DNA from: a bacterium
GTDB lineage: Bacteria > Hinthialibacterota > Hinthialibacteria > OLB16
Reading direction: 5' to 3'
Assembly: GCA_022072055.1 (NCBI GenBank)
Contig: JAJVIK010000002.1
Location: forward strand, 355,615 to 419,614
Length of the DNA: 64,000 nucleotides
This document shows, piece by piece, positions 1-64,000 of the stretch (its first letter is position 1; the number at the start of each line of letters is the position of its first letter). The notes under the pieces are model-generated. The model ran no database searches and was not told the DNA's origin. It worked only from the letters and a program-made list of their open reading frames with translations. The position numbers were made by a program, and so were the translations under genes.

Positions 1-668
1 CTGGGCCGGACCAGCATCCGTAGGAGTTCATCGCGGATCCGCTCCACGCTGATCTCCCCAATTCGATGCGCCTCGAGCCGAATCGCCTCCCAGGTTTGCG
101 CCTCGATCTGAAAATCGAGCTGCGCGGCGAAGCGGATCGCGCGCAGCAGTCGCAGACGATCCTCACGGAAACGTTCGCTGGGATCCCCCACTGTCCGGAG
201 GGTCCGTGATGCCAAGTCTCTCGATCCCCCGACAAAATCCAAGACCCGCCCCTCCAGCGGGTCGTAGAATAGAGCGTTGACCGTGAAGTCCCTCCGGCGC
301 GCATCCACCTCGGGATGATCCGCGTAGACCACCTCTTCCGGGTGACGGCCATCCAGGTAGGCTCCATCCCGGCGGAATGTGGCGACCTCATAGTCGGTCT
401 CTCCAGCCTTCACTCGCACCACGCCGAAAGACTTTCCGACCAGAACCGAGGCTGGGAAGAGCCACTCCACCTCATCCGGTTCCGCGGAGGTGGCGATGTC
501 GATGTCATTGTACGGAATTCCGAGCAATCGGTCCCGGACCGCCCCGCCGGCCCAGAGCGCCCGGTGTCCCGCCTCGCGGAGCGCCCGCACCACCGCCCGC
601 GCCCCCTCGTCCAACCTTTCCCGGAATTCCGGATCCTCAAGAATCTGATGTTGGTTCGTCTGATTCAT
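1..668 (-). CDS. CCA tRNA nucleotidyltransferase / poly(A) polymerase family (3' end outside window)
   Basis: The first 222 residues of a class II nucleotidyltransferase that adds or repairs tRNA 3' CCA ends (or polyadenylates RNA) run off the left edge. Visible are the helix and loop LWAGGAVRDRLLG near residues 32-44, the metal-binding NDIDIATSA near 48-56, the RRDFTVNALFYDPLEGR segment near 110-126 and the RFREDRLRLLRAIRFA segment near 150-165. These are the standard family blocks in the usual order. The chosen ATG is preceded directly by AGGTGGA. The upstream creatininase gene on the same strand ends 11 bases before it, so the two are probably co-transcribed. CCA-adding and poly(A) activity cannot be separated on this fragment. 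Confidence 0.9.
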   Translation of the reverse strand, partial: MNQTNQHQILEDPEFRERLDEGARAVVRALREAGHRALWAGGAVRDRLLGIPYNDIDIATSAEPDEVEWLFPASVLVGKSFGVVRVKAGETDYEVATFRRDGAYLDGRHPEEVVYADHPEVDARRRDFTVNALFYDPLEGRVLDFVGGSRDLASRTLRTVGDPSERFREDRLRLLRAIRFAAQLDFQIEAQTWEAIRLEAHRIGEISVERIRDELLRMLVRP

Positions 669-679
669 TCCACCTGCAA

Positions 680-1552
680 TTATGGAGGATGGGGGAGGGA
701 CTGATAATAGGATTCACTCACATGCGGGAAAGTCTCATCGAGCGGCGAATCGGCAACCTCGACAAGGAATTTGGCGATACGCTCGCAGACCAGCGCGAGG
801 TATTTCTGTCCCTTCTCGGCGCTCGCAAGAGAAGGGTCGCCCGTGGCGCAGTGGTCATTGAGGCTGGCGAAGTTCCGACTGGTGCGCACCCATCCCTTCT
901 CCAGCGCCTCGAATCGATAGGCGCGCGCCTGTCCATCCCGCGCCACCCCCGGCTCCACGAGTTGTGGGAAGAGCGCGAGCGCCACGGAGGTCTCCAGCTC
1001 CCCCGCGTGGTCGTCGGGCTTCTCAAAGATTTCAGCGTACTTGTCCGCTCCCACCAACCACCAGTTGCAAAGAAACACATGGACATCCAGGTCGCACTGA
1101 ACCTGCCGAATCAACGGGACAAAGTCGTTTCCGCCATGCCCATTCAGAACCACCACCTTTTGGATTCCATGGTGAACGAGCGATCCAAGAATGTCGCGGA
1201 TCACCGCATCCAGAGCAGCCTGGGAGACATGGATCGCGAGAGGAAACGAGAGGAGGTTACAGTCCACCCCGTATGGCAACGCGGGTAAGAGCAGAATCGA
1301 TTCGGATTCCTTCCACGCCAAGCTCACACTCCGCCTTGCCACTTCGGTGGTGTGAAGAGAATCTTGCCCCTCGGGAAGATGCAGATTGTGCGGCTCGGTC
1401 GAGCCGGTCGGGAGGACCGCCACTTCGTACTTCCGCTTGGAAAGGCGATGCAGATTGGTGGAGGCAAGGTCCCAATCCAGGACTTGGCGTGGGGCGAGTG
1501 AATCCATGGGCAGTGGCTCCCCTAGGTTGGAACGAGTCGGTGGAATCTTCAT
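680..1552 (-). CDS. Creatininase-family amidohydrolase
   Basis: A 290-residue cytoplasmic metal-dependent amidohydrolase of the creatininase/FAPy-deformylase fold. The metal-binding blocks are present: LPTGSTEPHNLHLPEGQD near residue 48 (usual form GSTEQHGPHLPLGTD), VVLNGHGGND near 136, and DDHAGELETS near 180, which carries the conserved His-Ala-Gly-Glu. The substrate cannot be read from sequence, because family members act on creatinine, formamidopyrimidines or mycofactocin precursors. It is followed after 11 bases by the tRNA nucleotidyltransferase. A later in-frame ATG (residue 16) is a possible alternative start. Confidence 0.85.
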   Translation of the reverse strand: MKIPPTRSNLGEPLPMDSLAPRQVLDWDLASTNLHRLSKRKYEVAVLPTGSTEPHNLHLPEGQDSLHTTEVARRSVSLAWKESESILLLPALPYGVDCNLLSFPLAIHVSQAALDAVIRDILGSLVHHGIQKVVVLNGHGGNDFVPLIRQVQCDLDVHVFLCNWWLVGADKYAEIFEKPDDHAGELETSVALALFPQLVEPGVARDGQARAYRFEALEKGWVRTSRNFASLNDHCATGDPSLASAEKGQKYLALVCERIAKFLVEVADSPLDETFPHVSESYYQSLPHPP

Positions 1553-1569
1553 GGGAGATTACGACGGCA

Positions 1570-1637
1570 GGGAGGTCGCTGGAACCTCCCCCGCGAGGGG
1601 AACTTGGTCGGGAGGCGGCGCTGAGGTTGGAAACCTC
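1570..1637 (-). terminator. Two short hairpins downstream of the repeat-bearing secreted protein
   Basis: Two inverted repeats lie in the 100-base gap between the 957-residue secreted protein and the creatininase gene. GAGGTT at 1623-1628 pairs with AACCTC at 1632-1637 around a 3-base loop. GGGAGGT at 1570-1576 pairs with ACCTCCC at 1584-1590 around a 7-base loop. Neither has a T-tract, so termination is inferred from position only. Confidence 0.35.
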
Positions 1638-1652
1638 CATGCCCTCAGAATC

Positions 1653-4526
1653 CTACTTTCGCCACTCCACCTGAAAGAGGAATAGATCGTCGCAGTCGAT
1701 ATCCCCGTCACAGTCCAGGTCGGCGTTGCCGCCGCCTGGAACCGGAATGCCCCTCATCAGTCTCAACATATCCAGCAAGTCATACGTATCAACCACTCCG
1801 TTCCCATCGATATCCGCCGAATTCTGGCAGGCGGTGCTCGTGACCGTGGGTGTCTCGAACACGGTCCCCGTCTGTGTTGGCGTTGCGGATGGACCTGTCA
1901 GGCTGGTGTCGGTCGGAGTGGGCGTCGGGGTGTTCACGGAGGGCAGCGTATCCGTGGGCGTCGGGGTGTTCACGGAGGGCAGCGTATCCGTGGGTGTCGG
2001 CGTGTTCACCGAAGGCAACGTATCCGTGGGTGTCGGGGTGACCACGGAAGGCAACGTGTCGGTGGGTGTCGGCGTGTTCACCGAAGGCAACGTGTCGGTG
2101 GGTGTCGGCGTGTTCACCGAAGGCAACGTGTCCGTCGGTGTCGGAGTGTTCACGGAAGGCAACGTATCCGTGGGCGTCGGTGTGTTCACGGAAGGCAATG
2201 TGTCGGTGGGTGTCGGCGTGTTCACCGAAGGCAACGTGTCGGTGGGTGTCGGCGTGTTCACCGAAGGCAACGTGTCCGTCGGTGTCGGAGTGTTCACGGA
2301 AGGCAACGTGTCCGTGGGCGTCGGTGTGTTCACGGAAGGCAATGTGTCCGTGGGTGTCGGCGTGTTCACCGAAGGCAACGTGTCCGTCGGTGTCGGAGTG
2401 TTCACGGAAGGCAACGTATCCGTGGGCGTCGGTGTGTTCACGGAAGGCAATGTGTCGGTGGGCGTCGGTGTGTTCACGGAAGGCAACGTGTCCGTGGGCG
2501 TCGGTGTGTTCACGGAAGGCAACGTGTCGGTGGGCGTCGGTGTGTTCACGGAAGGCAACGTGTCCGTGGGCGTCGGTGTGTTCACGGAAGGCAATGTGTC
2601 GGTGGGCGTCGGTGTGTTCACGGAAGGCAACGTGTCCGTGGGCGTCGGTGTGTTCACGGAAGGCAACGTGTCGGTGGGCGTCGGGGTCGGCGGAAGCGTT
2701 TCGGTCACTGTTGGTGTGGGACCGGTTGTGGATGTGCGCGTGGAAGTGGACGTGGGGGTGGACAGGAGCGTTTGAGTTGAGGTCGGCGTTGATGATGGAA
2801 CGGAGGGCAACGTGTCCGTCGCGGTGGGAGTCGGCTCAAGGATCGCCGTGTCGGTCGCCGTGGGAGTTTCGGTCAAGGTAACGGTTGGAGTGGGCGTGGG
2901 TTGGAGGACTGTCGTGTCGGAGGTCAGCTCAAAGGCCAGATCCCAAGATTCCAGGAGCATTATGATCGGTTCGCCCATTTGATACGCCGATCCCGGTACG
3001 GGAGCCGTGGGAATGAAGATCCGGACCGCGTCATCGTTGAAGAAGTGCTCGCGGGTCTTCCACCCCCAGGGGAACTGTTCCGCGGGCGTTGGATCGGGAA
3101 TCATGCCGATGCTGATCCAATAGACCCGGGTTGCCGGGAAGGGATCCTGATAGAACCATTGATCGGGCGGGATCAGGTAGTCGTAACGGAAGCAAGTCTC
3201 GGTCGCCATGCCGATAAAAGCGTCGCAACCCACCATGCGTTCGTTCAGCTCGGCGCGCGCCACAATCCACTGCCACACCATGACTCCCGGATGGCTGTAA
3301 GGCTCGGAGGCTCCCGCCGGGATATCCGTCCAAATCCCGATATGGAACTGACTTGAAGCGGTGGCGGGTGGGATTTCTCCCTGCCAGTTGAGATAGGAAC
3401 CCCACCAGTGGATGTCGGTGATCGGGCGAGTGTCGGAGCAGAGCCAATCATCCGCCGCCAACTGGTCGCCGCCGTAGATCGATTTCTCGTTCCAGCCCCA
3501 ATAGCAATTCGGCTCCGGCGACATCGGGTTTTGGACCGGGGGTTGTGACCACTTGATAATATTGAGCTCCGGCGTGGCGGCATAGACCGTGGCCATCCAA
3601 TGCCCGGAGACAGGCACGGCCACATCCACGCCAGTTGAGAGCCAGTTATCGCGTGTGATGTACCAGTCCGCGAGTGGGAGCAGCCCGAACATTCCATCGG
3701 GATCGAAATTCTGGTGGTAGCCGATGCCGGTCACCGAATGGCCGGTGTCGCTCCCGTCCCACTGCTCGATCACACCGCCTCCGCTGTCGCCGTTGGTCGA
3801 GATGCCGAAGACGTAGTACTCGATGTTTCCCACCGCGAGCCCGGTTCCGGGGACCACCCACCTATCAAAGCTGACAACCGCGGGGATATCGGAATTGATC
3901 GAGGCGATGTAGTTGGCGTATTGGGCCGCCTCGTTGACCTGATTGACAGTCGGCGGGTTGACCGGCTCCCAAATAGCGAGTTCATCCATTGTGATCGAGG
4001 CGGTGTAGGGACCCTTGGTGAGACCGTTCGCGCTCTCCACCGCGGGCGTGTAGGCTTTCATGCCCTGGTAGATGTCCTGGATGCGCGTTCCGGCCCAAGG
4101 AGAGGGTCCAGCGGTGCTCACCCCGTTTGTGTCCATGTACACCGGGGGAGGCAGAGGAGGAAGGGGCGCGGCGGGCGTTCCTTGCCCTTGAATTGTGGCC
4201 GTGGACCAACTCATCATCCAGCCATAGGGCGGTCCCGGCTGGGGAAGGTCCCCCACCCAGGGCGCGAGGTTGATTCCGTCGCGAGTGTCATAAAACTTCC
4301 AGATGTTCGCCGCGGAAACCGGCGAGCAGTAGTTCGGCCAGCTCGGCGCCGGGGGAACCCCTCCGCCTTGCACGATCAGGGTGTCCGGTTGCTGGAGATC
4401 CGGCATGACCGTGAGGTCCAGAGGGCCGGAGAGACTGGGGAGATAGGTTTGGGCTGGGAGCGCACGCGCCCCCACCAGCAGAACCGCCAGAGTAAAGAAG
4501 ATCGAGTGGAGCCGTAGGGCACGCAC
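1653..4526 (-). CDS. Secreted protein: C39-like domain, 21-copy Thr/Pro repeat linker and C-terminal dockerin
   Basis: This 957-residue exported protein begins with a GTG preceded by GGGAGG. A signal peptide covers about residues 1-25 and ends ALPAQ. Residues 60-320 look like a C39/papain-like fold: NYCSPVSAAN (Cys67) and a later GHSVTGIGYH could supply Cys and His. Residues 325-520 resemble a secreted domain with an ITDIHWWGSY motif that I associate with planctomycete-type proteins. Residues about 540-890 are a Thr/Pro linker containing 21 tandem 12-residue repeats of the TPTPTDTLPSVN type. The C-terminus has two calcium-loop motifs, DIDGNGVVDTYD and DLDCDGDIDCDD, typical of dockerin type I. 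It probably acts outside the cell or on its surface. Peptidase activity is not certain. Confidence 0.8.
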   Translation of the reverse strand: MRALRLHSIFFTLAVLLVGARALPAQTYLPSLSGPLDLTVMPDLQQPDTLIVQGGGVPPAPSWPNYCSPVSAANIWKFYDTRDGINLAPWVGDLPQPGPPYGWMMSWSTATIQGQGTPAAPLPPLPPPVYMDTNGVSTAGPSPWAGTRIQDIYQGMKAYTPAVESANGLTKGPYTASITMDELAIWEPVNPPTVNQVNEAAQYANYIASINSDIPAVVSFDRWVVPGTGLAVGNIEYYVFGISTNGDSGGGVIEQWDGSDTGHSVTGIGYHQNFDPDGMFGLLPLADWYITRDNWLSTGVDVAVPVSGHWMATVYAATPELNIIKWSQPPVQNPMSPEPNCYWGWNEKSIYGGDQLAADDWLCSDTRPITDIHWWGSYLNWQGEIPPATASSQFHIGIWTDIPAGASEPYSHPGVMVWQWIVARAELNERMVGCDAFIGMATETCFRYDYLIPPDQWFYQDPFPATRVYWISIGMIPDPTPAEQFPWGWKTREHFFNDDAVRIFIPTAPVPGSAYQMGEPIIMLLESWDLAFELTSDTTVLQPTPTPTVTLTETPTATDTAILEPTPTATDTLPSVPSSTPTSTQTLLSTPTSTSTRTSTTGPTPTVTETLPPTPTPTDTLPSVNTPTPTDTLPSVNTPTPTDTLPSVNTPTPTDTLPSVNTPTPTDTLPSVNTPTPTDTLPSVNTPTPTDTLPSVNTPTPTDTLPSVNTPTPTDTLPSVNTPTPTDTLPSVNTPTPTDTLPSVNTPTPTDTLPSVNTPTPTDTLPSVNTPTPTDTLPSVNTPTPTDTLPSVNTPTPTDTLPSVNTPTPTDTLPSVNTPTPTDTLPSVVTPTPTDTLPSVNTPTPTDTLPSVNTPTPTDTLPSVNTPTPTPTDTSLTGPSATPTQTGTVFETPTVTSTACQNSADIDGNGVVDTYDLLDMLRLMRGIPVPGGGNADLDCDGDIDCDDLFLFQVEWRK
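1930..2685 (-). repeat. 36-bp minisatellite, 21 copies in perfect register
   Basis: Twenty-one 36-base units follow one another without indels. Each encodes one 12-residue TPTPTDTLPSVN unit on the minus strand. The unit at 2038 carries a codon change giving Val instead of Asn. Silent variants form higher-order blocks: units starting at 2074 and 2110 equal those at 2218 and 2254, and units at 2434-2577 recur at 2578-2685 except for the last base. This indicates successive 144-base and smaller tandem duplications. Confidence 0.97.
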
Positions 4527-4635
4527 AGCTCGAACCTCCCGGCATGCGCCGATTGAGGCGGCGGCTCAGTCACGCGCTGAATGACCAAAATGACACTGGG
4601 CGGTTCAATCGTAAATCGCTTACCCCTTTAACAAA

Positions 4636-4663
4636 ATTCTAGATCGGCTTTGCGCTTCGTCAA
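4636..4663 (-). promoter_or_regulatory. Sigma-70-type promoter for the repeat-bearing secreted protein
   Basis: On the minus strand TTGACG (4663-4658) is separated by 16 bases from TAGAAT (4641-4636). This sits about 110 bases upstream of the GTG start in an AT-rich pocket between lysS and the secreted-protein gene. Confidence 0.5.
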
Positions 4664-4699
4664 TTCTTATTCTTCATGCAAGATTTTATTCGGGTCCTT

Positions 4700-6229
4700 T
4701 CACTCCTTGGGACGGAGCAGGGGGAACAGGATCACATCCCGAATGCTCGGGCTGTCGGTTAGGATCATCGCCAGGCGGTCGATCCCGATCCCCACTCCAC
4801 CCGCAGGCGGCATCCCGCAACGGAGGGCGTTAACATAATCGAGGTCCATTTCATGGGCCTCCTCATCCCCCGCCTCGCGCTCCAGAAGCTGCTCCTCGAA
4901 ACGCCTGTACTGTTCCGCCGGATCGTTGAGCTCGGTGAAACCGTTTGCCAGCTCCCGTCCGTAGATGAAGAGCTCAAAACGCTCCACCCAGGCGGGGTCA
5001 TCCCCTCTCTGACGCGCCAGCGGGGAAATTTCGGTCGGGTAATCCATCACAAAGGTCGGTTGGATCAGGCTCGGCTCCACCTTCTCCTCGAAGAGGGTGT
5101 TGATGATCTTCCCTGGGGTCTCCGCCGGTCCGAGGTCCAGTCCAACCGAGGCGGCCTTCCGGAGGAGGTCGGCCACCGGCTCATGGATGTCCACCTCCAG
5201 CCCGGTCACCTGTCGAATCGACTCGAGCATGGTCACTCGCTTCCAGGGGCGCGCGAAATCGAGTTCCACGCCCTGGTAAGTCACCTTCGTGGACTCGAAC
5301 AGCTCCTCCACCGCGGTAGCGATCAAGCGCTCGGTGAGCTCCATCACCGTGTCCCGGTTCCCGTAGGCCTTGTACGCCTCCAGCATGGTGAACTCGGGAT
5401 TGTGCTTGATCGAAATCCCCTCGTTGCGGAAATTGCGGTTGATCTCATAAACCGCCTCCATCCCCCCCACCAAAAGCCGCTTCAAGTGGAGTTCGGGAGC
5501 GATGCGCAGGAACAGGTCGAGATCCAGGGCGTTGTGGTGGGTGATGAACGGCCGCGCCGCGGCGCCCCCCGCGATGTGGTGCATCATCGGGGTCTCCACC
5601 TCGAGGTACCCGAGCCGGTCCATCTCGCGCCGAATGATCCGGACCATCCGCGAACGCTTCCGGAAACTCTCCCGCACATCCCGGTTGAGGATCATGTCGA
5701 GATAGCGTTGGCGGTAGCGGAGTTCGAGATCGGAGAACTGGTAGTGACGGCGAATGCTCCCATCCGGCTCCTCGGTCTCCTTGAGCGGAGGGAGGTTGTT
5801 GATGACCTTGGAAAGCAGAGTCACCGAACGGGCATGAATTGAGACTTCCCCGGTCTTGGTCTGGAAGACAGGTCCCTCGACCCCCACGATATCCCCCAGG
5901 GCAAGCCCCTTGACCAGGCCGTTGTAGACCCCCTCGGGCAGGTCATCGCGCTTGAGGTAGACCTGGATCGAGCCTTCGAGATCGTGCAGATCTCCGAAGG
6001 CCGCCTTGCCCATCACCCGCAAGCTGAGAATCCGTCCCGCGACCTTGACCGAATCGGTCTCGCGTTTCTCGGCGCCCGGATCGACCGTGGCGCGATAGAG
6101 CGCGACCGCCTCCGCGGTGGAGTGGGTCCGGTCGTAGCGATTCCCATAGGGCTCGATCCCTTGTTCGCGAAGGGCGCGGATCGCCTCGATCCGCTGCAGG
6201 GTGACCTCCGATTCCTCAAAACCGCGCAT
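4700..6229 (-). CDS. lysS: Lysyl-tRNA synthetase, class II
   Basis: Charges tRNA-Lys with lysine. The protein has an N-terminal OB-fold anticodon-binding domain (about residues 45-150, with VKVAGRILSLRVMGKAAF) and a class II catalytic core. Motif 2 reads FRNEGISIKHNPEFTMLEAY, motif 3 reads GVGIGIDRLAM near the C-terminus, and the motif-1 region is the RRYLD-like RQRYLDMILN segment. I place the start at MRGFEESEV because bacterial LysRS begins at about this point. An upstream in-frame ATG at 6256 would add nine residues but has no visible ribosome-binding site. The length of 509 residues is normal for the family. Confidence 0.95.
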   Translation of the reverse strand: MRGFEESEVTLQRIEAIRALREQGIEPYGNRYDRTHSTAEAVALYRATVDPGAEKRETDSVKVAGRILSLRVMGKAAFGDLHDLEGSIQVYLKRDDLPEGVYNGLVKGLALGDIVGVEGPVFQTKTGEVSIHARSVTLLSKVINNLPPLKETEEPDGSIRRHYQFSDLELRYRQRYLDMILNRDVRESFRKRSRMVRIIRREMDRLGYLEVETPMMHHIAGGAAARPFITHHNALDLDLFLRIAPELHLKRLLVGGMEAVYEINRNFRNEGISIKHNPEFTMLEAYKAYGNRDTVMELTERLIATAVEELFESTKVTYQGVELDFARPWKRVTMLESIRQVTGLEVDIHEPVADLLRKAASVGLDLGPAETPGKIINTLFEEKVEPSLIQPTFVMDYPTEISPLARQRGDDPAWVERFELFIYGRELANGFTELNDPAEQYRRFEEQLLEREAGDEEAHEMDLDYVNALRCGMPPAGGVGIGIDRLAMILTDSPSIRDVILFPLLRPKE

Positions 6230-6345
6230 GTGAAAACTTTTCCCCCCCAATGGCATGGAATGATCCGGCAGAACTGGGCCGCGTGGAGTTTCTCCCGAAT
6301 GCCGGACCGGGAATAGGGTTCCAGGGGTTCGGATTGCGACTCAGC

Positions 6346-6374
6346 TTGCGGGACCGCGCGCCGCGCACTATAGT
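6346..6374 (+). promoter_or_regulatory. Promoter of the tRNA-Val gene
   Basis: TTGCGG (6346-6351), a 17-base GC-rich spacer and TATAGT (6369-6374) place a transcription start about six bases upstream of the mature tRNA 5' end. Confidence 0.65.
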
Positions 6375-6386
6375 CTGTCACCGTAA

Positions 6387-6463
6387 GGGCGATTAGCTCA
6401 GCTGGCTAGAGCACCAGTATCACAAACTGGGGGTCGCAGGTTCAAGTCCCGCATCGCCCACCA
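6387..6463 (+). tRNA. tRNA-Val(CAC), CCA encoded
   Basis: A full cloverleaf can be drawn. The acceptor GGGCGAT pairs with ATCGCCC, the D stem GCTC with GAGC, and the anticodon stem CCAGT with ACTGG. The seven-base anticodon loop ATCACAA gives anticodon CAC (reads GUG, valine). The T arm is GCAGG-TTCAAGT-CCCGC, with one A-C mismatch in the middle of the stem. Discriminator A and a genomic CCA follow at 6460-6463. Confidence 0.93.
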
Positions 6464-6534
6464 CCCTTTTCCACCTTGCCGTTCCCTCCCTGAAGGCCGA
6501 TACTCCAACGTGAAGAACGGGAACTGAGCAAACC

Positions 6535-6780
6535 ATGCGAGTCCCCTATACGGCCCATTTTGAACCCGCCGAAGAAGGCGGATGCACGGTCACAGTCCCC
6601 GCCCTTCCCGGCGCTATCACCGAAGGGGACACCTTCGAGGAAGCCGTGGCGATGGCCGAAGAATGTATCCTCGGTTACCTGGAAACCCTTCAACAGGTTG
6701 GAGAACCGATCCCGGTGGAAGCGGATCCAATGGACCCCGTGAGTGTTCGGTTGAACGTGGAAATCTCCGAAGCGGCATGA
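6535..6780 (+). CDS. hicB: HicB-family antitoxin
   Basis: An 81-residue HicB/UPF0150 protein that would bind and neutralise the HicA RNase encoded next to it. The partial RNase H-like fold is recognisable in YTAHFEPAEEGGCTVTVPAL near residues 5-24, followed by GAITEGDTFEEAVAMAEE and YLETLQQVGEPIP. It lacks the C-terminal DNA-binding domain found in longer HicB proteins, so autoregulation by this protein alone is uncertain. Its stop codon overlaps the hicA start (ATGA), which implies coupled translation with the antitoxin first. Confidence 0.88.
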   Translation: MRVPYTAHFEPAEEGGCTVTVPALPGAITEGDTFEEAVAMAEECILGYLETLQQVGEPIPVEADPMDPVSVRLNVEISEAA

Positions 6781-7001
6781 GCAGGCTTCCGTCGCTCAAG
6801 CCGAGAGAGGGTGTATCCGCGCTCAAGAGTGCCGGGTTTATTGAGCAACACCAATGCGGGAGGCACCTGTACCTCTGGAACTCGGTCACGCGCAAACTGC
6901 CCTCGGTCCCGATGCACTCCAAGGACCTGAAACGCCCCACCCTCAAGGGAATCATTAAGCAAGCCGGATTGACCGAGGAAGAGTTCCTCCGGTTCCTATG
7001 A
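6777..7001 (+). CDS. hicA: HicA-family mRNA interferase toxin
   Basis: A 74-residue double-stranded-RNA-binding-like toxin that cleaves mRNA. The start ATG overlaps the hicB stop by four bases. The segment AGFIEQHQCGRHLYLW carries the expected catalytic His (His30). The downstream block SVPMHSKDLKRPTLKGIIKQ matches the conserved P-x-H then G/P-T-L-K-x-I-I pattern. The usual Gly-Ser-His around the active site is Gly-Arg-His here. The pair stands directly downstream of a tRNA gene. Confidence 0.85.
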   Translation: MSRLPSLKPREGVSALKSAGFIEQHQCGRHLYLWNSVTRKLPSVPMHSKDLKRPTLKGIIKQAGLTEEEFLRFL

Positions 7002-7105
7002 CCCGTTGATGTTGACAAAACCCTGAATCTCTTCGGGGATTGAGTTGTGCTGGTAACGATAATCAAATAGCGCGCGCGGCCAACCATAATGAAAGCGACA
7101 ACCGC

Positions 7106-7468
7106 ATGAAGAAAACTAGAACTGGCGCGAAGCAAGGATACCGAGCGCCCTCACCCTCTCAGCTGATCGATGAGCGAATCAAGGAGCTTGGCGACTGGCG
7201 CGGGGAGATGCTCGCTCGAATCCGAAGGCTCATCAGGCAGGCCGACCCCGAGGGAGTCGAGGAGGTGAAATGGAGAAAACCATCGGACCCGATGGGGGTT
7301 CCGGTGTGGTCGCACGCCGGAATCATTTGCACCGGTGAGACCTACAAGAATGTCGTCAAGCTGACCTTTGCCAAGGGCGCCTCATTGGAAGACCCCTCCG
7401 GACTCTTCAACTCCAGCCTCGAAGGCAACACCCGGCAGGCCGCCGCATTGCCCGGATGGGTCCCCTAG
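7106..7468 (+). CDS. DUF1801 (YdhG-like) protein, short at the C-terminus
   Basis: A small cytoplasmic protein of the DUF1801 fold. Recognisable blocks are WRGEMLARIRRLIRQADPEG, EEVKWRKPSDPMGVPVWSHAG, and CTGETYKNVVKLTFAKGASL followed by DPSGLFNSSLEGNTRQA. Family members usually continue after the N-T-R-R-A segment with a D-x-x-E-G-D/E-K stretch and a final helix. Here the frame instead ends at GWVP and a stop, so about 30 residues are missing, possibly through a frameshift near 7435. An in-frame ATG at 7040 exists, but the family begins near 7106. Function unknown. Confidence 0.7.
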   Translation: MKKTRTGAKQGYRAPSPSQLIDERIKELGDWRGEMLARIRRLIRQADPEGVEEVKWRKPSDPMGVPVWSHAGIICTGETYKNVVKLTFAKGASLEDPSGLFNSSLEGNTRQAAALPGWVP

Positions 7469-7580
7469 TGCCGGAAGGGGACTGCTTCAGGCGCTCCAAA
7501 GCGATGTGGATTCGAGGAGAAAATGAGGTGGGACTCAAGGGGCCGTGCCATGCCTCGACGAAGCGATGAAGGGAAGGGAC

Positions 7581-9224
7581 ATGCCCGAAACGACCGCATT
7601 CATCCTTGCCTGCTGTGGCCTGTACTGGATGGCCGTTGGCGCTTGGACTTTCTTTTCTACTTTCCGCAAGGTCAATCCGACCGCTTCCGCAATCGCGCCC
7701 GGCTCCGAACCGTCTCCGTCATCCGAAGCGATTCCTGATAGGAGACTCGGACGGCGACGGCTGGGGGGCCTCTTCTGGTTCACCCTCGGACTCGGCGCTC
7801 TGTGGTTCGCGGAAATCGGCGGCGGCGCGTCGCCGCCGGTCCAGCCTGAATTCGAAGATGTCAGTTCGTTTGACCAAAGCGCCATCAGGCAAATCGACGC
7901 TTGGCTGCAAAGACAGGTTGACCTTTCCCAATTCCCGAGCCTGAGCGTTGCGGTTGTGAGCAACGGCGCGATTGTCTACCAAGGCGCTTTCGGGTTTGAG
8001 GATTTGGAGGCGGGTGTGAAAGCGATTCCGGAAACCTCCTACCCTGTCGCGTCCGTGACCAAGGTGTTCACGACTTTGCTCGCGCTGATGCTCCATGCCC
8101 GGGGGGTGGTGGACCTGGACAAACCGGTGGCGACCTATCTGCCGGAAGGCGTGTCCATCACCGCCAATCCCAAACTCGGCGCGACGATTACCTTGCGGCA
8201 GCTTGCATCCCACACATCCGGCCTGCCGCGTGGAATCCCCGGCCGGGTTCAATCGGTCGAGGGCCGCTACGAATTGGAGCCGCGGCGGTTGTACGATCAA
8301 CTGGCCGGAGTGACATTGGAGTTTTACCCCGGGGCGGACGAAGAATACTCAAATCTGGGGGTGGGGTTGCTCGGGCACGCCCTGGAACGGGCGGCGGGGA
8401 AACCGTATGAGCAGCTGTTGCGGGAAACGGTGTGCGATCCGCTCGGCCTGGAGAGAACAACGATCCAGGTCAACGAGAAGCTCCATGTGGCGACCGGTTA
8501 CGGCAGCCGTGTCCCGCGGATTCCGGAAACGCATTCTTACCGGGAGCGGTTGGCGCCTTCCGGTGGACTGATCACCTCCGCTCCGGACTTGGCGACATTT
8601 CTCGCCGCGCACATGAAACCCGGGCTTCTTTCCCCGGAAATGCTGGCGTGGATCTTCACCCCGGCAAGGTTGTCCGACGGCTCGATGGCGAGCCACTCGC
8701 TTGGGTGGTCGATCGATTTAAGCAGGCCAGTCGGCTTGGTCTTGCATAAGAACGGCGGCCGGAACAACTGCGGCGCCTGGATCGGTTTCGCGCCGGCCCA
8801 CGGAGTCGGCGTCGCCGTGGCCGCCAATTGCGGCGAACCCGATGTCGACCAGATCGGCTACTGGCTTCTGGAGGGCGCCGTTCCCGGCGGGCATCGGCCG
8901 GTGACCCAGTATGGTTACGCCAAGGCGACTCCATACTCGGGTGTCCGTTGGGAAGACGACCGTCCGATTGTCTGTGTCCACAACCGCTGGTCGGCGCTGG
9001 TCTCAATCGATGGCGTCACGGTCGAACATATCCTGGACTTCGCCCGGAACGAATTCGGCGACCTGGCGCATAAGCGGTTCGCCGAGGACCTGGTGGAGGT
9101 CCTATCCAAGATGGGCCACGATCCGGATTGGGAAGTGACCTTGGGCCTGGAATCGAAAGAGGGACAGGTCGAAGAGCTGAAGGTTCGGATGACCGAGGAA
9201 AACCGCAATCGCGTTCGGAATTGA
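7581..9224 (+). CDS. Membrane-anchored class C beta-lactamase-like serine hydrolase
   Basis: A 547-residue protein with two N-terminal transmembrane segments (about 5-26 and 66-84) and an extracytoplasmic serine-hydrolase domain of the beta-lactamase/D-Ala-D-Ala carboxypeptidase fold. The catalytic set is present: S158-V-T-K161, Y256-S-N258, and H389-K-N-G392 in the position of the KTG box. The last roughly 110 residues form a separate module (PYSGVRWEDDRP onward, ending before NRVRN) that is not part of the beta-lactamase fold. The start was chosen at MPETTAF, which follows GAAGGGAC. Likely substrates are peptides or esters, and antibiotic resistance should not be assumed. Confidence 0.85.
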   Translation: MPETTAFILACCGLYWMAVGAWTFFSTFRKVNPTASAIAPGSEPSPSSEAIPDRRLGRRRLGGLFWFTLGLGALWFAEIGGGASPPVQPEFEDVSSFDQSAIRQIDAWLQRQVDLSQFPSLSVAVVSNGAIVYQGAFGFEDLEAGVKAIPETSYPVASVTKVFTTLLALMLHARGVVDLDKPVATYLPEGVSITANPKLGATITLRQLASHTSGLPRGIPGRVQSVEGRYELEPRRLYDQLAGVTLEFYPGADEEYSNLGVGLLGHALERAAGKPYEQLLRETVCDPLGLERTTIQVNEKLHVATGYGSRVPRIPETHSYRERLAPSGGLITSAPDLATFLAAHMKPGLLSPEMLAWIFTPARLSDGSMASHSLGWSIDLSRPVGLVLHKNGGRNNCGAWIGFAPAHGVGVAVAANCGEPDVDQIGYWLLEGAVPGGHRPVTQYGYAKATPYSGVRWEDDRPIVCVHNRWSALVSIDGVTVEHILDFARNEFGDLAHKRFAEDLVEVLSKMGHDPDWEVTLGLESKEGQVEELKVRMTEENRNRVRN

Positions 9225-9324
9225 CCCCCACATCGGATTGTTGGGATTGGGACAGGATTCCAGGCGGATCGGGTGTATTCTCCCTCGCGCGCGTCGTACA
9301 ATTCGCCAGGAACGAGGTGGAACC

Positions 9325-10149
9325 ATGGACTACATCAGTTTCCGCGGCCTGAAAACCAGTCGCTTCATCCTCGGGAGCAACCCCTTCAGCGGCTTTTCCC
9401 ACCAAAGCCGCGGGAGGGACCTGGAGATGATCCGTTACTACACTACGGAACGGATCAAATCGACGTTGCGCGAGGCCGAGTCTCTTGGGATCAACACCAT
9501 TCTCGCGCGCACCGACCATCATGTCATGAGGTTCCTCCTGGAATACTGGGACCAGGGTGGAGGGCTCCAATGGTTTGCTCAAACCTGCCCGGAAGTCGGC
9601 AGCCACGAGGCTTGCGTGGATCGAGCCGCCTCTGGGGGGGCGAAGGCGTGCCACATTCACGGGGGAGTGATGGATTTCCTTTTCGCCCAAGGGCGACTCG
9701 AGGAGATTCCGCCCGTGGTCCGGAGGATCCGCGAGAAGGGAATGCTCGCCGGAATCGCGGCGCATAACCCGAAGGTCCATGAGTGGGCCGATTCCAATCT
9801 CGATATCGACTATTACATGTGTTCCTATTACATTCCGACCAGTCGCGACAGCTGCCCGGAACATGTTTCCGGAATGGAGGAGCTGTTCCTGGATGAGGAC
9901 CGCCGGCGGATGACAGACCTCATTCCAAGGCTCTCTCGGCCCGTGATCCATTACAAAGTGATGGCGGCGGGCCGGAACGATCCACGCGAGGCATTTGAGG
10001 TTGTTGCGCGGAGCATGCGCGGCGGCGATCTGGTGTGTATCGGTGTCTTCACCAAGGATGACCCGGATATGCTGCGGAGCGATGTGAAGCTCTTCAACGA
10101 GGCGGTTGAGTCCAAGGAAATGCAGGGACATTTGGCGGTCTCAGGTTGA
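9325..10149 (+). CDS. Conserved protein of unknown function, possible TIM barrel
   Basis: A 274-residue soluble protein with no signal peptide. The start MDYISFRG follows GAGGTGGAACC. Visible blocks are TSRFILGSNPFSGFSH near residue 10, INTILARTDHHVMR near 57, and GAKACHIHGGVMDFLFAQG near 103. The alternating strand-helix pattern continues with GMLAGIAAHNP, DYYMCSYYIP and VIHYKVMAAGRND. Conserved-looking His and Asp residues at predicted strand ends suit a (beta/alpha)8 hydrolase or aldolase, but I do not recognise the family. It is followed by the PaaK-like gene after 82 bases on the same strand. Confidence 0.75.
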   Translation: MDYISFRGLKTSRFILGSNPFSGFSHQSRGRDLEMIRYYTTERIKSTLREAESLGINTILARTDHHVMRFLLEYWDQGGGLQWFAQTCPEVGSHEACVDRAASGGAKACHIHGGVMDFLFAQGRLEEIPPVVRRIREKGMLAGIAAHNPKVHEWADSNLDIDYYMCSYYIPTSRDSCPEHVSGMEELFLDEDRRRMTDLIPRLSRPVIHYKVMAAGRNDPREAFEVVARSMRGGDLVCIGVFTKDDPDMLRSDVKLFNEAVESKEMQGHLAVSG

Positions 10150-10231
10150 CGCTAACCTCTCTTTCGGCGCCTGGGATCGCTGCTTGCCATAGGGAACCCT
10201 CCTTCCCCCCCAAGCGAGAGTCGAGGATCAT

Positions 10232-11593
10232 GTGCCTGCGATGACCCTCCCTGAGACGCTGCTTCGATCCCTGGTGTTTCCGCTCGCCTCGTTCCGAGCG
10301 GGGAACCGGTTTTCCGAGGAGTATCGACTGCTCCGGGAGAGCCAGTGGTGGCCGCGCGCGCAGCTTCGCAAACTCCAGCTTCGACGGACCCGGGAACTTC
10401 TCGGCCAGGCCTTCCGCACAGTCCCTTTTTACCGCGAATGGCTGGGTGACCATGGGCTCTCGCCTGAGCAGGTTGAGCATCCGGACCAACTCAAGAGACT
10501 TCCCATCCTGACCAAGGAGATCCTCCGCGACCAGCCGGAGGGGAACCTGGTTTCCACCGCCGCGGGTCCCTCGGACCGGATCCCCTACAGCACCAGCGGC
10601 TCCACCGGCGAACCCTTCCGCTTCCTGGTGAACCGTCGCCTCAATGGCTCCAAAATCGCCCGCTACCTGAGAGAGATGTCGGTCTGGGGGATTGACCCCG
10701 GTACTCCGTTCCTCAAGGTCTGGGGCGCCGGTCGGGTCCCCACCTCCGGCTCGCGGTTTGAGAAGAAATTCTTCACTCGAACCCTCCTCAATCGCCGGGA
10801 AGAATCGGCCTTTGACCTGGATGAGCAGGGCGCGGATCGCCTGCTCGACCTCCTTCGCGCGAAGCAGTTTTCGGTCCTTGAGTCCTACACCAGCACGGCA
10901 ATGTTCTTGGCGAGCCGAGCGCGAGAGCGGGGCATCGAACTCCCTTTGCTCCACACGGTCGTGGTTTCGGGCGAAACACTAACCGCCGAGCAGAAATGCT
11001 TCATCGAGACCTCCTTTGGGGCCGCCGTGATCAACGCCTATGGCAGCCGTGAATTCGGCCGCGTGGCGTTTTCAACACGGGATGGAGAGGGACTGTGCCT
11101 CTCGATGGAGGATTTTTACGCCGAGCTGCTGGAATTCGATCCGCCCGACCCGAGCGGACTCAGGCGGCTTGTCCTGACCTGCTTTTCAAACACCACTCAA
11201 CCTTTCATCCGGTATGATACGGGTGACCTGGTCGAGGCGATCATCCCGGAGATCCGCTTGGGGAAGCGGGGCCTGGAGGTCTGGCGCGCGGTGCACGGCA
11301 GACTCGCGGAGCGCGTGGTGACCCCTTCCGGAAAACACCTCTCGGTGCATTTCCTGACCCTGCTCCTGGAAGACATGCAGCGCCAAGTCCGCCAGTTCCA
11401 GGCCGTGGTCGAAAACCCGGAGCTTCTCTCCCTCCTGGTGGTTCCCGGAGCGGAATTCAATCCGGAGATCGAATCCACCCTGCGCGTGAGGATCGAGCAA
11501 CACATCGGCCCAGCGATGCGGGTCGAAATCCGCCGGGTGGATTCGATTCCCGCGAGCGGGGACGGCAAACGCCCGCTGCTGCGGTGGGCGTGA
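10232..11593 (+). CDS. PaaK/CapK-like adenylate-forming enzyme
   Basis: A 453-residue member of the phenylacetate-CoA ligase-like branch of the ANL superfamily. The phosphate-binding block IPYSTSGSTGEPFRF near residue 110 matches the A3 (P-loop) motif. INAYGSREFGRVAFS near 264 matches the A5 region, and FIRYDTGDLVEAI near 325 is the A7 motif, with the Asp that contacts the ribose. The C-terminal domain is short. Members near surface-polysaccharide genes often activate acyl groups, but the substrate cannot be told here. The GTG at 10232 is favoured by the GAGG four bases upstream. An ATG three codons later (10241) is possible. Confidence 0.82.
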   Translation: MPAMTLPETLLRSLVFPLASFRAGNRFSEEYRLLRESQWWPRAQLRKLQLRRTRELLGQAFRTVPFYREWLGDHGLSPEQVEHPDQLKRLPILTKEILRDQPEGNLVSTAAGPSDRIPYSTSGSTGEPFRFLVNRRLNGSKIARYLREMSVWGIDPGTPFLKVWGAGRVPTSGSRFEKKFFTRTLLNRREESAFDLDEQGADRLLDLLRAKQFSVLESYTSTAMFLASRARERGIELPLLHTVVVSGETLTAEQKCFIETSFGAAVINAYGSREFGRVAFSTRDGEGLCLSMEDFYAELLEFDPPDPSGLRRLVLTCFSNTTQPFIRYDTGDLVEAIIPEIRLGKRGLEVWRAVHGRLAERVVTPSGKHLSVHFLTLLLEDMQRQVRQFQAVVENPELLSLLVVPGAEFNPEIESTLRVRIEQHIGPAMRVEIRRVDSIPASGDGKRPLLRWA

Positions 11594-11691
11594 TGGATTC
11601 GAGCGTCGCGCGCCGCGAGGCGCCGCCCCAATCCGGCCGACAGTCGCGGCTCTTCGATTGAGGGGAAATCGGTTTTATCCTCCAATTTCTC

Positions 11692-12732
11692 ATGTCCCTT
11701 CGCGCTCGCTCCCTCCGCATGATATGGATGGCTCTGTTTGCGGTCACCCCGGTGTTCGCGGAGCAAGCCTTGCTTCGACCCGTGGCGGGCGACCAATTCC
11801 AGATTCACCAGGACATTGTCTGCTCCGGAACCTATTCCCTGAGCGGGTTCCCTTCCGGACGGTTCCATCAGGAGGTGGGGATCGACTTCGCCGCCACGGT
11901 TCACGATAGCCCGGAACCGCCGGGAAGCTGGCGCGCGAATTATCGCTTCGACCGTTTCCGGATTCTGAGCCGGATCGAGGGGGCCACCGAGACCTATGTG
12001 GAGATCGAACCCGGACGACTTGTGATCGATGGAACCACTGTCTACGACCGGAACCTCCGCCCGGATGAATCCGTTCCGATCCTCTGCCACCTCCTACTTG
12101 AGGACTTGAGCGCGACATTCAGCGCGCGCGGGGAGGTCCTGCGCTTCGAGGAGCGCAAGTCCATGCGAAACAACTTCCCCTTCTTGGAGCTGACTCAAGC
12201 CTTGCGTGAGACTTGGATCGAGCTCCCCGAGCGGCCGCTTGCTCCGGGGCTTCAGTGGCGCGAGGATCGCCCCGCGCGCATCCTTTCGGATCGCATCGTG
12301 GTCCCGGCGAGTCAGACTTACTCGGTTCAAGCGGTCCCGGAGGGGGACGATCAGCCGGCGGTGCTCGCCTTCGAGCGAGCCATCGACTCAAGACGACCTC
12401 GGAGGTTCCCGATCCCTATCGGGTCCTCCACACCCCTCTCTCTGCGCTACAACGCGATTGGTCCCGACCTGCTCGCCCCACCCCAGGAGTTGCTGATCCT
12501 CTCCCTGTCGATCAGCTCCAAGGGAAACCTGGAGTACCGCCGCGATTGGAAATACATGTCCCACAAGGAAACCCGGGACTGGATCGGGGTCACCATGGAG
12601 GTTCCCCGCCCGGATGGAACCGAGGTTCTCACCAAGAAACTGCTCTTCGACCGCGTGATTCGCACCACGGTGGAGCGGCGGACCGGCTCGGAACTTTCCG
12701 AGGAGGCGCGGGGAATCCTGTTTGGCGAGTAG
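11692..12732 (+). CDS. Exported protein of unknown function
   Basis: A 346-residue protein with a probable signal peptide ending at about TPVFAEQ (residue 24). The remainder is beta-rich without an obvious domain name: a segment GSWRANYRFDRFRILSRIEG near 80, RPLAPGLQWREDRPARIL near 180, and GNLEYRRDWKYMSHKETRDW near 280. The overall plan is an N-terminal signal followed by a long beta sheet with a 'lower plus upper' energy-like rhythm. It resembles that of the next gene, so the two may be related exported proteins acting in the envelope. No catalytic motif is visible. An internal ATG at 11719 is a possible start. Confidence 0.65.
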   Translation: MSLRARSLRMIWMALFAVTPVFAEQALLRPVAGDQFQIHQDIVCSGTYSLSGFPSGRFHQEVGIDFAATVHDSPEPPGSWRANYRFDRFRILSRIEGATETYVEIEPGRLVIDGTTVYDRNLRPDESVPILCHLLLEDLSATFSARGEVLRFEERKSMRNNFPFLELTQALRETWIELPERPLAPGLQWREDRPARILSDRIVVPASQTYSVQAVPEGDDQPAVLAFERAIDSRRPRRFPIPIGSSTPLSLRYNAIGPDLLAPPQELLILSLSISSKGNLEYRRDWKYMSHKETRDWIGVTMEVPRPDGTEVLTKKLLFDRVIRTTVERRTGSELSEEARGILFGE

Positions 12733-12856
12733 CACGTGCCAAACCAGACTATCCTTCCCAGGGGGGCTTTGCTTTAATAGCCGCTTTCAAGGGCCCTCAT
12801 TCCGGCCGATGTCCGGAATCCGGTCGGGTGTCCATCGAAAGGAGAGATGCACTGCA

Positions 12857-13843
12857 ATGGCTTTCAGGAAAGCGTGGGTATGTCTGTTGGGCGTGTTGGT
12901 CGGCGCCCAGACTGTATGGGGGGTGGAACTCCGGCTCAAGTACGCCAAAGACCAGGAACAGAAGACCAAGGTCACGGTGATCATGGATGGGAAGGTGGAG
13001 ATTGAAGGATCCCAGAGGATTTCCGCGAGCGCCACGGGAAACTTCGGGGTGACCATGGCCCAGAAGGTCCTCAATGTGGATGATCAGGGGGTCGGTGAAA
13101 TCGAGTTCCGCCTGGATGGCTTCGATGTGAACACAAACGCCAAGGTGGACATGGGGACCGAAAAGCACGATTTTGGGGCCAAGATCAACGAATCCAGCGG
13201 GACCATCACCGCGGACGGCAAAGAGGAGAAGATCCCCATCTCCGGGGAGATCAAGTCCCAGAGCTGGACCGTGCGGATGAACAACCTGGGCGCGCCGGTG
13301 GGATTCGACCTGGACTCCAGCCAGATGGGCTCCGATGAGGCCGCCGAGGTCAAGAAGGTTTCCGATAACCTCGCGAGTTTTGTTTCACAGAGCGCCCCGC
13401 TGCCGGAGAAGGATGTGAAGGAGGGGGACACCTGGGAGAATGTGCTGTCGATCAAGGAGCTCACCGCCTCCCTCGCCAAGGACAACCCCATGCTTTCGGC
13501 CTTCACCGATCTGGGCATCGAGGATGTGAAGACGGTTAGCGCCCTCAAGGAGCTTCGCGATGAAGGCGGCTCGCAGCTCGCGGCCATTCAGTCCACCACC
13601 AACTTCCTGTGGAAGGATGGGAGCATCCCCCTCGGAATTGTGAACGTGACTGTCAACAAACTCGAGATGAAGAATGAATCGACCACCGAGGTGAACAACA
13701 CCGCCGGGGTGATCGCAAGGACCAGCTCCATTGCCACGCTGGAATTCGACCTGGTGATCAACTCGGCGCTCGGCCCGGAGGGGCCGGCCACCTATAACGC
13801 CAAGGGGAGCATCAAGCTCGACTCCACCACGCTGACCGAATGA
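12857..13843 (+). CDS. Exported protein of unknown function (DUF6263-like layout)
   Basis: A 328-residue protein with signal peptide MAFRKAWVCLLGVLVGAQTV and cleavage near VWG-VE. The mature part is beta-rich with alternating polar residues, such as VTVIMDGKVEIEGSQRISAS near residue 40 and the C-terminal YNAKGSIKLDSTTLTE. The block LPEKDVKEGDTWEN near 185 is a pattern I associate with DUF6263-like lipocalin-type proteins, but this is by resemblance only. The start follows AAAGGAGAG. It lies 124 bases downstream of the previous exported gene, in the same direction. Confidence 0.7.
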   Translation: MAFRKAWVCLLGVLVGAQTVWGVELRLKYAKDQEQKTKVTVIMDGKVEIEGSQRISASATGNFGVTMAQKVLNVDDQGVGEIEFRLDGFDVNTNAKVDMGTEKHDFGAKINESSGTITADGKEEKIPISGEIKSQSWTVRMNNLGAPVGFDLDSSQMGSDEAAEVKKVSDNLASFVSQSAPLPEKDVKEGDTWENVLSIKELTASLAKDNPMLSAFTDLGIEDVKTVSALKELRDEGGSQLAAIQSTTNFLWKDGSIPLGIVNVTVNKLEMKNESTTEVNNTAGVIARTSSIATLEFDLVINSALGPEGPATYNAKGSIKLDSTTLTE

Positions 13844-13850
13844 ACCTGAG

Positions 13851-13886
13851 GCGCGGAGGCGCGGCCATAGGCGCGCGCCTCCGCGC
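13851..13886. terminator. 13-bp stem hairpin between convergent genes
   Basis: GCGCGGAGGCGCG (13851-13863) and CGCGCCTCCGCGC (13874-13886) form a perfect 13-bp stem with a 10-base loop. It lies exactly between the stop of the exported protein (13843) and the stop of lon (13892), so it can serve both strands. No T-tract follows. Confidence 0.6.
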
Positions 13887-13891
13887 ACAAC

Positions 13892-16330
13892 TCACCGCTT
13901 CCCGGTCCGCGACGCGAGGGCCAGCTCCAACACCTCATCCATGTTCCGGATGGTCCGGATGTCGATATCCCGCAGGATGGATGGGGGGATGTCCTCGAGG
14001 TCCTTTCTGTTTTCCTCCGGAATCAGGACATGCGCGACCTTGGCGCGGTGCGCGGCCAGCACCTTTTCCTTGATCCCGCCCACCGGGAGAACCTTCCCTC
14101 GCAACGTGATTTCACCGGTCATGGCCACATCCGGTCGCGCCGGCACTCCCGCCAAAGCGCTGATCAGCGCGGTGGCCAAGGTCACGCCCGCCGAGGGACC
14201 ATCCTTGGGGATGGCCCCCTCCGGAAGATGGACATGCAGGTCGTAGCGCCGGTGGAATTCCTTGGGGATCCCGAATTGCTGGGCCCGTGATCGCGCGAAG
14301 GAAAGCGCCGCCCGCGCCGACTCCTGCATGACCTGCCCGAGCTGCCCGGTGAGCGCGAGGTCTCCCTTTCCCTCCAGGACCGCCACCTCGATGCTGAGCA
14401 GGTCCCCCCCCACCTCGGTCCAGGCCAAGCCGGTGGCAATCCCCACATCCGGCTGGCTGCGCTTCTTCTCGGTTTCGATGAATTTTGGGATTCCCAGAAG
14501 ATCCCGAGTGGTCCCCGAGCCGACAGTCACCTTGGTTTTCTTCTTCGGATCCGCCGCCACGCCGCGCGCAACCTTCCGACAGATCGATTGGATCTCACGC
14601 TCCAGGTTCCGCACTCCCGCCTCGCGCGTGTAACGGCGGATGACCTCCTGAATTCCATCAACCGTGAAGGAAATGCTCTTGCCCGATAGGCCGGTCTCCT
14701 TGACCGCGCGCGGAACCAGGTAGCGCTTGGCGATCTGAACCTTCTCCTCCTCGGTGTAGGAGGAGATCTCAATGACCTCCATCCGGTCCCGCAAAGCGGG
14801 CGGCACCGGGTGCAACACATTCGCCGTGGTGATGAAGAAGATCCGCGAGAGATCGAACTCCACCTCCAGATAGTTGTCGCTGAAGTGACAGTTTTGCTCG
14901 GGGTCTAGGACCTCCAAGAGGGCGGAGCTCGGGTCTCCCCGGAAGTCGGCGCTCATCTTGTCGATCTCATCCAGAAGGATCACCGGATTCTTCATCCCGA
15001 CCTTGCGAAGGGTCTGGATGATGCGCCCCGGCAACGACCCGATGTAGGTCCGGCGGTGCCCGCGAATCTCGGCCTCATCGCGCATGCCGCCCAGGGAGAT
15101 GCGCGCGAAGCGACGGTTCGTGGCCCGCGCGATGGAGCGTCCCAGCGAGGTCTTTCCCACCCCCGGTGGGCCCACAAAGCAGAGGATCGGTCCGCGCGAG
15201 GCGGGGTTCAGTTTCCGCACCGCCAGATATTCGAGGATTCTCTCTTTGGGTTTCTTGAGGCCGTAGTGGTCTTCCTCGAGAATCTTCTCGGCCAGCGGGA
15301 GCTCGAGTGTCTCCTCGGTTTGAGCGTGCCAGGGAAGGTCGAAAATCCAATCCAGATAGGTCCGGACCACCGTGGCCTCCGGAGACAGCGGGGCCATGGA
15401 AGCGAGGCGATTGAGCTCTCGCTCGGCGCGCTGATGGACCTCTTGGGGGAGCTTCGCCGCCACCAGCTTGGCGCGATACTCCTCCACCTCGTCGCTCGGC
15501 TCCGCTTCCCGTCCAAGCTCCCTTTGAAGCGCCTTGATTTGCTCCGCGAGGTAGTATTCCCTTTGGGACTTCTCCATCTGTCCGCGGACCTCATCCTTGA
15601 TCTTCTTTTCAATCTCAAGGATGTCGTTCTCCTGCTCCAGGAAGCTCGCCAGCAGGCTCAGACGGCGATGCACGCGCGGCTCCGCGAGAATCTGCTGCTT
15701 GACCTCCACCTTCACATACAGGTGAGCCGCGATTTGATCCGCGAGCAGGGAAGGGTTCTCCAGGCTCAGGATCGACAGCAGGTTTTCCTTGGGGATCTTC
15801 CGCTGCAGGCGCACATAGTTCTCGAAAAGCTCCGAGACATACCGGACGGAGGCGTTCAGGCGCGACGAGGGGCGGTATTCCTCGGGCATCGGCGAGCTCC
15901 GCGCCGCCATGGGGACATCTTCGCTGCCCCCGTCGGACACCTCGTGGATTCTCCTTCGCCCCAGGCCCTCCAACAGCACCTTCAGGCTGCCGTCCGGAAG
16001 ACGGACCAATTGGAGGACCTGGCAGAGGGTTCCCACCTCGTGGAGGTCGCCTGGGCCGGGGTTGTCCGTCCCCACGTCTTTTTGAGTGACCGCGATCAGG
16101 CTCGTATCGTGCTCCGCCGCCATCTCGATCGCGATCGCGCTCTTTGGCCGACCGATAAAAAGCGGCGCGACCATGCCGGGGAACAGCACCACGTCGCGAA
16201 GCGGGAGAACCAGGTGCCCTTCCTCGCCGAGCTCCAAGGGTTCAGCATCCAGGAGGCTCGGCTGCTCGGTTTCCGGGCCCACTTGTGGGGCGATTCGATT
16301 TTCATCCATGACCGCGCGCGAAGTCTTCAT
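13892..16330 (-). CDS. lon: ATP-dependent Lon protease
   Basis: An 812-residue cytoplasmic AAA+ serine protease that removes damaged and regulatory proteins. The N-terminal substrate-binding domain starts with [19 protein letters not shown] (residues about 40-60). A coiled-coil region ([20 protein letters not shown]) precedes the AAA+ module, which has Walker [10 protein letters not shown] and Walker [10 protein letters not shown] plus an arginine-rich sensor. The C-terminal protease domain carries the catalytic Ser (S713 in [10 protein letters not shown]) and Lys (K756 in GGIKEK). Start [12 protein letters not shown] is preferred: it follows GGAATAAG, whereas the 26 extra residues to an ATG at 16408 do not resemble Lon. 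Divergent from galT. Confidence 0.95.
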
Positions 16331-16495
16331 CTTATTCCGTTTCCATTCCACGGCTCGTGCCGAGCCCGGAAAAAACTGGAGTCCTCTCCAATGATTGTCA
16401 CCCGCCATGCACCTTTTTAGAAGCTATCCGAGGGGGGTTGTTCCAAGGCCGCGCTTCCCCGACAATGCCGTTTCTTATCGAGGGCTTGCTGTCAC

Positions 16496-17551
16496 ATGTC
16501 GGATTTGCGTCGGGATCCCATTTCCGGGAATTGGGTGGTGATTTCCCCCGAAGAAGAGGCCGGGGTCAAGCTGGACCGGTTTGTCCGCTTCGAAACCCCT
16601 CGCGAAGACTGCCCCTTTTGTCCGGGAAACGAGCGCGAAACCGGCCACAACATCCTCTTTATCCCCTCTGAGAATGGGGAGGCGGATGGCTCCTCCTGGT
16701 CTCTGCGCGTGATTCCCAACCGTCTGCCGGTCTTGCGCACCGAGCGCGCGCTGGAACGCGAGGGAATTGGGATGTTCGACCGCATCACCGGAGTAGGGGC
16801 GCATGAGATCATCATCGAATCCCCGCGGCACGACCTGCTCCTGCACGAATTCCCCGAGCGACGGATCGCGCGGGTCCTCACCGCCTGGAGAGACAGGGTC
16901 CTCGACCTCTCCAAGGACACACGGCTGCGATACATCTCGATCTTCCGGAACCAGGGGCGACGGTCCGGGGCGAGAATGAGCCACCCACACAGCCAACTGA
17001 TCGCCACTCCGGTGATCCCCGTGGGGATTCGCGGGGAACTCTCCGGGGCGCGGGAGTATTTCGAGTACAAGGAGCGCTGCGCGTTCTGCGACCTGGTGGA
17101 CCAGGAGCGCGAGGAGAAGGTTCGACTTGTGACCCAGAATCGTGGGTTCGTGGCCTTCTGTCCCTTCGCCTCGCGGAACCCTTTCGAGGTCTGGATCCTA
17201 CCGCGCGTTCACTCGCACCGCTACGAGACCGTTTCCGCCGATGAAATCTCCGATTTGGCTGAGGTCCTCAAGCAGGTCGCCATCGCCCTGGCGGAGTCGC
17301 TTCTCATTCCGGATGTAAACGTGGTCCTTAAGACTTCTCCACGTCCCAAGCCGAGACGGGACCAGTGGACCACGATCGAGGAGGATTTCCACTGGCACAT
17401 TGAGGTCATTCCCCGAATTACGCGATTCAGCGGGTACGAGCTGGCCACGGGGATGTTTGTGAACCCAACCCCTCCCGAATCCGCCGCCGCCTACCTGAGA
17501 GACACCCTCTTCGAGGTCTCACGACGCCGAGATGACGCCCAGGACCAGTGA
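16496..17551 (+). CDS. galT: Galactose-1-phosphate uridylyltransferase family
   Basis: Transfers UMP between UDP-glucose and galactose-1-phosphate in the Leloir pathway, or acts on a related sugar phosphate. This 351-residue HIT-superfamily protein has two internal repeats. Zinc-site cysteines are visible as CPFC (about 40-43) and CAFC (about 196-199). The nucleotidyl-accepting His is in GARMSHPHSQLI (His-Pro-His near 163), and FHWHIEVIPR near 300 is the second HIT-like block. The ATG follows a GAGGG nine bases upstream. The gene overlaps thpR by 20 bases. There are no galK, galE or galM genes nearby, so the role in galactose use is uncertain. Confidence 0.88.
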   Translation: MSDLRRDPISGNWVVISPEEEAGVKLDRFVRFETPREDCPFCPGNERETGHNILFIPSENGEADGSSWSLRVIPNRLPVLRTERALEREGIGMFDRITGVGAHEIIIESPRHDLLLHEFPERRIARVLTAWRDRVLDLSKDTRLRYISIFRNQGRRSGARMSHPHSQLIATPVIPVGIRGELSGAREYFEYKERCAFCDLVDQEREEKVRLVTQNRGFVAFCPFASRNPFEVWILPRVHSHRYETVSADEISDLAEVLKQVAIALAESLLIPDVNVVLKTSPRPKPRRDQWTTIEEDFHWHIEVIPRITRFSGYELATGMFVNPTPPESAAAYLRDTLFEVSRRRDDAQDQ

Positions 17552-18170
17552 GGGAGCCGGAGAGATCCAGGCAAGGAGCGAGGTCTGGCGCCTGTTTGTC
17601 GCGGTCCCGCTCTGGGGGAGTTTCCGGGAGCTCGCCCGGCCCCGCCACGACGAATTGCGGAAGCTCGCCTACCCTTTTCGGTGGGTTCGCCCCGAGCATT
17701 GGCACCTCACGCTCCACTTCCTTGGAGACACGCCGATCTCAAAGCTCGAACTCCTCAAGGATTCGCTTACTGAAGAAGTCTCTCGAATTCCTTCCTTTCG
17801 GATCGAGGTTGGAGGGCTGGGCGGTTTTCCTCGTCTCTCCAAGGCGCGCGTGCTATGGGTGGGGGTGAGGGTTGGCGCGGAGAGGCTCGTTCGACTCGCG
17901 GAGGCCGCCAAGGCGGCTTGCGTTCGCGCCGGATGCCCCGGTGACAAGAAGCGCTTTGAGCCGCACCTCACCCTGGCGCGCGCCAAGCAGGAGCCGCTCT
18001 CGGTGAAGGTTCCACCCGAAATCCATGCCGCCGCTTGGGGAGTGGAGGAGGTCCGCTCCATCACCCTGGTGAGAAGCGAACTTGCCAGGACCGGCCCCAC
18101 CTACACACCCCTTGTGGAGGTTCTTTTTGGCCCCAGGGCTGAAAGCCGCATGCCGATGGAGAAGGACTGA
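17532..18170 (+). CDS. thpR: RNA 2',3'-cyclic phosphodiesterase (LigT/ThpR)
   Basis: A 212-residue 2H phosphoesterase that opens 2',3'-cyclic phosphates, and in vitro joins tRNA halves. The two HxTx motifs are HLTLHFLGD (about residue 57) and HLTLARAK (about 149). The N-terminal RLFVAVPLW strand is typical. The first 20 residues are not part of the fold, but the start is fixed by the overlap with galT: its ATG lies inside the galT 3' end. Its TGA overlaps the start of the methyltransferase gene (TGATG). Confidence 0.9.
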   Translation: MTPRTSEGAGEIQARSEVWRLFVAVPLWGSFRELARPRHDELRKLAYPFRWVRPEHWHLTLHFLGDTPISKLELLKDSLTEEVSRIPSFRIEVGGLGGFPRLSKARVLWVGVRVGAERLVRLAEAAKAACVRAGCPGDKKRFEPHLTLARAKQEPLSVKVPPEIHAAAWGVEEVRSITLVRSELARTGPTYTPLVEVLFGPRAESRMPMEKD

Positions 18171-19342
18171 TGGAACGAGGAAGCTCCAAGAACAGTCTTT
18201 ACCATGGAGACAACCTCGACATCCTGATGCGCCATGTCGAGGATGATTCCGTGGACTTGGTCTACCTCGACCCCCCTTTCAAGAGCAACCAGGACTTTTC
18301 CCTTTCCTCGGAGCCGGTGGCCGACACCGAGGGCCCCGCCGGCCGTGTCGCCTTCGGGGACACCTGGAGGTGGGACGAGAGCGCCGAGCTGGACCTCCAG
18401 CGCGCCATGGAAAGCGGGGCAAGGATCGCGAGGATTCTCCGCTCGCTGCGGGACCTTGTGGGGGAAACCGGCATGCTGGCCTATCTTTCGATGATGGCTC
18501 CCCGAATCGGCGAGCTTCATCGGGTACTTAAGCCCACCGGAAGTCTCTACCTCCATTGCGACCCGAGCGCAAGCCATTACTTGAAACTCCTTGTGGATTC
18601 GGTCTTTGGAGCAAAGAATTTCCGGACCGAAATCATCTGGAAGCGCGGCAGCGCCCACAACGACACCAAGCAGGGGCGATGTCAACATGGTCGCATCCAC
18701 GATGTGATTCTCTTCCACGGCAAGAGCGACAGATGGACCTGGAACCCTCAGCACACACCTTATGACCGTGAGTATGTGGAATCGTTCTACCGCCATGTGG
18801 AGCCGGGGACCGGGAGACGGTACCGGCTTGGCGATTTGACCGGTCCTGGCGGGGCGAACAATGGGAATCCTGAGTATGAGGTCCTCGGAGTAACCCGTTA
18901 CTGGCGCTACACCAGGGAGAAAATGGAGCAACTCATAGTGGAAGGGCGCGTGGTCCAGTCCCGACCGGGCGCGGTTCCGGCCTACAAACGGTATCTGGAT
19001 GAGATGCCGGGAGTGCCGCTCCAGGATGTGTGGACGGATATCAGGCCGGTGGGTGCAAGGGCCGCCGAGCGTGTCGGTTACCCCACGCAGAAACCCGAGG
19101 CCCTCTTGGAGCGGATCATCCGTTCCTCGAGCAACACGGGGGACTTGGTGCTCGATCCCTTCTGTGGGTGCGGGACAACGCTTGTGGTGGCGCGTCGGCT
19201 CAACCGTCGCTGGATCGGAGTCGATTCCTCCCGTGCGGCGATTGCCGCCACGCTCGCCCGCCTGCGGGGTGACCTCGGCGAGACAGCGGATTCGGATTAC
19301 AGATTTGTGGAGGCGGGGGAAGAGGTGAGCCATGCCCGCTAA
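18170..19342 (+). CDS. Orphan beta-class N4/N6 DNA methyltransferase
   Basis: A 390-residue SAM-dependent amino-methyltransferase. Catalytic motif IV (LVYLDPPFKSN, Asp-Pro-Pro-Phe at residues 34-37) precedes the SAM-binding motif I near the C-terminus (LVLDPFCGCGTTLVVA), the order of the beta class. A target-recognition region lies in between, roughly residues 150-290. Motif X (YPTQKPEALLERII) precedes motif I as expected. No restriction endonuclease or specificity subunit is adjacent. Instead the gene sits in an overlapping run between thpR and ubiD, its start on the thpR stop and its end inside the ubiD start. It could add a regulatory mark or be a vestige of a restriction system. Confidence 0.9.
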   Translation: MERGSSKNSLYHGDNLDILMRHVEDDSVDLVYLDPPFKSNQDFSLSSEPVADTEGPAGRVAFGDTWRWDESAELDLQRAMESGARIARILRSLRDLVGETGMLAYLSMMAPRIGELHRVLKPTGSLYLHCDPSASHYLKLLVDSVFGAKNFRTEIIWKRGSAHNDTKQGRCQHGRIHDVILFHGKSDRWTWNPQHTPYDREYVESFYRHVEPGTGRRYRLGDLTGPGGANNGNPEYEVLGVTRYWRYTREKMEQLIVEGRVVQSRPGAVPAYKRYLDEMPGVPLQDVWTDIRPVGARAAERVGYPTQKPEALLERIIRSSSNTGDLVLDPFCGCGTTLVVARRLNRRWIGVDSSRAAIAATLARLRGDLGETADSDYRFVEAGEEVSHAR

Positions 19343-21167
19343 ACCAGCTCCCGCCGCAGACCTCGGTTCCCTTCGCGCCCTCCTCAACCTCCTCCGGCGG
19401 GAACGGGAACTGGTCGAAATCGAGACCGAGGTCGATCCCGACCAGGAGATCGCGGAGATCCACCGTCGGGTCATCGCGGCAGATGGTCCCGCCCTTTTTT
19501 TTAAGCGCCCCAAGGGGAGCTGTTTTCCGGTGGTCACCAACCTTTTTGGAACCCCCCGGCGAGTCGAGATGGCCTTTGGCCCGCGACCTCGCGAGGTGAT
19601 TCGCGGTCTGGTGGATTTGGTCCATTCGGGTGGTCCTCCCGACCTCATGACCCTTTGGCGCTCACGGTCCCTTGTGGCTCAAGCCCTCCGCCTGGGAACC
19701 AAGCGCAAGTCATCGGGCCCCATCCAGGAGGTGATCGAGACCGAGCCTGACCTTTTTTCCCTTCCGGTCATCAAGACCTGGCCGGAGGATGGGGGACCGT
19801 TCTTCACCCTTCCGCTGGTCCTCACCCGCGATCCCAAGACTCAGGTTCCCAATCTGGGGATCTATCGCATGCAACGTCATGATGCCACCACCACCGGGAT
19901 GCATTGGCAGATCGGAAAGGGCGGGGGATTTCACCACTGGACCGCGCGCGAGCTCGGCCAGTCTCTCCCCGTTTCGGTGTTTCTCGGTGGGCCTCCGGCG
20001 CTGTTCCTGTCCGCGATCGCGCCGCTTCCGGAAGGGATTCCCGAATTGCTCCTCACAGGCTTGCTGCTGGGACGCAAGCTCCCGGTCCTGGAGGACAAGC
20101 CCAGTGGTCATCCGATCCCCGCCGAGGCCGAATTTGCCTTGCTTGGGGAATCGCCCCCCATTGAGACCCACCCCGAAGGCCCGTTTGGAGACCATTACGG
20201 TTATTATTCCCTCACTCACGACTACCCGATCTTCCGCTGTCACCGGATGCTTCGTCGCCGGGATGCGATCTATCCGGCCACCGTGGTCGGAAAGCCGCGT
20301 CAGGAGGACTTTTACCTGGGCGACTACATCCAGGAACTCCTGAGTCCCCTCTTTCCGGTGGTCATGCCCTCGGTGGTGGACTTGTGGAGTTACGGCGAGA
20401 CCGGCTTCCATTCCCTCTCCGGCGCGGTGGTGAAGGATCGCTATGGGCGCGAGGCGATGATGTCCGCCTTCCGCATCCTGGGCGAGGGTCAGCTCTCCCT
20501 CACCAAATTCCTCCTGCTCACCGACAAGCGAGTCGACCTCAAGGATTTTCCGCGATTCCTGGAACACATCCTGGCCCGCAGCCGCTGGGAGACAGACCTC
20601 TATGTCTTCTCGAATCTGTCGATGGACACCCTGGATTACGCCGGTCCCAGGGTCAACGAAGGCTCCAAGGGGGTGCTGATGGGATTGGGATCCGCCATCC
20701 GGGAGCTCCCCAAGGTTTGGGAGGGAATGCCTCCGGGCGGGGTGTTGGACCCCCAAGTCTTCTGCGCCGGTTGTCTGGTTGTGGGCGGCCCCTCCTACGC
20801 CGAAGATACCGAATTCCCAGCCAGACTCGCAAAAGACCCTGCGCTGGATGGATGGCAGTTGGTGGTTCTGTGCGACAGGCCCAAACAATGCGCGGCGAGC
20901 GTGATCAATTTCCTCTGGACCGCCTTCACCCGCTTTGAACCCGCCACGGACTTGCACCCGCGCTCCCTCACGGTCCACCGCCACCACATTTCCCACACCC
21001 CTCCGGTGGTCCTGGATGCCCGAATGAAACCCTGGTACCCGAAGGAGCTCTTCGCTTCGCTGGAGGTGTCCGGAATGGTGACTCGACGCTGGAAGGAGTA
21101 CTTTCAAGGGGGAGGGGTCGAGATGGGATCCAGCGATTTGGCGCACATCACCCCCACATTCGACTAA
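19332..21167 (+). CDS. UbiD-family decarboxylase (menaquinone-type or aromatic acid)
   Basis: A 611-residue prenylated-FMN decarboxylase. The [19 protein letters not shown] block near 177 carries the conserved Arg that binds the cofactor. The segment [18 protein letters not shown] near 276 supplies the acidic pair of the E-R-E triad. The block [19 protein letters not shown] near 393 is the later UbiD signature. The length is that of the menaquinone-biosynthesis branch, longer than E. coli UbiD. No UbiX flavin prenyltransferase or other quinone gene is in this window. It overlaps the methyltransferase by 11 bases. The substrate is an inference. Confidence 0.88.
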
Positions 21168-21177
21168 ACTTGGCGTT

Positions 21178-23391
21178 ATGAAAATTCACCTCCCGCTCTT
21201 CTTGGGGATGTTGTGGGCCGTTGGAGGCTGGATTGAGCCGGGGGCCGCTCTCGCCCCCGCTGTCCCGGTTCCCCCCGAAGAGGTTTTCTCCCTATCCCTT
21301 GGCGCCACTCGTGAGTTGCAGTGCGACCGACAGACTCTCGGCGGAGCAGGGAAGGTTACGGATTCCCCGAAGATCGAGGCCCGCCTGGAGGCCTTCCGGA
21401 GGACAATCGCCGAGGAGGCCCAAAGCCGTGTGGGGAAAACCTCGGGGCTTTCCGCCCAGGACCTCAAACGCCTCAATCTCTCCCGCCTTACTCACCCCAA
21501 GGTGGCCACCGTTCGCGATGATGGGACCATCCAGATCGATGTCCGAGTCGCGAACTTCACTCCATCCGTGCGGTCGGAGCTGGAGGGCTCGGGATTCATC
21601 GTGGAGCTTGGCGCGCCCTCGATCCGGACCTACCAGGGATGGATCCCCTTTGACCGTCTGGAGGCGCTTGCCGCGCTGCCGTCCGTGGTCAAGGCGGAGC
21701 TCCCCGACTATGCCTTCTCGCGAACCGGAAGCGTGAACTCTCAAGGGGATGCCATCCACAACGCGGATGATGTCCGCGCGCTCGCCTCGCCCGGTCCATA
21801 CAACGGGAGCGGGATCAAGGTCGGCGTCATTTCCGATGGCGTGAACAATCGCGCGAGCGCCATCGCCTCCGGGGACTTGCCCCCAGGCGGCATCACTCTG
21901 GTCCCTGGTTTCACCGGCAATGGGGACGAAGGCACCGCCATGTGTGAGATCATCCATGATCTCGCCCCGGGGGTCTCCCTTTTCTTCGGGGGACCCTCGA
22001 CCTCGGTCGGGATGGTGACGCTCATCAACACGCTCGCCACCACTTACGACTGTGATGTCATCTGCGATGACCTGGGCTTCTATGGTCAACCTTATTTCGA
22101 CGATGGAACCGTGGCGAGCGCGGTCATCAGCGCGATCAGCGCCGGCGGGGTCTCTTACTGCACATCGGCGGGGAATGATGGGGCCCGTCACTACCAAGGG
22201 ACTTTCGACAATCCCGGGGGCGGGGTCTCGGTCAACGGCAACTTCCTGCACGACTTCAAGGCCGGGATTGGGGTCGACCAGGGCCTGAACTTCTCCCTCG
22301 CGCCGGGCGCCACCCTCACCGTGTTCCTTCAGTGGGATGACCTCTTCGGCGCCTCCGGAAACAATTACGACCTGTTCATCATCAACAGCAGCTTCACTGC
22401 GGTGCTGACCGGGAGCGCGGCGGTGCAGAATGGAGACGATAACCCCTTTGAGGCCGCCGCGTACACGAACACGGGAGCTTCCACGATCCAGGTCGTGGCG
22501 GGAGTCACGCGTGTCTCAGGGACCACGAAAACGCTAGAGATATTCGGACTGGGGGTGAACTCCGCCGCCGATGATGACGCCACGGGCGTGGACAGCGTTT
22601 TCGGGCACCCGGCGGTCGAAGCGGCCATCTCCTGCGCCGCGATCAACGCCGCAGACCCGGGCAATGACGACATCGCCTTCTACAGCTCCCGGGGGCCTTC
22701 AACCCTTGCTTTTCCCGCCGAGGTCCGCGACACCCCGTTCATCACCGGGACCGATGGAGTCTCCGTGACAGGCGCGGGAGGCTTCTCCAATCCCTTCTTT
22801 GGAACCTCCGCCGCGGCTCCGCACTTGGCCGCGCTCTGCGCGCTTATCCTGGACAAGGATCCGATGCTCACCCCCGCGCAGGTTCAGCTTGCCCTTTCGA
22901 CGGGCGCTGCGGATCGTGGCGCGGCGGGCTTCGACAACACCTTCGGGCATGGACTGGCGGATGCGCTCGCGTCGGTGAACAGTCTTCCCGATCCCACCCC
23001 CACCCCCTCACCCACTCCAACGATCACAAACACCCCAACTTCCACCGGAACTCAGACCGACACCCCAACGATGACTCAAATCCCGACCATCACCCCCACG
23101 CCTTCCCCAAGCGGGACCCTTTCCCACACCGCGACGGAGACCCCCACGGGAACCGCGACGGATACCCCAACGATCACCCAGACCCCCACCGAGACCGTGA
23201 CCGATACTCCGACCCAATCCCACACTCCGACAAGCAGCGCGACCCCCACCGCGACCCTCACCAGCACCCCCACTCGGACAAGCACCCCTTCACAAACGCC
23301 GACCGCGAGCGCCACCGAGACCCGCACCGCAACACTGACCCCCACGGTGACCCCCTCCCCGACCGATGTGTCTTCCTTTGAGCTGTTTTGA
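21178..23391 (+). CDS. Secreted subtilisin-fold protein with Thr/Pro-rich C-terminal tail; His of the triad replaced by Glu
   Basis: A 737-residue exported protein; the signal peptide ends near GAALA (residue 26). Residues about 205-600 form an S8 fold. Asp220 in [10 protein letters not shown] corresponds to the triad Asp. The region usually holding the triad His (H-G-T-H) reads [11 protein letters not shown], with Glu251 in its place. Ser544 in [13 protein letters not shown] is the nucleophile. A D/E/S set recalls the sedolisin type of active site, though overall this is subtilisin-like. An N-terminal inhibitor-like region (30-190) precedes it. The C-terminal 130 residues are a Thr/Pro/Ser-rich linker ending DVSSFELF with no dockerin, unlike the two other linker proteins here. 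Confidence 0.85.
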
Positions 23392-23511
23392 TCCCGGCTG
23401 TGGCCACTCGCCGGTTCGGTCCCCTGCCTTTACTCGCGCCCATGTGCTAATTTCCATCGGTTTATCCGTTATCCCAATCCATACCCAAGGCGCCGCCTAG
23501 AGGAGTCCACG

Positions 23512-24759
<1,248 letters not shown>

Positions 24760-24773
24760 ACTTGGAGTGGGGT

Positions 24774-24808
24774 GGGGTTGTCCCCGCGAGCTTCGACCGC
24801 GCAACCCC
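24774..24808. terminator. Weak inverted repeat between icd and the convergent membrane-protein gene
   Basis: GGGGTTG (24774-24780) and CAACCCC (24802-24808) are inverted around a 21-base loop in the 91-base gap between convergent stops. It is short and has no T-tract. Confidence 0.25.
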
Positions 24809-24850
24809 GTACCGCGCGCGTGTGCAAGCGGGTCCGGGCGAACCGCACCC

Positions 24851-25300
24851 CTACGGTCGCGGCGCGGGCTCGCCCTCCGGTGGAATGCAGGGGGACTCCC
24901 CTTCCGCGCGAAGACTCCCCAAGCCCAGCGGGATGAACTGTGCGAGCGCCAACCCCGTGAAGATGAAAAACCCATGCTGGGCGGCGGGGGTGGCGAAGAA
25001 CTCGGACTTGAAGAAAAGAGCCCAGAACACTGTGGCCACTCCGAGAAATGCGGCGCTCATCAATCGCTGAGGCATCGACGGTCTCCTCGAAAGGACCGGA
25101 GAGGATACCCGAGTCCTTTTCGCCGATTGGTAAACCCAGACACCGGGGAACCCCAGGCCTATCAGATAGGCGCACACAAACACACGGGTCCAGTAATCCC
25201 CATGGGTGCTGCTGATCACCCCGCCCCCAATTAGAAGGACGAGGGGAAAAACCGCGCCCAAGGCCAGGAACAGGATGCCGCGTGTCCGATTGTCAGGCAT
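24851..25300 (-). CDS. Small membrane protein of unknown function
   Basis: A 149-residue protein with probably four transmembrane helices: ILFLALGAVFPLVLLIGGGV near residue 10, VFVCAYLIGLGFPGVWVY near 38, LMSAAFLGVATVFWALFF near 80, and GFFIFTGLALAQFIPLGL near 108. The C-terminus is Pro/Glu-rich and hydrophilic. The start is well supported: AGGAGG stands eight bases upstream of the ATG that begins MPDNRTRG. I do not recognise the family. Confidence 0.7.
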   Translation of the reverse strand: MPDNRTRGILFLALGAVFPLVLLIGGGVISSTHGDYWTRVFVCAYLIGLGFPGVWVYQSAKRTRVSSPVLSRRPSMPQRLMSAAFLGVATVFWALFFKSEFFATPAAQHGFFIFTGLALAQFIPLGLGSLRAEGESPCIPPEGEPAPRP

Positions 25301-25371
25301 GCGCCACACCTCCTAAACGGTATCGCTCATTATAGCTCGCCCGCGCCCGTAACCGTAAGGGCGTGTAACTC

Positions 25372-25391
25372 CCCTCCCGCGCGCGGGAGGG
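25372..25391. terminator. 20-base perfect palindrome
   Basis: CCCTCCCGCGCGCGGGAGGG is a perfect palindrome immediately downstream of the LamG/dockerin gene and upstream of the small membrane-protein gene, both on the minus strand. It could form a 10-bp GC stem on either strand. No T-run follows. Confidence 0.4.
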
Positions 25392-25409
25392 ACTGTGGGA
25401 GGGTCACCC

Positions 25410-27131
25410 TCAGCCCCCCTCGCGCCAGTCCTTCACCAGGAGCTTGAAGAGATGCTCCGGGCCGATGGCGGAGTTGCCCGGCTCGGTCGTGTCAAAGTAC
25501 ACCTGCTGGAGGTCCGGGCCAAGTTCCTGTTTGCTCTTGCCCCACAGCGGCAGCAGGCGCAGCAGGTCGCCGGCGTCCACCACCCCGTTGCCATCCAGGT
25601 CCGGCAGGATGTACACCCGCGCGGTGCCGATCTCCCCGACCGTGAGCGCCTTGCCGTCCAGCGCCGAGGGATTCGTCTCCAGCAGCGCCTTCTCGCGCTT
25701 GCTGAGATCGACCGGAATGACATCCACGCGCCAAAACTCGGCGCCCTGGGTGTAGAGGTTGGAGATTTCCGGTTGACCCTGGACAAACGGAATCAGATTC
25801 CCGCTGACTTCCGGGCGCAGGGTCCAACTCACCCCATCGGTGGACTCGAACCACTGGAAGACATAGGTCACAAAGTCGCCGTCCGGGTCGATGCTTTCCT
25901 GGGTGATCAGCACCGCCAGTCCGACATTCGGATTGGGTTTTTCGGGGAGGATTCTGACCCCGGGGGCGGTGGGCGGCGAGTTCCGGATGACCACCGAATC
26001 GCTCCCAAAGGGACCCTCCACCGCGCCATCGAAAGGGGTCACCCGACACTCGATGGTCTGGCCCTTGGCGGTGAAAACATGGCTGAGGGAAGGGCCGGTG
26101 ACCGGCCCGAATCCCTCCACCTCGATCTGGACACCATCCCGGTACCAAGCGTAGGACAGAGTGACATCGTTGCCTTCGGGGTCCACGCTCCCACCGGCTT
26201 GGCAGAAGAGGTCGTCATTGGTTTTCGGTAGGTCCGGTAGGATATTCACTGAGGGCTGTGAGGGGGGCTGGTCCACGGGAGTGAATGTGGGGGTCGGCGT
26301 CCGGGACGCGGTGGGGGTCCGTGTGGCCCCCGGAGTCGGAATCTCATTCACCCATCCGGGGATGTCGCTGAGCACCCACCTCGGATCACTCTGTTCGGGG
26401 AGTGTGGACTGTCCGAGGGGGGCATCATTTCCTGTTCCAGATATGTCATGAGCAATCTGGCCTTCGCCTTCGTCGAAACGCCAATAGGCCACCAGCCCAA
26501 ATTCCGTTTCGTTAACCGGATGAAGGCGGTTCTCATAGACCTCCTCATGGCTTCTGGCGATCTCCCAGATTCGGATTTCGTCCATTCGCCCCTCGAGGAA
26601 ACCGCAGGTTCCATAGCAGTCATTCCCTCTGGCAATGGCCTTGGGGATAAATGGCTGGGTCCAATAGCCGGAGGACTCCAGGACCCCGTTGATGTAGAGC
26701 TTCATGGTTCCGGATTGACGGGTGATGGCGATATGGGTCCACTCGGAGAAATCCTGCAATGTTTGCGCAACGACAATATCGGGAAGGCTCGTCCCCGCGT
26801 AGTAACGCCAGCGGCGATCGTGGCAATTGATGTCCTGTCCGAGGCCCACCTGCCCCACAATGGCATCCGAGGCATTGATGATCCCACCCATGAGAAAGAC
26901 CCACGCTTCGATGGTGAAATCGCCCGGGATGTTCAAATCATTCATGTCCAGCCAATCGTTCACTCCATCAAACTCAAGCGCGTAATTGGCGTTTTCAACA
27001 CCCAGAGCCCCGACACCGGGGGTCGGGGTGGGAAGAACCGCTTGGGATGCGGCGGGTGCTGCACCCAAGAGGATAAGGATGCACAAAAGGCATTCCGCTT
27101 TCCGCATCAACACGCCCTTTAGCATGACCAT
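25410..27131 (-). CDS. Exported LamG-like lectin/Ig-like protein with dockerin-like C-terminus
   Basis: A 573-residue exported protein. The signal peptide spans about 10-30 (LLCILILLGAAPAASQ). A concanavalin/LamG domain follows at roughly 45-235 (YALEFDGVNDWLDM, FTIEAWVF, WTHIAITRQSGTMKLYINGV and GRMDEIRIW). A short Thr/Pro linker near 262-285 leads to two Ig-like segments (290-470). The C-terminus has one clear dockerin calcium loop, DLDGNGVVDAGDLLRLLPLW, with a weaker second half. Likely a carbohydrate-binding surface or secreted protein. Three ATGs compete: the first follows GGGAGGGC, and the third (27107) begins MRKAECLL. Confidence 0.82.
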   Translation of the reverse strand: MVMLKGVLMRKAECLLCILILLGAAPAASQAVLPTPTPGVGALGVENANYALEFDGVNDWLDMNDLNIPGDFTIEAWVFLMGGIINASDAIVGQVGLGQDINCHDRRWRYYAGTSLPDIVVAQTLQDFSEWTHIAITRQSGTMKLYINGVLESSGYWTQPFIPKAIARGNDCYGTCGFLEGRMDEIRIWEIARSHEEVYENRLHPVNETEFGLVAYWRFDEGEGQIAHDISGTGNDAPLGQSTLPEQSDPRWVLSDIPGWVNEIPTPGATRTPTASRTPTPTFTPVDQPPSQPSVNILPDLPKTNDDLFCQAGGSVDPEGNDVTLSYAWYRDGVQIEVEGFGPVTGPSLSHVFTAKGQTIECRVTPFDGAVEGPFGSDSVVIRNSPPTAPGVRILPEKPNPNVGLAVLITQESIDPDGDFVTYVFQWFESTDGVSWTLRPEVSGNLIPFVQGQPEISNLYTQGAEFWRVDVIPVDLSKREKALLETNPSALDGKALTVGEIGTARVYILPDLDGNGVVDAGDLLRLLPLWGKSKQELGPDLQQVYFDTTEPGNSAIGPEHLFKLLVKDWREGG

Positions 27132-27194
27132 GCCCTCCCTTTTCAGGACGATTGGATGGACGGCTTTTACGGAAAAGGAGACCTTCGATTGAGA

Positions 27195-27223
27195 ATAATA
27201 GAACGACTATTAAGGAAGTTCAA
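27195..27223 (-). promoter_or_regulatory. Sigma-70-type promoter for the LamG/dockerin gene
   Basis: TTGAAC (27223-27218), a 17-base spacer and TATTAT (27200-27195) on the minus strand lie about 65 bases upstream of the first ATG of the LamG/dockerin gene, in an AT-rich gap. This is the best consensus match of the minus-strand promoters seen here. Confidence 0.6.
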
Positions 27224-27262
27224 TAACCAAGAGGGCGCATTCGGAAGGCGAGACACCTGCGA

Positions 27263-30085
27263 CTAAGGCAGCGGTGGGGCGGTAAACATCTCTGCTGGGA
27301 AAGGGGTCGGACTCGGGAGGTTGGACCCCGGGGCGCGCCACATCAGCCAGACGAAGTAAGGCACCCGCACATCCGGTCCATGATCAAATTCCGCCCGAAA
27401 ACGGTGGATTCCTTGCTGCAGGTTATGGGTCACGTATTGCCCATCCTCCCTTGAGGCGGCCCCGCGTCCCTGAATCCAGACCTTGTCCCCAATGGTGATG
27501 GTGACATTCTGGGGATGGGCCCCAATATGGACGGGACCGCTCTTTTCTTGCCGGACAAAGCCCTCATAGACCACCTTCGTCGGTGGACGGCCCTCGGTGG
27601 CGTCGGGGAGGTTCCAATCGAACAGTCTGGGCACCTGGCGAGTGGCGACCAATTCATCCCCCACGTAGTACTTTGCGAGCAGGCCGTGGCGCAAGCGAAT
27701 CTTTCCCTGTTCCCATTTCGCGAAAGTTTCTCGAACCTGGTCGCGCGTGACATGAACCGCCGCGAAATTGAACCGCCCCCAGGGAGACTTCCCAGAAACC
27801 AATTCCCCTTTCGGATAGAGGTCCATCATCCAATCCACGAGCCCTTCGCCGGTCCGCATGACCACAAAGTAGGCATCCTTCGTGTCGATGTCCCTCACCG
27901 GCATGTTTCCGACATCGAACTTGAGGACCTTGCGGGGATTCCCAGAGGTCAGGTCTCCCTGATAGAACCAGAAGTTGTGCTTGGAGTGGAGCTGCGGGTC
28001 CACGAAGACCGTGGTTTCGAGGGGCAGGCTCCCGGCGTACTCCGCGGCAAAGGCCTCATCCGGGAGGAAGCTCTCATAGAAGGGTTCGCTTGCGGGTCGC
28101 TCTTTGAAGTAAAGACGATAATCATCCTGGTAGATGAACCAGCATCCGATCAGAGTGGCGAGCACGGCAACCGGCAGACCAAGCAGGGGAATGCGCGCCA
28201 GGGCGCGATAGACCTCTCGCCAAGCGAGAGACGCAAGGATCAAGAGCGGCGCGAGCGCGTCAAACATCCGCGAGGCGTGAGGCGATTCCCAAGTCACCAT
28301 GTCGGGGAGCAGTCCAAAAAACACCAGGAGGATTAGCAAGCGCGAGATCGGGTTCGCCAAAGTGAGCAGCCCATACGCCAGCCCCAGCACGGTGAGCGCG
28401 GCGGGAATCATCGAGAGTTGCGGGGCATAGACCAGATTGTGGCGCCCGTTCTGGTCCCCGATCCAATGCATGCCGAGGAGGGTCTTGGTGGCCATGTCCT
28501 TGAGCGGGTATTTCCAATTCGGCACATTGAAGACCGATGTTTCCTTGGCGCGCTTGGTGAACGCGTACCAGTCCTCATATGAGGCATTCAGAAATGGAAC
28601 CATGAGAAGCAGCGCCACCGCCACCATGAGAGCAAAACCAACCCAGTCCTTGCGCGCCACTCGCCACAACAGAACATACGCCGCAAAGGCTCCGAGCAGG
28701 GGCGGGACCATAAGCCATCCCCTGGTCCGCACGAGGTATTGAGGGAAAGCCTCGGGGAACCCCTTCACCACAAGCACTTGGTTGGCGGCCACCAATTCCT
28801 GAAAACTTCCGCGCGCGCCGTGAATCACCGCAAGGGCGATCAACGACGACAGGACTCCCACCCCCGAGGCGATCAGAAAGGGACGCGGCTTCAGTCGAAA
28901 TTCCCGCCACCAGGAGAAGGGCAACAGAAGAAAGAAGAGCGCCACGGCCACCGCGAAAAGCCTGAAGTTGGAGTAGGAATAGACTCCACTTCCCAGGAAT
29001 ATCCCAGCGATTCCATACAGCAGGAATGCTCCCAGCGGGCGCTTCGAGTCCCTCGCGGCTTGAAACAGGCCCCTGACCCCCCAAGGCCCTCGCGGACCGA
29101 TTCCTCCATTCGTGGCTTGATGGGTGGCTGTCGCCGGTTCGATCTGGGTTTCCGATTCCTCGTATTCGGGAACGATATTCTCCGGCTTCGGATCTGTTTC
29201 CTCGGAAGCTTTCGCGCCGGATGGGACTTCCGCAATGCTGGGGGCTTTGCGAGTGGATTCTCGGCATCCGCCGAGTCTCCAGGCCGCGAAGAAGAATGCG
29301 AGCGCGCCGATTTCGAAGAAAGGACAGAGAATCTGTTCCATGCCCCAACGGCTGTAGTTCACATGCCAGTGGGACACCGACAGGAGGAACGCGATCAACA
29401 GGCCCATGCGGAGCGAAAACATGCGCCAGCCGAGTAGGAAGTAGAGGATCACGGTCGCGAAACCGACCACAGCCGCAGTGCCCCGGACCGCGTACACTCG
29501 GCTTGGCCAAGGCCAATCCAGCGTGATTGCCAAGAGTTCCACAAACAGCGCGGTCCGCTGGGTGCTCATCGAATGGAGGTAGATCGCGTGCTCGCCGGTC
29601 TTGCGGATCCGTTCGGCGTCCATCACATTGATTCCCTCATCCAGCCACAGGCCCGGAGGGAGCTCCACCAAGCCGTAGAAACGGAATCCTTGGGCGATCG
29701 CCAAGATCAGGACAAATGCCGTTGCCCCCAGCCAAGCCGGGAGTCGGAACGTCGGAGGAACGCTGGGCCACCAATCCGGCGGGGAGCCTTTCCACCACCT
29801 CAGCAGTTTGGGGAGGAGCAGGGAACAGACAAGAAAAAAAGTGAACAGGAGAAGGGCTCGGATATAGCCCGCGAGGCCCGGTTCCCACTGCTTCTCATGA
29901 AGCGGGAGCGGCGCCCAAAAGGATTGGGCAAGAATCGCCTGCCAGACCGAAACGCAGCCTAAGAGGGCAAGGAGCAGGGAAATCGCGACCCGCGCCAACC
30001 TTGACCGCGATCCGATGCTCGGTTCCAAGGGTTTCTCCAAGGCGCCGGCGGCGGCTTCCGCCGCCGCCGCCGGCAATCTCCTCAC
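27263..30085 (-). CDS. GT39-like membrane glycosyltransferase with C-terminal PA14-like domain
   Basis: A 940-residue polytopic membrane protein. After a short Ala/Glu-rich N-terminus come about a dozen transmembrane helices. The luminal block GLWLDEGINVMDAERIR (Asp149-Glu150) matches the catalytic Asp of the PMT/GT39 family, which uses a lipid-linked sugar donor. A charged insert around residues 275-340 separates helix groups. The C-terminal 140 residues, from RHGLLAKYYVGDELV on, resemble a PA14 carbohydrate-binding domain. The start GTG directly follows the DUF1080 stop, with no spacer and no strong ribosome site, so translation is probably coupled. Acceptor unknown. Confidence 0.78.
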   Translation of the reverse strand: MRRLPAAAAEAAAGALEKPLEPSIGSRSRLARVAISLLLALLGCVSVWQAILAQSFWAPLPLHEKQWEPGLAGYIRALLLFTFFLVCSLLLPKLLRWWKGSPPDWWPSVPPTFRLPAWLGATAFVLILAIAQGFRFYGLVELPPGLWLDEGINVMDAERIRKTGEHAIYLHSMSTQRTALFVELLAITLDWPWPSRVYAVRGTAAVVGFATVILYFLLGWRMFSLRMGLLIAFLLSVSHWHVNYSRWGMEQILCPFFEIGALAFFFAAWRLGGCRESTRKAPSIAEVPSGAKASEETDPKPENIVPEYEESETQIEPATATHQATNGGIGPRGPWGVRGLFQAARDSKRPLGAFLLYGIAGIFLGSGVYSYSNFRLFAVAVALFFLLLPFSWWREFRLKPRPFLIASGVGVLSSLIALAVIHGARGSFQELVAANQVLVVKGFPEAFPQYLVRTRGWLMVPPLLGAFAAYVLLWRVARKDWVGFALMVAVALLLMVPFLNASYEDWYAFTKRAKETSVFNVPNWKYPLKDMATKTLLGMHWIGDQNGRHNLVYAPQLSMIPAALTVLGLAYGLLTLANPISRLLILLVFFGLLPDMVTWESPHASRMFDALAPLLILASLAWREVYRALARIPLLGLPVAVLATLIGCWFIYQDDYRLYFKERPASEPFYESFLPDEAFAAEYAGSLPLETTVFVDPQLHSKHNFWFYQGDLTSGNPRKVLKFDVGNMPVRDIDTKDAYFVVMRTGEGLVDWMMDLYPKGELVSGKSPWGRFNFAAVHVTRDQVRETFAKWEQGKIRLRHGLLAKYYVGDELVATRQVPRLFDWNLPDATEGRPPTKVVYEGFVRQEKSGPVHIGAHPQNVTITIGDKVWIQGRGAASREDGQYVTHNLQQGIHRFRAEFDHGPDVRVPYFVWLMWRAPGSNLPSPTPFPAEMFTAPPLP
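30044..30074 (-). promoter_or_regulatory. Strong GC hairpin just inside the GT39-like gene
   Basis: GCCGGCGGCGGC (30044-30055) and GCCGCCGCCGGC (30063-30074) form a 12-bp all-GC stem around a 7-base loop. In the mRNA it falls about nine bases after the GTG start, in codons for an Ala-rich stretch. It may couple translation of the GT39-like gene to the DUF1080 gene upstream. Confidence 0.5.
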
Positions 30086-31258
30086 TTACTTCCCATCCAC
30101 GTGCGGGGCCAGTTCGGCCACCTCAGCAGCGCCGTAGTAGATGATGCTCAAGGGGTCATGCGCCTGCAGGCCGAACACGCCGCTCTTGAAGCGGTCCTTC
30201 GGGTCCACCCAGGTCGATACCGGCATCCCGTTCACCCAGGTCTGGTAGCGGTTCCCGACCGCGTTGATGTCCATCCAGAACCACTCGTTGTTCTGGGCAT
30301 ACACGGCCGGGGCCTTCACAAAGTGGTAGAACCCCCCGGTGGTGAAATCCTCCGGCTCATTAAACACCTGCGCCTCCAGCCCCTCCGGCCACTTGCGGAA
30401 ATCATCCCCCGGATGGCGCGGCCCGCGCATGAACACCCCGCTGTTGCTGCTGTTGTCCTCGCGCGGCTCGGTCTTGATCTTGAAGCGCGCGTGGAAATCG
30501 CCGTAATCGCCGTTGCTCTCCACATACCCCGGCCCGCCTTGAATCCGGATCACCCCATCCACGACCTTGATCTCCACCGGCTCGCCGGTCTTGGTCTTGA
30601 CCTTCCAATTGGCGAAGTCCTTGCCGTTATACAGCGGCTTGAGGCCGAGCGGGCGAATCCAGACCTTGCGGAACTTGACCGTGGTCTTGTCGTCGTGCAT
30701 CTGCAGTCCGATGCGCCCGTGCTTGAAGGTCTCATCGCTCCCATCCGCCACCTGCTCGCCGTTCAGCTTGACCGTAATCTGCGAGCCCTCGGCGCGGATC
30801 TCGGTGGTGTTCCACTGCTCGTCGGGGGTGGAAACCTTCTTGGCCTTGATCCGGTTGTAGATGCTTCCGGTGGGGTTCTTGGTGTCGTCGTCATCGATCT
30901 GGGATTCGTACCCGTTGACCCAGGGTTTGCCGTCGGTCCCGGCGCGGAAGAAGATTCCGCTGTTGCCGCCCTTGGAAACCCACCATTCGACAATCAATTC
31001 AAAATCCCCGAAGGTGGCGACCGAGGCCAGCCAGCCGTCGCCGGTCCCGACCACCTCGATGGCCCCATCACTGACCTTCCAATCGGCGGCGGTTCCGACC
31101 GGCTCCCAGCCGGTGAGGTCCTTGCCGTTGAAGAGGGCGATCCAGCCATCGTTGTTGGCCTCGGCGGGGACAATCGAAGGCTCCTTGGTTCCGGCGGTCG
31201 CCGAGAGCGAAAGCCCCACCAAACCCACCAGGACCAGCTTCAAGTGGCGCTGTTTCAT
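30086..31258 (-). CDS. Exported protein with two tandem DUF1080 (3-keto-disaccharide hydrolase) domains
   Basis: A 390-residue exported protein with signal peptide ending about SATAG (residue 23). Two copies of the DUF1080 concanavalin-like fold follow. The first (about 38-205) starts WIALFNGKDLTGW and includes NSGIFFRAG and GRIGLQMHDD. The second (about 210-385) starts LYNGKDFANWKVK and includes NSGVFMRGP and SGVFGLQAHDP. DUF1080 enzymes of planctomycetes and Bacteroides hydrolyse 3-keto-glycosides. The duplicate within one chain suggests binding plus catalysis or two sites. The first part lies next to the GT39-like gene, which is read directly from its stop. The start follows GAAAGGAG. Confidence 0.88.
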   Translation of the reverse strand: MKQRHLKLVLVGLVGLSLSATAGTKEPSIVPAEANNDGWIALFNGKDLTGWEPVGTAADWKVSDGAIEVVGTGDGWLASVATFGDFELIVEWWVSKGGNSGIFFRAGTDGKPWVNGYESQIDDDDTKNPTGSIYNRIKAKKVSTPDEQWNTTEIRAEGSQITVKLNGEQVADGSDETFKHGRIGLQMHDDKTTVKFRKVWIRPLGLKPLYNGKDFANWKVKTKTGEPVEIKVVDGVIRIQGGPGYVESNGDYGDFHARFKIKTEPREDNSSNSGVFMRGPRHPGDDFRKWPEGLEAQVFNEPEDFTTGGFYHFVKAPAVYAQNNEWFWMDINAVGNRYQTWVNGMPVSTWVDPKDRFKSGVFGLQAHDPLSIIYYGAAEVAELAPHVDGK

Positions 31259-31394
31259 GGATGAAAACTCCTTTCGGATAGGGGAAATGGCAATTGCGCT
31301 TCGACGGTCGAAACCGCCCGAGCGCTCACAAGGGGTTCATCTTCGCAAAGCGAGGGGGAAAAGGGAACGGGTGCGCTTGCGTCATACACCCCTC

Positions 31395-32387
31395 TCACCT
31401 CCTCCCAAACCGTCCCTTCCACCCATTCCCGATGACCTCCGAGACCTGCTCTTGCGTCCACCCAAAGGTGGTCGCCACTCGGTGGATCTCCTCGCTCAGG
31501 GTGACCCCGAAGAGCGAGGGATCATCCGTGTTCAAGGTGATCCGAACACCGGTGCGCAGGAGTTGATCGACCGGATGCTCGGCGAGCGAAGGGGACGCGC
31601 CCAAGGCCACATTCGCGCTGGGGCAGACCTCCAGCGGAACCCCGCGCTCAGCTAAGAACGACACCAACCCGGGATCATCGACCGCGCGGATGCCATGGCC
31701 GATGCGCTCCACCCGCCATTCCTCGAGGGCCACGCGGACATGCTCCGAAGGCCCGGTTTCCCCGGCGTGCGCGGTGAGGCCCAGCCCCGATTCGCGCGCC
31801 TCGCGAAACAGCCGGACAAAGGCGCTGTCCTCCTCCGAGGTCCCCTCATACCCGGCGATATCGAACCCCACCACCCCCCAGCGCCTTCCCTCCACCGCGA
31901 GATTCAGCGCGAGCCGCCCGGTCTCGATCCCAAGCACCCGTGGGAAGTCCACAATCCACCCGACCTCGATCCCCCACTTCCGATGGGCTTCCCGGGCCGC
32001 CGAGGAGAGTCCCTCGGAGATCGCCTCGATCGCCACCCCCCGCGAAAGGTGCGAGGTCAGGGTGACACGCGGCTCAGCGTAGGCAATTCCATCCGCCGCC
32101 ATGTCTTCAAATGCCTCCAGGGCCACCCGCTCAAAATCCTCGGCGGTTCGCAGGAGTGGAAAGAGGCCGATAAAGCGCTCGACAAACTCGAAGAGACTTC
32201 CGGTGGTAAAGGTCCGAACCCAATCGGACGGCGCCGGGCAGGGCGGGGGATGCCCGTGGAGGGCCGCGAGCTCGAACGCCGTGGCGGGGCGCATCGCGCC
32301 GAGCAGGTGGACATGCAGCTCCGCCTTGGGTTGCTCCCGAATCCAGTCCAGTGTCGGAGGCCGCGCCTGATCTCCTCTTGCGTTCAT
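31395..32387 (-). CDS. Adenosine deaminase family
   Basis: A 330-residue cytosolic amidohydrolase that removes the 6-amino group of adenosine (or adenine) for purine salvage. Metal ligands are in KAELHVHLLGA (His-x-His near residue 24), LTAHAGE near 195 and RIGHGI near 220. The last, LNTDDPSLF near 274, has the conserved Asp pair. The family's usual H-L-D-G near the first motif is H-L-L-G here. Start MNARGDQ was chosen; the long upstream extension seen in frame does not look like protein. It is divergent, by only 26 bases, from the next gene. Confidence 0.9.
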   Translation of the reverse strand: MNARGDQARPPTLDWIREQPKAELHVHLLGAMRPATAFELAALHGHPPPCPAPSDWVRTFTTGSLFEFVERFIGLFPLLRTAEDFERVALEAFEDMAADGIAYAEPRVTLTSHLSRGVAIEAISEGLSSAAREAHRKWGIEVGWIVDFPRVLGIETGRLALNLAVEGRRWGVVGFDIAGYEGTSEEDSAFVRLFREARESGLGLTAHAGETGPSEHVRVALEEWRVERIGHGIRAVDDPGLVSFLAERGVPLEVCPSANVALGASPSLAEHPVDQLLRTGVRITLNTDDPSLFGVTLSEEIHRVATTFGWTQEQVSEVIGNGWKGRFGRR

Positions 32388-32413
32388 CCCGTAACGTTGC
32401 CACGCTTTCCGGC

Positions 32414-34207
32414 ATGGAGCAATCGTGTTTGGGACTCCCCAGAGTTGAGACCGTTCCAAGGAGCGCGCAGGGTTCTTACCGCGCCCTGGAGGCGGAGGTC
32501 CGTCGCGCGGGCTGGCAAGTGGTGGGCAATTCCGAGGCGGAGGAATGGAAACAACCCTCGGCGCGCATCGAGCCCCATCTTCCTCGGATGGCGCCATATG
32601 GCGCGGAGGGGACCTTGCGCGTGGAAGGGGCTTTCGAGCTCGAACTGGGCCCCAATCGGGTTCTCAGGGTTCGTCACCACCGGGGTCTCTCGCACGCCTT
32701 CCAGGAGGTTCGTCGGCAGTTTCTTCTGAACACGGTTCGGGGCGGGACGTTCCGCTGGACTGCGATGACTGCTGTTCCACGGGTTCCTCTTCGCGCGGTT
32801 CGCTTCTCCCCGGACTCCTGGCGGTCGCCGGAATTCCGCGCGCGTCTCGATCATCTTTCCGCCCTCGGTTTCAACGCCGTCGCGGTGGATGCCATTCCGA
32901 TTCCGAGGATCAGTCCCGATTTAAGGGATGAGGCGCACGCCGCCGAATGGGAACGTCCCCTGGCGGAGCTCATTCGCGAGCTCAACCGAGAAGGCTGGTG
33001 GACCTTAGTCCTGCTTCCGATCGAGCTCGACCTTGGGATTGCCCCAGGATGCGCCGAGACCCATTTCGGGGCGCCCCTATGTCGTCAGGTTCCCGCCAAT
33101 CGGCGGCGGATGCTTCACCGTTTCGAGACCGTGGTCCGTCACCTGTGCGAAGCCCGCGCCATCGGGTTTGCAATTACCGATTGGCGGCGATGCGCTTGTC
33201 CCCAATGCCGGGTCGTCCCATTCGAGGAAGAGGCGGCCTATTACCTCCGAGCTTACAGCGCGGTGCTGAAGCGCTTTGCCCCGGAGACAGAGATGTGGGT
33301 TGCCCCCGACTCCCTCTCTTGGGGTCTCCTTCAAGAAATCCGCGCCGAGATTCCGATTACCGCGCGATTCCTGGTCTCGTCCTGCGCTGAGGGTCGCTCC
33401 GCCCCGCGGATGGAGACCCCGCAGCCTGAAGAGGGGGTTCAGATCGACCTGGTGACTTCCAGTGGCGAGGATTGGTTTGAGATCGACCGGTACCGTCGCC
33501 TGGCCGCGGAATGGGACCAGGAAATGCCCCCAAGCCTCCTCGTGGCGAACCTCCCGGACTCGCCCTGGCTTCCGGCGCGGCTCGCGCCGTTGACTCAGCT
33601 CGCCTTTCGGCGCCTTGCTCCCGAGGGGGGGGAGGAGCAGATTGTCTTCCAGCTCGCGCTCAGAACCGACGAGTGGCCGGATTGGCGTGTCTGGAGGGAT
33701 CGGAACCGTGCCATCGCCGGTCTCTTCGCGACCTTTGGCGCGGATTCAAGGGTTCGACCGTACTCGCCGGAAAGCGGATTGGCCTCCGGCATTCCCGTCC
33801 GGTGGATGGAGCACGTGGAGACCCTTTCGCGCGGAACTCGAATGAACGGCCAGTCCCATTCCCCATGGGGCCTGAGCCTTCCCGAAGCGCTCCAAAAAGG
33901 GGCGGTCAGATGGCGGGCCGAATCCCGGGTCCGCGAGGTCTTGGCCGACCTGGGTGGGATTGTCCCCGAAGCCCCGCTCGAGTGGGAACTGCTCCGACGC
34001 TTGGGCTTTCTGTCCGAACGGATGGCATCGGTCTTGGAAGACCCCCTCCTGGTTGAATCCCTCGATAGCGCCGAACGCCGCTCCCTGGAAAACCTCAGGG
34101 ACTATCTCTCAGTCCTCCTCTCCGAGCCTGGACATGGTCGGGTTTGGCGACCTGTCGACCTTCCGGAACTCGTCGTGTGGGGATGGAGTCCCGGTGGCGG
34201 CGCCTGA
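32414..34207 (+). CDS. Unrecognised protein, possible glycoside-hydrolase-like TIM barrel
   Basis: A 597-residue protein with no signal peptide. Residues about 60-115 (LRVEGAFELELGPNRVLRVR) look like the N-terminal beta domain found before GH20-type barrels. Residues 125-400 then show an alternating strand/helix rhythm: ALGFNAVAVDAIPIP, GWWTLVLLPIELDLG and AIGFAITDWRRCACPQC. The CxCPxC cluster near 260 could bind a metal. No standard catalytic motif is complete. The C-terminal half is Arg-, Glu- and Leu-rich and helical. Start MEQSCLG is a guess, because the ribosome site is weak. Overlaps the next gene by 14 bases if that uses GTG at 34194. Confidence 0.5.
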   Translation: MEQSCLGLPRVETVPRSAQGSYRALEAEVRRAGWQVVGNSEAEEWKQPSARIEPHLPRMAPYGAEGTLRVEGAFELELGPNRVLRVRHHRGLSHAFQEVRRQFLLNTVRGGTFRWTAMTAVPRVPLRAVRFSPDSWRSPEFRARLDHLSALGFNAVAVDAIPIPRISPDLRDEAHAAEWERPLAELIRELNREGWWTLVLLPIELDLGIAPGCAETHFGAPLCRQVPANRRRMLHRFETVVRHLCEARAIGFAITDWRRCACPQCRVVPFEEEAAYYLRAYSAVLKRFAPETEMWVAPDSLSWGLLQEIRAEIPITARFLVSSCAEGRSAPRMETPQPEEGVQIDLVTSSGEDWFEIDRYRRLAAEWDQEMPPSLLVANLPDSPWLPARLAPLTQLAFRRLAPEGGEEQIVFQLALRTDEWPDWRVWRDRNRAIAGLFATFGADSRVRPYSPESGLASGIPVRWMEHVETLSRGTRMNGQSHSPWGLSLPEALQKGAVRWRAESRVREVLADLGGIVPEAPLEWELLRRLGFLSERMASVLEDPLLVESLDSAERRSLENLRDYLSVLLSEPGHGRVWRPVDLPELVVWGWSPGGGA

Positions 34208-35321
34208 CCTCTTGGGGACATGGAAGGGGCTGGAGGTCTTTGGGGCGATCATGCCTCCAAGTGCTCCAACGACCACCATTCTCAATTCCAGTCACAGCCG
34301 CTATCCGCTCGGCACGGACCCATGGATCCCGCAAACCCAATCCGCGGTCCGCTCCCTCGCCGAGGAGCGGGCCGTTGTGCTCAGCTCGGTGGGTTCTCCC
34401 AACTGGGATTTCCTCACTTGGGCGGCCGGGGATGCGGACTGTTTCCTCGGGGTGCTCCTCCCCGCCCCCGTTGGCGTCGATCCGCGCCCACATGCGGAAA
34501 CCATCCTCCACGACTTCAGCCTAAACCCGGGAAGGACTTGCTTTGCGATGCTTCCGGAGCGCGGCACGGGAAGACGCGACTCAGGACCCTTCCGGGATCG
34601 TTGGATCGTGGAGCATGCGGATACGATTGTTCCGATCAGCATCCGTCCCGGCGGTAGGATGGACGGACTTCTTCAGGGAATATCCACCGACCCGAGAGTC
34701 CTTCCCGACTTCAGAATTCCCTTTGTCAACAACCGATCCTATCCCCCCTACCGCTTCCGAGTTCAAGACATCCGAAGGGAGGTGGACCCGCTCTGGAAGG
34801 AGTCCCTGATTCACTGGACTCGCGCCGCTTCCGGACCCTGGCCGGGGGAGACTCTCGCGGACTACTTCCGCGCGGTTTGCTCCAGCGGCGCCAGGTATGC
34901 GCGTTCCGCGCGGGTCACTCTGGCCCGGATTCGGGACGAACAACTCCTTCGGGCCTCGAACTGGAAGATTCGGGGGAAGCATGCGGCGGTCTGTTTCTCT
35001 TCACTTCCCCCAAGCCGCGCGACCGAGCGGATGCGCTGGCGGAAGCGATACCTCCGATACCCAATCGAACCCTTCGGAATTGCGATCCGGGCCGAAGTCG
35101 CGCGGTCGCTCGGCATCTGTCCGGTGATGTACGTGGGGACTGGGACCTCCCCGGCGAACGGTTCGGATCCTCTCGCTCAGGCAATCGGGACTAGCGGTTT
35201 CTGGCCCGCCGAACAGGAGTATCGCCATCTCGGTGACCTGGACCTTGCGGCGCTTCCCGAAGGCTCATGGGGGGTTGTGGATCTCAGCCCTTATGTCGAA
35301 TCGGGCCCCCAATGGGGGTAG
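34194..35321 (+). CDS. Conserved protein of unknown function
   Basis: A 375-residue soluble protein without a signal peptide or recognised motif. A GTG at 34194 follows GGATGGAG and overlaps the preceding stop. An ATG at 34251 (MPPSAPTTT) is the other option. Visible segments are LAEERAVVLSSVGSPNWDFL near residue 65, HADTIVPISIRPGGRMDGLL near 165, a basic region with MRWRKRYLRYPIEPFGIAIR near 295, and an acidic C-terminus. The alternating strands and the VGSP-type loop suggest a Rossmann-like fold. It continues the previous gene in the same operon. Function not inferred. Confidence 0.55.
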   Translation: MAAPDLLGTWKGLEVFGAIMPPSAPTTTILNSSHSRYPLGTDPWIPQTQSAVRSLAEERAVVLSSVGSPNWDFLTWAAGDADCFLGVLLPAPVGVDPRPHAETILHDFSLNPGRTCFAMLPERGTGRRDSGPFRDRWIVEHADTIVPISIRPGGRMDGLLQGISTDPRVLPDFRIPFVNNRSYPPYRFRVQDIRREVDPLWKESLIHWTRAASGPWPGETLADYFRAVCSSGARYARSARVTLARIRDEQLLRASNWKIRGKHAAVCFSSLPPSRATERMRWRKRYLRYPIEPFGIAIRAEVARSLGICPVMYVGTGTSPANGSDPLAQAIGTSGFWPAEQEYRHLGDLDLAALPEGSWGVVDLSPYVESGPQWG

Positions 35322-35330
35322 GCGGGCCTG

Positions 35331-35960
35331 TCAGGGCGGAGAAAGTTCTACGATTCCGCCGCCACGAATCGAATAGGCAAGCCCGCAAACTTCGCAGCGG
35401 AGGCTCTCTCGATCCGCTGGAGCCGAACCGGCCTCGAAACGAAGGAACGGCTCCCCGCAACGACAGACCAGACCGATGCTTCGCGCGGGGTGGCCCACGA
35501 CCATATGGAAATCCGGGATGCTCTTGGTCACCAAGGCCCCCATCCCGACCATGGCGAAGCGACCGATGGTGAGGTCGTTGCCGATGATGCACCCGGCGCC
35601 GAGGGTCGCCCCCTCCCGGACTCGCGTGGGCAGGGTGTGCTCGTCCGGGTCTGAGGTTCGCAAGCTCTTAAGGTCTGTGGTGGTCGCGCGTGGGAAGCGG
35701 TCGTTGGTGAACAGCGCGCCCGCGCTGATCATGACCCCATCCTCGATGGTCACCGCGGTGCAGATGTAGACATTGGCGTTGATTTTGACCCGATTGCCGA
35801 TCTCGACCCCGTAGGCGATGTAGGTCTTCTCCCCCACAATGCACTCCTCGCCGATCCGGGTTCCGGGACCGCGCACGTGCACATTGTCCCAGATCGAGGT
35901 TCCTTCCCCGATTTCGACTCCATCCTCAATGAGGGCGGTGGGGTGAATCCGGACAGGCAC
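35331..35960 (-). CDS. Hexapeptide (LbH) sugar N-acetyltransferase, WbpD/WlbB-like
   Basis: A 209-residue left-handed beta-helix acyltransferase. Hexapeptide repeats begin at IHPTALIEDGVEIGEGTSIW and continue through VKINANVYICTAVTIEDGVM to GATLGAGCIIGNDLTIG. The pattern matches UDP-2-acetamido-3-amino-glucuronate N-acetyltransferases, which acetylate the 3-amino group. A C-terminal zinc-ribbon-like tail (CRCGEPF and LRCEVCG) is an addition to the basic fold. It is last in an operon with the sugar dehydrogenase (3-base gap) and the aminotransferase, in the order needed for WbpB/E/D-type diacetamido-uronate synthesis. Confidence 0.87.
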   Translation of the reverse strand: MPVRIHPTALIEDGVEIGEGTSIWDNVHVRGPGTRIGEECIVGEKTYIAYGVEIGNRVKINANVYICTAVTIEDGVMISAGALFTNDRFPRATTTDLKSLRTSDPDEHTLPTRVREGATLGAGCIIGNDLTIGRFAMVGMGALVTKSIPDFHMVVGHPARSIGLVCRCGEPFLRFEAGSAPADRESLRCEVCGLAYSIRGGGIVELSPP

Positions 35961-35963
35961 GGT

Positions 35964-37031
35964 TCACTTCTTGAGCGCGAGCTTCCTGGCCGGAGGGGCT
36001 TTTCGCGCGGGTCCGTTCCGCCCGTGCGACAGGGCTTCATTTGGGCCGCTAACCTGAACCCAATGGTTGCCGGCAAGGGAACGGTAGGCCGCCTCGATGG
36101 TCTCCACCGAACCGATCGCGTCCTCGGCGGTAATCAAGAGCGGTTCTTCCTTCCGGATCGCGTGGCAAAAATTTTCGATCTGACGTTTGAACGCCTGGAC
36201 CTTGTCGTAGCCCTTGCCGAAAACGATCCAGTCCGGGCTGGAGGACTGACGGTACTTCGACTCTTTCCATCCCACCCGGATGGTTCCGCGCGAGCCATAA
36301 ATGTCGATATAGCTGTCGAGTTCCTTGTTGAGGCTCCAGGAGAGGTCGATGCTCCCCATGACTCCTTCCACGCTGCGGATGAAAATGCGGACCGTGTCCT
36401 CGACCGCAAGGCCCTGAACACGCTTCCCCTCGACCGCGTGGACCTCGGCCACCGGCCCCAGGAAATAGCGCATGATGTCCACCGAGTGGGTTCCATTGTC
36501 GATCAACACCCCGCCGCCGCTCACCGCCGGGTTCGAGTTCCAGCGGTTGGTCATGTCCACGCGCGCGGTGAAGGCGTTTTCAAAGAGAATGATCTCTCCC
36601 AGGATGCCCGAGGTCACAATGCTCTTGGCGCGGATGACATCCTCCACATAACGGAACTTGGAAGCCATGGTGAGAACCACGCCCGCGCGCTCCGCCGACT
36701 GGACCATCCGCTTCGCGCTGGTCGAGTCCGGACACAGCGGCTTCTCACATAGGACATGAATCCCATGTTCGATAAGACCCAGGCAGATTTCGGCATGGGT
36801 GGAGGGTGGAGTGCACACGATCACCGCATCCACCTTGGCCTTGTCGGCCAGCGCCTCATGGGATCTGAAACTCGCGCAGCCCAAGCCCTCGGCCAATGCC
36901 TTGGCCGCCTCGGGTCGAGTGTCCGCCACCGCCGCGATCCGACCCAGGTCGGTCTGGGAGAAGGCCTGCACATAGGATTGCGCGATTCCTCCCGCGCCGA
37001 TCAATCCGAAATTCAGCTGCTTGCCGTTCAT
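35964..37031 (-). CDS. Gfo/Idh/MocA-family sugar dehydrogenase, WbpB-like
   Basis: A 355-residue NAD-dependent oxidoreductase. It has the Rossmann glycine block FGLIGAGGIAQSYV at the N-terminus, the family's HVLCEKPLC near 93 and the dehydrogenase strand SGGGVLIDNGTHSVDIMRYF near 170, with the active-site His. In WbpB the enzyme oxidises the 3-OH of UDP-N-acetylglucosaminuronate. The start overlaps the aminotransferase stop as ATGA, and GGGGGAAAGAC precedes it. The C-terminus is basic, ending RKLALKK. Confidence 0.88.
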   Translation of the reverse strand: MNGKQLNFGLIGAGGIAQSYVQAFSQTDLGRIAAVADTRPEAAKALAEGLGCASFRSHEALADKAKVDAVIVCTPPSTHAEICLGLIEHGIHVLCEKPLCPDSTSAKRMVQSAERAGVVLTMASKFRYVEDVIRAKSIVTSGILGEIILFENAFTARVDMTNRWNSNPAVSGGGVLIDNGTHSVDIMRYFLGPVAEVHAVEGKRVQGLAVEDTVRIFIRSVEGVMGSIDLSWSLNKELDSYIDIYGSRGTIRVGWKESKYRQSSSPDWIVFGKGYDKVQAFKRQIENFCHAIRKEEPLLITAEDAIGSVETIEAAYRSLAGNHWVQVSGPNEALSHGRNGPARKAPPARKLALKK

Positions 37032-38272
37032 GTCTTTCCCCCAGTCAGTTGTTGAACCGCTTCGCGAATGGAGGCGGCGACATAGTCCACATGGATCTCC
37101 GTGTAGCGCTCGTTCCAGGGGAGCACAATCACTCGTTCGAGGGCCTCGAAGGTCCCCGGAAACCGTTCCGGCGAGTAATCCACCGCCTCCGGAGCGGCGA
37201 GGGTGAACGGCCAACGGCTGTTCCCGAAGGTCCGCTGATCCCGGAAGACGGCGCACTGGAACGCCGGCTTCTGGATGTAGCGCGGCGCGGATGGCACCTC
37301 CCAGCCCTTGAGGGCGTTTCCCAGCGCCGGAGAGCCTCCGGGGATCACCGCTCCATCCACTCGCAGGCAGTACTTCCAGTAGCTGTGAACATCCCCCGGA
37401 CGGACATGCGGGGTCTCGATTCCGGGAAGCCCCTGTAGCCGCTCGGTCATGCGCCGCGCCATGCGGATCCTCTGGCGGACCCCCTCCGCGAGCTTGGCGC
37501 TCTGGGCAAACGCCACCGCGCCGACCACCTCGCTCATCCGGTAGTTGAGCGCGAGAAAGGTGTGATCCGGGTTCGGCTCGCCATACGGCCAAGCTTTGTT
37601 GATGAACAGTTTCATGCGTCGCGCGAGGGCCTCATCGTTGCTGACCACAATCCCCCCCTCGCCGCTGGTGATGTGCTTGCCCTGTTGGAGGCTGAAACAC
37701 CCCACCGCGCCGAAGGTTCCGACTTTCCTCCCGGCGTGCTCGGCATCGAAGGCCTGCGCGCAATCCTCAATCACCGGAATCCCGCGCTTGTTCGCCACCT
37801 CCAGGATGCCGGTCATGTCGCAGGGGTTTCCGAACAAGTGAGTCGCGATGATGGCCTTGGTCCTGCCGGTGATCCGCGCGGCGATGCTCTCGGGGGTGAC
37901 ATTGTAGGTTCGGGGGTCCACATCCGCGAAAACCGGAACCGCCCCTTGATAGAGGATCGGGGAAAGCGCCCCCATGTCGGTGATCGCGGTGGTGATGACC
38001 TCATCCCCGGGTTCGGGGTCCACCGCCGCGAGCGCGCAATGAATGGCGGCGGTGCCCGAGGCGCACGCGGAGGCAAAGCGCGCGCCCACCAGCTCCGCGA
38101 AACGCTGCTCAAAGCCCTTCACGAATTTCCCGCGAACGCTGAACAGCACACCGCTCTCAAGCGCTTCCTGAACCGCTTCGAGCTCCTCGGGTCCGAAACT
38201 CCGTCCCGAAGCCTCCTGGTCGGATGGGAGTTTAACGACTTCTTGAGGTGCAACGGCCGGCTTAGACGTGAT
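37028..38272 (-). CDS. DegT/DnrJ/EryC1/StrS sugar aminotransferase, WbpE-like, probable AUC start
   Basis: PLP-dependent aminotransferase that would add the 3-amino group to a keto-sugar nucleotide. Key blocks are ASGTAAIHCALAA, VIEDCAQAFDAEHAGRKVG and the Schiff-base Lys in SLQQGKHITSGEGG. The normal DegT N-terminus (ESGVLFSVRGKFVKGFE) extends upstream of the first canonical start, GTG at 38149. The frame stays open back to ATC at 38272-38270, seven bases after the strong site AAGGAGGAGG. It would overlap the upstream gene by 11 bases. No ATG, GTG or TTG occurs between that point and 38149. If GTG at 38149 is used, 41 residues are lost. Confidence 0.85.
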   Translation of the reverse strand: MTSKPAVAPQEVVKLPSDQEASGRSFGPEELEAVQEALESGVLFSVRGKFVKGFEQRFAELVGARFASACASGTAAIHCALAAVDPEPGDEVITTAITDMGALSPILYQGAVPVFADVDPRTYNVTPESIAARITGRTKAIIATHLFGNPCDMTGILEVANKRGIPVIEDCAQAFDAEHAGRKVGTFGAVGCFSLQQGKHITSGEGGIVVSNDEALARRMKLFINKAWPYGEPNPDHTFLALNYRMSEVVGAVAFAQSAKLAEGVRQRIRMARRMTERLQGLPGIETPHVRPGDVHSYWKYCLRVDGAVIPGGSPALGNALKGWEVPSAPRYIQKPAFQCAVFRDQRTFGNSRWPFTLAAPEAVDYSPERFPGTFEALERVIVLPWNERYTEIHVDYVAASIREAVQQLTGGKT

Positions 38273-40058
38273 GGTTCCCTCCTCCTTGAATTCGCTCGTT
38301 CCGCTCCACTTGAGGCGACGGTTCAGACTCCCGAATTATCGGCTGAGCGGGGCGAGACCGAAGCCCCAGGCGACGGATGCGGCGCTTCTCGCGCAGGATC
38401 CTCCTGATCAGGCCCAGATGCCCAAGGATGGTCCGCGCGATCTTCATCTTGGAGTGGCCCAGGAGGCGCACTTCCAGCACGGCCGGGAACTCCGCGATCC
38501 TGGAACCGTGCAGGTTCAGCATCGCGATCAGTTCCGCGACCCCCAGGAATCCCCCTTCGCGCAGCGGGATATCCGCCACCGCGCTGCGCCGGTAAACCCG
38601 GAAACAACTCGTGTACGTCGCGAGCTTCTGCGGCAGAATGAGACCGTAGAGCAAGGAGAGACTCTTCGATAGCGCCAACCTCCAGCCGGGCACATTCAGG
38701 ACCCGGCCGAGCGGGTGATAGGGCGAGGCGGTGACCACATCCACATCCTCGGCCAGGAGCGGGAGCATTCCGCGCAATTGATGCGGGTCATAGGTGCAAT
38801 CGCAGTCGATGGAACAGACCACCTCGGTCCTCGCGTTCCTGAGTCCGGTCAGGATTCCCGCCGCCACGCCGAGGTTCTTGGGGTGACGGATCAAGTCGCA
38901 GTCGGCGCGCCCGCCAAAGATTCTTTGAAGGGTTTCCCAGGTCCCATCGGTGCTGCTGTCATCCACGAAGACATAGTGCAGCTCATAGTCCCCCTGGAGC
39001 TCCTCCGCGACACTCCCCAATGTGTTGGCCAGGTACGGCAGCGAGGATTCCTCGTTGTAGCACGGCACAACGAGTGTGACCGGAATACGCTCCTTGGTGG
39101 GGGGTGCCGGGATGCGCTTCCGGCTCGGTTTATCCGGGACCGGGAAGAGCCTCCTGTCCCCGCTCGAATCCTTGAAAACCACCGGCTCGCCGACATCCAC
39201 GCTCGGCAGGCTCAAGTAATCCCCGATCGACATGAAGCGATATCGTCGGAGATACTCCGGGACGAGCAGCGACATCTTCCCCAGATTGCGGTATTGGCGA
39301 ATCCGCTGAAGCAGCGGGGCGGCCTGAATCCGGGGCTGGTCCGGGTCGAGCTCCCAAACATGGAAATACATCACAAAGGGGGCATCGTGCCTGCGACACC
39401 AACGCGCCACCGCGCGGCGCATCAGGAAGTCGGGGATCTGTCGATGGTAGTTTCCGCCCGCGATGGGCAGGCACCATCCTCCGAGGCTCCAAGACGGGAG
39501 CGGGAACTCCCACAGCTCCCGGTTTCCCGCGCGGTGAACATGTGGGAAACGGCGCCAGGGTTCATGCGAATAAGTCCAGAACTGAGGCCGGATGCTCGAA
39601 TCATAGGCGAAGCCCTCCTCGGCGAGGATGTCCAGCGCCCAGAGATCCGTGGGGCGAAACCAGCCTCGCGCGGTTCGATAACCATAGACCTTCTTCCCGG
39701 AGGCCGCCTCGATCGCGTCCCGAGATCGCTTGAGGTCGTTGCGAAACTCCTCCGGGGTCATCTCACGGATGCTGCGGTGGTAATAACCCTTGCTCGCAAT
39801 CTCATGCCCGCGACGAGCCACCTCGCGGACCACCTCCGGGAGCTCATCCGCGATCCAGCCCAGAGCGAAAAAAGTGGCCTTGATCCCGAATTCATCCAAT
39901 AGGTCGAGCGTTTTGCACGTGTTTTCCCCGACTCGGGTCTCGAAGCGGTACCAGTTTTCCCTTGGAATGACCGAACGTAGCGTGCCGACCTGGAAGTAAT
40001 CCTCCAGATGGATGGTCAGAAGGTGGCGAATCTCGGGGGGCTGGAAGCGGGGGGTCAT
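38262..40058 (-). CDS. Polysaccharide deacetylase fused to GT2 glycosyltransferase
   Basis: A 598-residue two-domain protein. Residues about 5-285 form a polysaccharide deacetylase of the exosortase/EPS-associated type with an extra C-terminal DUF3473-like part: HLLTIHLEDYFQVG, GHEIASKGYYHRSIREMT and YHRQIPDF. Residues about 310-560 form a GT2 (DPM1-like) glycosyltransferase: VTLVVPCYNEESSLPYLANT, FVDDSSTDGTWETL, RHPKNLGVAAGILTGLRNA and CSIDCDCTYDP. The start MTPRFQPPE follows AGAAGG. It leads the four-gene surface-sugar operon. The deacetylase His and Asp residues look intact. Product likely an exopolysaccharide or lipid-linked sugar. Confidence 0.88.
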   Translation of the reverse strand: MTPRFQPPEIRHLLTIHLEDYFQVGTLRSVIPRENWYRFETRVGENTCKTLDLLDEFGIKATFFALGWIADELPEVVREVARRGHEIASKGYYHRSIREMTPEEFRNDLKRSRDAIEAASGKKVYGYRTARGWFRPTDLWALDILAEEGFAYDSSIRPQFWTYSHEPWRRFPHVHRAGNRELWEFPLPSWSLGGWCLPIAGGNYHRQIPDFLMRRAVARWCRRHDAPFVMYFHVWELDPDQPRIQAAPLLQRIRQYRNLGKMSLLVPEYLRRYRFMSIGDYLSLPSVDVGEPVVFKDSSGDRRLFPVPDKPSRKRIPAPPTKERIPVTLVVPCYNEESSLPYLANTLGSVAEELQGDYELHYVFVDDSSTDGTWETLQRIFGGRADCDLIRHPKNLGVAAGILTGLRNARTEVVCSIDCDCTYDPHQLRGMLPLLAEDVDVVTASPYHPLGRVLNVPGWRLALSKSLSLLYGLILPQKLATYTSCFRVYRRSAVADIPLREGGFLGVAELIAMLNLHGSRIAEFPAVLEVRLLGHSKMKIARTILGHLGLIRRILREKRRIRRLGLRSRPAQPIIRESEPSPQVERNERIQGGGNHHV

Positions 40059-40372
40059 GGTTGCCTTCTGGGAGCCGGTCAAGCCTCATCGGGTGCAGGA
40101 AACATTCCAGTTCCATTAAACCTCATTTGCTTTGGATATCTCTCCACCTCCCCCCCACAAATGTGGCCTTTCTGACAGGACTCTTGGGGGAGACCTCCCA
40201 TCCACAGTCGTTCCTAGGGGAAAATCTGTTCTCACTGTTGTTCAGATTGGACAAACCTCTTGTCTCTCATGAACCGGGAGAACGCACTCTGAAGAGAATC
40301 GACCGAGGCGCGCGAGTTCTGTTGGAAAAAGTGGGGCTATCATGAGATATTCCCTGAACCTGGAGGCATGGC
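40059..40372. other. Intergenic region upstream of the polysaccharide operon and the cobalamin adenosyltransferase
   Basis: This 314-base divergent gap is AT-richer than its flanks. I see no tRNA, no T-run terminator and no match to the cobalamin (B12-box) riboswitch core. TTGGAA at 40323 followed by GATATT is a weak promoter-like pair for the plus-strand gene. AATCTG and CAGATT form a short inverted repeat near 40230. Confidence 0.4.
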
Positions 40373-40957
40373 ATGCGGATCACGAAGGTGGTCACACGGC
40401 AAGGGGATGATGGAACCACAGGGCTGGTGGGGGGAGGGAATCGTGTCTCCAAGGGGTCTCTCCGGATTGAGGCCTGCGGGACAGTGGATGAGCTCAGCGC
40501 CGCCCTCGGCCTTGCGCGGTCATTGTTGGCGCAAAGATCTGGGGCCGCCGCAAGCGATTGGGAGTCCCGAATCGACGGGGACCTTGCGGAGATTCAGAAT
40601 GTCCTCTTTACCCTGGGGGCGGAGCTGGCCACGCCTGAGCAGGCCCACCGTCCCGGAATGCCACGGATTTCCGAGATGCATATCACCGATCTTGAGGCGC
40701 GTCTCGCCTCGTTCAACGCGGAGCTTCCGCCGCTCGAGGAGTTTGTCCTACCCGGAGGGCCCCCTCCCGTCGCGGCCCTCCATCTCGCCAGAACCATCTG
40801 CCGTCGCGCCGAACGGGTGGCGGTCACCCTGAAGGCCGCTGAGCCGATTGGGGAATGGGTGGTTCCCTTTCTGAACCGGCTCTCGGATCTGCTCTTTGTG
40901 ATGGCTCGTTGGGTGTGCCGCTGCTCGGATGCAATCGAAACCCAGTGGCGGCGCTAG
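40373..40957 (+). CDS. Cob(I)alamin adenosyltransferase, PduO type
   Basis: Makes adenosylcobalamin from cob(I)alamin and ATP. The 194-residue protein begins with the ATP-binding signature MRITKVVTRQGDDGTTGLVG. It has CGTVDELSAALGLAR near 35 and the final helices RTICRRAERVAV and FLNRLSDLLFVMARW, including the Arg and Asn residues that contact corrinoid. No diol dehydratase or other B12-dependent enzyme lies next to it. The organism's use of corrinoid proteins is shown by the MtaA-type operon about 20 kb away. The SAM methyltransferase follows after 24 bases. Confidence 0.92.
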   Translation: MRITKVVTRQGDDGTTGLVGGGNRVSKGSLRIEACGTVDELSAALGLARSLLAQRSGAAASDWESRIDGDLAEIQNVLFTLGAELATPEQAHRPGMPRISEMHITDLEARLASFNAELPPLEEFVLPGGPPPVAALHLARTICRRAERVAVTLKAAEPIGEWVVPFLNRLSDLLFVMARWVCRCSDAIETQWRR

Positions 40958-40981
40958 ACTGACCGTGGACCGGCCGGACAA

Positions 40982-41752
40982 ATGACCTCCGATCCCGATT
41001 CACTTCGCTGTCTGCAAGCCTTCTACACCGCGCACCCCGAAATGGTCTCTTCCCCCTTCGGGGGAGTGAGCGGATATGATTTCGCGCTGCTTGAGCGGAT
41101 CTGGCGGGACCTCGGCCTGAATGAGCCACGCGCGCTTCGCGTGTTGGAGGTGGGATGCGGGCGCGCCTTCTTGCGGGATTATTTCAAGGAACGAGATTGC
41201 GAATACCTTGGAGTGGACCTGATCGCCCCGGAGGGAGACCGGACAGCCATCGTCCTCGCGGAGGCCGGTGCGCTCCCGCTTGCGGACGAGACTTTTGATC
41301 TCCTGATCTGTATCGAAGCTTACGAACATTTTTCCGGACCGGAGCGAGCCGCGCTCGAGTTCCAACGGGTTCTCGCGCCGGGAGGAAACCTTTTCCTATC
41401 GACCCCGAATTACGGAAACGTGGCCGGCCTGGTGAAGCGATGGATGGAACGGTTCGGGGGATACGATCAAAACACTTGGGCGCCCTTCGGGGGCTGGACC
41501 CCCCAGGCGCATGAGCACTTTGTGACCCATTCCTCGGTTCTACGGACCTTCCACTCCGCGGGCTTCCGTAAAGGGAAACGGCTGGGGTGCGAGACCGATC
41601 TCCACCTGGGGCTGTGCCCCTGGGCCGCGCTACCCGGGTTTCCCGAAAGGCTGTTGTTTCCACTGCAACGAGCCTTCCCTGTCCTTCGGCGGTGGCTCGC
41701 GCGCCGAATCCCGACACTCTCCCTCCACCAGTTTTGGCGGTGGGAAAAATAG
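40982..41752 (+). CDS. Class I SAM-dependent methyltransferase (methyltransf_11 type)
   Basis: A 256-residue methyltransferase with the SAM motif LRVLEVGCGRAFLRDYF near residue 52, ADETFDLLICIEAYEHF near 100 and LAPGGNLFLSTPNYG near 130. It is of the small-molecule branch. Substrate unknown. It may form a transcription unit with the adenosyltransferase upstream. Confidence 0.85.
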   Translation: MTSDPDSLRCLQAFYTAHPEMVSSPFGGVSGYDFALLERIWRDLGLNEPRALRVLEVGCGRAFLRDYFKERDCEYLGVDLIAPEGDRTAIVLAEAGALPLADETFDLLICIEAYEHFSGPERAALEFQRVLAPGGNLFLSTPNYGNVAGLVKRWMERFGGYDQNTWAPFGGWTPQAHEHFVTHSSVLRTFHSAGFRKGKRLGCETDLHLGLCPWAALPGFPERLLFPLQRAFPVLRRWLARRIPTLSLHQFWRWEK

Positions 41753-41808
41753 GGGCGCGAGAATGCCGAGGCCGACCGGGGTCAGAAGGCGGAATTCCAC
41801 TTGATATA

Positions 41809-41817
41809 TGGTATTAT
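41809..41817 (+). promoter_or_regulatory. Extended -10 promoter for the sigma-54 regulator gene
   Basis: TGGTATTAT (TGn then TATTAT at 41812-41817) is an extended -10 element in a locally AT-rich stretch, about 25 bases upstream of the ATG. No good -35 hexamer is visible. AGGAG for the start lies in the short leader. Confidence 0.45.
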
Positions 41818-41841
41818 GGTACTCCTTTCGAGGAGATGCCG

Positions 41842-43254
41842 ATGTCCAATGTCCTGATTATTGATGATGACTATCAGGTAACCGGCATGCTGGCCAGAAA
41901 GGTCAAGGACCTCGGTCATCAGGTGGACCATGCCACAACGCTCCAGGATGGGCTTGCGAAGGTCGCGATGTCCCTCGTGGATGTGGTCCTGCTGGATGTG
42001 GTTCTGCCGGATGGCAGCGGGCTCGACATCCTCCCAAGGCTCCGAACCGCCTCGGGGGAGCCGGAGGTGATTGTCTTCACCGGGGCGGGGGATCCGGAAG
42101 GGGCCGAACGCGCGATCCTACATGGGGCATGGGATTACATCGAGAAGGGCTCTCCGCTCGAGTCCATGATTTCGACCCTCTCCCGGGCGCTTGAGTACCG
42201 CAAGCGCAGAGAGGTCCAAGCCCTCCCCGCCTCCTTCAAGCGCGATGGAATCATCGGGGAGAGCCTGCAGCTGCGGAAATCTCTGGAACTCACCGCGCGC
42301 GCCTCCGAATCCGGCGCCAATGTCCTGATCACCGGAGAAACCGGAACGGGGAAGGAGCTCTTTGCCTGGTGTGTTCATGAAAACAGCCCGCGCGCGGCCG
42401 GGAACTTTGTGGTGGTGGATTGCGCCGCGCTGCCGGAAAGCATTGTGGAGAGTGTCCTGTTCGGGCATGTGCGCGGGGCCTTCACCGGCGCGGACAAGGA
42501 CCGGGAAGGGCTGATCTTGCAAGCGGATGGAGGCGCCCTCTTCCTGGATGAGGTCGGGGAGCTTCCACTATCCCTGCAAAAGGCCTTCCTGCGCGTGCTC
42601 CAGGCCCATCGGTTTCGTCCCGTTGGAGCGGAGCGCGAGGTCGAAAGCCATTTTCAACTGATCGCGGCCACAAACCGGGACCTAGATGAACTGGTCGAGG
42701 TCGGCCATTTCCGCAAGGACCTTCTCTTCCGACTCCGGACCACGGTCATTCATCTCCCACCCCTGCGCGATCGACCGGAGGATATCGAGGGCCTCTCACG
42801 CCACTACCTCCGCCAAATCTGCGACCGTCGCGGAATCCCGAGTAAGGCCATCGGGGATGACTTCCTCGCGGCTCTCCTCACCTATCTCTGGCCAGGCAAT
42901 GTTCGTGAGCTCATCGCGGTGTTGGAACGATCCCTGATCGTTTCAGAGGCCGCCCAAACGCTCCACTTCCAGCATCTCCCGCAGAGCCTGCGAATCTGTA
43001 TCCGCAAGTCCACAATCCGGCAGCCCTTGAACGGACAAATCACCGACCTCCCAACGGCCCCTCCAGCTCCCCACTTTCCGACCTGGGAGCAGGTTCGCTG
43101 CGAATGCGAGGGGCGGTACCTTCGGGACCTGCTCTCCTTCTGCGAGGGGGACATCCAAAGGGCCTGCCGCGCTTCCGCGATCTCGCGCTCGCGCCTCTAT
43201 GCCCTTTTCAGGAAGCACGCTCTGCTCCCGCGACGGACTGTTTCCACCCGGTAA
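41842..43254 (+). CDS. Sigma-54-dependent response regulator (NtrC family)
   Basis: A 470-residue regulator that activates sigma-54 RNA polymerase. The receiver domain (1-120) has Asp52 as phosphorylation site (LLDVVLPDGSG) after the acidic pair in LIIDDD. The AAA+ domain (about 140-375) has Walker A in ITGETGTGKELF, the sigma-54 contact loop VRGAFTGAD and a Walker B ALFLDEVGELP. The C-terminal Fis-type helix-turn-helix reads FCEGDIQRACRASAISRSRLYALF. ATG at 41842 follows AGGAG by six bases. It lies directly upstream of a candidate sigma-54 promoter and the chemotaxis island, but its target genes are not shown by sequence alone. Confidence 0.93.
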   Translation: MSNVLIIDDDYQVTGMLARKVKDLGHQVDHATTLQDGLAKVAMSLVDVVLLDVVLPDGSGLDILPRLRTASGEPEVIVFTGAGDPEGAERAILHGAWDYIEKGSPLESMISTLSRALEYRKRREVQALPASFKRDGIIGESLQLRKSLELTARASESGANVLITGETGTGKELFAWCVHENSPRAAGNFVVVDCAALPESIVESVLFGHVRGAFTGADKDREGLILQADGGALFLDEVGELPLSLQKAFLRVLQAHRFRPVGAEREVESHFQLIAATNRDLDELVEVGHFRKDLLFRLRTTVIHLPPLRDRPEDIEGLSRHYLRQICDRRGIPSKAIGDDFLAALLTYLWPGNVRELIAVLERSLIVSEAAQTLHFQHLPQSLRICIRKSTIRQPLNGQITDLPTAPPAPHFPTWEQVRCECEGRYLRDLLSFCEGDIQRACRASAISRSRLYALFRKHALLPRRTVSTR

Positions 43255-43420
43255 CTGACTCCAGTCTGTCCACTTTTCAGGACTCAGTCCCATCGGCTGG
43301 AAGAGAATCTCATTTTCAGCATTCATGCAGGTTGTATTGAATCTACCTTCAATCATCGACTTGCCATTTATCAGCGTTTTAATGCAATAGCATCTCGCAC
43401 TAGATTCGCTTTGGATGCTC

Positions 43421-43434
43421 GGCATCCCATTTGC
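43421..43434 (+). promoter_or_regulatory. Candidate sigma-54 (-24/-12) promoter
   Basis: CGGCATCCCATTTGC has the invariant GG (43421-43422), ten spacer bases and GC (43433-43434), close to the TGGCAC-N5-TTGC consensus. It lies between the sigma-54 activator gene and the receiver-like gene that begins the chemotaxis cluster. The predicted leader would be only a few bases. Confidence 0.3.
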
Positions 43435-43450
43435 GTATTGCGAGCGCGCC

Positions 43451-43924
43451 ATGAGCGCAACGCTGAACCGGACCGCGAATCCGATCCTTCTTTATGTCCC
43501 TGATCAGTGCTCAGGAGCCGGGGAGTTGGAGGCGGTGACCCGCTCCGTGGCGCCCCCCCGCAAACTCTGGGTCTCCCGCACTCTCGACGACCTCCGCGCG
43601 CGGCTGTTGGAGCGTGTTCCGATCCCGGAGGTGGCGATCCTGATGGTCCCGACGACCGAACACCTGGATGCCATCCTCTCGTTGCGTGACCCCCTCCTCG
43701 CCACTCGCGTGATCCTGGTCCTCTTTGAGGATGGCAAAGACGCCATTGCCAAGGCTCATTCGCTTCGGCCCAGGTTCGTCAGCACCATCGAGGGGGGCTT
43801 CCTCGCAGTGGCGGAGGTCCTTTCTCGGCTGATCCACGGTGCTGAAGGGGGGCGAAGCATCCCCGATGGCCCAAGGCATCGATTCAACGCGCGCGAACAG
43901 GCGGCGTGCCCCATCGGCTCGTGA
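43451..43924 (+). CDS. Small receiver-like protein of unknown function
   Basis: A 157-residue protein with no signal peptide. The alternating hydrophobic strands NPILLYVPDQ, VAILMVPTTEHLDAILSL, TRVILVLFEDGKDAI and PRFVSTIEGGFLAVAEVL mimic a CheY-type fold, but there is no phosphoacceptor Asp followed by a Lys in a VL-K-P motif. It could be a degenerate receiver. Start MSATLNR is preferred over an ATG twelve codons earlier. The end overlaps nothing, and cheA begins 40 bases on. Confidence 0.55.
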   Translation: MSATLNRTANPILLYVPDQCSGAGELEAVTRSVAPPRKLWVSRTLDDLRARLLERVPIPEVAILMVPTTEHLDAILSLRDPLLATRVILVLFEDGKDAIAKAHSLRPRFVSTIEGGFLAVAEVLSRLIHGAEGGRSIPDGPRHRFNAREQAACPIGS

Positions 43925-43964
43925 CGTGAGGTTCCGCGAAGGCTCGAACGGAAAGACTGGGACT

Positions 43965-46505
43965 ATGCTGAAAAAACTCGCCTTTCAGCTCAAACCGGAT
44001 ATCCCCATGCCGACCCTGCGGGGGCTGATTCTGGTCAAAGCCCTGGAGACCCAAGGAACGATCCTCCGGGTCGCTCCGGATATCCTTGGGTCGGAAGAGG
44101 TCGAGCCAGGGAAACCGATTGAGGTCACCCTCGAATGCGAATGCGCCTCGGAAGACCTCCTGGCAATCCTTGAGAGCGAATTCACCACCCAGGTTCGAAT
44201 CCTCCCGGGGGAGGCGAATTCCGCATCCTCCGGTTCCATAGCGGATGTCTCCATGAGCCTCGGGGAGAGGGTTGAGCGCCTCGCGGAAACGGTTGTCCTG
44301 GCCCAGCCGGATGACGGACGGGTCCTCGAGACCATTCGGCGGCAACTCGATTCGATACAGAACGGATTGGCCGGATCCGGACATGAGCGCGAAGCGGAAC
44401 TCGCTCGCGCCACGCTTGGGGCGCTCGATGCGCTTCCCGCCGCCGAGGGCGAAGTGCGCGATTCGGCCTGGGGCGCCCTCAACGACCTGGTGATTCGCCT
44501 TCAATCCCTGACCCGGTCTCTCACGCCTAAAGACCGGGCCTCGGGAAGTGATCGAATCGGGGAGGGGACGCTTCGGGAGGATCGAACAACTGGAGAGGGC
44601 TCCGGATCCAAGACCCCCGGAGCCGAACAAGACAACTTGGGATGTGTCCCCCGAAACGACCCCTCCCCCCTTGTCCAGAACCCGGAGCTCTTGTCCTGCT
44701 TCATCACCGAATCGATGGAGCACCTCGAAAATGCCGAAATCCATCTTCTAACCATTGAAACCGATCCATCCCAGGCGGAAGCCATCAACGCGGTGTTTCG
44801 AGCGTTCCATACGATCAAGGGTTCCGCGGGAATGCTGGGCATGGCCCTGATCGGGGGATTGGCGCACGAGGCGGAGAATCTGCTGGTTCTGGCGCGCGAG
44901 GGGAAAATCCTGCTGGGCGGATCCACGATCGATTTGGTCTTCGACACCGTGGATTGCCTCAAGAGGCTCGTCAAGGACCCGCTTGCCTCGGCCGAGGAGG
45001 AGGGGCAAGGAGGACCGGCGATTGAGGGCTTGATCGGACGCATCAAGCGCGCCGCCTCGGGAGATCGACCCACGACGCCCGAATCCGGGCAATTGAAGCC
45101 GACAGTTTCCGGAAAACGAATCGGGGAGGCGCTGGTCGAGGCGGGCTTGGCGACTCAGCAGGGCGTGGACGAGGCGTTCCGGATGCAGATGGAGTCGCCC
45201 GCGCCCAGAAGGATCGGCGAAATTCTTGTCCAGTCCAAACAGGTCGCCGCCAAGGATGTCGCCCAAAAACTACGCGAACAAGGCTCCAAGAGCCTTCAGG
45301 TCCGCGAAACGGTCAAGGTGGACGCGGACCGATTGGATCAACTGATCGACACCATCGGCGAGCTGGTCATCGCCGAATCCATGGTCTTCCAGTCCGAGGA
45401 GGTGAACCGGCTCGCCTCTCCCACGCTTCTCCGTCATCTCGGGCAACTCGACAAGATCACCCGCGAGCTTCAGGAAATGGGAACTTCCCTCCGAATGGTC
45501 CCGATCCGCGGGACCTTCCAGAAGATGGCGAGGCTTGTCCGCGATCTCGCCCACAAGTCCGGCAAACGCGTGGAGCTGTTCACCTCCGGGGAGGAAACCG
45601 AGCTCGATAAGACCGTTGTGGACCAGATTGGCGATCCGCTGATCCACATGATCCGCAACTCCGTGGATCATGGAATCGAGGCCAACCCCGACAACCGACT
45701 CCGGGCGGGAAAACCGGAAACCGGACGAATCGATCTCCGCGCCTATCACAAGGGCGGGAATATCTTTATCGAGGTTCAAGACGATGGTCAGGGATTGGAT
45801 CGCCACGCGATCCTCTCCAAGGCCATCGAGCGCGGCCTTGTCAGGGAGACGGATTCCCTGACTGATCGCGAAGTTCTCAACCTGATCTTCCTTCCCGGAT
45901 TCTCCACCGCGCGGAAGGTCAGCGAGGTTTCGGGTCGAGGCGTGGGGATGGATGTGGTCAAGCGAAATGTGGAGGCACTTCGCGGACAAGTGGAGATTCT
46001 TTCCGAACCAGGGATGGGCTCGATCTTCACCATCCGTTTGCCGCTCACGTTGGCCATCATCGATGGGATGGTGGTTCGCGTGGCCCGCGAACGGTACATC
46101 ATCCCCACGCTTTCCATCATCCGGTCGTTTCGCCCCCGGCGCGAAGACCTTCAGACAGTCCTCCAGCGCGGGGAAATGCTGAAGGTCCACGGAAACCTGA
46201 TCCCGCTCTTCCGACTCGACCGGTTGTTCGACGCGCCGGGGTCCGAGCAAGACCTGGGGAAAGCCACGATCGTCGTGGTCGAGGACTCGGGTTCACAGGC
46301 TGGAATCGTCGTGGATGAGCTCCTCGGCCAGCAGCAGATCGTCATCAAGCCGCTTGGCGACATCCTCCAGGGAACGCCCGGTCTATCCGGGGGGGCGATC
46401 ATGCCGGATGGGCGAGTGGGTCTGATTCTGGATGTGGCTTCGCTGGTGCGGCTGGCGACTTGCGAAGACGCCGCGCGCGGGGAACTGAACGAGGCCGCGG
46501 CGTGA
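43965..46505 (+). CDS. cheA: Chemotaxis histidine kinase CheA with extra P2-like and MshEN-like domains
   Basis: An 846-residue cytoplasmic kinase that passes phosphate from receptor arrays to CheY and CheB. Domain order is unusual. A P2-like alpha/beta region (FQLKPDIPMPTLRGLILVKA) stands first, followed by a Gly/Ser linker. The P1 Hpt domain comes next with phospho-His282 (FHTIKGSAG), then a roughly 60-residue MshEN-like module (GKRIGEALVEAGLATQQ and RIGEILVQSKQVAAKDV). Then follow P3 dimerisation (LDQLIDTIGELVIAE), P4 ATPase (MIRNSVDHGIEA, VQDDGQGLDR, RGVGMDVVKRNV) and P5 CheW-like regions. Start MLKKLAF was chosen; an in-frame ATG 42 codons upstream would read into the previous gene. Confidence 0.93.
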   Translation: MLKKLAFQLKPDIPMPTLRGLILVKALETQGTILRVAPDILGSEEVEPGKPIEVTLECECASEDLLAILESEFTTQVRILPGEANSASSGSIADVSMSLGERVERLAETVVLAQPDDGRVLETIRRQLDSIQNGLAGSGHEREAELARATLGALDALPAAEGEVRDSAWGALNDLVIRLQSLTRSLTPKDRASGSDRIGEGTLREDRTTGEGSGSKTPGAEQDNLGCVPRNDPSPLVQNPELLSCFITESMEHLENAEIHLLTIETDPSQAEAINAVFRAFHTIKGSAGMLGMALIGGLAHEAENLLVLAREGKILLGGSTIDLVFDTVDCLKRLVKDPLASAEEEGQGGPAIEGLIGRIKRAASGDRPTTPESGQLKPTVSGKRIGEALVEAGLATQQGVDEAFRMQMESPAPRRIGEILVQSKQVAAKDVAQKLREQGSKSLQVRETVKVDADRLDQLIDTIGELVIAESMVFQSEEVNRLASPTLLRHLGQLDKITRELQEMGTSLRMVPIRGTFQKMARLVRDLAHKSGKRVELFTSGEETELDKTVVDQIGDPLIHMIRNSVDHGIEANPDNRLRAGKPETGRIDLRAYHKGGNIFIEVQDDGQGLDRHAILSKAIERGLVRETDSLTDREVLNLIFLPGFSTARKVSEVSGRGVGMDVVKRNVEALRGQVEILSEPGMGSIFTIRLPLTLAIIDGMVVRVARERYIIPTLSIIRSFRPRREDLQTVLQRGEMLKVHGNLIPLFRLDRLFDAPGSEQDLGKATIVVVEDSGSQAGIVVDELLGQQQIVIKPLGDILQGTPGLSGGAIMPDGRVGLILDVASLVRLATCEDAARGELNEAAA

Positions 46506-46562
46506 GTTCGGGCCGCGGATTCATGCACATGAAAAAACGGTCCGGTAAGGGAGGAAGAGGCG

Positions 46563-47114
46563 ATGCCTGAACAAGCGGTCTTGGATAGACCCTCGGCGGC
46601 GGGCGAGGAGCGCGAGGAGCCCCTCGCGCGAGGCGGGAAGTTCCTCACCTTTCAGCTCGGTGGCGAGGTGTACGGCCTCGAGATTCTGAAGGTTCAGGAG
46701 ATCATGGGCTTGATCGCGATCACGCGAGTTCCCAAGACCCCCGAATTCATCCGAGGCGTGATCAACCTGCGCGGAAAGGTCATCCCGGTTGTGGACTTGC
46801 GCGTGAAGTTCGGGATGGAGCGCAAAGAGGACACGGACCGCTCCTGCATTATCGTGATCCAGGTCCTTCGCCGTGGACGCCAGATCACGATGGGCGCGAT
46901 TGTCGATGAGGTCTCCGAGGTCATCGACATCTCGGGAGACCAGGTTGAACCGACGCCCGAGTTCGGATCCGTGGTGGATACGGAGTTCATCCTGGGGATC
47001 GGAAAAGTGGACCAGAAGGTTGTGCTGCTGTTGGACGTGGACCGAGTCCTCAGCGGCGAGGAAGGCGAGGCGCTCACGTCCCTGACCGGGTCATGCTCCG
47101 AAAGCGCCCGCTAG
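46563..47114 (+). CDS. cheW: Chemotaxis coupling protein CheW
   Basis: A 183-residue coupling protein linking CheA to chemoreceptors. The SH3-like fold is recognisable from KFLTFQLGGEVYGLEILKV (about residue 28) through VPKTPEFIRGVINLRGKVIP, VVDLRVKFGM and a C-terminal strand LLLDVDRVLSGEE. The first 25 residues are an acidic extension. The ATG follows GGAGGAAGAGGCG. It sits 57 bases after cheA and 57 before the MCP gene. Confidence 0.95.
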   Translation: MPEQAVLDRPSAAGEEREEPLARGGKFLTFQLGGEVYGLEILKVQEIMGLIAITRVPKTPEFIRGVINLRGKVIPVVDLRVKFGMERKEDTDRSCIIVIQVLRRGRQITMGAIVDEVSEVIDISGDQVEPTPEFGSVVDTEFILGIGKVDQKVVLLLDVDRVLSGEEGEALTSLTGSCSESAR

Positions 47115-47171
47115 AAAGGAAACCAAAGCCTGTCCCACGGGCTCCAAGGCTGGAAACAGAGGAACACCACA

Positions 47172-50171
47172 ATGAAAACGCTGGACAACATCAGAATCGG
47201 AAAGAAGTTGATCGGGGGATTCCTTCTGGTCGCAATGATCATGGCGGGCCTGGCGTTCGACAACTACAGGCGCTTCGCCGACGGCGATGAAATGTTCAAT
47301 GTGTTGTACGAGGACGCCCTGCGGATGATCTCGCAGACCGCCGCGGCCAGGAACGCCCTGATGAGATCCGAATCCGCCCTCCTCCATTATGTCCTGCATC
47401 CCTCCGAGCGAGCGAGCCTCTCCGAGGCGATGAAAGTCGGGACCACGGAGGTCGAGACTCAGATCAACAAGATCAAGGAATTCCGAAGGCTGGAAGGCTC
47501 CACGGCGGAGGACGAGGAGGGTAAGGCCCTCGTGGAATTCGACAGAAACTGGCCGCGAGCTCTGGAGGCGATGGACGAGGTCAGGAGCCAGGTCGATGCG
47601 GGGAAGACGGATGCAACCCTGCTCGCGCTGCGGGAAGGTGGAACGGCGCGGACCGCCTTCGCCTCGGTTCTGGGCGCATTGGAGGAGCTGGCCCGAATTA
47701 ACGAGAAGACCGCCGCGGATGTTTACGCGGAGCAGCAAACGGACTTCGACAGCTCGGTCCGCATGATCGCGATTCTCACGTTGGTTGGGCTATGCGTGGC
47801 GCTCTTGATCGGAATCGTCCTCACCCGCGGCATCACCGGCCCGCTGGCTCGGGGAGTCGAAATGATGCGGGAGATGGCCCAGGGCCGCCTCGGCCTCCGG
47901 CTCCGGATGGAGCGCGGGGACGAGGTGGGCGTGCTTGCCCGCACGATGGACGAGTTCGCGGATGATCTCCAAGGGAATGTGGTCGCGGTGCTGCAGAAGG
48001 TGGCGGTCGGCGACCTCTCGCTCGAGGCAAAGGTCAAGAATGACGGGGATGAGATCGGGCCGGCGGTGAAGCTGGTCATCGATTCCCTCAGGGGACTGAT
48101 TGAAGAAGCCCGGGCGCTTTCACTGGCCGCGACCGAGGGACGTCTTGGCGCGCGCGGCGAGGATACGAAATTCCAGGGCGCCTACCGCGAGATTATCGGC
48201 GGGGTCAATCAGACCCTCGACACCCTGGTCGGATACCTCGACAGCATGCCCGCCCCCGCGATGATCGTGGACAGCGATTTCACTATACGTTACATGAACA
48301 AGACCGGCGCCGCGGTGGGAGAAAAGAACCCTGAGCACCTGGTAGGAACGAAGTGCTACGACTTCTTCCGGACTGAGGACTGCCGCACGGCGCGCTGCGC
48401 CTGCGCGAGGGCCATGCAGGAGGGACGCGAGTCCACGGCGGAAACGATCGCGCGGCCGGATGGAAAGTGCCTGAACATCAGCTACACCGGGATTCCGGTT
48501 CGAGACGGCAACGGCAAGATCATCGGCGCCTTTGAGATCGTTTCCGACCAGACCGCCATCAAGCGCGCGGCGGCGGTCTCTCAGGCGGTCGCGGACTTCC
48601 AGAAGGTCGAGGTGGACCGCCTCGCGGGAGCCCTCGGACAGCTCGCCAAGGGCAACCTCGACTTCGACATGGCAGTCGCGGAGGGGGACGAAAACACCGC
48701 CGAGACTCGACTGAACTTCCTCCGAATCGCCGAGAGCCTGAACGAGGTCAAGGAAGCCGTCACCGCGCTTTCGGCGGACGCCCAGAACCTCGCTCGCGCG
48801 GCGGTGGAGGGGCATCTCGCCACGCGCGCCGAGGCCGACAAGCATCAAGGCGACTATCGGCGGATTGTCCAAGGGGTCAACGAGACCCTGGACGCCGTGA
48901 TCGGCCCGCTCAATGTCGCCGCCGAATACGTGGACCGGATCAGCAGGGGGGACATTCCCTCCAAGATCACCGATTCCTACAACGGCGACTTCAACACGAT
49001 CAAGAACAACCTGAACCAGTGCATCGACGCCTTGCGCGGCCTGATCGAGGAGGATGGCGGCAAGGCGCTGGAGGCTGCCGCAAGTCGCGACCTCACCGCG
49101 CGCGTCCAGCGTGAGTACGCGGGGGCGTTCAACACCATGAAGGAGAACATCAACAAGGTTCTTCAAAGTCTGGATGAGGCCCTCGGGCAGGTCGCCGCCT
49201 CGGTCGAGCAGGTCAACGAGGCCAGCAATCAGATCAGCGCGGGGAGCCAGACTCTGGCCGAAGGGGCCAACGAGCAAGCCGGCTCGCTGGAGGAGGTCTC
49301 GGCCAGCCTGGAGGAGATGGCCGCCAACACCCGCCAGAGCGCCTCCAACGCAAACCAGGCCAAGCAGATGTCGAACGAGTCCCGCCAATCCGCCGAAAAG
49401 GGCAACAACGCCATGCAGCAGATGTCGAGCGCGATCAACAAAATCAAGGCCTCTTCGGATGAGACGGCCAAGATTGTGAAGACCATTGATGAAATCGCGT
49501 TCCAAACCAATCTCCTGGCGCTCAACGCAGCCGTTGAGGCGGCGCGCGCCGGAGATGCCGGAAAGGGATTCGCGGTCGTGGCCGAGGAGGTCCGCAACCT
49601 GGCTCAGCGCTCCGCCGCCGCCGCGAAAAACACCGCCGACCTCATTGAGGAGTCTGTGCGCAACGCCCAGGGCGGCGTGGAGATCTGCGACGATGTCGCG
49701 AGAATCCTGAGCGAGATCGTGGATGGCTCCAAGAAGGTCAGTGAGGTGATCGCCGAGATCGCCGCCGCCTCGGACGAACAATCAAAAGGGATCGACCAGA
49801 TCAACACGGCGGTCGCCCAGATGAACACGGTCACCCAGCAGAACGCCGCCAACTCCGAGGAGTCCGCCGCCGCCGCCAATCAACTGCGAGGCCAGGCCGA
49901 GGAGCTGGCCGCGATGATCACAACCTTCACCCTCTTCGCTCAGTCGGCCCAAGCGGGGCATCAAGCCGCCGTCACGTCCGTCTCGCGGACCGCCGAGAGA
50001 CCTGTGCGACCGCTACCGGCCGCGCCCCGGATGTCGCCTCGGAACGGACATGGATCCAAGGCGACCTCGGGCAAGGCCAAGACTCGACCGCTGGCAACCA
50101 ACCGGCTCGCGAGGGCCGTCAAACCGGAGGATGTCATTCCTCTGGACGACGACGATCTCAAGGACTTCTGA
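47172..50171 (+). CDS. Methyl-accepting chemotaxis protein with tandem HAMP-like region and Cys-rich PAS
   Basis: A 999-residue transmembrane chemoreceptor. TM1 is about residues 14-31 ([18 protein letters not shown]). A periplasmic four-helix-bundle sensor follows. TM2 is about 196-215 ([18 protein letters not shown]), then a HAMP domain ([19 protein letters not shown]). Further HAMP-like repeats occur around 270-350 and 480-640, bracketing a PAS domain ([20 protein letters not shown]) that carries a Cys cluster ([18 protein letters not shown]). The signalling tip is [20 protein letters not shown]. The tail ends DDDDLKDF with no NWETF-like CheR tether. The ATG lies 57 bases after cheW. Confidence 0.93.
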
Positions 50172-50192
50172 GGGTTCATTGGGATCCTGATC

Positions 50193-50227
50193 CCCCTCTC
50201 CGGACGTGGGACGAGTCCGGAGAGGGG
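50193..50227 (+). promoter_or_regulatory. 13-bp stem-loop between the MCP and cheR
   Basis: CCCCTCTCCGGAC (50193-50205) and GTCCGGAGAGGGG (50215-50227) form a perfect stem with a 9-base loop in the 120-base gap. There is no T-tract, so it is more likely an attenuator, processing site or mRNA-stability element than a simple terminator. It could also end the upstream transcript. Confidence 0.55.
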
Positions 50228-50291
50228 CCGCCCGGGACGTATCCATCCTCCCCACGGTCAGAGACTGCAATCGAGAACGAAGGCGAATGTC

Positions 50292-51101
50292 ATGGACCGA
50301 GAGACTTTCAACGAAATCCGGGACTTTGTTTACGCCCGGAGCGGGATCCACCTGGCGGAACACAAAGAGTCCATGGTCGGCGCGCGAGTCGGCAAGCGGA
50401 TGCGGGCCTTGGGATTCGACAACCCGCGCGCCTACATGAACTACGTCCTGGAGGACCGCGGTGGAGAAGAAGCGGTAAGGCTCCTCGACGCCATCTCCAC
50501 TAACGTGACCTCCTTCCTCCGGGAACCCAGGGCCTTTGAGTTCCTGCGGAGCCGGATCGAGGAGTGGTGGCGGGAGGGACGGCGGAAGTTTCGTTTTTGG
50601 TCGGCCGCGTGCTCCACGGGCGAGGAGCCTTACAGCATTGCCCTCACCGCGTTGGAGTCCTCGGCGGGAAACGGCGCGGACCTTCGCATCCTCGCCACCG
50701 ACATTTCCACGCAGGTCCTTCAGACAGCGGCGCGCGGGATTTATTCGGAGGAGCAGGTTGCGCCGCTTGCCGGTGACCTCCTCATCCGTCATTTCGCTCG
50801 GACCCTCGGTGAAGGGGGGCGCCCAGAGTATCAGGTTCGGGCGGCGCTGCGTGACCGAATCTCCTTTTGCCGTTTGAATCTCTCGGACCCTCCTTTTCCC
50901 ATGAGTGGGCCGTTCGACGTGGTCTTCTGTCGAAACGTGATGATCTATTTCGACCTCGCGGTCCGTAATCGTCTGCTTGCCGAGACTCACCGTCTCCTCC
51001 GTCCTGGCGGATTCCTGATCCTCGGCCAGTCGGAGGGACTCGCGGGAGTGACCACCCAGCTTAAGACCGTGGCGCCATCGGTCTATCGCAAAGAGGAATA
51101 G
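50292..51101 (+). CDS. cheR: Chemotaxis protein methyltransferase CheR
   Basis: A 269-residue SAM-dependent enzyme that methylates receptor glutamates. The N-terminal helical domain (about 1-70) precedes the SAM site FWSAACSTGEEPYSIALT near 100, ILATDISTQVLQTAARG near 131 and FDVVFCRNVMIYFD near 213. LRPGGFLILGQSE near 238 is the final strand. The start follows GAACGAAGGCGAATGTC weakly, but the N-terminus DRETFNEIRDFVY fits CheR. The length is typical. Confidence 0.95.
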   Translation: MDRETFNEIRDFVYARSGIHLAEHKESMVGARVGKRMRALGFDNPRAYMNYVLEDRGGEEAVRLLDAISTNVTSFLREPRAFEFLRSRIEEWWREGRRKFRFWSAACSTGEEPYSIALTALESSAGNGADLRILATDISTQVLQTAARGIYSEEQVAPLAGDLLIRHFARTLGEGGRPEYQVRAALRDRISFCRLNLSDPPFPMSGPFDVVFCRNVMIYFDLAVRNRLLAETHRLLRPGGFLILGQSEGLAGVTTQLKTVAPSVYRKEE

Positions 51102-51128
51102 GGCCCAGCCAGGGCTTGTGAATCCGCC

Positions 51129-52385
51129 ATGACCATTGACCTGCAGGTAAAGAGACAGGACCTCGGCAAGCGGGTTCTTTTGGGTATCGCCCTGGGAATT
51201 CCATTTCTCGCGACGTCCGGCGCGGGGTGGGATGGAGGGGATGGAGGGTTCTTTGAGCCGCGCCACCTCTCGTCGATCCCCGGTGAAACCAGGGACCGGC
51301 TCAAGCAGTGGGGTCTGACCGAGGAGGTCAACATTGTCGGTGAGGGGCTTTGGAACGCGAAGGGTGGAAGAAACACCCATCACTCGGGGGAATATCGCGG
51401 GAACATCGGACTGTCCCTGGAGCTGGACACCGGCCAGGCGGGCCTTTGGGAGGAGGGGACCCTGTTCCTTCATCTGGATCTGACGCGCGGGTCTCCCTTC
51501 ACGGAGGAGCATGTGGGGGCGTACATGTGCTCCTCGAACATCGAGTGCGAGGATGTCACGCAAATCTCGGAATTCTGGTATCGCCAGTATCTCTTTGACC
51601 ACAAGGTGTGGGTGAAGCTCGGCAAGATCGACGCTAACGCGGAGTTCGCGAGAATCGATTACGCCGGTGAGTTCATCCACTCCTGCGGGGCCTTCTCGCC
51701 CAACATTCCGCTCCCGACTTATCCCGATCCGGACTGGGGGATCATCCTGGGAACGGACCCCGAACAACCGTTTTCAATCGCCGCTGGGGTCTTTCAGGGG
51801 CGGCCGGATGGGGGCCGTTCATTGGGCGATTCATTTGAGCGTTGGGAAGGTCCGTTGGTTCTGGTTGAACCGAGCTTCCGGTACGACTTGCGCGGCCATT
51901 CCGGTCGGTTGGCGCTCGGCGGATGGTGGAATGGGGACGAATTCGACCGTCTGGATCAGGACCTTGAGGACCCTGGGACCGTCAACGGCGCCCATGGATT
52001 CTACGTGACCTTGGAACAGGAGATCTGGCGGGAAAACCCCGGATGCGCCGAAGGGGAGGAGCAGGGAATCGGCTGGTTCCTTCACTGGGCCTGGGCCCCC
52101 GAGGATCGAAGCGAGGTGAAGCGCTTCATCGGGACCGGCCTGCAGTGGACCGGCATGGTTCCCGGCAGGGACTCCGACATTTCCGGAGCGGCCCTCTTCC
52201 GGGCGACCTTTTCCGACGAACTTGTCGCGGTCCACGGCGCTGAGAGCGCCATCGAGGTTTTCCATGAAGCCCGCCTCACGGAGAACCTGAGTCTCAGACC
52301 TGTTGTTCAGTACATCGTCGATCCGATCGACGCAAATGGAAAGGACGCGCTCGTGCTTGGATTGCGATTCGAAATGTCGTTCTAG
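51129..52385 (+). CDS. OprB-family carbohydrate porin
   Basis: A 418-residue outer-membrane protein of the OprB (carbohydrate-selective) type. A signal-like N-terminus spans about 15-32 (RVLLGIALGIPFLATSG). The mature chain has the family's beta-barrel rhythm (YRGNIGLSLELDT, WVKLGKIDANAEFA, LALGGWWNGDEF, LRPVVQYIVDPI) and ends LVLGLRFEMSF with the terminal aromatic expected of barrel proteins. It lies inside the chemotaxis run between cheR and a receiver gene, with 27-base gaps, which is an odd neighbour for a porin. It could deliver the sugar attractants that the island senses. Confidence 0.8.
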   Translation: MTIDLQVKRQDLGKRVLLGIALGIPFLATSGAGWDGGDGGFFEPRHLSSIPGETRDRLKQWGLTEEVNIVGEGLWNAKGGRNTHHSGEYRGNIGLSLELDTGQAGLWEEGTLFLHLDLTRGSPFTEEHVGAYMCSSNIECEDVTQISEFWYRQYLFDHKVWVKLGKIDANAEFARIDYAGEFIHSCGAFSPNIPLPTYPDPDWGIILGTDPEQPFSIAAGVFQGRPDGGRSLGDSFERWEGPLVLVEPSFRYDLRGHSGRLALGGWWNGDEFDRLDQDLEDPGTVNGAHGFYVTLEQEIWRENPGCAEGEEQGIGWFLHWAWAPEDRSEVKRFIGTGLQWTGMVPGRDSDISGAALFRATFSDELVAVHGAESAIEVFHEARLTENLSLRPVVQYIVDPIDANGKDALVLGLRFEMSF

Positions 52386-52412
52386 CGGTTCGTGGAAAGG
52401 AGTGTGGCTGGG

Positions 52413-52817
52413 ATGTCCAAAGAGGCATGCGACAGGGTGTTATTGATGGAGGATGACCCCGCGGTCGGGGAGATGATGGAAAAGATGCTGCTTCAGCTGG
52501 GATTCGACCCCCATTGGGTCCGTCGCGGCGAACATGCCATCCAAGCGTACCGTGAAACCCTGATGACCGGGCAGTGTTACGATTCGGTCATCCTGGACCT
52601 GTTTGTGGAGGAAGGCATGGGCGGGATTGAAACTCTGAAAGGTCTGCGCGAGCTGGACCCGAACGTTAAGGCTCTGGCGGCCACCGGGGCCATGCGGGAC
52701 CAGGCTCTTCCGGACTACACGGAGATCGGGTTTCGGACCACCCTCGCCAAACCTTTCACCATGAACGAGCTCAGTCGCGCTCTGCAAATGACGGTCACGG
52801 GGGTGAGCGTGGAATGA
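52413..52817 (+). CDS. Single-domain response regulator
   Basis: A 134-residue receiver protein. The acidic pair lies in LLMEDDP, the phosphoacceptor is Asp62 in VILDLFVEEGMGG, and the conserved Lys is in TTLAKPFT. The D-L-F-V-E-E loop after the Asp is more acidic than in CheY. I start at MSKEACDR, ten bases after AAGGAG; a GTG seven codons upstream is possible. The last four bases overlap the cheD start. Confidence 0.85.
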   Translation: MSKEACDRVLLMEDDPAVGEMMEKMLLQLGFDPHWVRRGEHAIQAYRETLMTGQCYDSVILDLFVEEGMGGIETLKGLRELDPNVKALAATGAMRDQALPDYTEIGFRTTLAKPFTMNELSRALQMTVTGVSVE

Positions 52818-53425
52818 GCGCGGCATTCGATCTCCCCGGCTCTTTGGAGGGCCTCCGGTCTCGGTCCACGCTCGGAGGTGGAGCCGACACGGACTTCCGT
52901 CCTGAAATCGGCTACAGCTTGATCCGCGAGCGACCGGGGGCGTCCGGAGTGAGTTGGCTGGTGGGGGTCGGAGAGTTCTCGGTCTCGGATCGGCCGAAAG
53001 ATGTCTTGATCGCGCATTCCCTGGGATCCTGCCTGGGGTTGTCCGTCTATGACCCAGTGCTCCGCCTCGGGGGGATGGCTCACTGCATGCTTCCCCTCTC
53101 CAAGCAGAATCCGATGCGAGCCTCGGAGCGCCCCGCGCTTTATGTGGACACGGGGATTCAAGTCCTCCTTGAGCACTTGTTCGGTCTGGGCGCGCGCAAG
53201 GAAAATCTGGTGATCAAAGCCGCCGGATGCGCGGCGATCCTCCACGACAACGGAATGTTCAGAATCGGGGAGAAGAATTACGCCGTGCTGCGCAAAGTGC
53301 TTTGGAAGAACGACCTGCTCGTGACTTCCGAGGAAACCGGAGGGAGCGCCCCGCGAACCGTGTCCCTGGAGATAAAGACCGGCAGGACCTTTGTTCAATC
53401 CGGAGGCCAACATCGGGAGCTCTAG
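52814..53425 (+). CDS. cheD: Chemoreceptor glutamine deamidase CheD
   Basis: A 203-residue CheD that deamidates receptor glutamines and can bind CheC-type phosphatases. The catalytic Cys is in HSLGSCLGLSVYDP (near residue 77) and the His in GGMAHCMLPL (near 94). KAAGCAAI and IGEKNYAVLRKVL follow as in the family. The first 55 residues are a non-homologous, Ser/Gly-rich extension. The start overlaps the preceding receiver stop as ATGA. Confidence 0.92.
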   Translation: MSAAFDLPGSLEGLRSRSTLGGGADTDFRPEIGYSLIRERPGASGVSWLVGVGEFSVSDRPKDVLIAHSLGSCLGLSVYDPVLRLGGMAHCMLPLSKQNPMRASERPALYVDTGIQVLLEHLFGLGARKENLVIKAAGCAAILHDNGMFRIGEKNYAVLRKVLWKNDLLVTSEETGGSAPRTVSLEIKTGRTFVQSGGQHREL

Positions 53426-53478
53426 AAGGCGCCCGAGATCTCGGTCGTCACCGTCCGGGACGAGAGGAGGCTTAAGCG

Positions 53479-53857
53479 ATGGCGTTCAACATACTGGTGG
53501 TGGATGACTCGGGCACGGTCCGGGATTTCTTTGGAAAAACCCTGAGGCTCGCGGGGATTCCTTTGGGGGACCTGTTTCAGGCGCGGAACGGCGCCGAGGC
53601 GCTGGCCATCCTCAAGCATCACTGGATCGATCTGGTGTTCACGGACATCAACATGCCGCTGATGGACGGTTTCGAGCTGGTCGAGGCGATGCGGGAAGAC
53701 GATCTCCTCGAACGACTCCCGGTCGTGGTGGTGTCCGCGGAACAGGACCCGATGGGAATTGAAGAAATGCTGTCCAAGGGGGCGAGGGCCTATGTTCGCA
53801 AGCCTTTCACTCCGGAACGGATAAAGGAAGTCGTCGAGGATCTGTTGGGAGTCGGCC

Positions 53858-53868
<11 letters not shown>
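53479..53868 (+). CDS. cheY: CheY-type response regulator
   Basis: A 129-residue single receiver domain. The N-terminal acid cluster is in ILVVDDSGTVRDF, phospho-Asp56 in LVFTDINMPLMDG and the conserved Lys near 104 in AYVRKPFTPERIKEV. The Thr/Ser position in VVVVSAEQ is Ser. It is the likely phosphate acceptor from CheA in this cluster. Its end overlaps the CheX-like gene by 11 bases. Confidence 0.92.
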
Positions 53869-55347
<1,479 letters not shown>

Positions 55348-55353
55348 ATCCGA

Positions 55354-58300
55354 TCAGCTCGCGGCCTGCCCTCGCAGAACTCCCGACACTGTGGCCGCCA
55401 GGTCGCGCGGCTTGAAGGGCTTGTGGATGAAGGGAGCCTCCGTGTCCACAAAACCGTGGGGCGCCATGGCCTCATCCGTGTACCCGGACATGTAGAGCAC
55501 TTTCAGGTCCGGATGATCCGCTCGCAGGCATTCCACCAGGGCCGCGCCGCTCATTCCGGGCATGACCACATCGGTGATGAGCAGATTGGGACTCAAGCCC
55601 TCCGAACCAACCAGCCGAAGGGCCTCGCTCGCGTTTTCCGCCACTCTCACCTCATAACCGAGGCTGCTCAGGAATCTCTCGACCAGGGTCCGAATGGAAG
55701 GCTCGTCTTCAACCACGAGCAAGGTTTCTCCGTTTCCCCTCAGGTCCTCGCCTTCGCCCAGGGGGCCTCTGAAGTCCGGCTCCGCGTCTGTTCTTGGGAG
55801 GAGAACCTTGAAGATCGCGCCCTTGCCCGGCTCCGAATCCACCCAGATTTCCCCACCATGTTGCTTGACAATCCCGTACACCGTGGAGAGGCCGAGACCG
55901 GTCCCTTTTCCTTTCTCCTTGGTGGTGAAGAAAGGCTCGAAGATCTGGGGCAAGGTTTCTTTAGTCATCCCGCAACCCGTGTCGGTGACGGACATCATGA
56001 CATAGCTTCCGGGCGCGAGCGCCAAGCTGTCTTGCGGTTCCGATTCCGGTTGATCCACATTGGAGGTCTCGATGGTCAGCCGGCCGCCCATGGGCATGGC
56101 GTCTCGGGCATTGACCACAAGGTTCATGATGACCTGTTCGATTTGTCCCGCGTCGGCCATCACCGGGGCCAGGTTCCCCGCGAGACGCAGCTCCAGGGAG
56201 ACATCTTCTCCAATCAACCGTCGCAACATCTTTTGAAGGTTCTGGATCACGGCGTCGAGGTTCACAACCTCGGGTTCCAGCGTCTGCCTCCGGCTGAAAG
56301 CCAGGAGCTGTCGTGTCAGCGCCGCCGAGCGCTTCCCGGCGGACACGATCTCAGCGACCGTTTCGTGGTATGGATCGCTGGCCTGCAAGTCTCCCAAGAG
56401 CATCTCCCCGTACCCGAGGATGACGCTCAGCATGTTGTTGAAATCATGGGCCACCCCTCCCGCGAGACGTCCCACCGCCTCCATCTTCTGGGCCTGACGA
56501 AGTTGGGATTCCAGGGAAAGCTTCTCGGTGATGTCCTCAACCAGTTCCACGGCAGCGGTGATTTCGCCGGCTGAATTGAGGAGCGGAGAGGACACAATCC
56601 GGTACTTCCGATTTCCCGCGCCTTGCTGGGTCTGCAAGGTGGCCTCGTGGACCTTGCCATCCCGCAGCGTCTGGTACGTTGGGCAGTTATCGCAAATCAC
56701 GTTGCGGGGCGGATCACTGAAGACCTGATGGCAGATCGGGCGCCTCGCCGACTCCACCCCCGGAAACCACTCGTGCATGCGATGGTTCATCTCGAGGATT
56801 TCCATCCCGGGGCCGATCAGGGCCACGCCGATTTCGATGTTGTCCAGGATGCTGCGGAGCTTCGCCTCGCTTTCCGCCAAGGCGCGCTCGGCGCGCTTGC
56901 GCCCGGTGATGTCCTCCTTGACCGCGACAAAGTGCTCGATCACGCCGCGTGAATCCTTGACGGGCGAGATCGAGGCGGACTCCCAGAAAAGCTCCCCGTT
57001 CTTCTTCCGGTTATGGAATTCACCCCGCCATTCATCCCCCCGAGTGATGGTTTCCCACATCCGCTCATACTCTTCCCGCGGAGTCTCCCCGGACTTCAGG
57101 ACGCGCGGGTTCTTCCCGATGACCTCCTCCCGCGAATACCCGGACACCTGAGTGAATTTGGGGTTCACATACTCGATGCTCCCCTCCGTGTTGGTGATGA
57201 CAATCGAGGCCGGGCTGAACTCGATCGCGTGCCACAGCTTGCGTAAGTCCTCCTCGGCGCGCTTGCGTTCGGTGATGTCTCGGACCAGACCCAAGTTGTA
57301 TCCCTGGCCCTCATACTCGAAGTAATTGGCGCTGACCTCCACCGGGAAGATCCGACCGTCCTTGGTCCGGTGCCTGGTCTCGAAAGTGAGCGAGCCGCGC
57401 GCCTTGAGTTCGCTCCAGTGCTCCCGCCAGCGGTGAGCGGGAAAATCCGGGTCGATGTCCGGAACGGAAAGCGTGAGAATCTCCCCGCGAGGCCACCCCA
57501 GAGCTCGACACGCCTCCTCATTCACGTGCAGGACACGCCCCTCTTCGTCGATGAGGAAGGCGGCCTCGCGCACATGGTTGAGAGCGAAGTCCAGGAGGGT
57601 CAGCTGCCGCGCGGCCTGCTTGCGCTCCACAAGGTCCATGACCATCGACGCGAGCGCTTGGACCATCTCGACATCCTTCTCGTCATAGTCCGTGGACTTA
57701 TTCCCGACTCCGATGATGGCGGTCACGCGGCCATCCCGCACGACCGGGACTCCTAGGTCGCGGGCCACGGGGGCGTGTCCCATCGGCAGCCCCTTCGTGT
57801 GCGGAAGGCTGGCGTAGTCGTTGTGGATGACCGGCGCTTTGGCGTGGAAACAATCGACCCAGACACCCGCCTCGCTGATCGGATAGTGCAGCCCCTTGCC
57901 CTCCGCCAGGCATGTTTCCTCCTTGAGCGTGTTGGTGGACCACATTTGCAGGGTCAGGCGATGCTGATCCGGGTCCACGAAATGGAAATAGCCGATGCGG
58001 CTCCCGGTATAAAACTCGGCCGCGTCAAGGCCGGCCCGCAAGAGGTCGTCGAGGCTGCCGCGCGAGGCGATCTCGGATAAGTCCAGACGCTTGCGCAGCA
58101 GGGTTTCGGAGCGCTTCCGGGCCCCGATGTCTCGGATGAAGCAGAAGATTCGGCCCCCGGCGATCGGCCAATAGGAGGCGTTGACCTCCACATCCCAAAC
58201 CGTTCCGTCCTTCGTGCGGTGGAAGGACTCGAACAGGTCCGTCCCTTGCTCCATGATTCGTTGCACATGGGCCGCGACATCCGCGCGGTCCTCCTTGACC

Positions 58301-59769
58301 TCGAACTCCCAAACCTCCTTGCCGACTATCTCCTCGCGGGAGTAGCCCGAGCGGTTCAGATAGGCGTCGTTGACCTCGACAATGCGACCTTCCGTGTCCA
58401 CGGTCCAGAAGCCATCCGCCGAGGTCTCGATGACCGCGCGGTATCGCTGCTCGCGATCCTGGAGCGCCTCCTCGGCGCGTTTTCGCTCCACGCGAGTGCG
58501 CAGGGTGACAATTCCGAAGGCCAAATCTTGCGAGAGCTCCTCCAGCAGCTGAACCTCATCGGGTCCGAGCGGATGGTCCTCCGGGGAATTGATCACGAGG
58601 ACCCCGAAAGCGCGGCTGTCTTCGTCCATGAGAGGAAGCGCGATCACGGAGCGAACACCATAATGCGCGGCGCGCTCGCGCCAGACCGCCAGGGCCGGAT
58701 CGGCGTTCACATCCTGAACATGAACCATCTCTCCGCTTCGGATCGCGCGGCCCGAGGGGCCTTTCCCGGTCTGCGACTCCTCGTCCCAGGAGATATGAAT
58801 GGTCTCGACAATCTCGGGCCGGACCCCATGCCAAGCCACGGGGCGCACGGTCTTGAGGGGGTCCTGTTCCGCGTAACCCACCCAAGCCACCTGGTATCCC
58901 GCCTCCTCGCAGACAATCCGGCAGATCTCCTTCAAAAGGGTCTGCTCGTCATTGGCGCGCAAGAGGGCCTGGTTGCATTCACCCAGGGTGCGGAGCGCGC
59001 GATTCACCCGGAGAAGCTCCTCCTCCGTGGTTTTCTGATCCTCAAGAAGCGAAAGGAGCGCGCGGCGCGAGCGCTCCGAAGACTCCAGGAGCCGCTTGAT
59101 GCGCTGCTCGTTTCGCACCAGCTCCGCCGTCCGCTCGACGACCTTTTCCTCCAGGGCGGCCTTGGCCCGCAAGAGGTCCTCTTCCGCGCGCTTGCGCACC
59201 CCGATCTCGCGCTCAAGGTCTTCGTAGGCCCTCCGCAAACGAGTGTGGCTGTTGATCTCGTTTTTCAACACCAGCGCGGCGAAGCTAAAGAACGTGGGCA
59301 AGGTGGGCGACAGGTCCCGGATGGCGACATGCAGCCCCTCCATCTTGAGAACCCCGACCACTTCGGAACCAACCAGGAGCGGGACCGCCCAGGTGTACCC
59401 CCTGGAAAACTCAGGGGTCAGCATGCGAGTCTCGCGGAACGGCCTTTCCTCCTCGACCGGCGCGCGCGACTCCAGGGCCGTTCGGACAAGTTCATCTTCG
59501 ATCGAAGCGAGCGGCTCATCGCCCCCCTGGAGGTCCGCCATCCGCGGTTTTCCGTCGATCCAGTAGTAGAGGACAAGGTCGAGTCCGCCGATGACCTCCC
59601 CGATGGCCCTCAACAATCCTCCAATCGTGTTCTCAAGTCCGGAGACTGAGCCGACACGGTTCATCAAGTGGATGATCAGCTGCAGGTGTGACTTGTCGGC
59701 GGCGAGTTTTTTGAGACGCTCCTCCAGCCGCGCGATTTCCGTCTTGCGGGCGGCGCGCTTGTCGCTCAT
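55354..59769 (-). CDS. Large GAF/PAS hybrid sensor histidine kinase with C-terminal receiver
   Basis: A 1471-residue soluble sensor kinase. In order: coiled coil, a degenerate GAF (about 30-170), a long coiled coil, GAF (about 270-420), PAS (ETSADGFWTVDTEGRIVEVN), GAF (EIASRGSLDDLL to MVMDLVERK), then three PAS domains. The last PAS contains a Cys cluster, ICHQVFSDPPRNVICDNC. HisKA follows with the phosphoacceptor His in GGVAHDFNNMLSVILGY, then a HATPase (VMNLVVNARDAMP, DTGCGMTKETL, GKGTGLGLSTV) and a receiver with Asp in LLITDVVMPGMSG. No transmembrane segment is visible. Start MSDKRAARK overlaps the MtaA-like gene's stop (ATGA). Confidence 0.9.
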   Translation of the reverse strand: MSDKRAARKTEIARLEERLKKLAADKSHLQLIIHLMNRVGSVSGLENTIGGLLRAIGEVIGGLDLVLYYWIDGKPRMADLQGGDEPLASIEDELVRTALESRAPVEEERPFRETRMLTPEFSRGYTWAVPLLVGSEVVGVLKMEGLHVAIRDLSPTLPTFFSFAALVLKNEINSHTRLRRAYEDLEREIGVRKRAEEDLLRAKAALEEKVVERTAELVRNEQRIKRLLESSERSRRALLSLLEDQKTTEEELLRVNRALRTLGECNQALLRANDEQTLLKEICRIVCEEAGYQVAWVGYAEQDPLKTVRPVAWHGVRPEIVETIHISWDEESQTGKGPSGRAIRSGEMVHVQDVNADPALAVWRERAAHYGVRSVIALPLMDEDSRAFGVLVINSPEDHPLGPDEVQLLEELSQDLAFGIVTLRTRVERKRAEEALQDREQRYRAVIETSADGFWTVDTEGRIVEVNDAYLNRSGYSREEIVGKEVWEFEVKEDRADVAAHVQRIMEQGTDLFESFHRTKDGTVWDVEVNASYWPIAGGRIFCFIRDIGARKRSETLLRKRLDLSEIASRGSLDDLLRAGLDAAEFYTGSRIGYFHFVDPDQHRLTLQMWSTNTLKEETCLAEGKGLHYPISEAGVWVDCFHAKAPVIHNDYASLPHTKGLPMGHAPVARDLGVPVVRDGRVTAIIGVGNKSTDYDEKDVEMVQALASMVMDLVERKQAARQLTLLDFALNHVREAAFLIDEEGRVLHVNEEACRALGWPRGEILTLSVPDIDPDFPAHRWREHWSELKARGSLTFETRHRTKDGRIFPVEVSANYFEYEGQGYNLGLVRDITERKRAEEDLRKLWHAIEFSPASIVITNTEGSIEYVNPKFTQVSGYSREEVIGKNPRVLKSGETPREEYERMWETITRGDEWRGEFHNRKKNGELFWESASISPVKDSRGVIEHFVAVKEDITGRKRAERALAESEAKLRSILDNIEIGVALIGPGMEILEMNHRMHEWFPGVESARRPICHQVFSDPPRNVICDNCPTYQTLRDGKVHEATLQTQQGAGNRKYRIVSSPLLNSAGEITAAVELVEDITEKLSLESQLRQAQKMEAVGRLAGGVAHDFNNMLSVILGYGEMLLGDLQASDPYHETVAEIVSAGKRSAALTRQLLAFSRRQTLEPEVVNLDAVIQNLQKMLRRLIGEDVSLELRLAGNLAPVMADAGQIEQVIMNLVVNARDAMPMGGRLTIETSNVDQPESEPQDSLALAPGSYVMMSVTDTGCGMTKETLPQIFEPFFTTKEKGKGTGLGLSTVYGIVKQHGGEIWVDSEPGKGAIFKVLLPRTDAEPDFRGPLGEGEDLRGNGETLLVVEDEPSIRTLVERFLSSLGYEVRVAENASEALRLVGSEGLSPNLLITDVVMPGMSGAALVECLRADHPDLKVLYMSGYTDEAMAPHGFVDTEAPFIHKPFKPRDLAATVSGVLRGQAAS

Positions 59770-60812
59770 GAGGGGTTCCCCCCTTCGAGCGAGCCGAACT
59801 CGAACGCCGCCTCGAGCATGGCGCGGATGTTCGGTTCGGGGATGTCGAGGGGCATGACACAAGTGCCGAAAAGGAACTTCCCTCCGGGGAGGCCCGCCTG
59901 GATGATCTTCCTCACCTGCATCCGGATCTCCTCCGGACTCCAGTCGATGAGGGCGATGTCATTGATCGTGGCGCAAGCCAGGGCGCGTCCGGCGAGGATT
60001 TCCTTGCCCTCCCGGACTCGGTCGAACGGGCCCATGTAATAGCCCTTGATTCCCGTCCGCTCGAAAACGGTCGCCATGACCGGGTTGATCCTGGCGGTGC
60101 CGCCGTAATACACCACTCCCGCGGGGCCCGCCGCGCGGATGTCCTTCTCGATCCAGGGGAGGGAGCACTCCTGGAAGAATCCCATCGGCACAATGTCCGT
60201 GGAGCCGAAAGGATTGGAGTAGATCAGCACATCCGCCCCGGCCTCGCGGTAGGCGGTCAGCTCCTTCACAAAGAACTCATGGCACCTGGACAGGAGCTCC
60301 TCGCGCGCGCCGGCGGGGCCAAGGAACAACAGGTCCATCCACCTCTCCATGCCCATGAGCAGCGCGGGGAGGGCCATCGAGGCCGTTATGTACGCGCAGA
60401 TCGGATACTTCCCGCCGATCTCCCGGCGCAGGATGCTCAGGCACTTGAGGGTCTCCTCAAAAGCCGGATGCGCGGATACATCCTCCGGAATTTCGAGACG
60501 TGGGATGTCCTCCAAGGAATTGATGACCCAATCCTCGACGTTCGGCGGACCGTTCTCGGCGAAGAGGATCTTTCGGCACCCGAGAAACTCGGCTTCTTTC
60601 CCCACATAGAAAAGGCACCAGACATTGTCGTGACCGTACTTCTCGCGCATCCGGATCTGCGCCTCGGCCACTCGTTCCCCATGCGAGTAATACTCTTCGA
60701 GACGAAGGTTCAGCTCTCCCGCTCCCTGATCGAGGAGGTTGCAGAACACGGGGATCCGGTCGACCGCGGCCCCGTCAAAAGCCGCGCTGAGTCGCTGCAT
60801 TCCAGTCACCAT
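59766..60812 (-). CDS. MtaA/uroporphyrinogen-decarboxylase-family protein without the His-x-Cys zinc motif
   Basis: A 348-residue TIM-barrel protein of the UroD superfamily, in the branch of corrinoid:CoM methyltransferases (MtaA, MtbA). Family blocks are VDRIPVFCNLLDQG, MREKYGHDNVWCLFYVGKEA, AGADVLIYSNPFGSTDIV and the C-terminal LDIPEPNIRAMLEAA. MtaA-type enzymes bind zinc with His-x-Cys and a later Cys. At the matching place this protein has Y235-Y-G-G, and only the later Cys318 remains. It is therefore likely altered in catalysis, or acts on a different acceptor. Start MVTGMQ overlaps the corrinoid-protein gene by seven bases; a second ATG four codons on is possible. Confidence 0.85.
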   Translation of the reverse strand: MVTGMQRLSAAFDGAAVDRIPVFCNLLDQGAGELNLRLEEYYSHGERVAEAQIRMREKYGHDNVWCLFYVGKEAEFLGCRKILFAENGPPNVEDWVINSLEDIPRLEIPEDVSAHPAFEETLKCLSILRREIGGKYPICAYITASMALPALLMGMERWMDLLFLGPAGAREELLSRCHEFFVKELTAYREAGADVLIYSNPFGSTDIVPMGFFQECSLPWIEKDIRAAGPAGVVYYGGTARINPVMATVFERTGIKGYYMGPFDRVREGKEILAGRALACATINDIALIDWSPEEIRMQVRKIIQAGLPGGKFLFGTCVMPLDIPEPNIRAMLEAAFEFGSLEGGNPS

Positions 60813-61477
60813 GGCCGCGCCTCCCGGATCAGCCGCGAAATCGCCTTAACCGCCTGAATGCCGTCCGGAGCCCACCCGTCCGCCCCCACGCGCTGGTGGA
60901 GCTGATCATCGAACCGAAACGGGGCTCCGCCGATAATGACCTTGATCCGATCCTCCAGCCCCCGCTCCCTGAGGATATCCCTCACCTTGAGGCATCCCTT
61001 TTCGCTTCGCGCCGTGTGGACCATCATGGCTGAAATCGCGATCACCGAGGCGCGACGATTTTCCGCTTCCTCCACAAAGCGCTCCGCCGACACGTTTACC
61101 CCCAGGTCCGCGCACTCAATCATTCGCGGCCGCAGGCAGCCCACGACAATCCTCTTCCCGAGCGTGTGCAAGTCTCCATGGGGACTCCCGATGACCACTC
61201 TCCCGACCGTTTCCGGCGCCACCCGGAAGCGAGGGAGCAGCTCCTCGGTGACATCCGCTGCGATCTGAGAAGTCAGGAAATGTTGCGCCAAGTTGAGCTC
61301 CTCGCACTCCTCGAGGTCGGTCACGCACTTCTCCAACGCCGGAATCACCACCTCGAAAATCAGTTCCTCGGCCGCGGCCCCTTGGTGGATCGCATCGCGG
61401 ACAAGCTGAAGCGCCCGATCCCGATCCGTGTCGAACAGCGCCTCGCTGAACAGGGACAGCAGCGGCGGGAGGTTCAT
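60806..61477 (-). CDS. Corrinoid (B12-binding) protein, MtaC/MttC type
   Basis: A 223-residue methyl-carrier protein. Residues about 10-85 are the helical cap, here with a LLSLFSEALFDTDRDRALQ start. The B12-binding Rossmann half has the cobalt-ligand signature GSPHGDLHTLGKRIV, with D102-x-H104-x-x-G107, then VIAISAMMVHT (the S-x-L-like strand) and IIGGAPF near 190. These are the three family contacts to the lower base. Its genes overlap on both sides (four bases with the sensor, seven with the MtaA-like gene). The partner methyltransferase that would load it (MtaB type) is absent here. Confidence 0.92.
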   Translation of the reverse strand: MNLPPLLSLFSEALFDTDRDRALQLVRDAIHQGAAAEELIFEVVIPALEKCVTDLEECEELNLAQHFLTSQIAADVTEELLPRFRVAPETVGRVVIGSPHGDLHTLGKRIVVGCLRPRMIECADLGVNVSAERFVEEAENRRASVIAISAMMVHTARSEKGCLKVRDILRERGLEDRIKVIIGGAPFRFDDQLHQRVGADGWAPDGIQAVKAISRLIREARPW

Positions 61478-63123
61478 TGGCGCTGACTCCCATACCGATG
61501 CGGCTCCCCCAGTTGCTCCAGCAACAGATTGACTTCCGCCTTGAGTTCCTGGACCCGCTCCTCACGATTCAACGTGAGGTCATGCCAGCGCTGAAGCTCA
61601 TTCAAGTGCTCCTGAAGCCGATGTTCCGCCCGCTTGCGATCCGTGATGTCGGTGAACATGCCGAAAGAGCCTCGGAAATCCCCGGAAGAATCCAGAATCG
61701 GAACGGCCGAGGCCAGCGTCCAGACCTCACTGCCATCCTTTCTGCGCAGACGACGCTCGTAGTTCGACGAAAGCCCGCGGCGTCGCTCCGCCATCTTTTC
61801 GTGGTGATCGGACAGTTCTTCCTCGAAAAGGAAGGAGGTGAGGGGTTGCCCGACCATCTCTTCAACCTTGACTCCAACCATTTCCGCCATCTTTGCGTTC
61901 ACGAAGGTGATCCGGGTGTCCGCGCCGAGCACCAGAATCCCTTCCACGGCGGTGTCCACGATCCGGCGGTATTTCGCTTCACTCTCGCGCAAGTCACGGT
62001 AAGTCAGGAGGCTGGTCAGGGCGTCCGTCATCCGCCTCCCGATCTCCTCGAATAGGCGCGCCTCCTCGGATGTCCAGACCCGTGGGTGAGAGCACTGATG
62101 AAGTCCGAACAGCCACGGCCTGTCCCCTTTTGGGTGAAGCGCCATGACGAGTTGGGATCTCAGTCCGAATTGTTCTGTCTCACCCCCCGGGAGAGGGTGC
62201 TCCGAGCCTGGCCCAAACCGCACCGGGCCATCCGTGGAGTTCGCGATCCGAAACACCCGAACCGCTTCAGAGTCGACTGGAACCTCAATCCCCAGTACCA
62301 GAGCGCCGGGATACTCCGGGCGAGTCCTTTCCATCGGCACACGCCACGACTTGGTTTCAGGGTCGCATGGGTAGACTAGCCAAGCCCGGTCGCACTCGAA
62401 GATCCCCAGCATCTCGCCGAGAACCTCACTCATCATTTCCTCCAAGTCATTGGTTCCCTGGATGGCCCGATTGACCCGGTCCAGGCTCTCAAAGAACCGA
62501 AGGTGACCTCGATACTCCCACTCCCCTCGTGCGGTGGCGCGCGTTTCGAGGCAGTCCCATTCTCCATTCCTCCGGAGGCTGGCTAACGGGTGGTCACGCA
62601 GGATGTCCAAGAGTGTCGGAGCGTTCACCCTCCCCAGTCCGTATGCGCATAGAACCAAGATGGGCTGCCCCGCAATCACTCGGTCGATGGCAGCCTCAAA
62701 CTCAGAAAACGCCTTTCCATGGCATCCACGCAACGCGGATGCGTCCAATGCCACGCGAAGTCCCTCGTGGCCTTCGGCCAGCGCTCGAGTGAGTCGAACT
62801 CTCCAGTCCTCCACGGCTTGCTGGGTATCGAAGTTTCCCCCCGAAGTCACCCACCGCGCGGCGGAGATCATGACCAATGCGCCCGTCGCGAGGAATTCCT
62901 CGAAGTCGGGAATCCCTTCCCTCAGCGCCTCGCGCGCCTTGGGTGCAGAACCACCGGAACCTACCCACAGGCAAGCCTCGTTGCTTTCCAGTCCGGCTCT
63001 CAGAAAGGGGACCACCGCGTCATGGAGCTCGGATTGCTCTCGGTGGAGGTGACAGAAATGGGTTCCCCACGGCAGCGTTTCGATCCAGGGAATGTCTGTT
63101 TTTCGCGATTGTTTGGCCTTCAT
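61474..63123 (-). CDS. MEDS-GAF-PAS sensor without kinase output
   Basis: A 549-residue soluble sensor. Residues about 10-190 are a MEDS domain (first described in DcmR and methanogen sensors), visible in THFCHLHREQSELHDAVVPF, LRAGLESNEACLWVGS and VALDASALRG. Residues about 205-380 are GAF-like and about 385-505 a PAS (RIVDTAVEGILVLGADTRIT). The C-terminus is a coiled coil with no HisKA, HTH or GGDEF domain. Start MKAKQSRK follows GAGGAAG. A TTG eight codons upstream is possible. It opens the four-gene run with the corrinoid protein. Output probably passes to the downstream hybrid kinase. Confidence 0.85.
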   Translation of the reverse strand: MKAKQSRKTDIPWIETLPWGTHFCHLHREQSELHDAVVPFLRAGLESNEACLWVGSGGSAPKAREALREGIPDFEEFLATGALVMISAARWVTSGGNFDTQQAVEDWRVRLTRALAEGHEGLRVALDASALRGCHGKAFSEFEAAIDRVIAGQPILVLCAYGLGRVNAPTLLDILRDHPLASLRRNGEWDCLETRATARGEWEYRGHLRFFESLDRVNRAIQGTNDLEEMMSEVLGEMLGIFECDRAWLVYPCDPETKSWRVPMERTRPEYPGALVLGIEVPVDSEAVRVFRIANSTDGPVRFGPGSEHPLPGGETEQFGLRSQLVMALHPKGDRPWLFGLHQCSHPRVWTSEEARLFEEIGRRMTDALTSLLTYRDLRESEAKYRRIVDTAVEGILVLGADTRITFVNAKMAEMVGVKVEEMVGQPLTSFLFEEELSDHHEKMAERRRGLSSNYERRLRRKDGSEVWTLASAVPILDSSGDFRGSFGMFTDITDRKRAEHRLQEHLNELQRWHDLTLNREERVQELKAEVNLLLEQLGEPHRYGSQRQ

Positions 63124-63513
63124 TGCGACTTCCTCATCTACATCCAATCAAGTCCGATACTTTCATACGGCATCCAAGTATCAAACCGAGGCGGTTGAGG
63201 AGCTCGCAGGCATGACCCCCAAGTGTGCTCATCGGCGACCAGATGTGACCGGATTCCAAGCCCCTCACCCGCGCCTGGAGTGCCGTGAGCCTGCCTTCAC
63301 GCGCGCATTTGCGCCCCCAATGGGCGAGCTGAAGGACCGCTTCGGCGCGCGATCTTGAACATGAAGATTATAGCAAACCTTATCGGCAAAGTGGAGGCGG
63401 AATGATACAATGGTCATCGTGTGGGGTTTCCGTGGACGGGTCCCGGAAGCATCCCGACTCCTGGTGGACTCCGATACTTCCAAATTGACTCGGAGTCTTC
63501 CACGATCCCAAAC
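63124..63513. other. Divergent intergenic region upstream of the corrinoid-sensor operon
   Basis: A 390-base gap between the sensor gene and the heparinase-like gene. It contains the inverted repeat at 63156-63182. I see no other RNA gene, terminator or coding frame of convincing composition in the rest. Confidence 0.5.
63156..63182. promoter_or_regulatory. Inverted repeat upstream of the MEDS sensor gene (candidate operator)
   Basis: GATACTT (63156-63162) and AAGTATC (63176-63182) form a 7-bp inverted repeat with 13 bases between, 33-59 bases upstream of the sensor start and next to a TTGATA element on the minus strand. It could be an operator or leader hairpin. Confidence 0.4.
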
Positions 63514-64000
63514 ATGCGATCCGCTCTATTCATTCTGGCGTTGCTCCCATCACTTACGGGAGACTCACTCGCGGCTGTCTCACCGTGGTCGGATATCCTT
63601 GAGAACGCGAAGGCGAATTCGGCGCTGACCGAACGACGCGCGGGGCTTATCGAGCAGGCCCGAGAGGCCGAGGCGCTACCGATTGTCCGCCGTGCTCGCT
63701 GTCTTGCCGATGTCGGCAAGGATCGCACCTGGCTGGATGGGAGAAGCAACGCCCTGGAGGAGGAAATCCGCGAAACCTTCGCGCTCGCCATGTCCGATTT
63801 CGGGGCCTGCTCCACCCTCTCCAGGGAGCTCCCGCTCCTGGCCGCCGCCTATCGTTTGACAGGAGAGCAAGCCTTCCTGGATCGGATCCTCGCTCAACTC
63901 GATGAGATGGCGAGGTGGTCGCCGCTCCAGCGCCCCGGATGGACCCTGTACACACCGGGGAACCGTCTCCCGCTCGACGGCAAGGATGGGAACTGGTTGG
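63514..64000 (+). CDS. Secreted heparinase/alginate-lyase-like protein (3' end outside window)
   Basis: The N-terminal 162 residues of an exported protein run off the right edge. A signal peptide MRSALFILALLPSLTGDSLA is followed by a helical region ending SRELPLLAAAYRLTGEQAFL near 110 and LDEMARWSPLQRPGWTLYTP near 130, a pattern of the (alpha/alpha)-toroid N-terminal domain of heparinase II/III and related polysaccharide lyases. Function by resemblance only; the catalytic part lies beyond the window. Confidence 0.6.
   Translation, partial: MRSALFILALLPSLTGDSLAAVSPWSDILENAKANSALTERRAGLIEQAREAEALPIVRRARCLADVGKDRTWLDGRSNALEEEIRETFALAMSDFGACSTLSRELPLLAAAYRLTGEQAFLDRILAQLDEMARWSPLQRPGWTLYTPGNRLPLDGKDGNWL

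Follow-up and report, generated by a model that had tools for sequence, protein, structure and literature searches.

A four-gene operon in a 64,000-nucleotide stretch of bacterial DNA (the window) is a derived copy of a larger conserved unit, in which a corrinoid protein (COR) and a UroD/MtaA-like protein without a zinc site (UROD) are encoded beside a histidine kinase; in the window, DUF1638 has been lost from the unit and a MEDS-GAF-PAS accessory protein added. We lean toward the view that the operon is a sensory rather than a catabolic system, with the corrinoid/UroD pair as the part through which the kinase senses a ligand or methyl group; an enzyme of methyl transfer would thereby have been made into a bacterial sensor. 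This view draws on the conservation of the unit, its gene order, the reciprocal co-occurrence and co-divergence of its components, the fusion of DUF1638 to the kinase, an intact corrinoid motif, the loss of the zinc ligands, and the lack of any methyl-acceptor enzyme recurring nearby. The unit is apparently undescribed so far; as the preliminary description had supposed of the arrangement, no account of it was found in the open-access literature (subscription papers were outside the scope).

The operon in the window

The four genes, like all features given below, lie on the minus strand and overlap head to tail in the order MEDS-GAF-PAS protein, corrinoid protein, UroD/MtaA-like protein, and hybrid kinase, with successive overlaps of ATGA (4 bases), 7 bases, and ATGA (4 bases). 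The preliminary description had placed them at 55354-63123, and its coordinates and overlaps were borne out, as were its domain calls for the MEDS, corrinoid, UroD-type, and hybrid kinase genes by Pfam. It named the four genes correctly and missed a separate N-terminal GAF domain of the kinase, as well as the fact that DUF1638 and at times RamA are part of the typical operon.

The first gene (61474..63147, starting from an ATG at 63123 or a TTG at 63147) encodes a sensor with no output domain of its own, in which Pfam identified MEDS (E = 2.8e-38), PAS (6.6e-19), and GAF (2.2e-5) domains. The MEDS domain (62587..63063, residues 29-187 counted from 63147) scored 131.7 bits against PF14417, for which the cut-off is 29.8, a feature shared with MEDS/DcmR regulators; a helix-turn-helix domain was not found in this protein. 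A GAF domain related to that of the MEDS protein (62029..62448) occurs in the sensors of three other operons (L023, L029, and G007/L036).

The corrinoid protein (60806..61477, 223 amino acids) carries the lower-ligand motif GDLHTLGK and matched PF02310 (B12-binding, 7.8e-21) and PF02607 (B12-binding_2, 1.7e-5); it thus has the B12-binding cap and the DxHxxG-containing domain of MtaC/MtbC-type proteins, and its TIGR02370 score of 91 bits is under the cut-off of 215.3 bits. Relatives of COR are 43-60% identical, and the DxHxxG motif is kept in 48 of 48.

The third gene (59766..60812) encodes a 348-amino acid protein matching PF01208 (1.7e-38). Its AF2 model (pLDDT 95.1) is a UroD-type barrel whose best PDB matches are UroD and MtaA, with a TM score of 0.83-0.86 to MtaA (4ay7/4ay8). 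In this fold and in having an adjoining corrinoid partner gene it is like MtaA, MtbA, and CmuA; it differs from them in scoring 86.4 bits against TIGR01463 (MtaA/CmuA; cut-off 235.4) and in having lost the H-C-C zinc ligands, so that the earlier label of an altered MtaA is apt. The ligand positions are occupied by Y/G/C, and the His is replaced by Y or F in 48 of 48 sequences. The triad was absent from every kinase-linked UroD examined, in both lineages described below; it is intact in L015/L039 and in MtaA. Mean column identity among the 48 UROD sequences is 64%, and numerous polar and aromatic positions are invariant. Loss of the zinc ligands need not equal loss of catalysis, because zinc-free methyltransferases of the UroD family, CdmB among them, are enzymatically active (PMC13222342).

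MtaB was not found among the operon genes by Pfam. Beyond the 5' end of the operon are divergent genes that seem unrelated as judged by sequence reading only; they code for a large protein of secreted type, for an esterase-like protein, and for large secreted proteins in which c-type-haem-like motifs occur. Neither MtaB nor another methyl-acceptor gene was seen just upstream, in keeping with the earlier remark that the pair lacks MtaB. An MtaB cluster is present at another site in the genome, adjoined by the single copies of RamA and DUF1638; the operon itself contains no DUF1638 and has no RamA next to it. A candidate chemotaxis output of the operon has proximity as its only basis.

Conservation of the unit and its kinase

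The unit, consisting of COR, UROD, DUF1638, and a kinase with a dedicated input domain (HKN), sometimes preceded by RamA, was found at about 50 loci with nearly fixed order and spacing in at least nine phyla (eight named and that of the window), with UROD 52-69% identical. Among the 48 loci that no contig end truncates, the order COR-UROD-(DUF1638)-HKN holds in 47, including one with an HKN remnant only, and DUF1638 lies between UROD and HKN in 43 of these 47. Across 277 genomes of one class, UROD occurs in 32, HKN in 36, and both in 31 (Fisher p = 1e-34, uncorrected for relatedness), and a kinase match inside about 1.5 kb was seen for 0 of 16 generic homologues of UroD (identity 20-28%). A second, distant UroD lineage shows the order COR-UROD-DUF1638-GAF/kinase in 18 of 20 loci, its GAF domain matching HKN weakly in a profile comparison (50 columns, 61%). 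With both UroD lineages pooled, 60 of 277 genomes of a Desulfuromonadia-type class are positive; Planctomycetota (1/343) and Gammaproteobacteria (4/369) were rejected as homes of the family, which is rare there. The reading in the preliminary description depended on the four genes being conserved together. The link of the corrinoid/UroD pair to a kinase, not to MtaB, is present in nine phyla or more and is backed by co-divergence as well as reciprocal co-occurrence; the four-gene set is not the conserved unit, as MEDS is present in 2 of about 50 loci (tallied by Pfam, a single-sequence MEDS profile being weak, with 33 bits for L045), other sensors take its place in relatives, and DUF1638 and often RamA belong instead. 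MEDS is therefore ruled out as the defining sensor, and the MEDS protein accompanies the unit only occasionally, as an accessory rather than a hallmark.

The kinase (55354..59769, about 1470 amino acids, ATG at 59769) is a hybrid histidine kinase with the architecture HKN GAF-GAF-PAS-GAF-PAS-PAS-PAS-HisKA-HATPase-REC, the HisKA and HATPase_c catalytic core lying at 55789..56472 and the C-terminal receiver domain (REC) at 55387..55719. HKN, its first ~190 residues (59200..59769), comprises a coiled coil and a separate conserved GAF domain specific to the operon family; it is under the Pfam cut-offs by sequence, and the GAF fold was recognized by AF2 (pLDDT 91.5) and Foldseek. Pfam gave GAF and PAS domains only, and a PocR domain was not found in this kinase. 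Tree distances of HKN correlate with those of UROD and COR at r≈0.93, compared with 0.66 for the kinase core to which it is joined (partial correlations 0.89 and 0.35), and the input is best assigned to this domain. Tandem HKN kinases follow one input module at three loci (L040, L042, and L047). HKN is also found in PAS-SpoIIE proteins without UroD neighbours in other genomes, which leaves room for a ligand other than the corrinoid pair.

DUF1638 is a domain of unknown function in Pfam. Three genomes have it in an in-frame fusion with the HKN kinase, as a single DUF1638-HKN-HisKA-HATPase ORF in L051 and alike by ORF limits in L048 and L049. Operons without DUF1638 do not form one clade in the UroD tree; its loss has therefore probably been repeated. 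RamA lies next to COR in 7 loci only, which rules it out as an obligatory neighbour; it occurs anywhere in 37 of 49 genomes, and about 10 genomes that carry the operon yielded none. In Phaeobacter, genetic evidence links DUF1638 and RamA to methionine synthesis of the B12-dependent kind (PMC5764234). At one locus (L109), RamA-COR-UROD-DUF1638 stands without a kinase, so the input module can exist alone.

Proposed mechanism and alternatives

In the sensory system that we favor, the corrinoid protein and its zinc-site-less UroD-fold partner would form an input module that responds to a ligand or a methyl group, usually with DUF1638 as an adaptor or reactivation partner, and RamA, where present, would reset the cobalt to Co(I). 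HKN of the adjoining kinase would read the state of the module (methyl-Co(III), Co(I)/Co(II), or a ligand-bound complex) and pass it on by phosphotransfer via REC, and UroD lineages would probably differ in the methylated or C1 compounds that they read. Physical contact, cobalt chemistry as the signal, the identity of the ligand, and the output are parts of this scheme that we infer, and the earlier proposal that the methylation or redox state of the corrinoid is read through the kinase has the same standing. More tentatively, and with less than even confidence, we propose a widespread class of receptors in which the corrinoid methyltransferase is itself the detector: the zinc-less UroD would capture a specific methylated compound, the methyl group (or cobalt state) would mark COR, and the dedicated GAF kinase and DUF1638 would read the mark, with UroD lineages representing different specificities and RamA resetting the detector at the expense of ATP.

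Systems with related logic are known. H-NOX and NosP are cytosolic cofactor-binding proteins encoded beside a kinase under their control, and they resemble the unit in that an operon-encoded cofactor protein feeds a kinase; they use haem and NO rather than corrinoid, UroD, and DUF1638, and there is no homology. Type 1 MGC (mlp) clusters likewise combine UroD-family proteins, a corrinoid protein, and RamA without a folate methylase, but have up to three Mlps, argued from their zinc site to be S/Se methyltransferases, and no histidine kinase or sensor is named in the text of that paper (PMC10418091). RdmS and MsmS of Methanosarcina are comparable as methyltransferase-associated sensor kinases (RdmS, PMC11784639); they are haem or thiol redox kinases without an H-box and are not known to be coupled to a conserved corrinoid-UroD-DUF1638 set.

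Another of the closest known systems, the dichloromethane mec cluster of anaerobic bacteria, illustrates the main alternative explanation, which we consider unlikely if not negligible: a corrinoid methyltransferase cassette that serves methyl catabolism or assimilation and includes its own regulator, in which UroD would demethylate a substrate onto COR, the acceptor enzyme would be encoded elsewhere, and the kinase would sense the substrate directly to control expression. In the mec cluster, UroD-family methyltransferases and a corrinoid protein are likewise accompanied by a kinase and a receiver, and its MecGH, probable corrinoid-reactivation proteins, are locally absent in strain DCMF and present elsewhere (PMC9768040), which resembles the placement of RamA and DUF1638 away from the operon in the window genome. 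RamA adjacent to COR in 7 loci suggests real enzyme-like turnover and counts against a sensory role, and the kinase-free L109 also fits a cassette. However, mec has several methyltransferases including MTII, a transporter, and a PocR-carrying kinase, whereas the unit has a single UroD, which is zinc-less, lacks MTII, and shows a dedicated GAF domain (HKN) and DUF1638-kinase fusions. The dedicated MtaB-type/MTII enzyme of a three-component methyl-catabolic system is missing from the cluster, and no family of methyl-acceptor, MtaB-type/MTII, or pathway genes recurs in the about 50 neighbourhoods, whereas kinases do. It also counts against a cassette that the input GAF tracks UroD rather than its own kinase core, that DUF1638 is fused to the kinase, that RamA was not found in the about 10 genomes mentioned above, and that the kinases are hybrid, with no DNA-binding regulator seen recurring beside them.

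CarH and AerR-type proteins use B12 domains for sensing. With these as precedent, COR might sense redox state, oxygen, light, or cobalamin status on behalf of the kinase, UroD being inert and purely structural and methyl chemistry playing no part; the family-wide loss of the zinc triad and the operon genomes without a detected RamA are compatible with this idea. We nevertheless rate it as quite improbable, as strong conservation of UroD and the maintenance of separate UroD lineages fit ligand-specific binding, and RamA, a methyltransferase activator, adjoins COR where noted. That the genes are neighbours by chance or through clade-specific gene order, with no functional link, is barely credible: head-to-tail overlaps are common in compact operons, but constant order and spacing in at least nine phyla, reciprocal co-occurrence, co-divergence, and gene fusion refute it.

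If the sensory interpretation is true, enzymes of methyl catabolism would have been recruited as sensory inputs, bringing corrinoid chemistry into two-component signalling, and DUF1638 would gain a function as the link between corrinoid protein and kinase. The unit is small enough for direct testing in genetically tractable hosts. The interpretation would also account for many UroD-family and B12-binding genes that are orphans in environmental bacteria, those of Geobacter type among them, and would point to methylated signals yet to be found in sediments.

Genes, surroundings, and relatives of the operon

The operon consists of four overlapping genes on the minus strand, as the preliminary description had claimed; the coordinates and overlaps (4, 7, and 4 bases between successive genes) were found again and the domains were confirmed with Pfam. 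The genes encode a MEDS-GAF-PAS protein (63123 or 63147 to 61474), a corrinoid protein (61477 to 60806), a UroD/MtaA-like protein (60812 to 59766), and a hybrid kinase (59769 to 55354). Because the corrinoid protein scores 91 bits against the 215 demanded by the methyltransferase-corrinoid subfamily and the UroD-like protein 86 bits against the 235 demanded by the MtaA/CmuA family, both are outlying relatives. When methyl-catabolic genes were sought just outside the window, the genes lying 5' of the operon (L035) proved divergent and apparently unrelated. The stop codon of the kinase lies a few bases from that of cheB in a convergent chemotaxis island (47172–55347; MCP, CheR, CheD, CheY-like, CheX, and CheB), which is interrupted by an OprB porin gene. 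MCP and CheW genes occur again near the operon in 7–8 related loci, and a flagellin gene follows the kinase in G007 (L036), a relative from the window's class.

With each species represented by one genome, a scan with the UroD protein identified 11 full relatives (52–67% identity) in Geobacter and other Desulfuromonadaceae, Verrucomicrobiota, Ignavibacteriota, Hydrogenedentota, Acidobacteriota, Nitrospinota, Pseudomonadota, and Planctomycetota, many of them metagenome-assembled genomes, and G007 encodes a protein that is 69% identical. In all of these, the corrinoid gene precedes the UroD gene, which is followed by a kinase N-terminal region matching residues 1–200 of the window kinase. Only the first ~190 residues (HKN), modeled as a coiled coil and a GAF domain (pLDDT 91.5), are common to all of the kinases; the downstream part varies (HisKA hybrid, HWE, or multi-PAS/GAF). 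Most relatives encode DUF1638 (PF07796) between UroD and the kinase, and some encode RamA (Fer2 and RACo domains), the activator restoring corrinoid Co(I), 5' of the corrinoid gene. The UroD tree places the window's protein with G007 within a supported clade (100/95) that also holds Geobacter, Ignavibacteriota, Verrucomicrobiota, and Acidobacteriota sequences, and this mixing points to passage between phyla. The corrinoid-UroD-kinase link of the proposed four-gene unit recurs, but among about 50 loci MEDS was found in only one other (L045, in the gene directly 3' of the HKN kinase). Regulators of simple C1/C2 compounds are known to carry MEDS (PMC11507031), an association that may hint at the ligand class only.

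Conservation of the gene order

A UroD profile search was positive in 32 of 277 genomes (class of Geobacter sp. OR-1), and the neighborhoods of the matches were fetched and annotated with profiles. Of 50 distinct loci in all, the window and G007 among them, two end at a contig edge. HKN follows UroD in 47 of the remaining 48, including one with only a remnant (L046), and DUF1638 lies between them in 43 of the 47, the window, G007, L021, and L023 being without it. RamA adjoins the unit in seven loci. The sole kinase-free exception, L109, is a RamA-corrinoid-UroD-DUF1638 unit on a long UroD branch. As a control, a kinase or HKN match was found within about 1.5 kb of none of 16 generic UroD homologues. 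A NifE/NifN-like protein, judged by eye to resemble nitrogenase-cofactor assembly proteins, is encoded within 9 kb of the operon in L041, L042, L044, L056, and L064.

The reverse search with HKN matched 36 of the 277 genomes, 31 of them also UroD-positive (Fisher p 1e-34, kinship among genomes ignored). One of the five HKN-only matches starts at a contig start, and the other four are distant from any such operon. Three of these four (L102–L104; G208, G210, and G211) were read and share HKN, PAS, and one common C-terminal region, a SpoIIE-type phosphatase domain by Pfam in the one scanned (L102); corrinoid or UroD genes were not found near them. Here the same input domain is attached to another output.

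One locus, L050, carries a distant paralogous operon in addition to the family operon, and the UroD of this paralog has matches in 36 of the 277 genomes. COR-UROD-DUF1638 (COR, corrinoid protein) is present in 19 of 20 fetched loci of this second lineage, directly followed in 18 of the 20 by a match to a kinase core or to a GAF domain, the latter resembling HKN only weakly. The architecture therefore extends over several UroD lineages. The two UroD searches pooled gave at least one match in 60 of the 277 genomes, with second-lineage neighborhoods read for part of the matches.

Active-site residues and a separate MtaB cluster

AlphaFold predicted a confident UroD barrel for the window protein (pLDDT 95.1), with MtaA (4ay7/4ay8; TM 0.83–0.86) among the best solved-structure matches. 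The position of the MtaA zinc His is Tyr or Phe in 48 of 48 family members, the first zinc Cys is Cys, Asn, or Gly (window), and the second is non-Cys throughout, barring a shifted Cys in the window. Loss of the H-C-C triad, together with the low family score, bears out the earlier designation of an altered MtaA. The triad was also looked for in the second-lineage UroDs and is absent; generic cluster UroDs (L015/L039) retain it. Zinc ligands of UroD-family methyltransferases have been discussed (PMC10418091), and CdmB works without zinc (PMC13222342). Zinc loss would fit an O-methyl or haloalkane methyltransferase, some of which are zinc-free, or a binding-only role. The lower-ligand motif DxHxxG is preserved in 48 of 48 corrinoid proteins, so a His-on corrinoid is expected.

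The window's genome encodes a single RamA and a single DUF1638, adjoining each other on a different contig (L038, contig C6, about 50–57 kb), together with MtaB (PF12176, E 4e-155), an MtbC-type corrinoid protein, and two UroD proteins; a convergent PAS kinase comes next. This cluster is likely a true methanol-type methyltransferase system, and the window module could borrow its RamA and DUF1638. Phaeobacter mutant phenotypes link both proteins to B12-dependent methionine synthesis (PMC5764234).

Signaling and catabolic interpretations

The best-supported interpretation is that the corrinoid and UroD proteins, with DUF1638 where present, would serve as input to the HKN kinase. Chief among the rivals is a catabolic cassette with its own regulator, like mec, the dichloromethane cassette of anaerobic bacteria with which the operon was compared (PMC9768040). 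Enzymology is favored by RamA adjoining the corrinoid gene and by the kinase-free L109, whereas the lack of any acceptor enzyme recurring nearby favors signaling, as does the co-divergence of the GAF domain with UroD. Across 29 operons, HKN tree distances correlate with those of UroD and of the corrinoid protein (r 0.93 each) but less (0.66) with those of the kinase core from the same protein; the partial correlations are 0.89 for HKN-UroD given the core and 0.35 for HKN-core given UroD. These values are descriptive, as pairwise distances are not independent, but the HKN/core contrast lies within one gene. Signaling is further favored by a DUF1638-kinase fusion, a single ORF in L051 joining DUF1638, HKN, HisKA, and HATPase with a short linker; L048 and L049 have the same fusion, judged from ORF limits. 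Downstream of the fusion, L051 encodes a 388-aa protein (5430–6593) with a B12-binding cap and a B12-binding domain and no recognized output, possibly another cobalamin sensor. Tandem HKN kinases are found behind one input module in L040, L042, and L047.

Under the signaling interpretation, we infer that the HKN kinase would read whether cobalt in the COR/UroD module is methylated, or its redox state; no simpler chemistry would make use of both the conserved parts and RamA. A trigger enzyme could reconcile signaling with enzymology.
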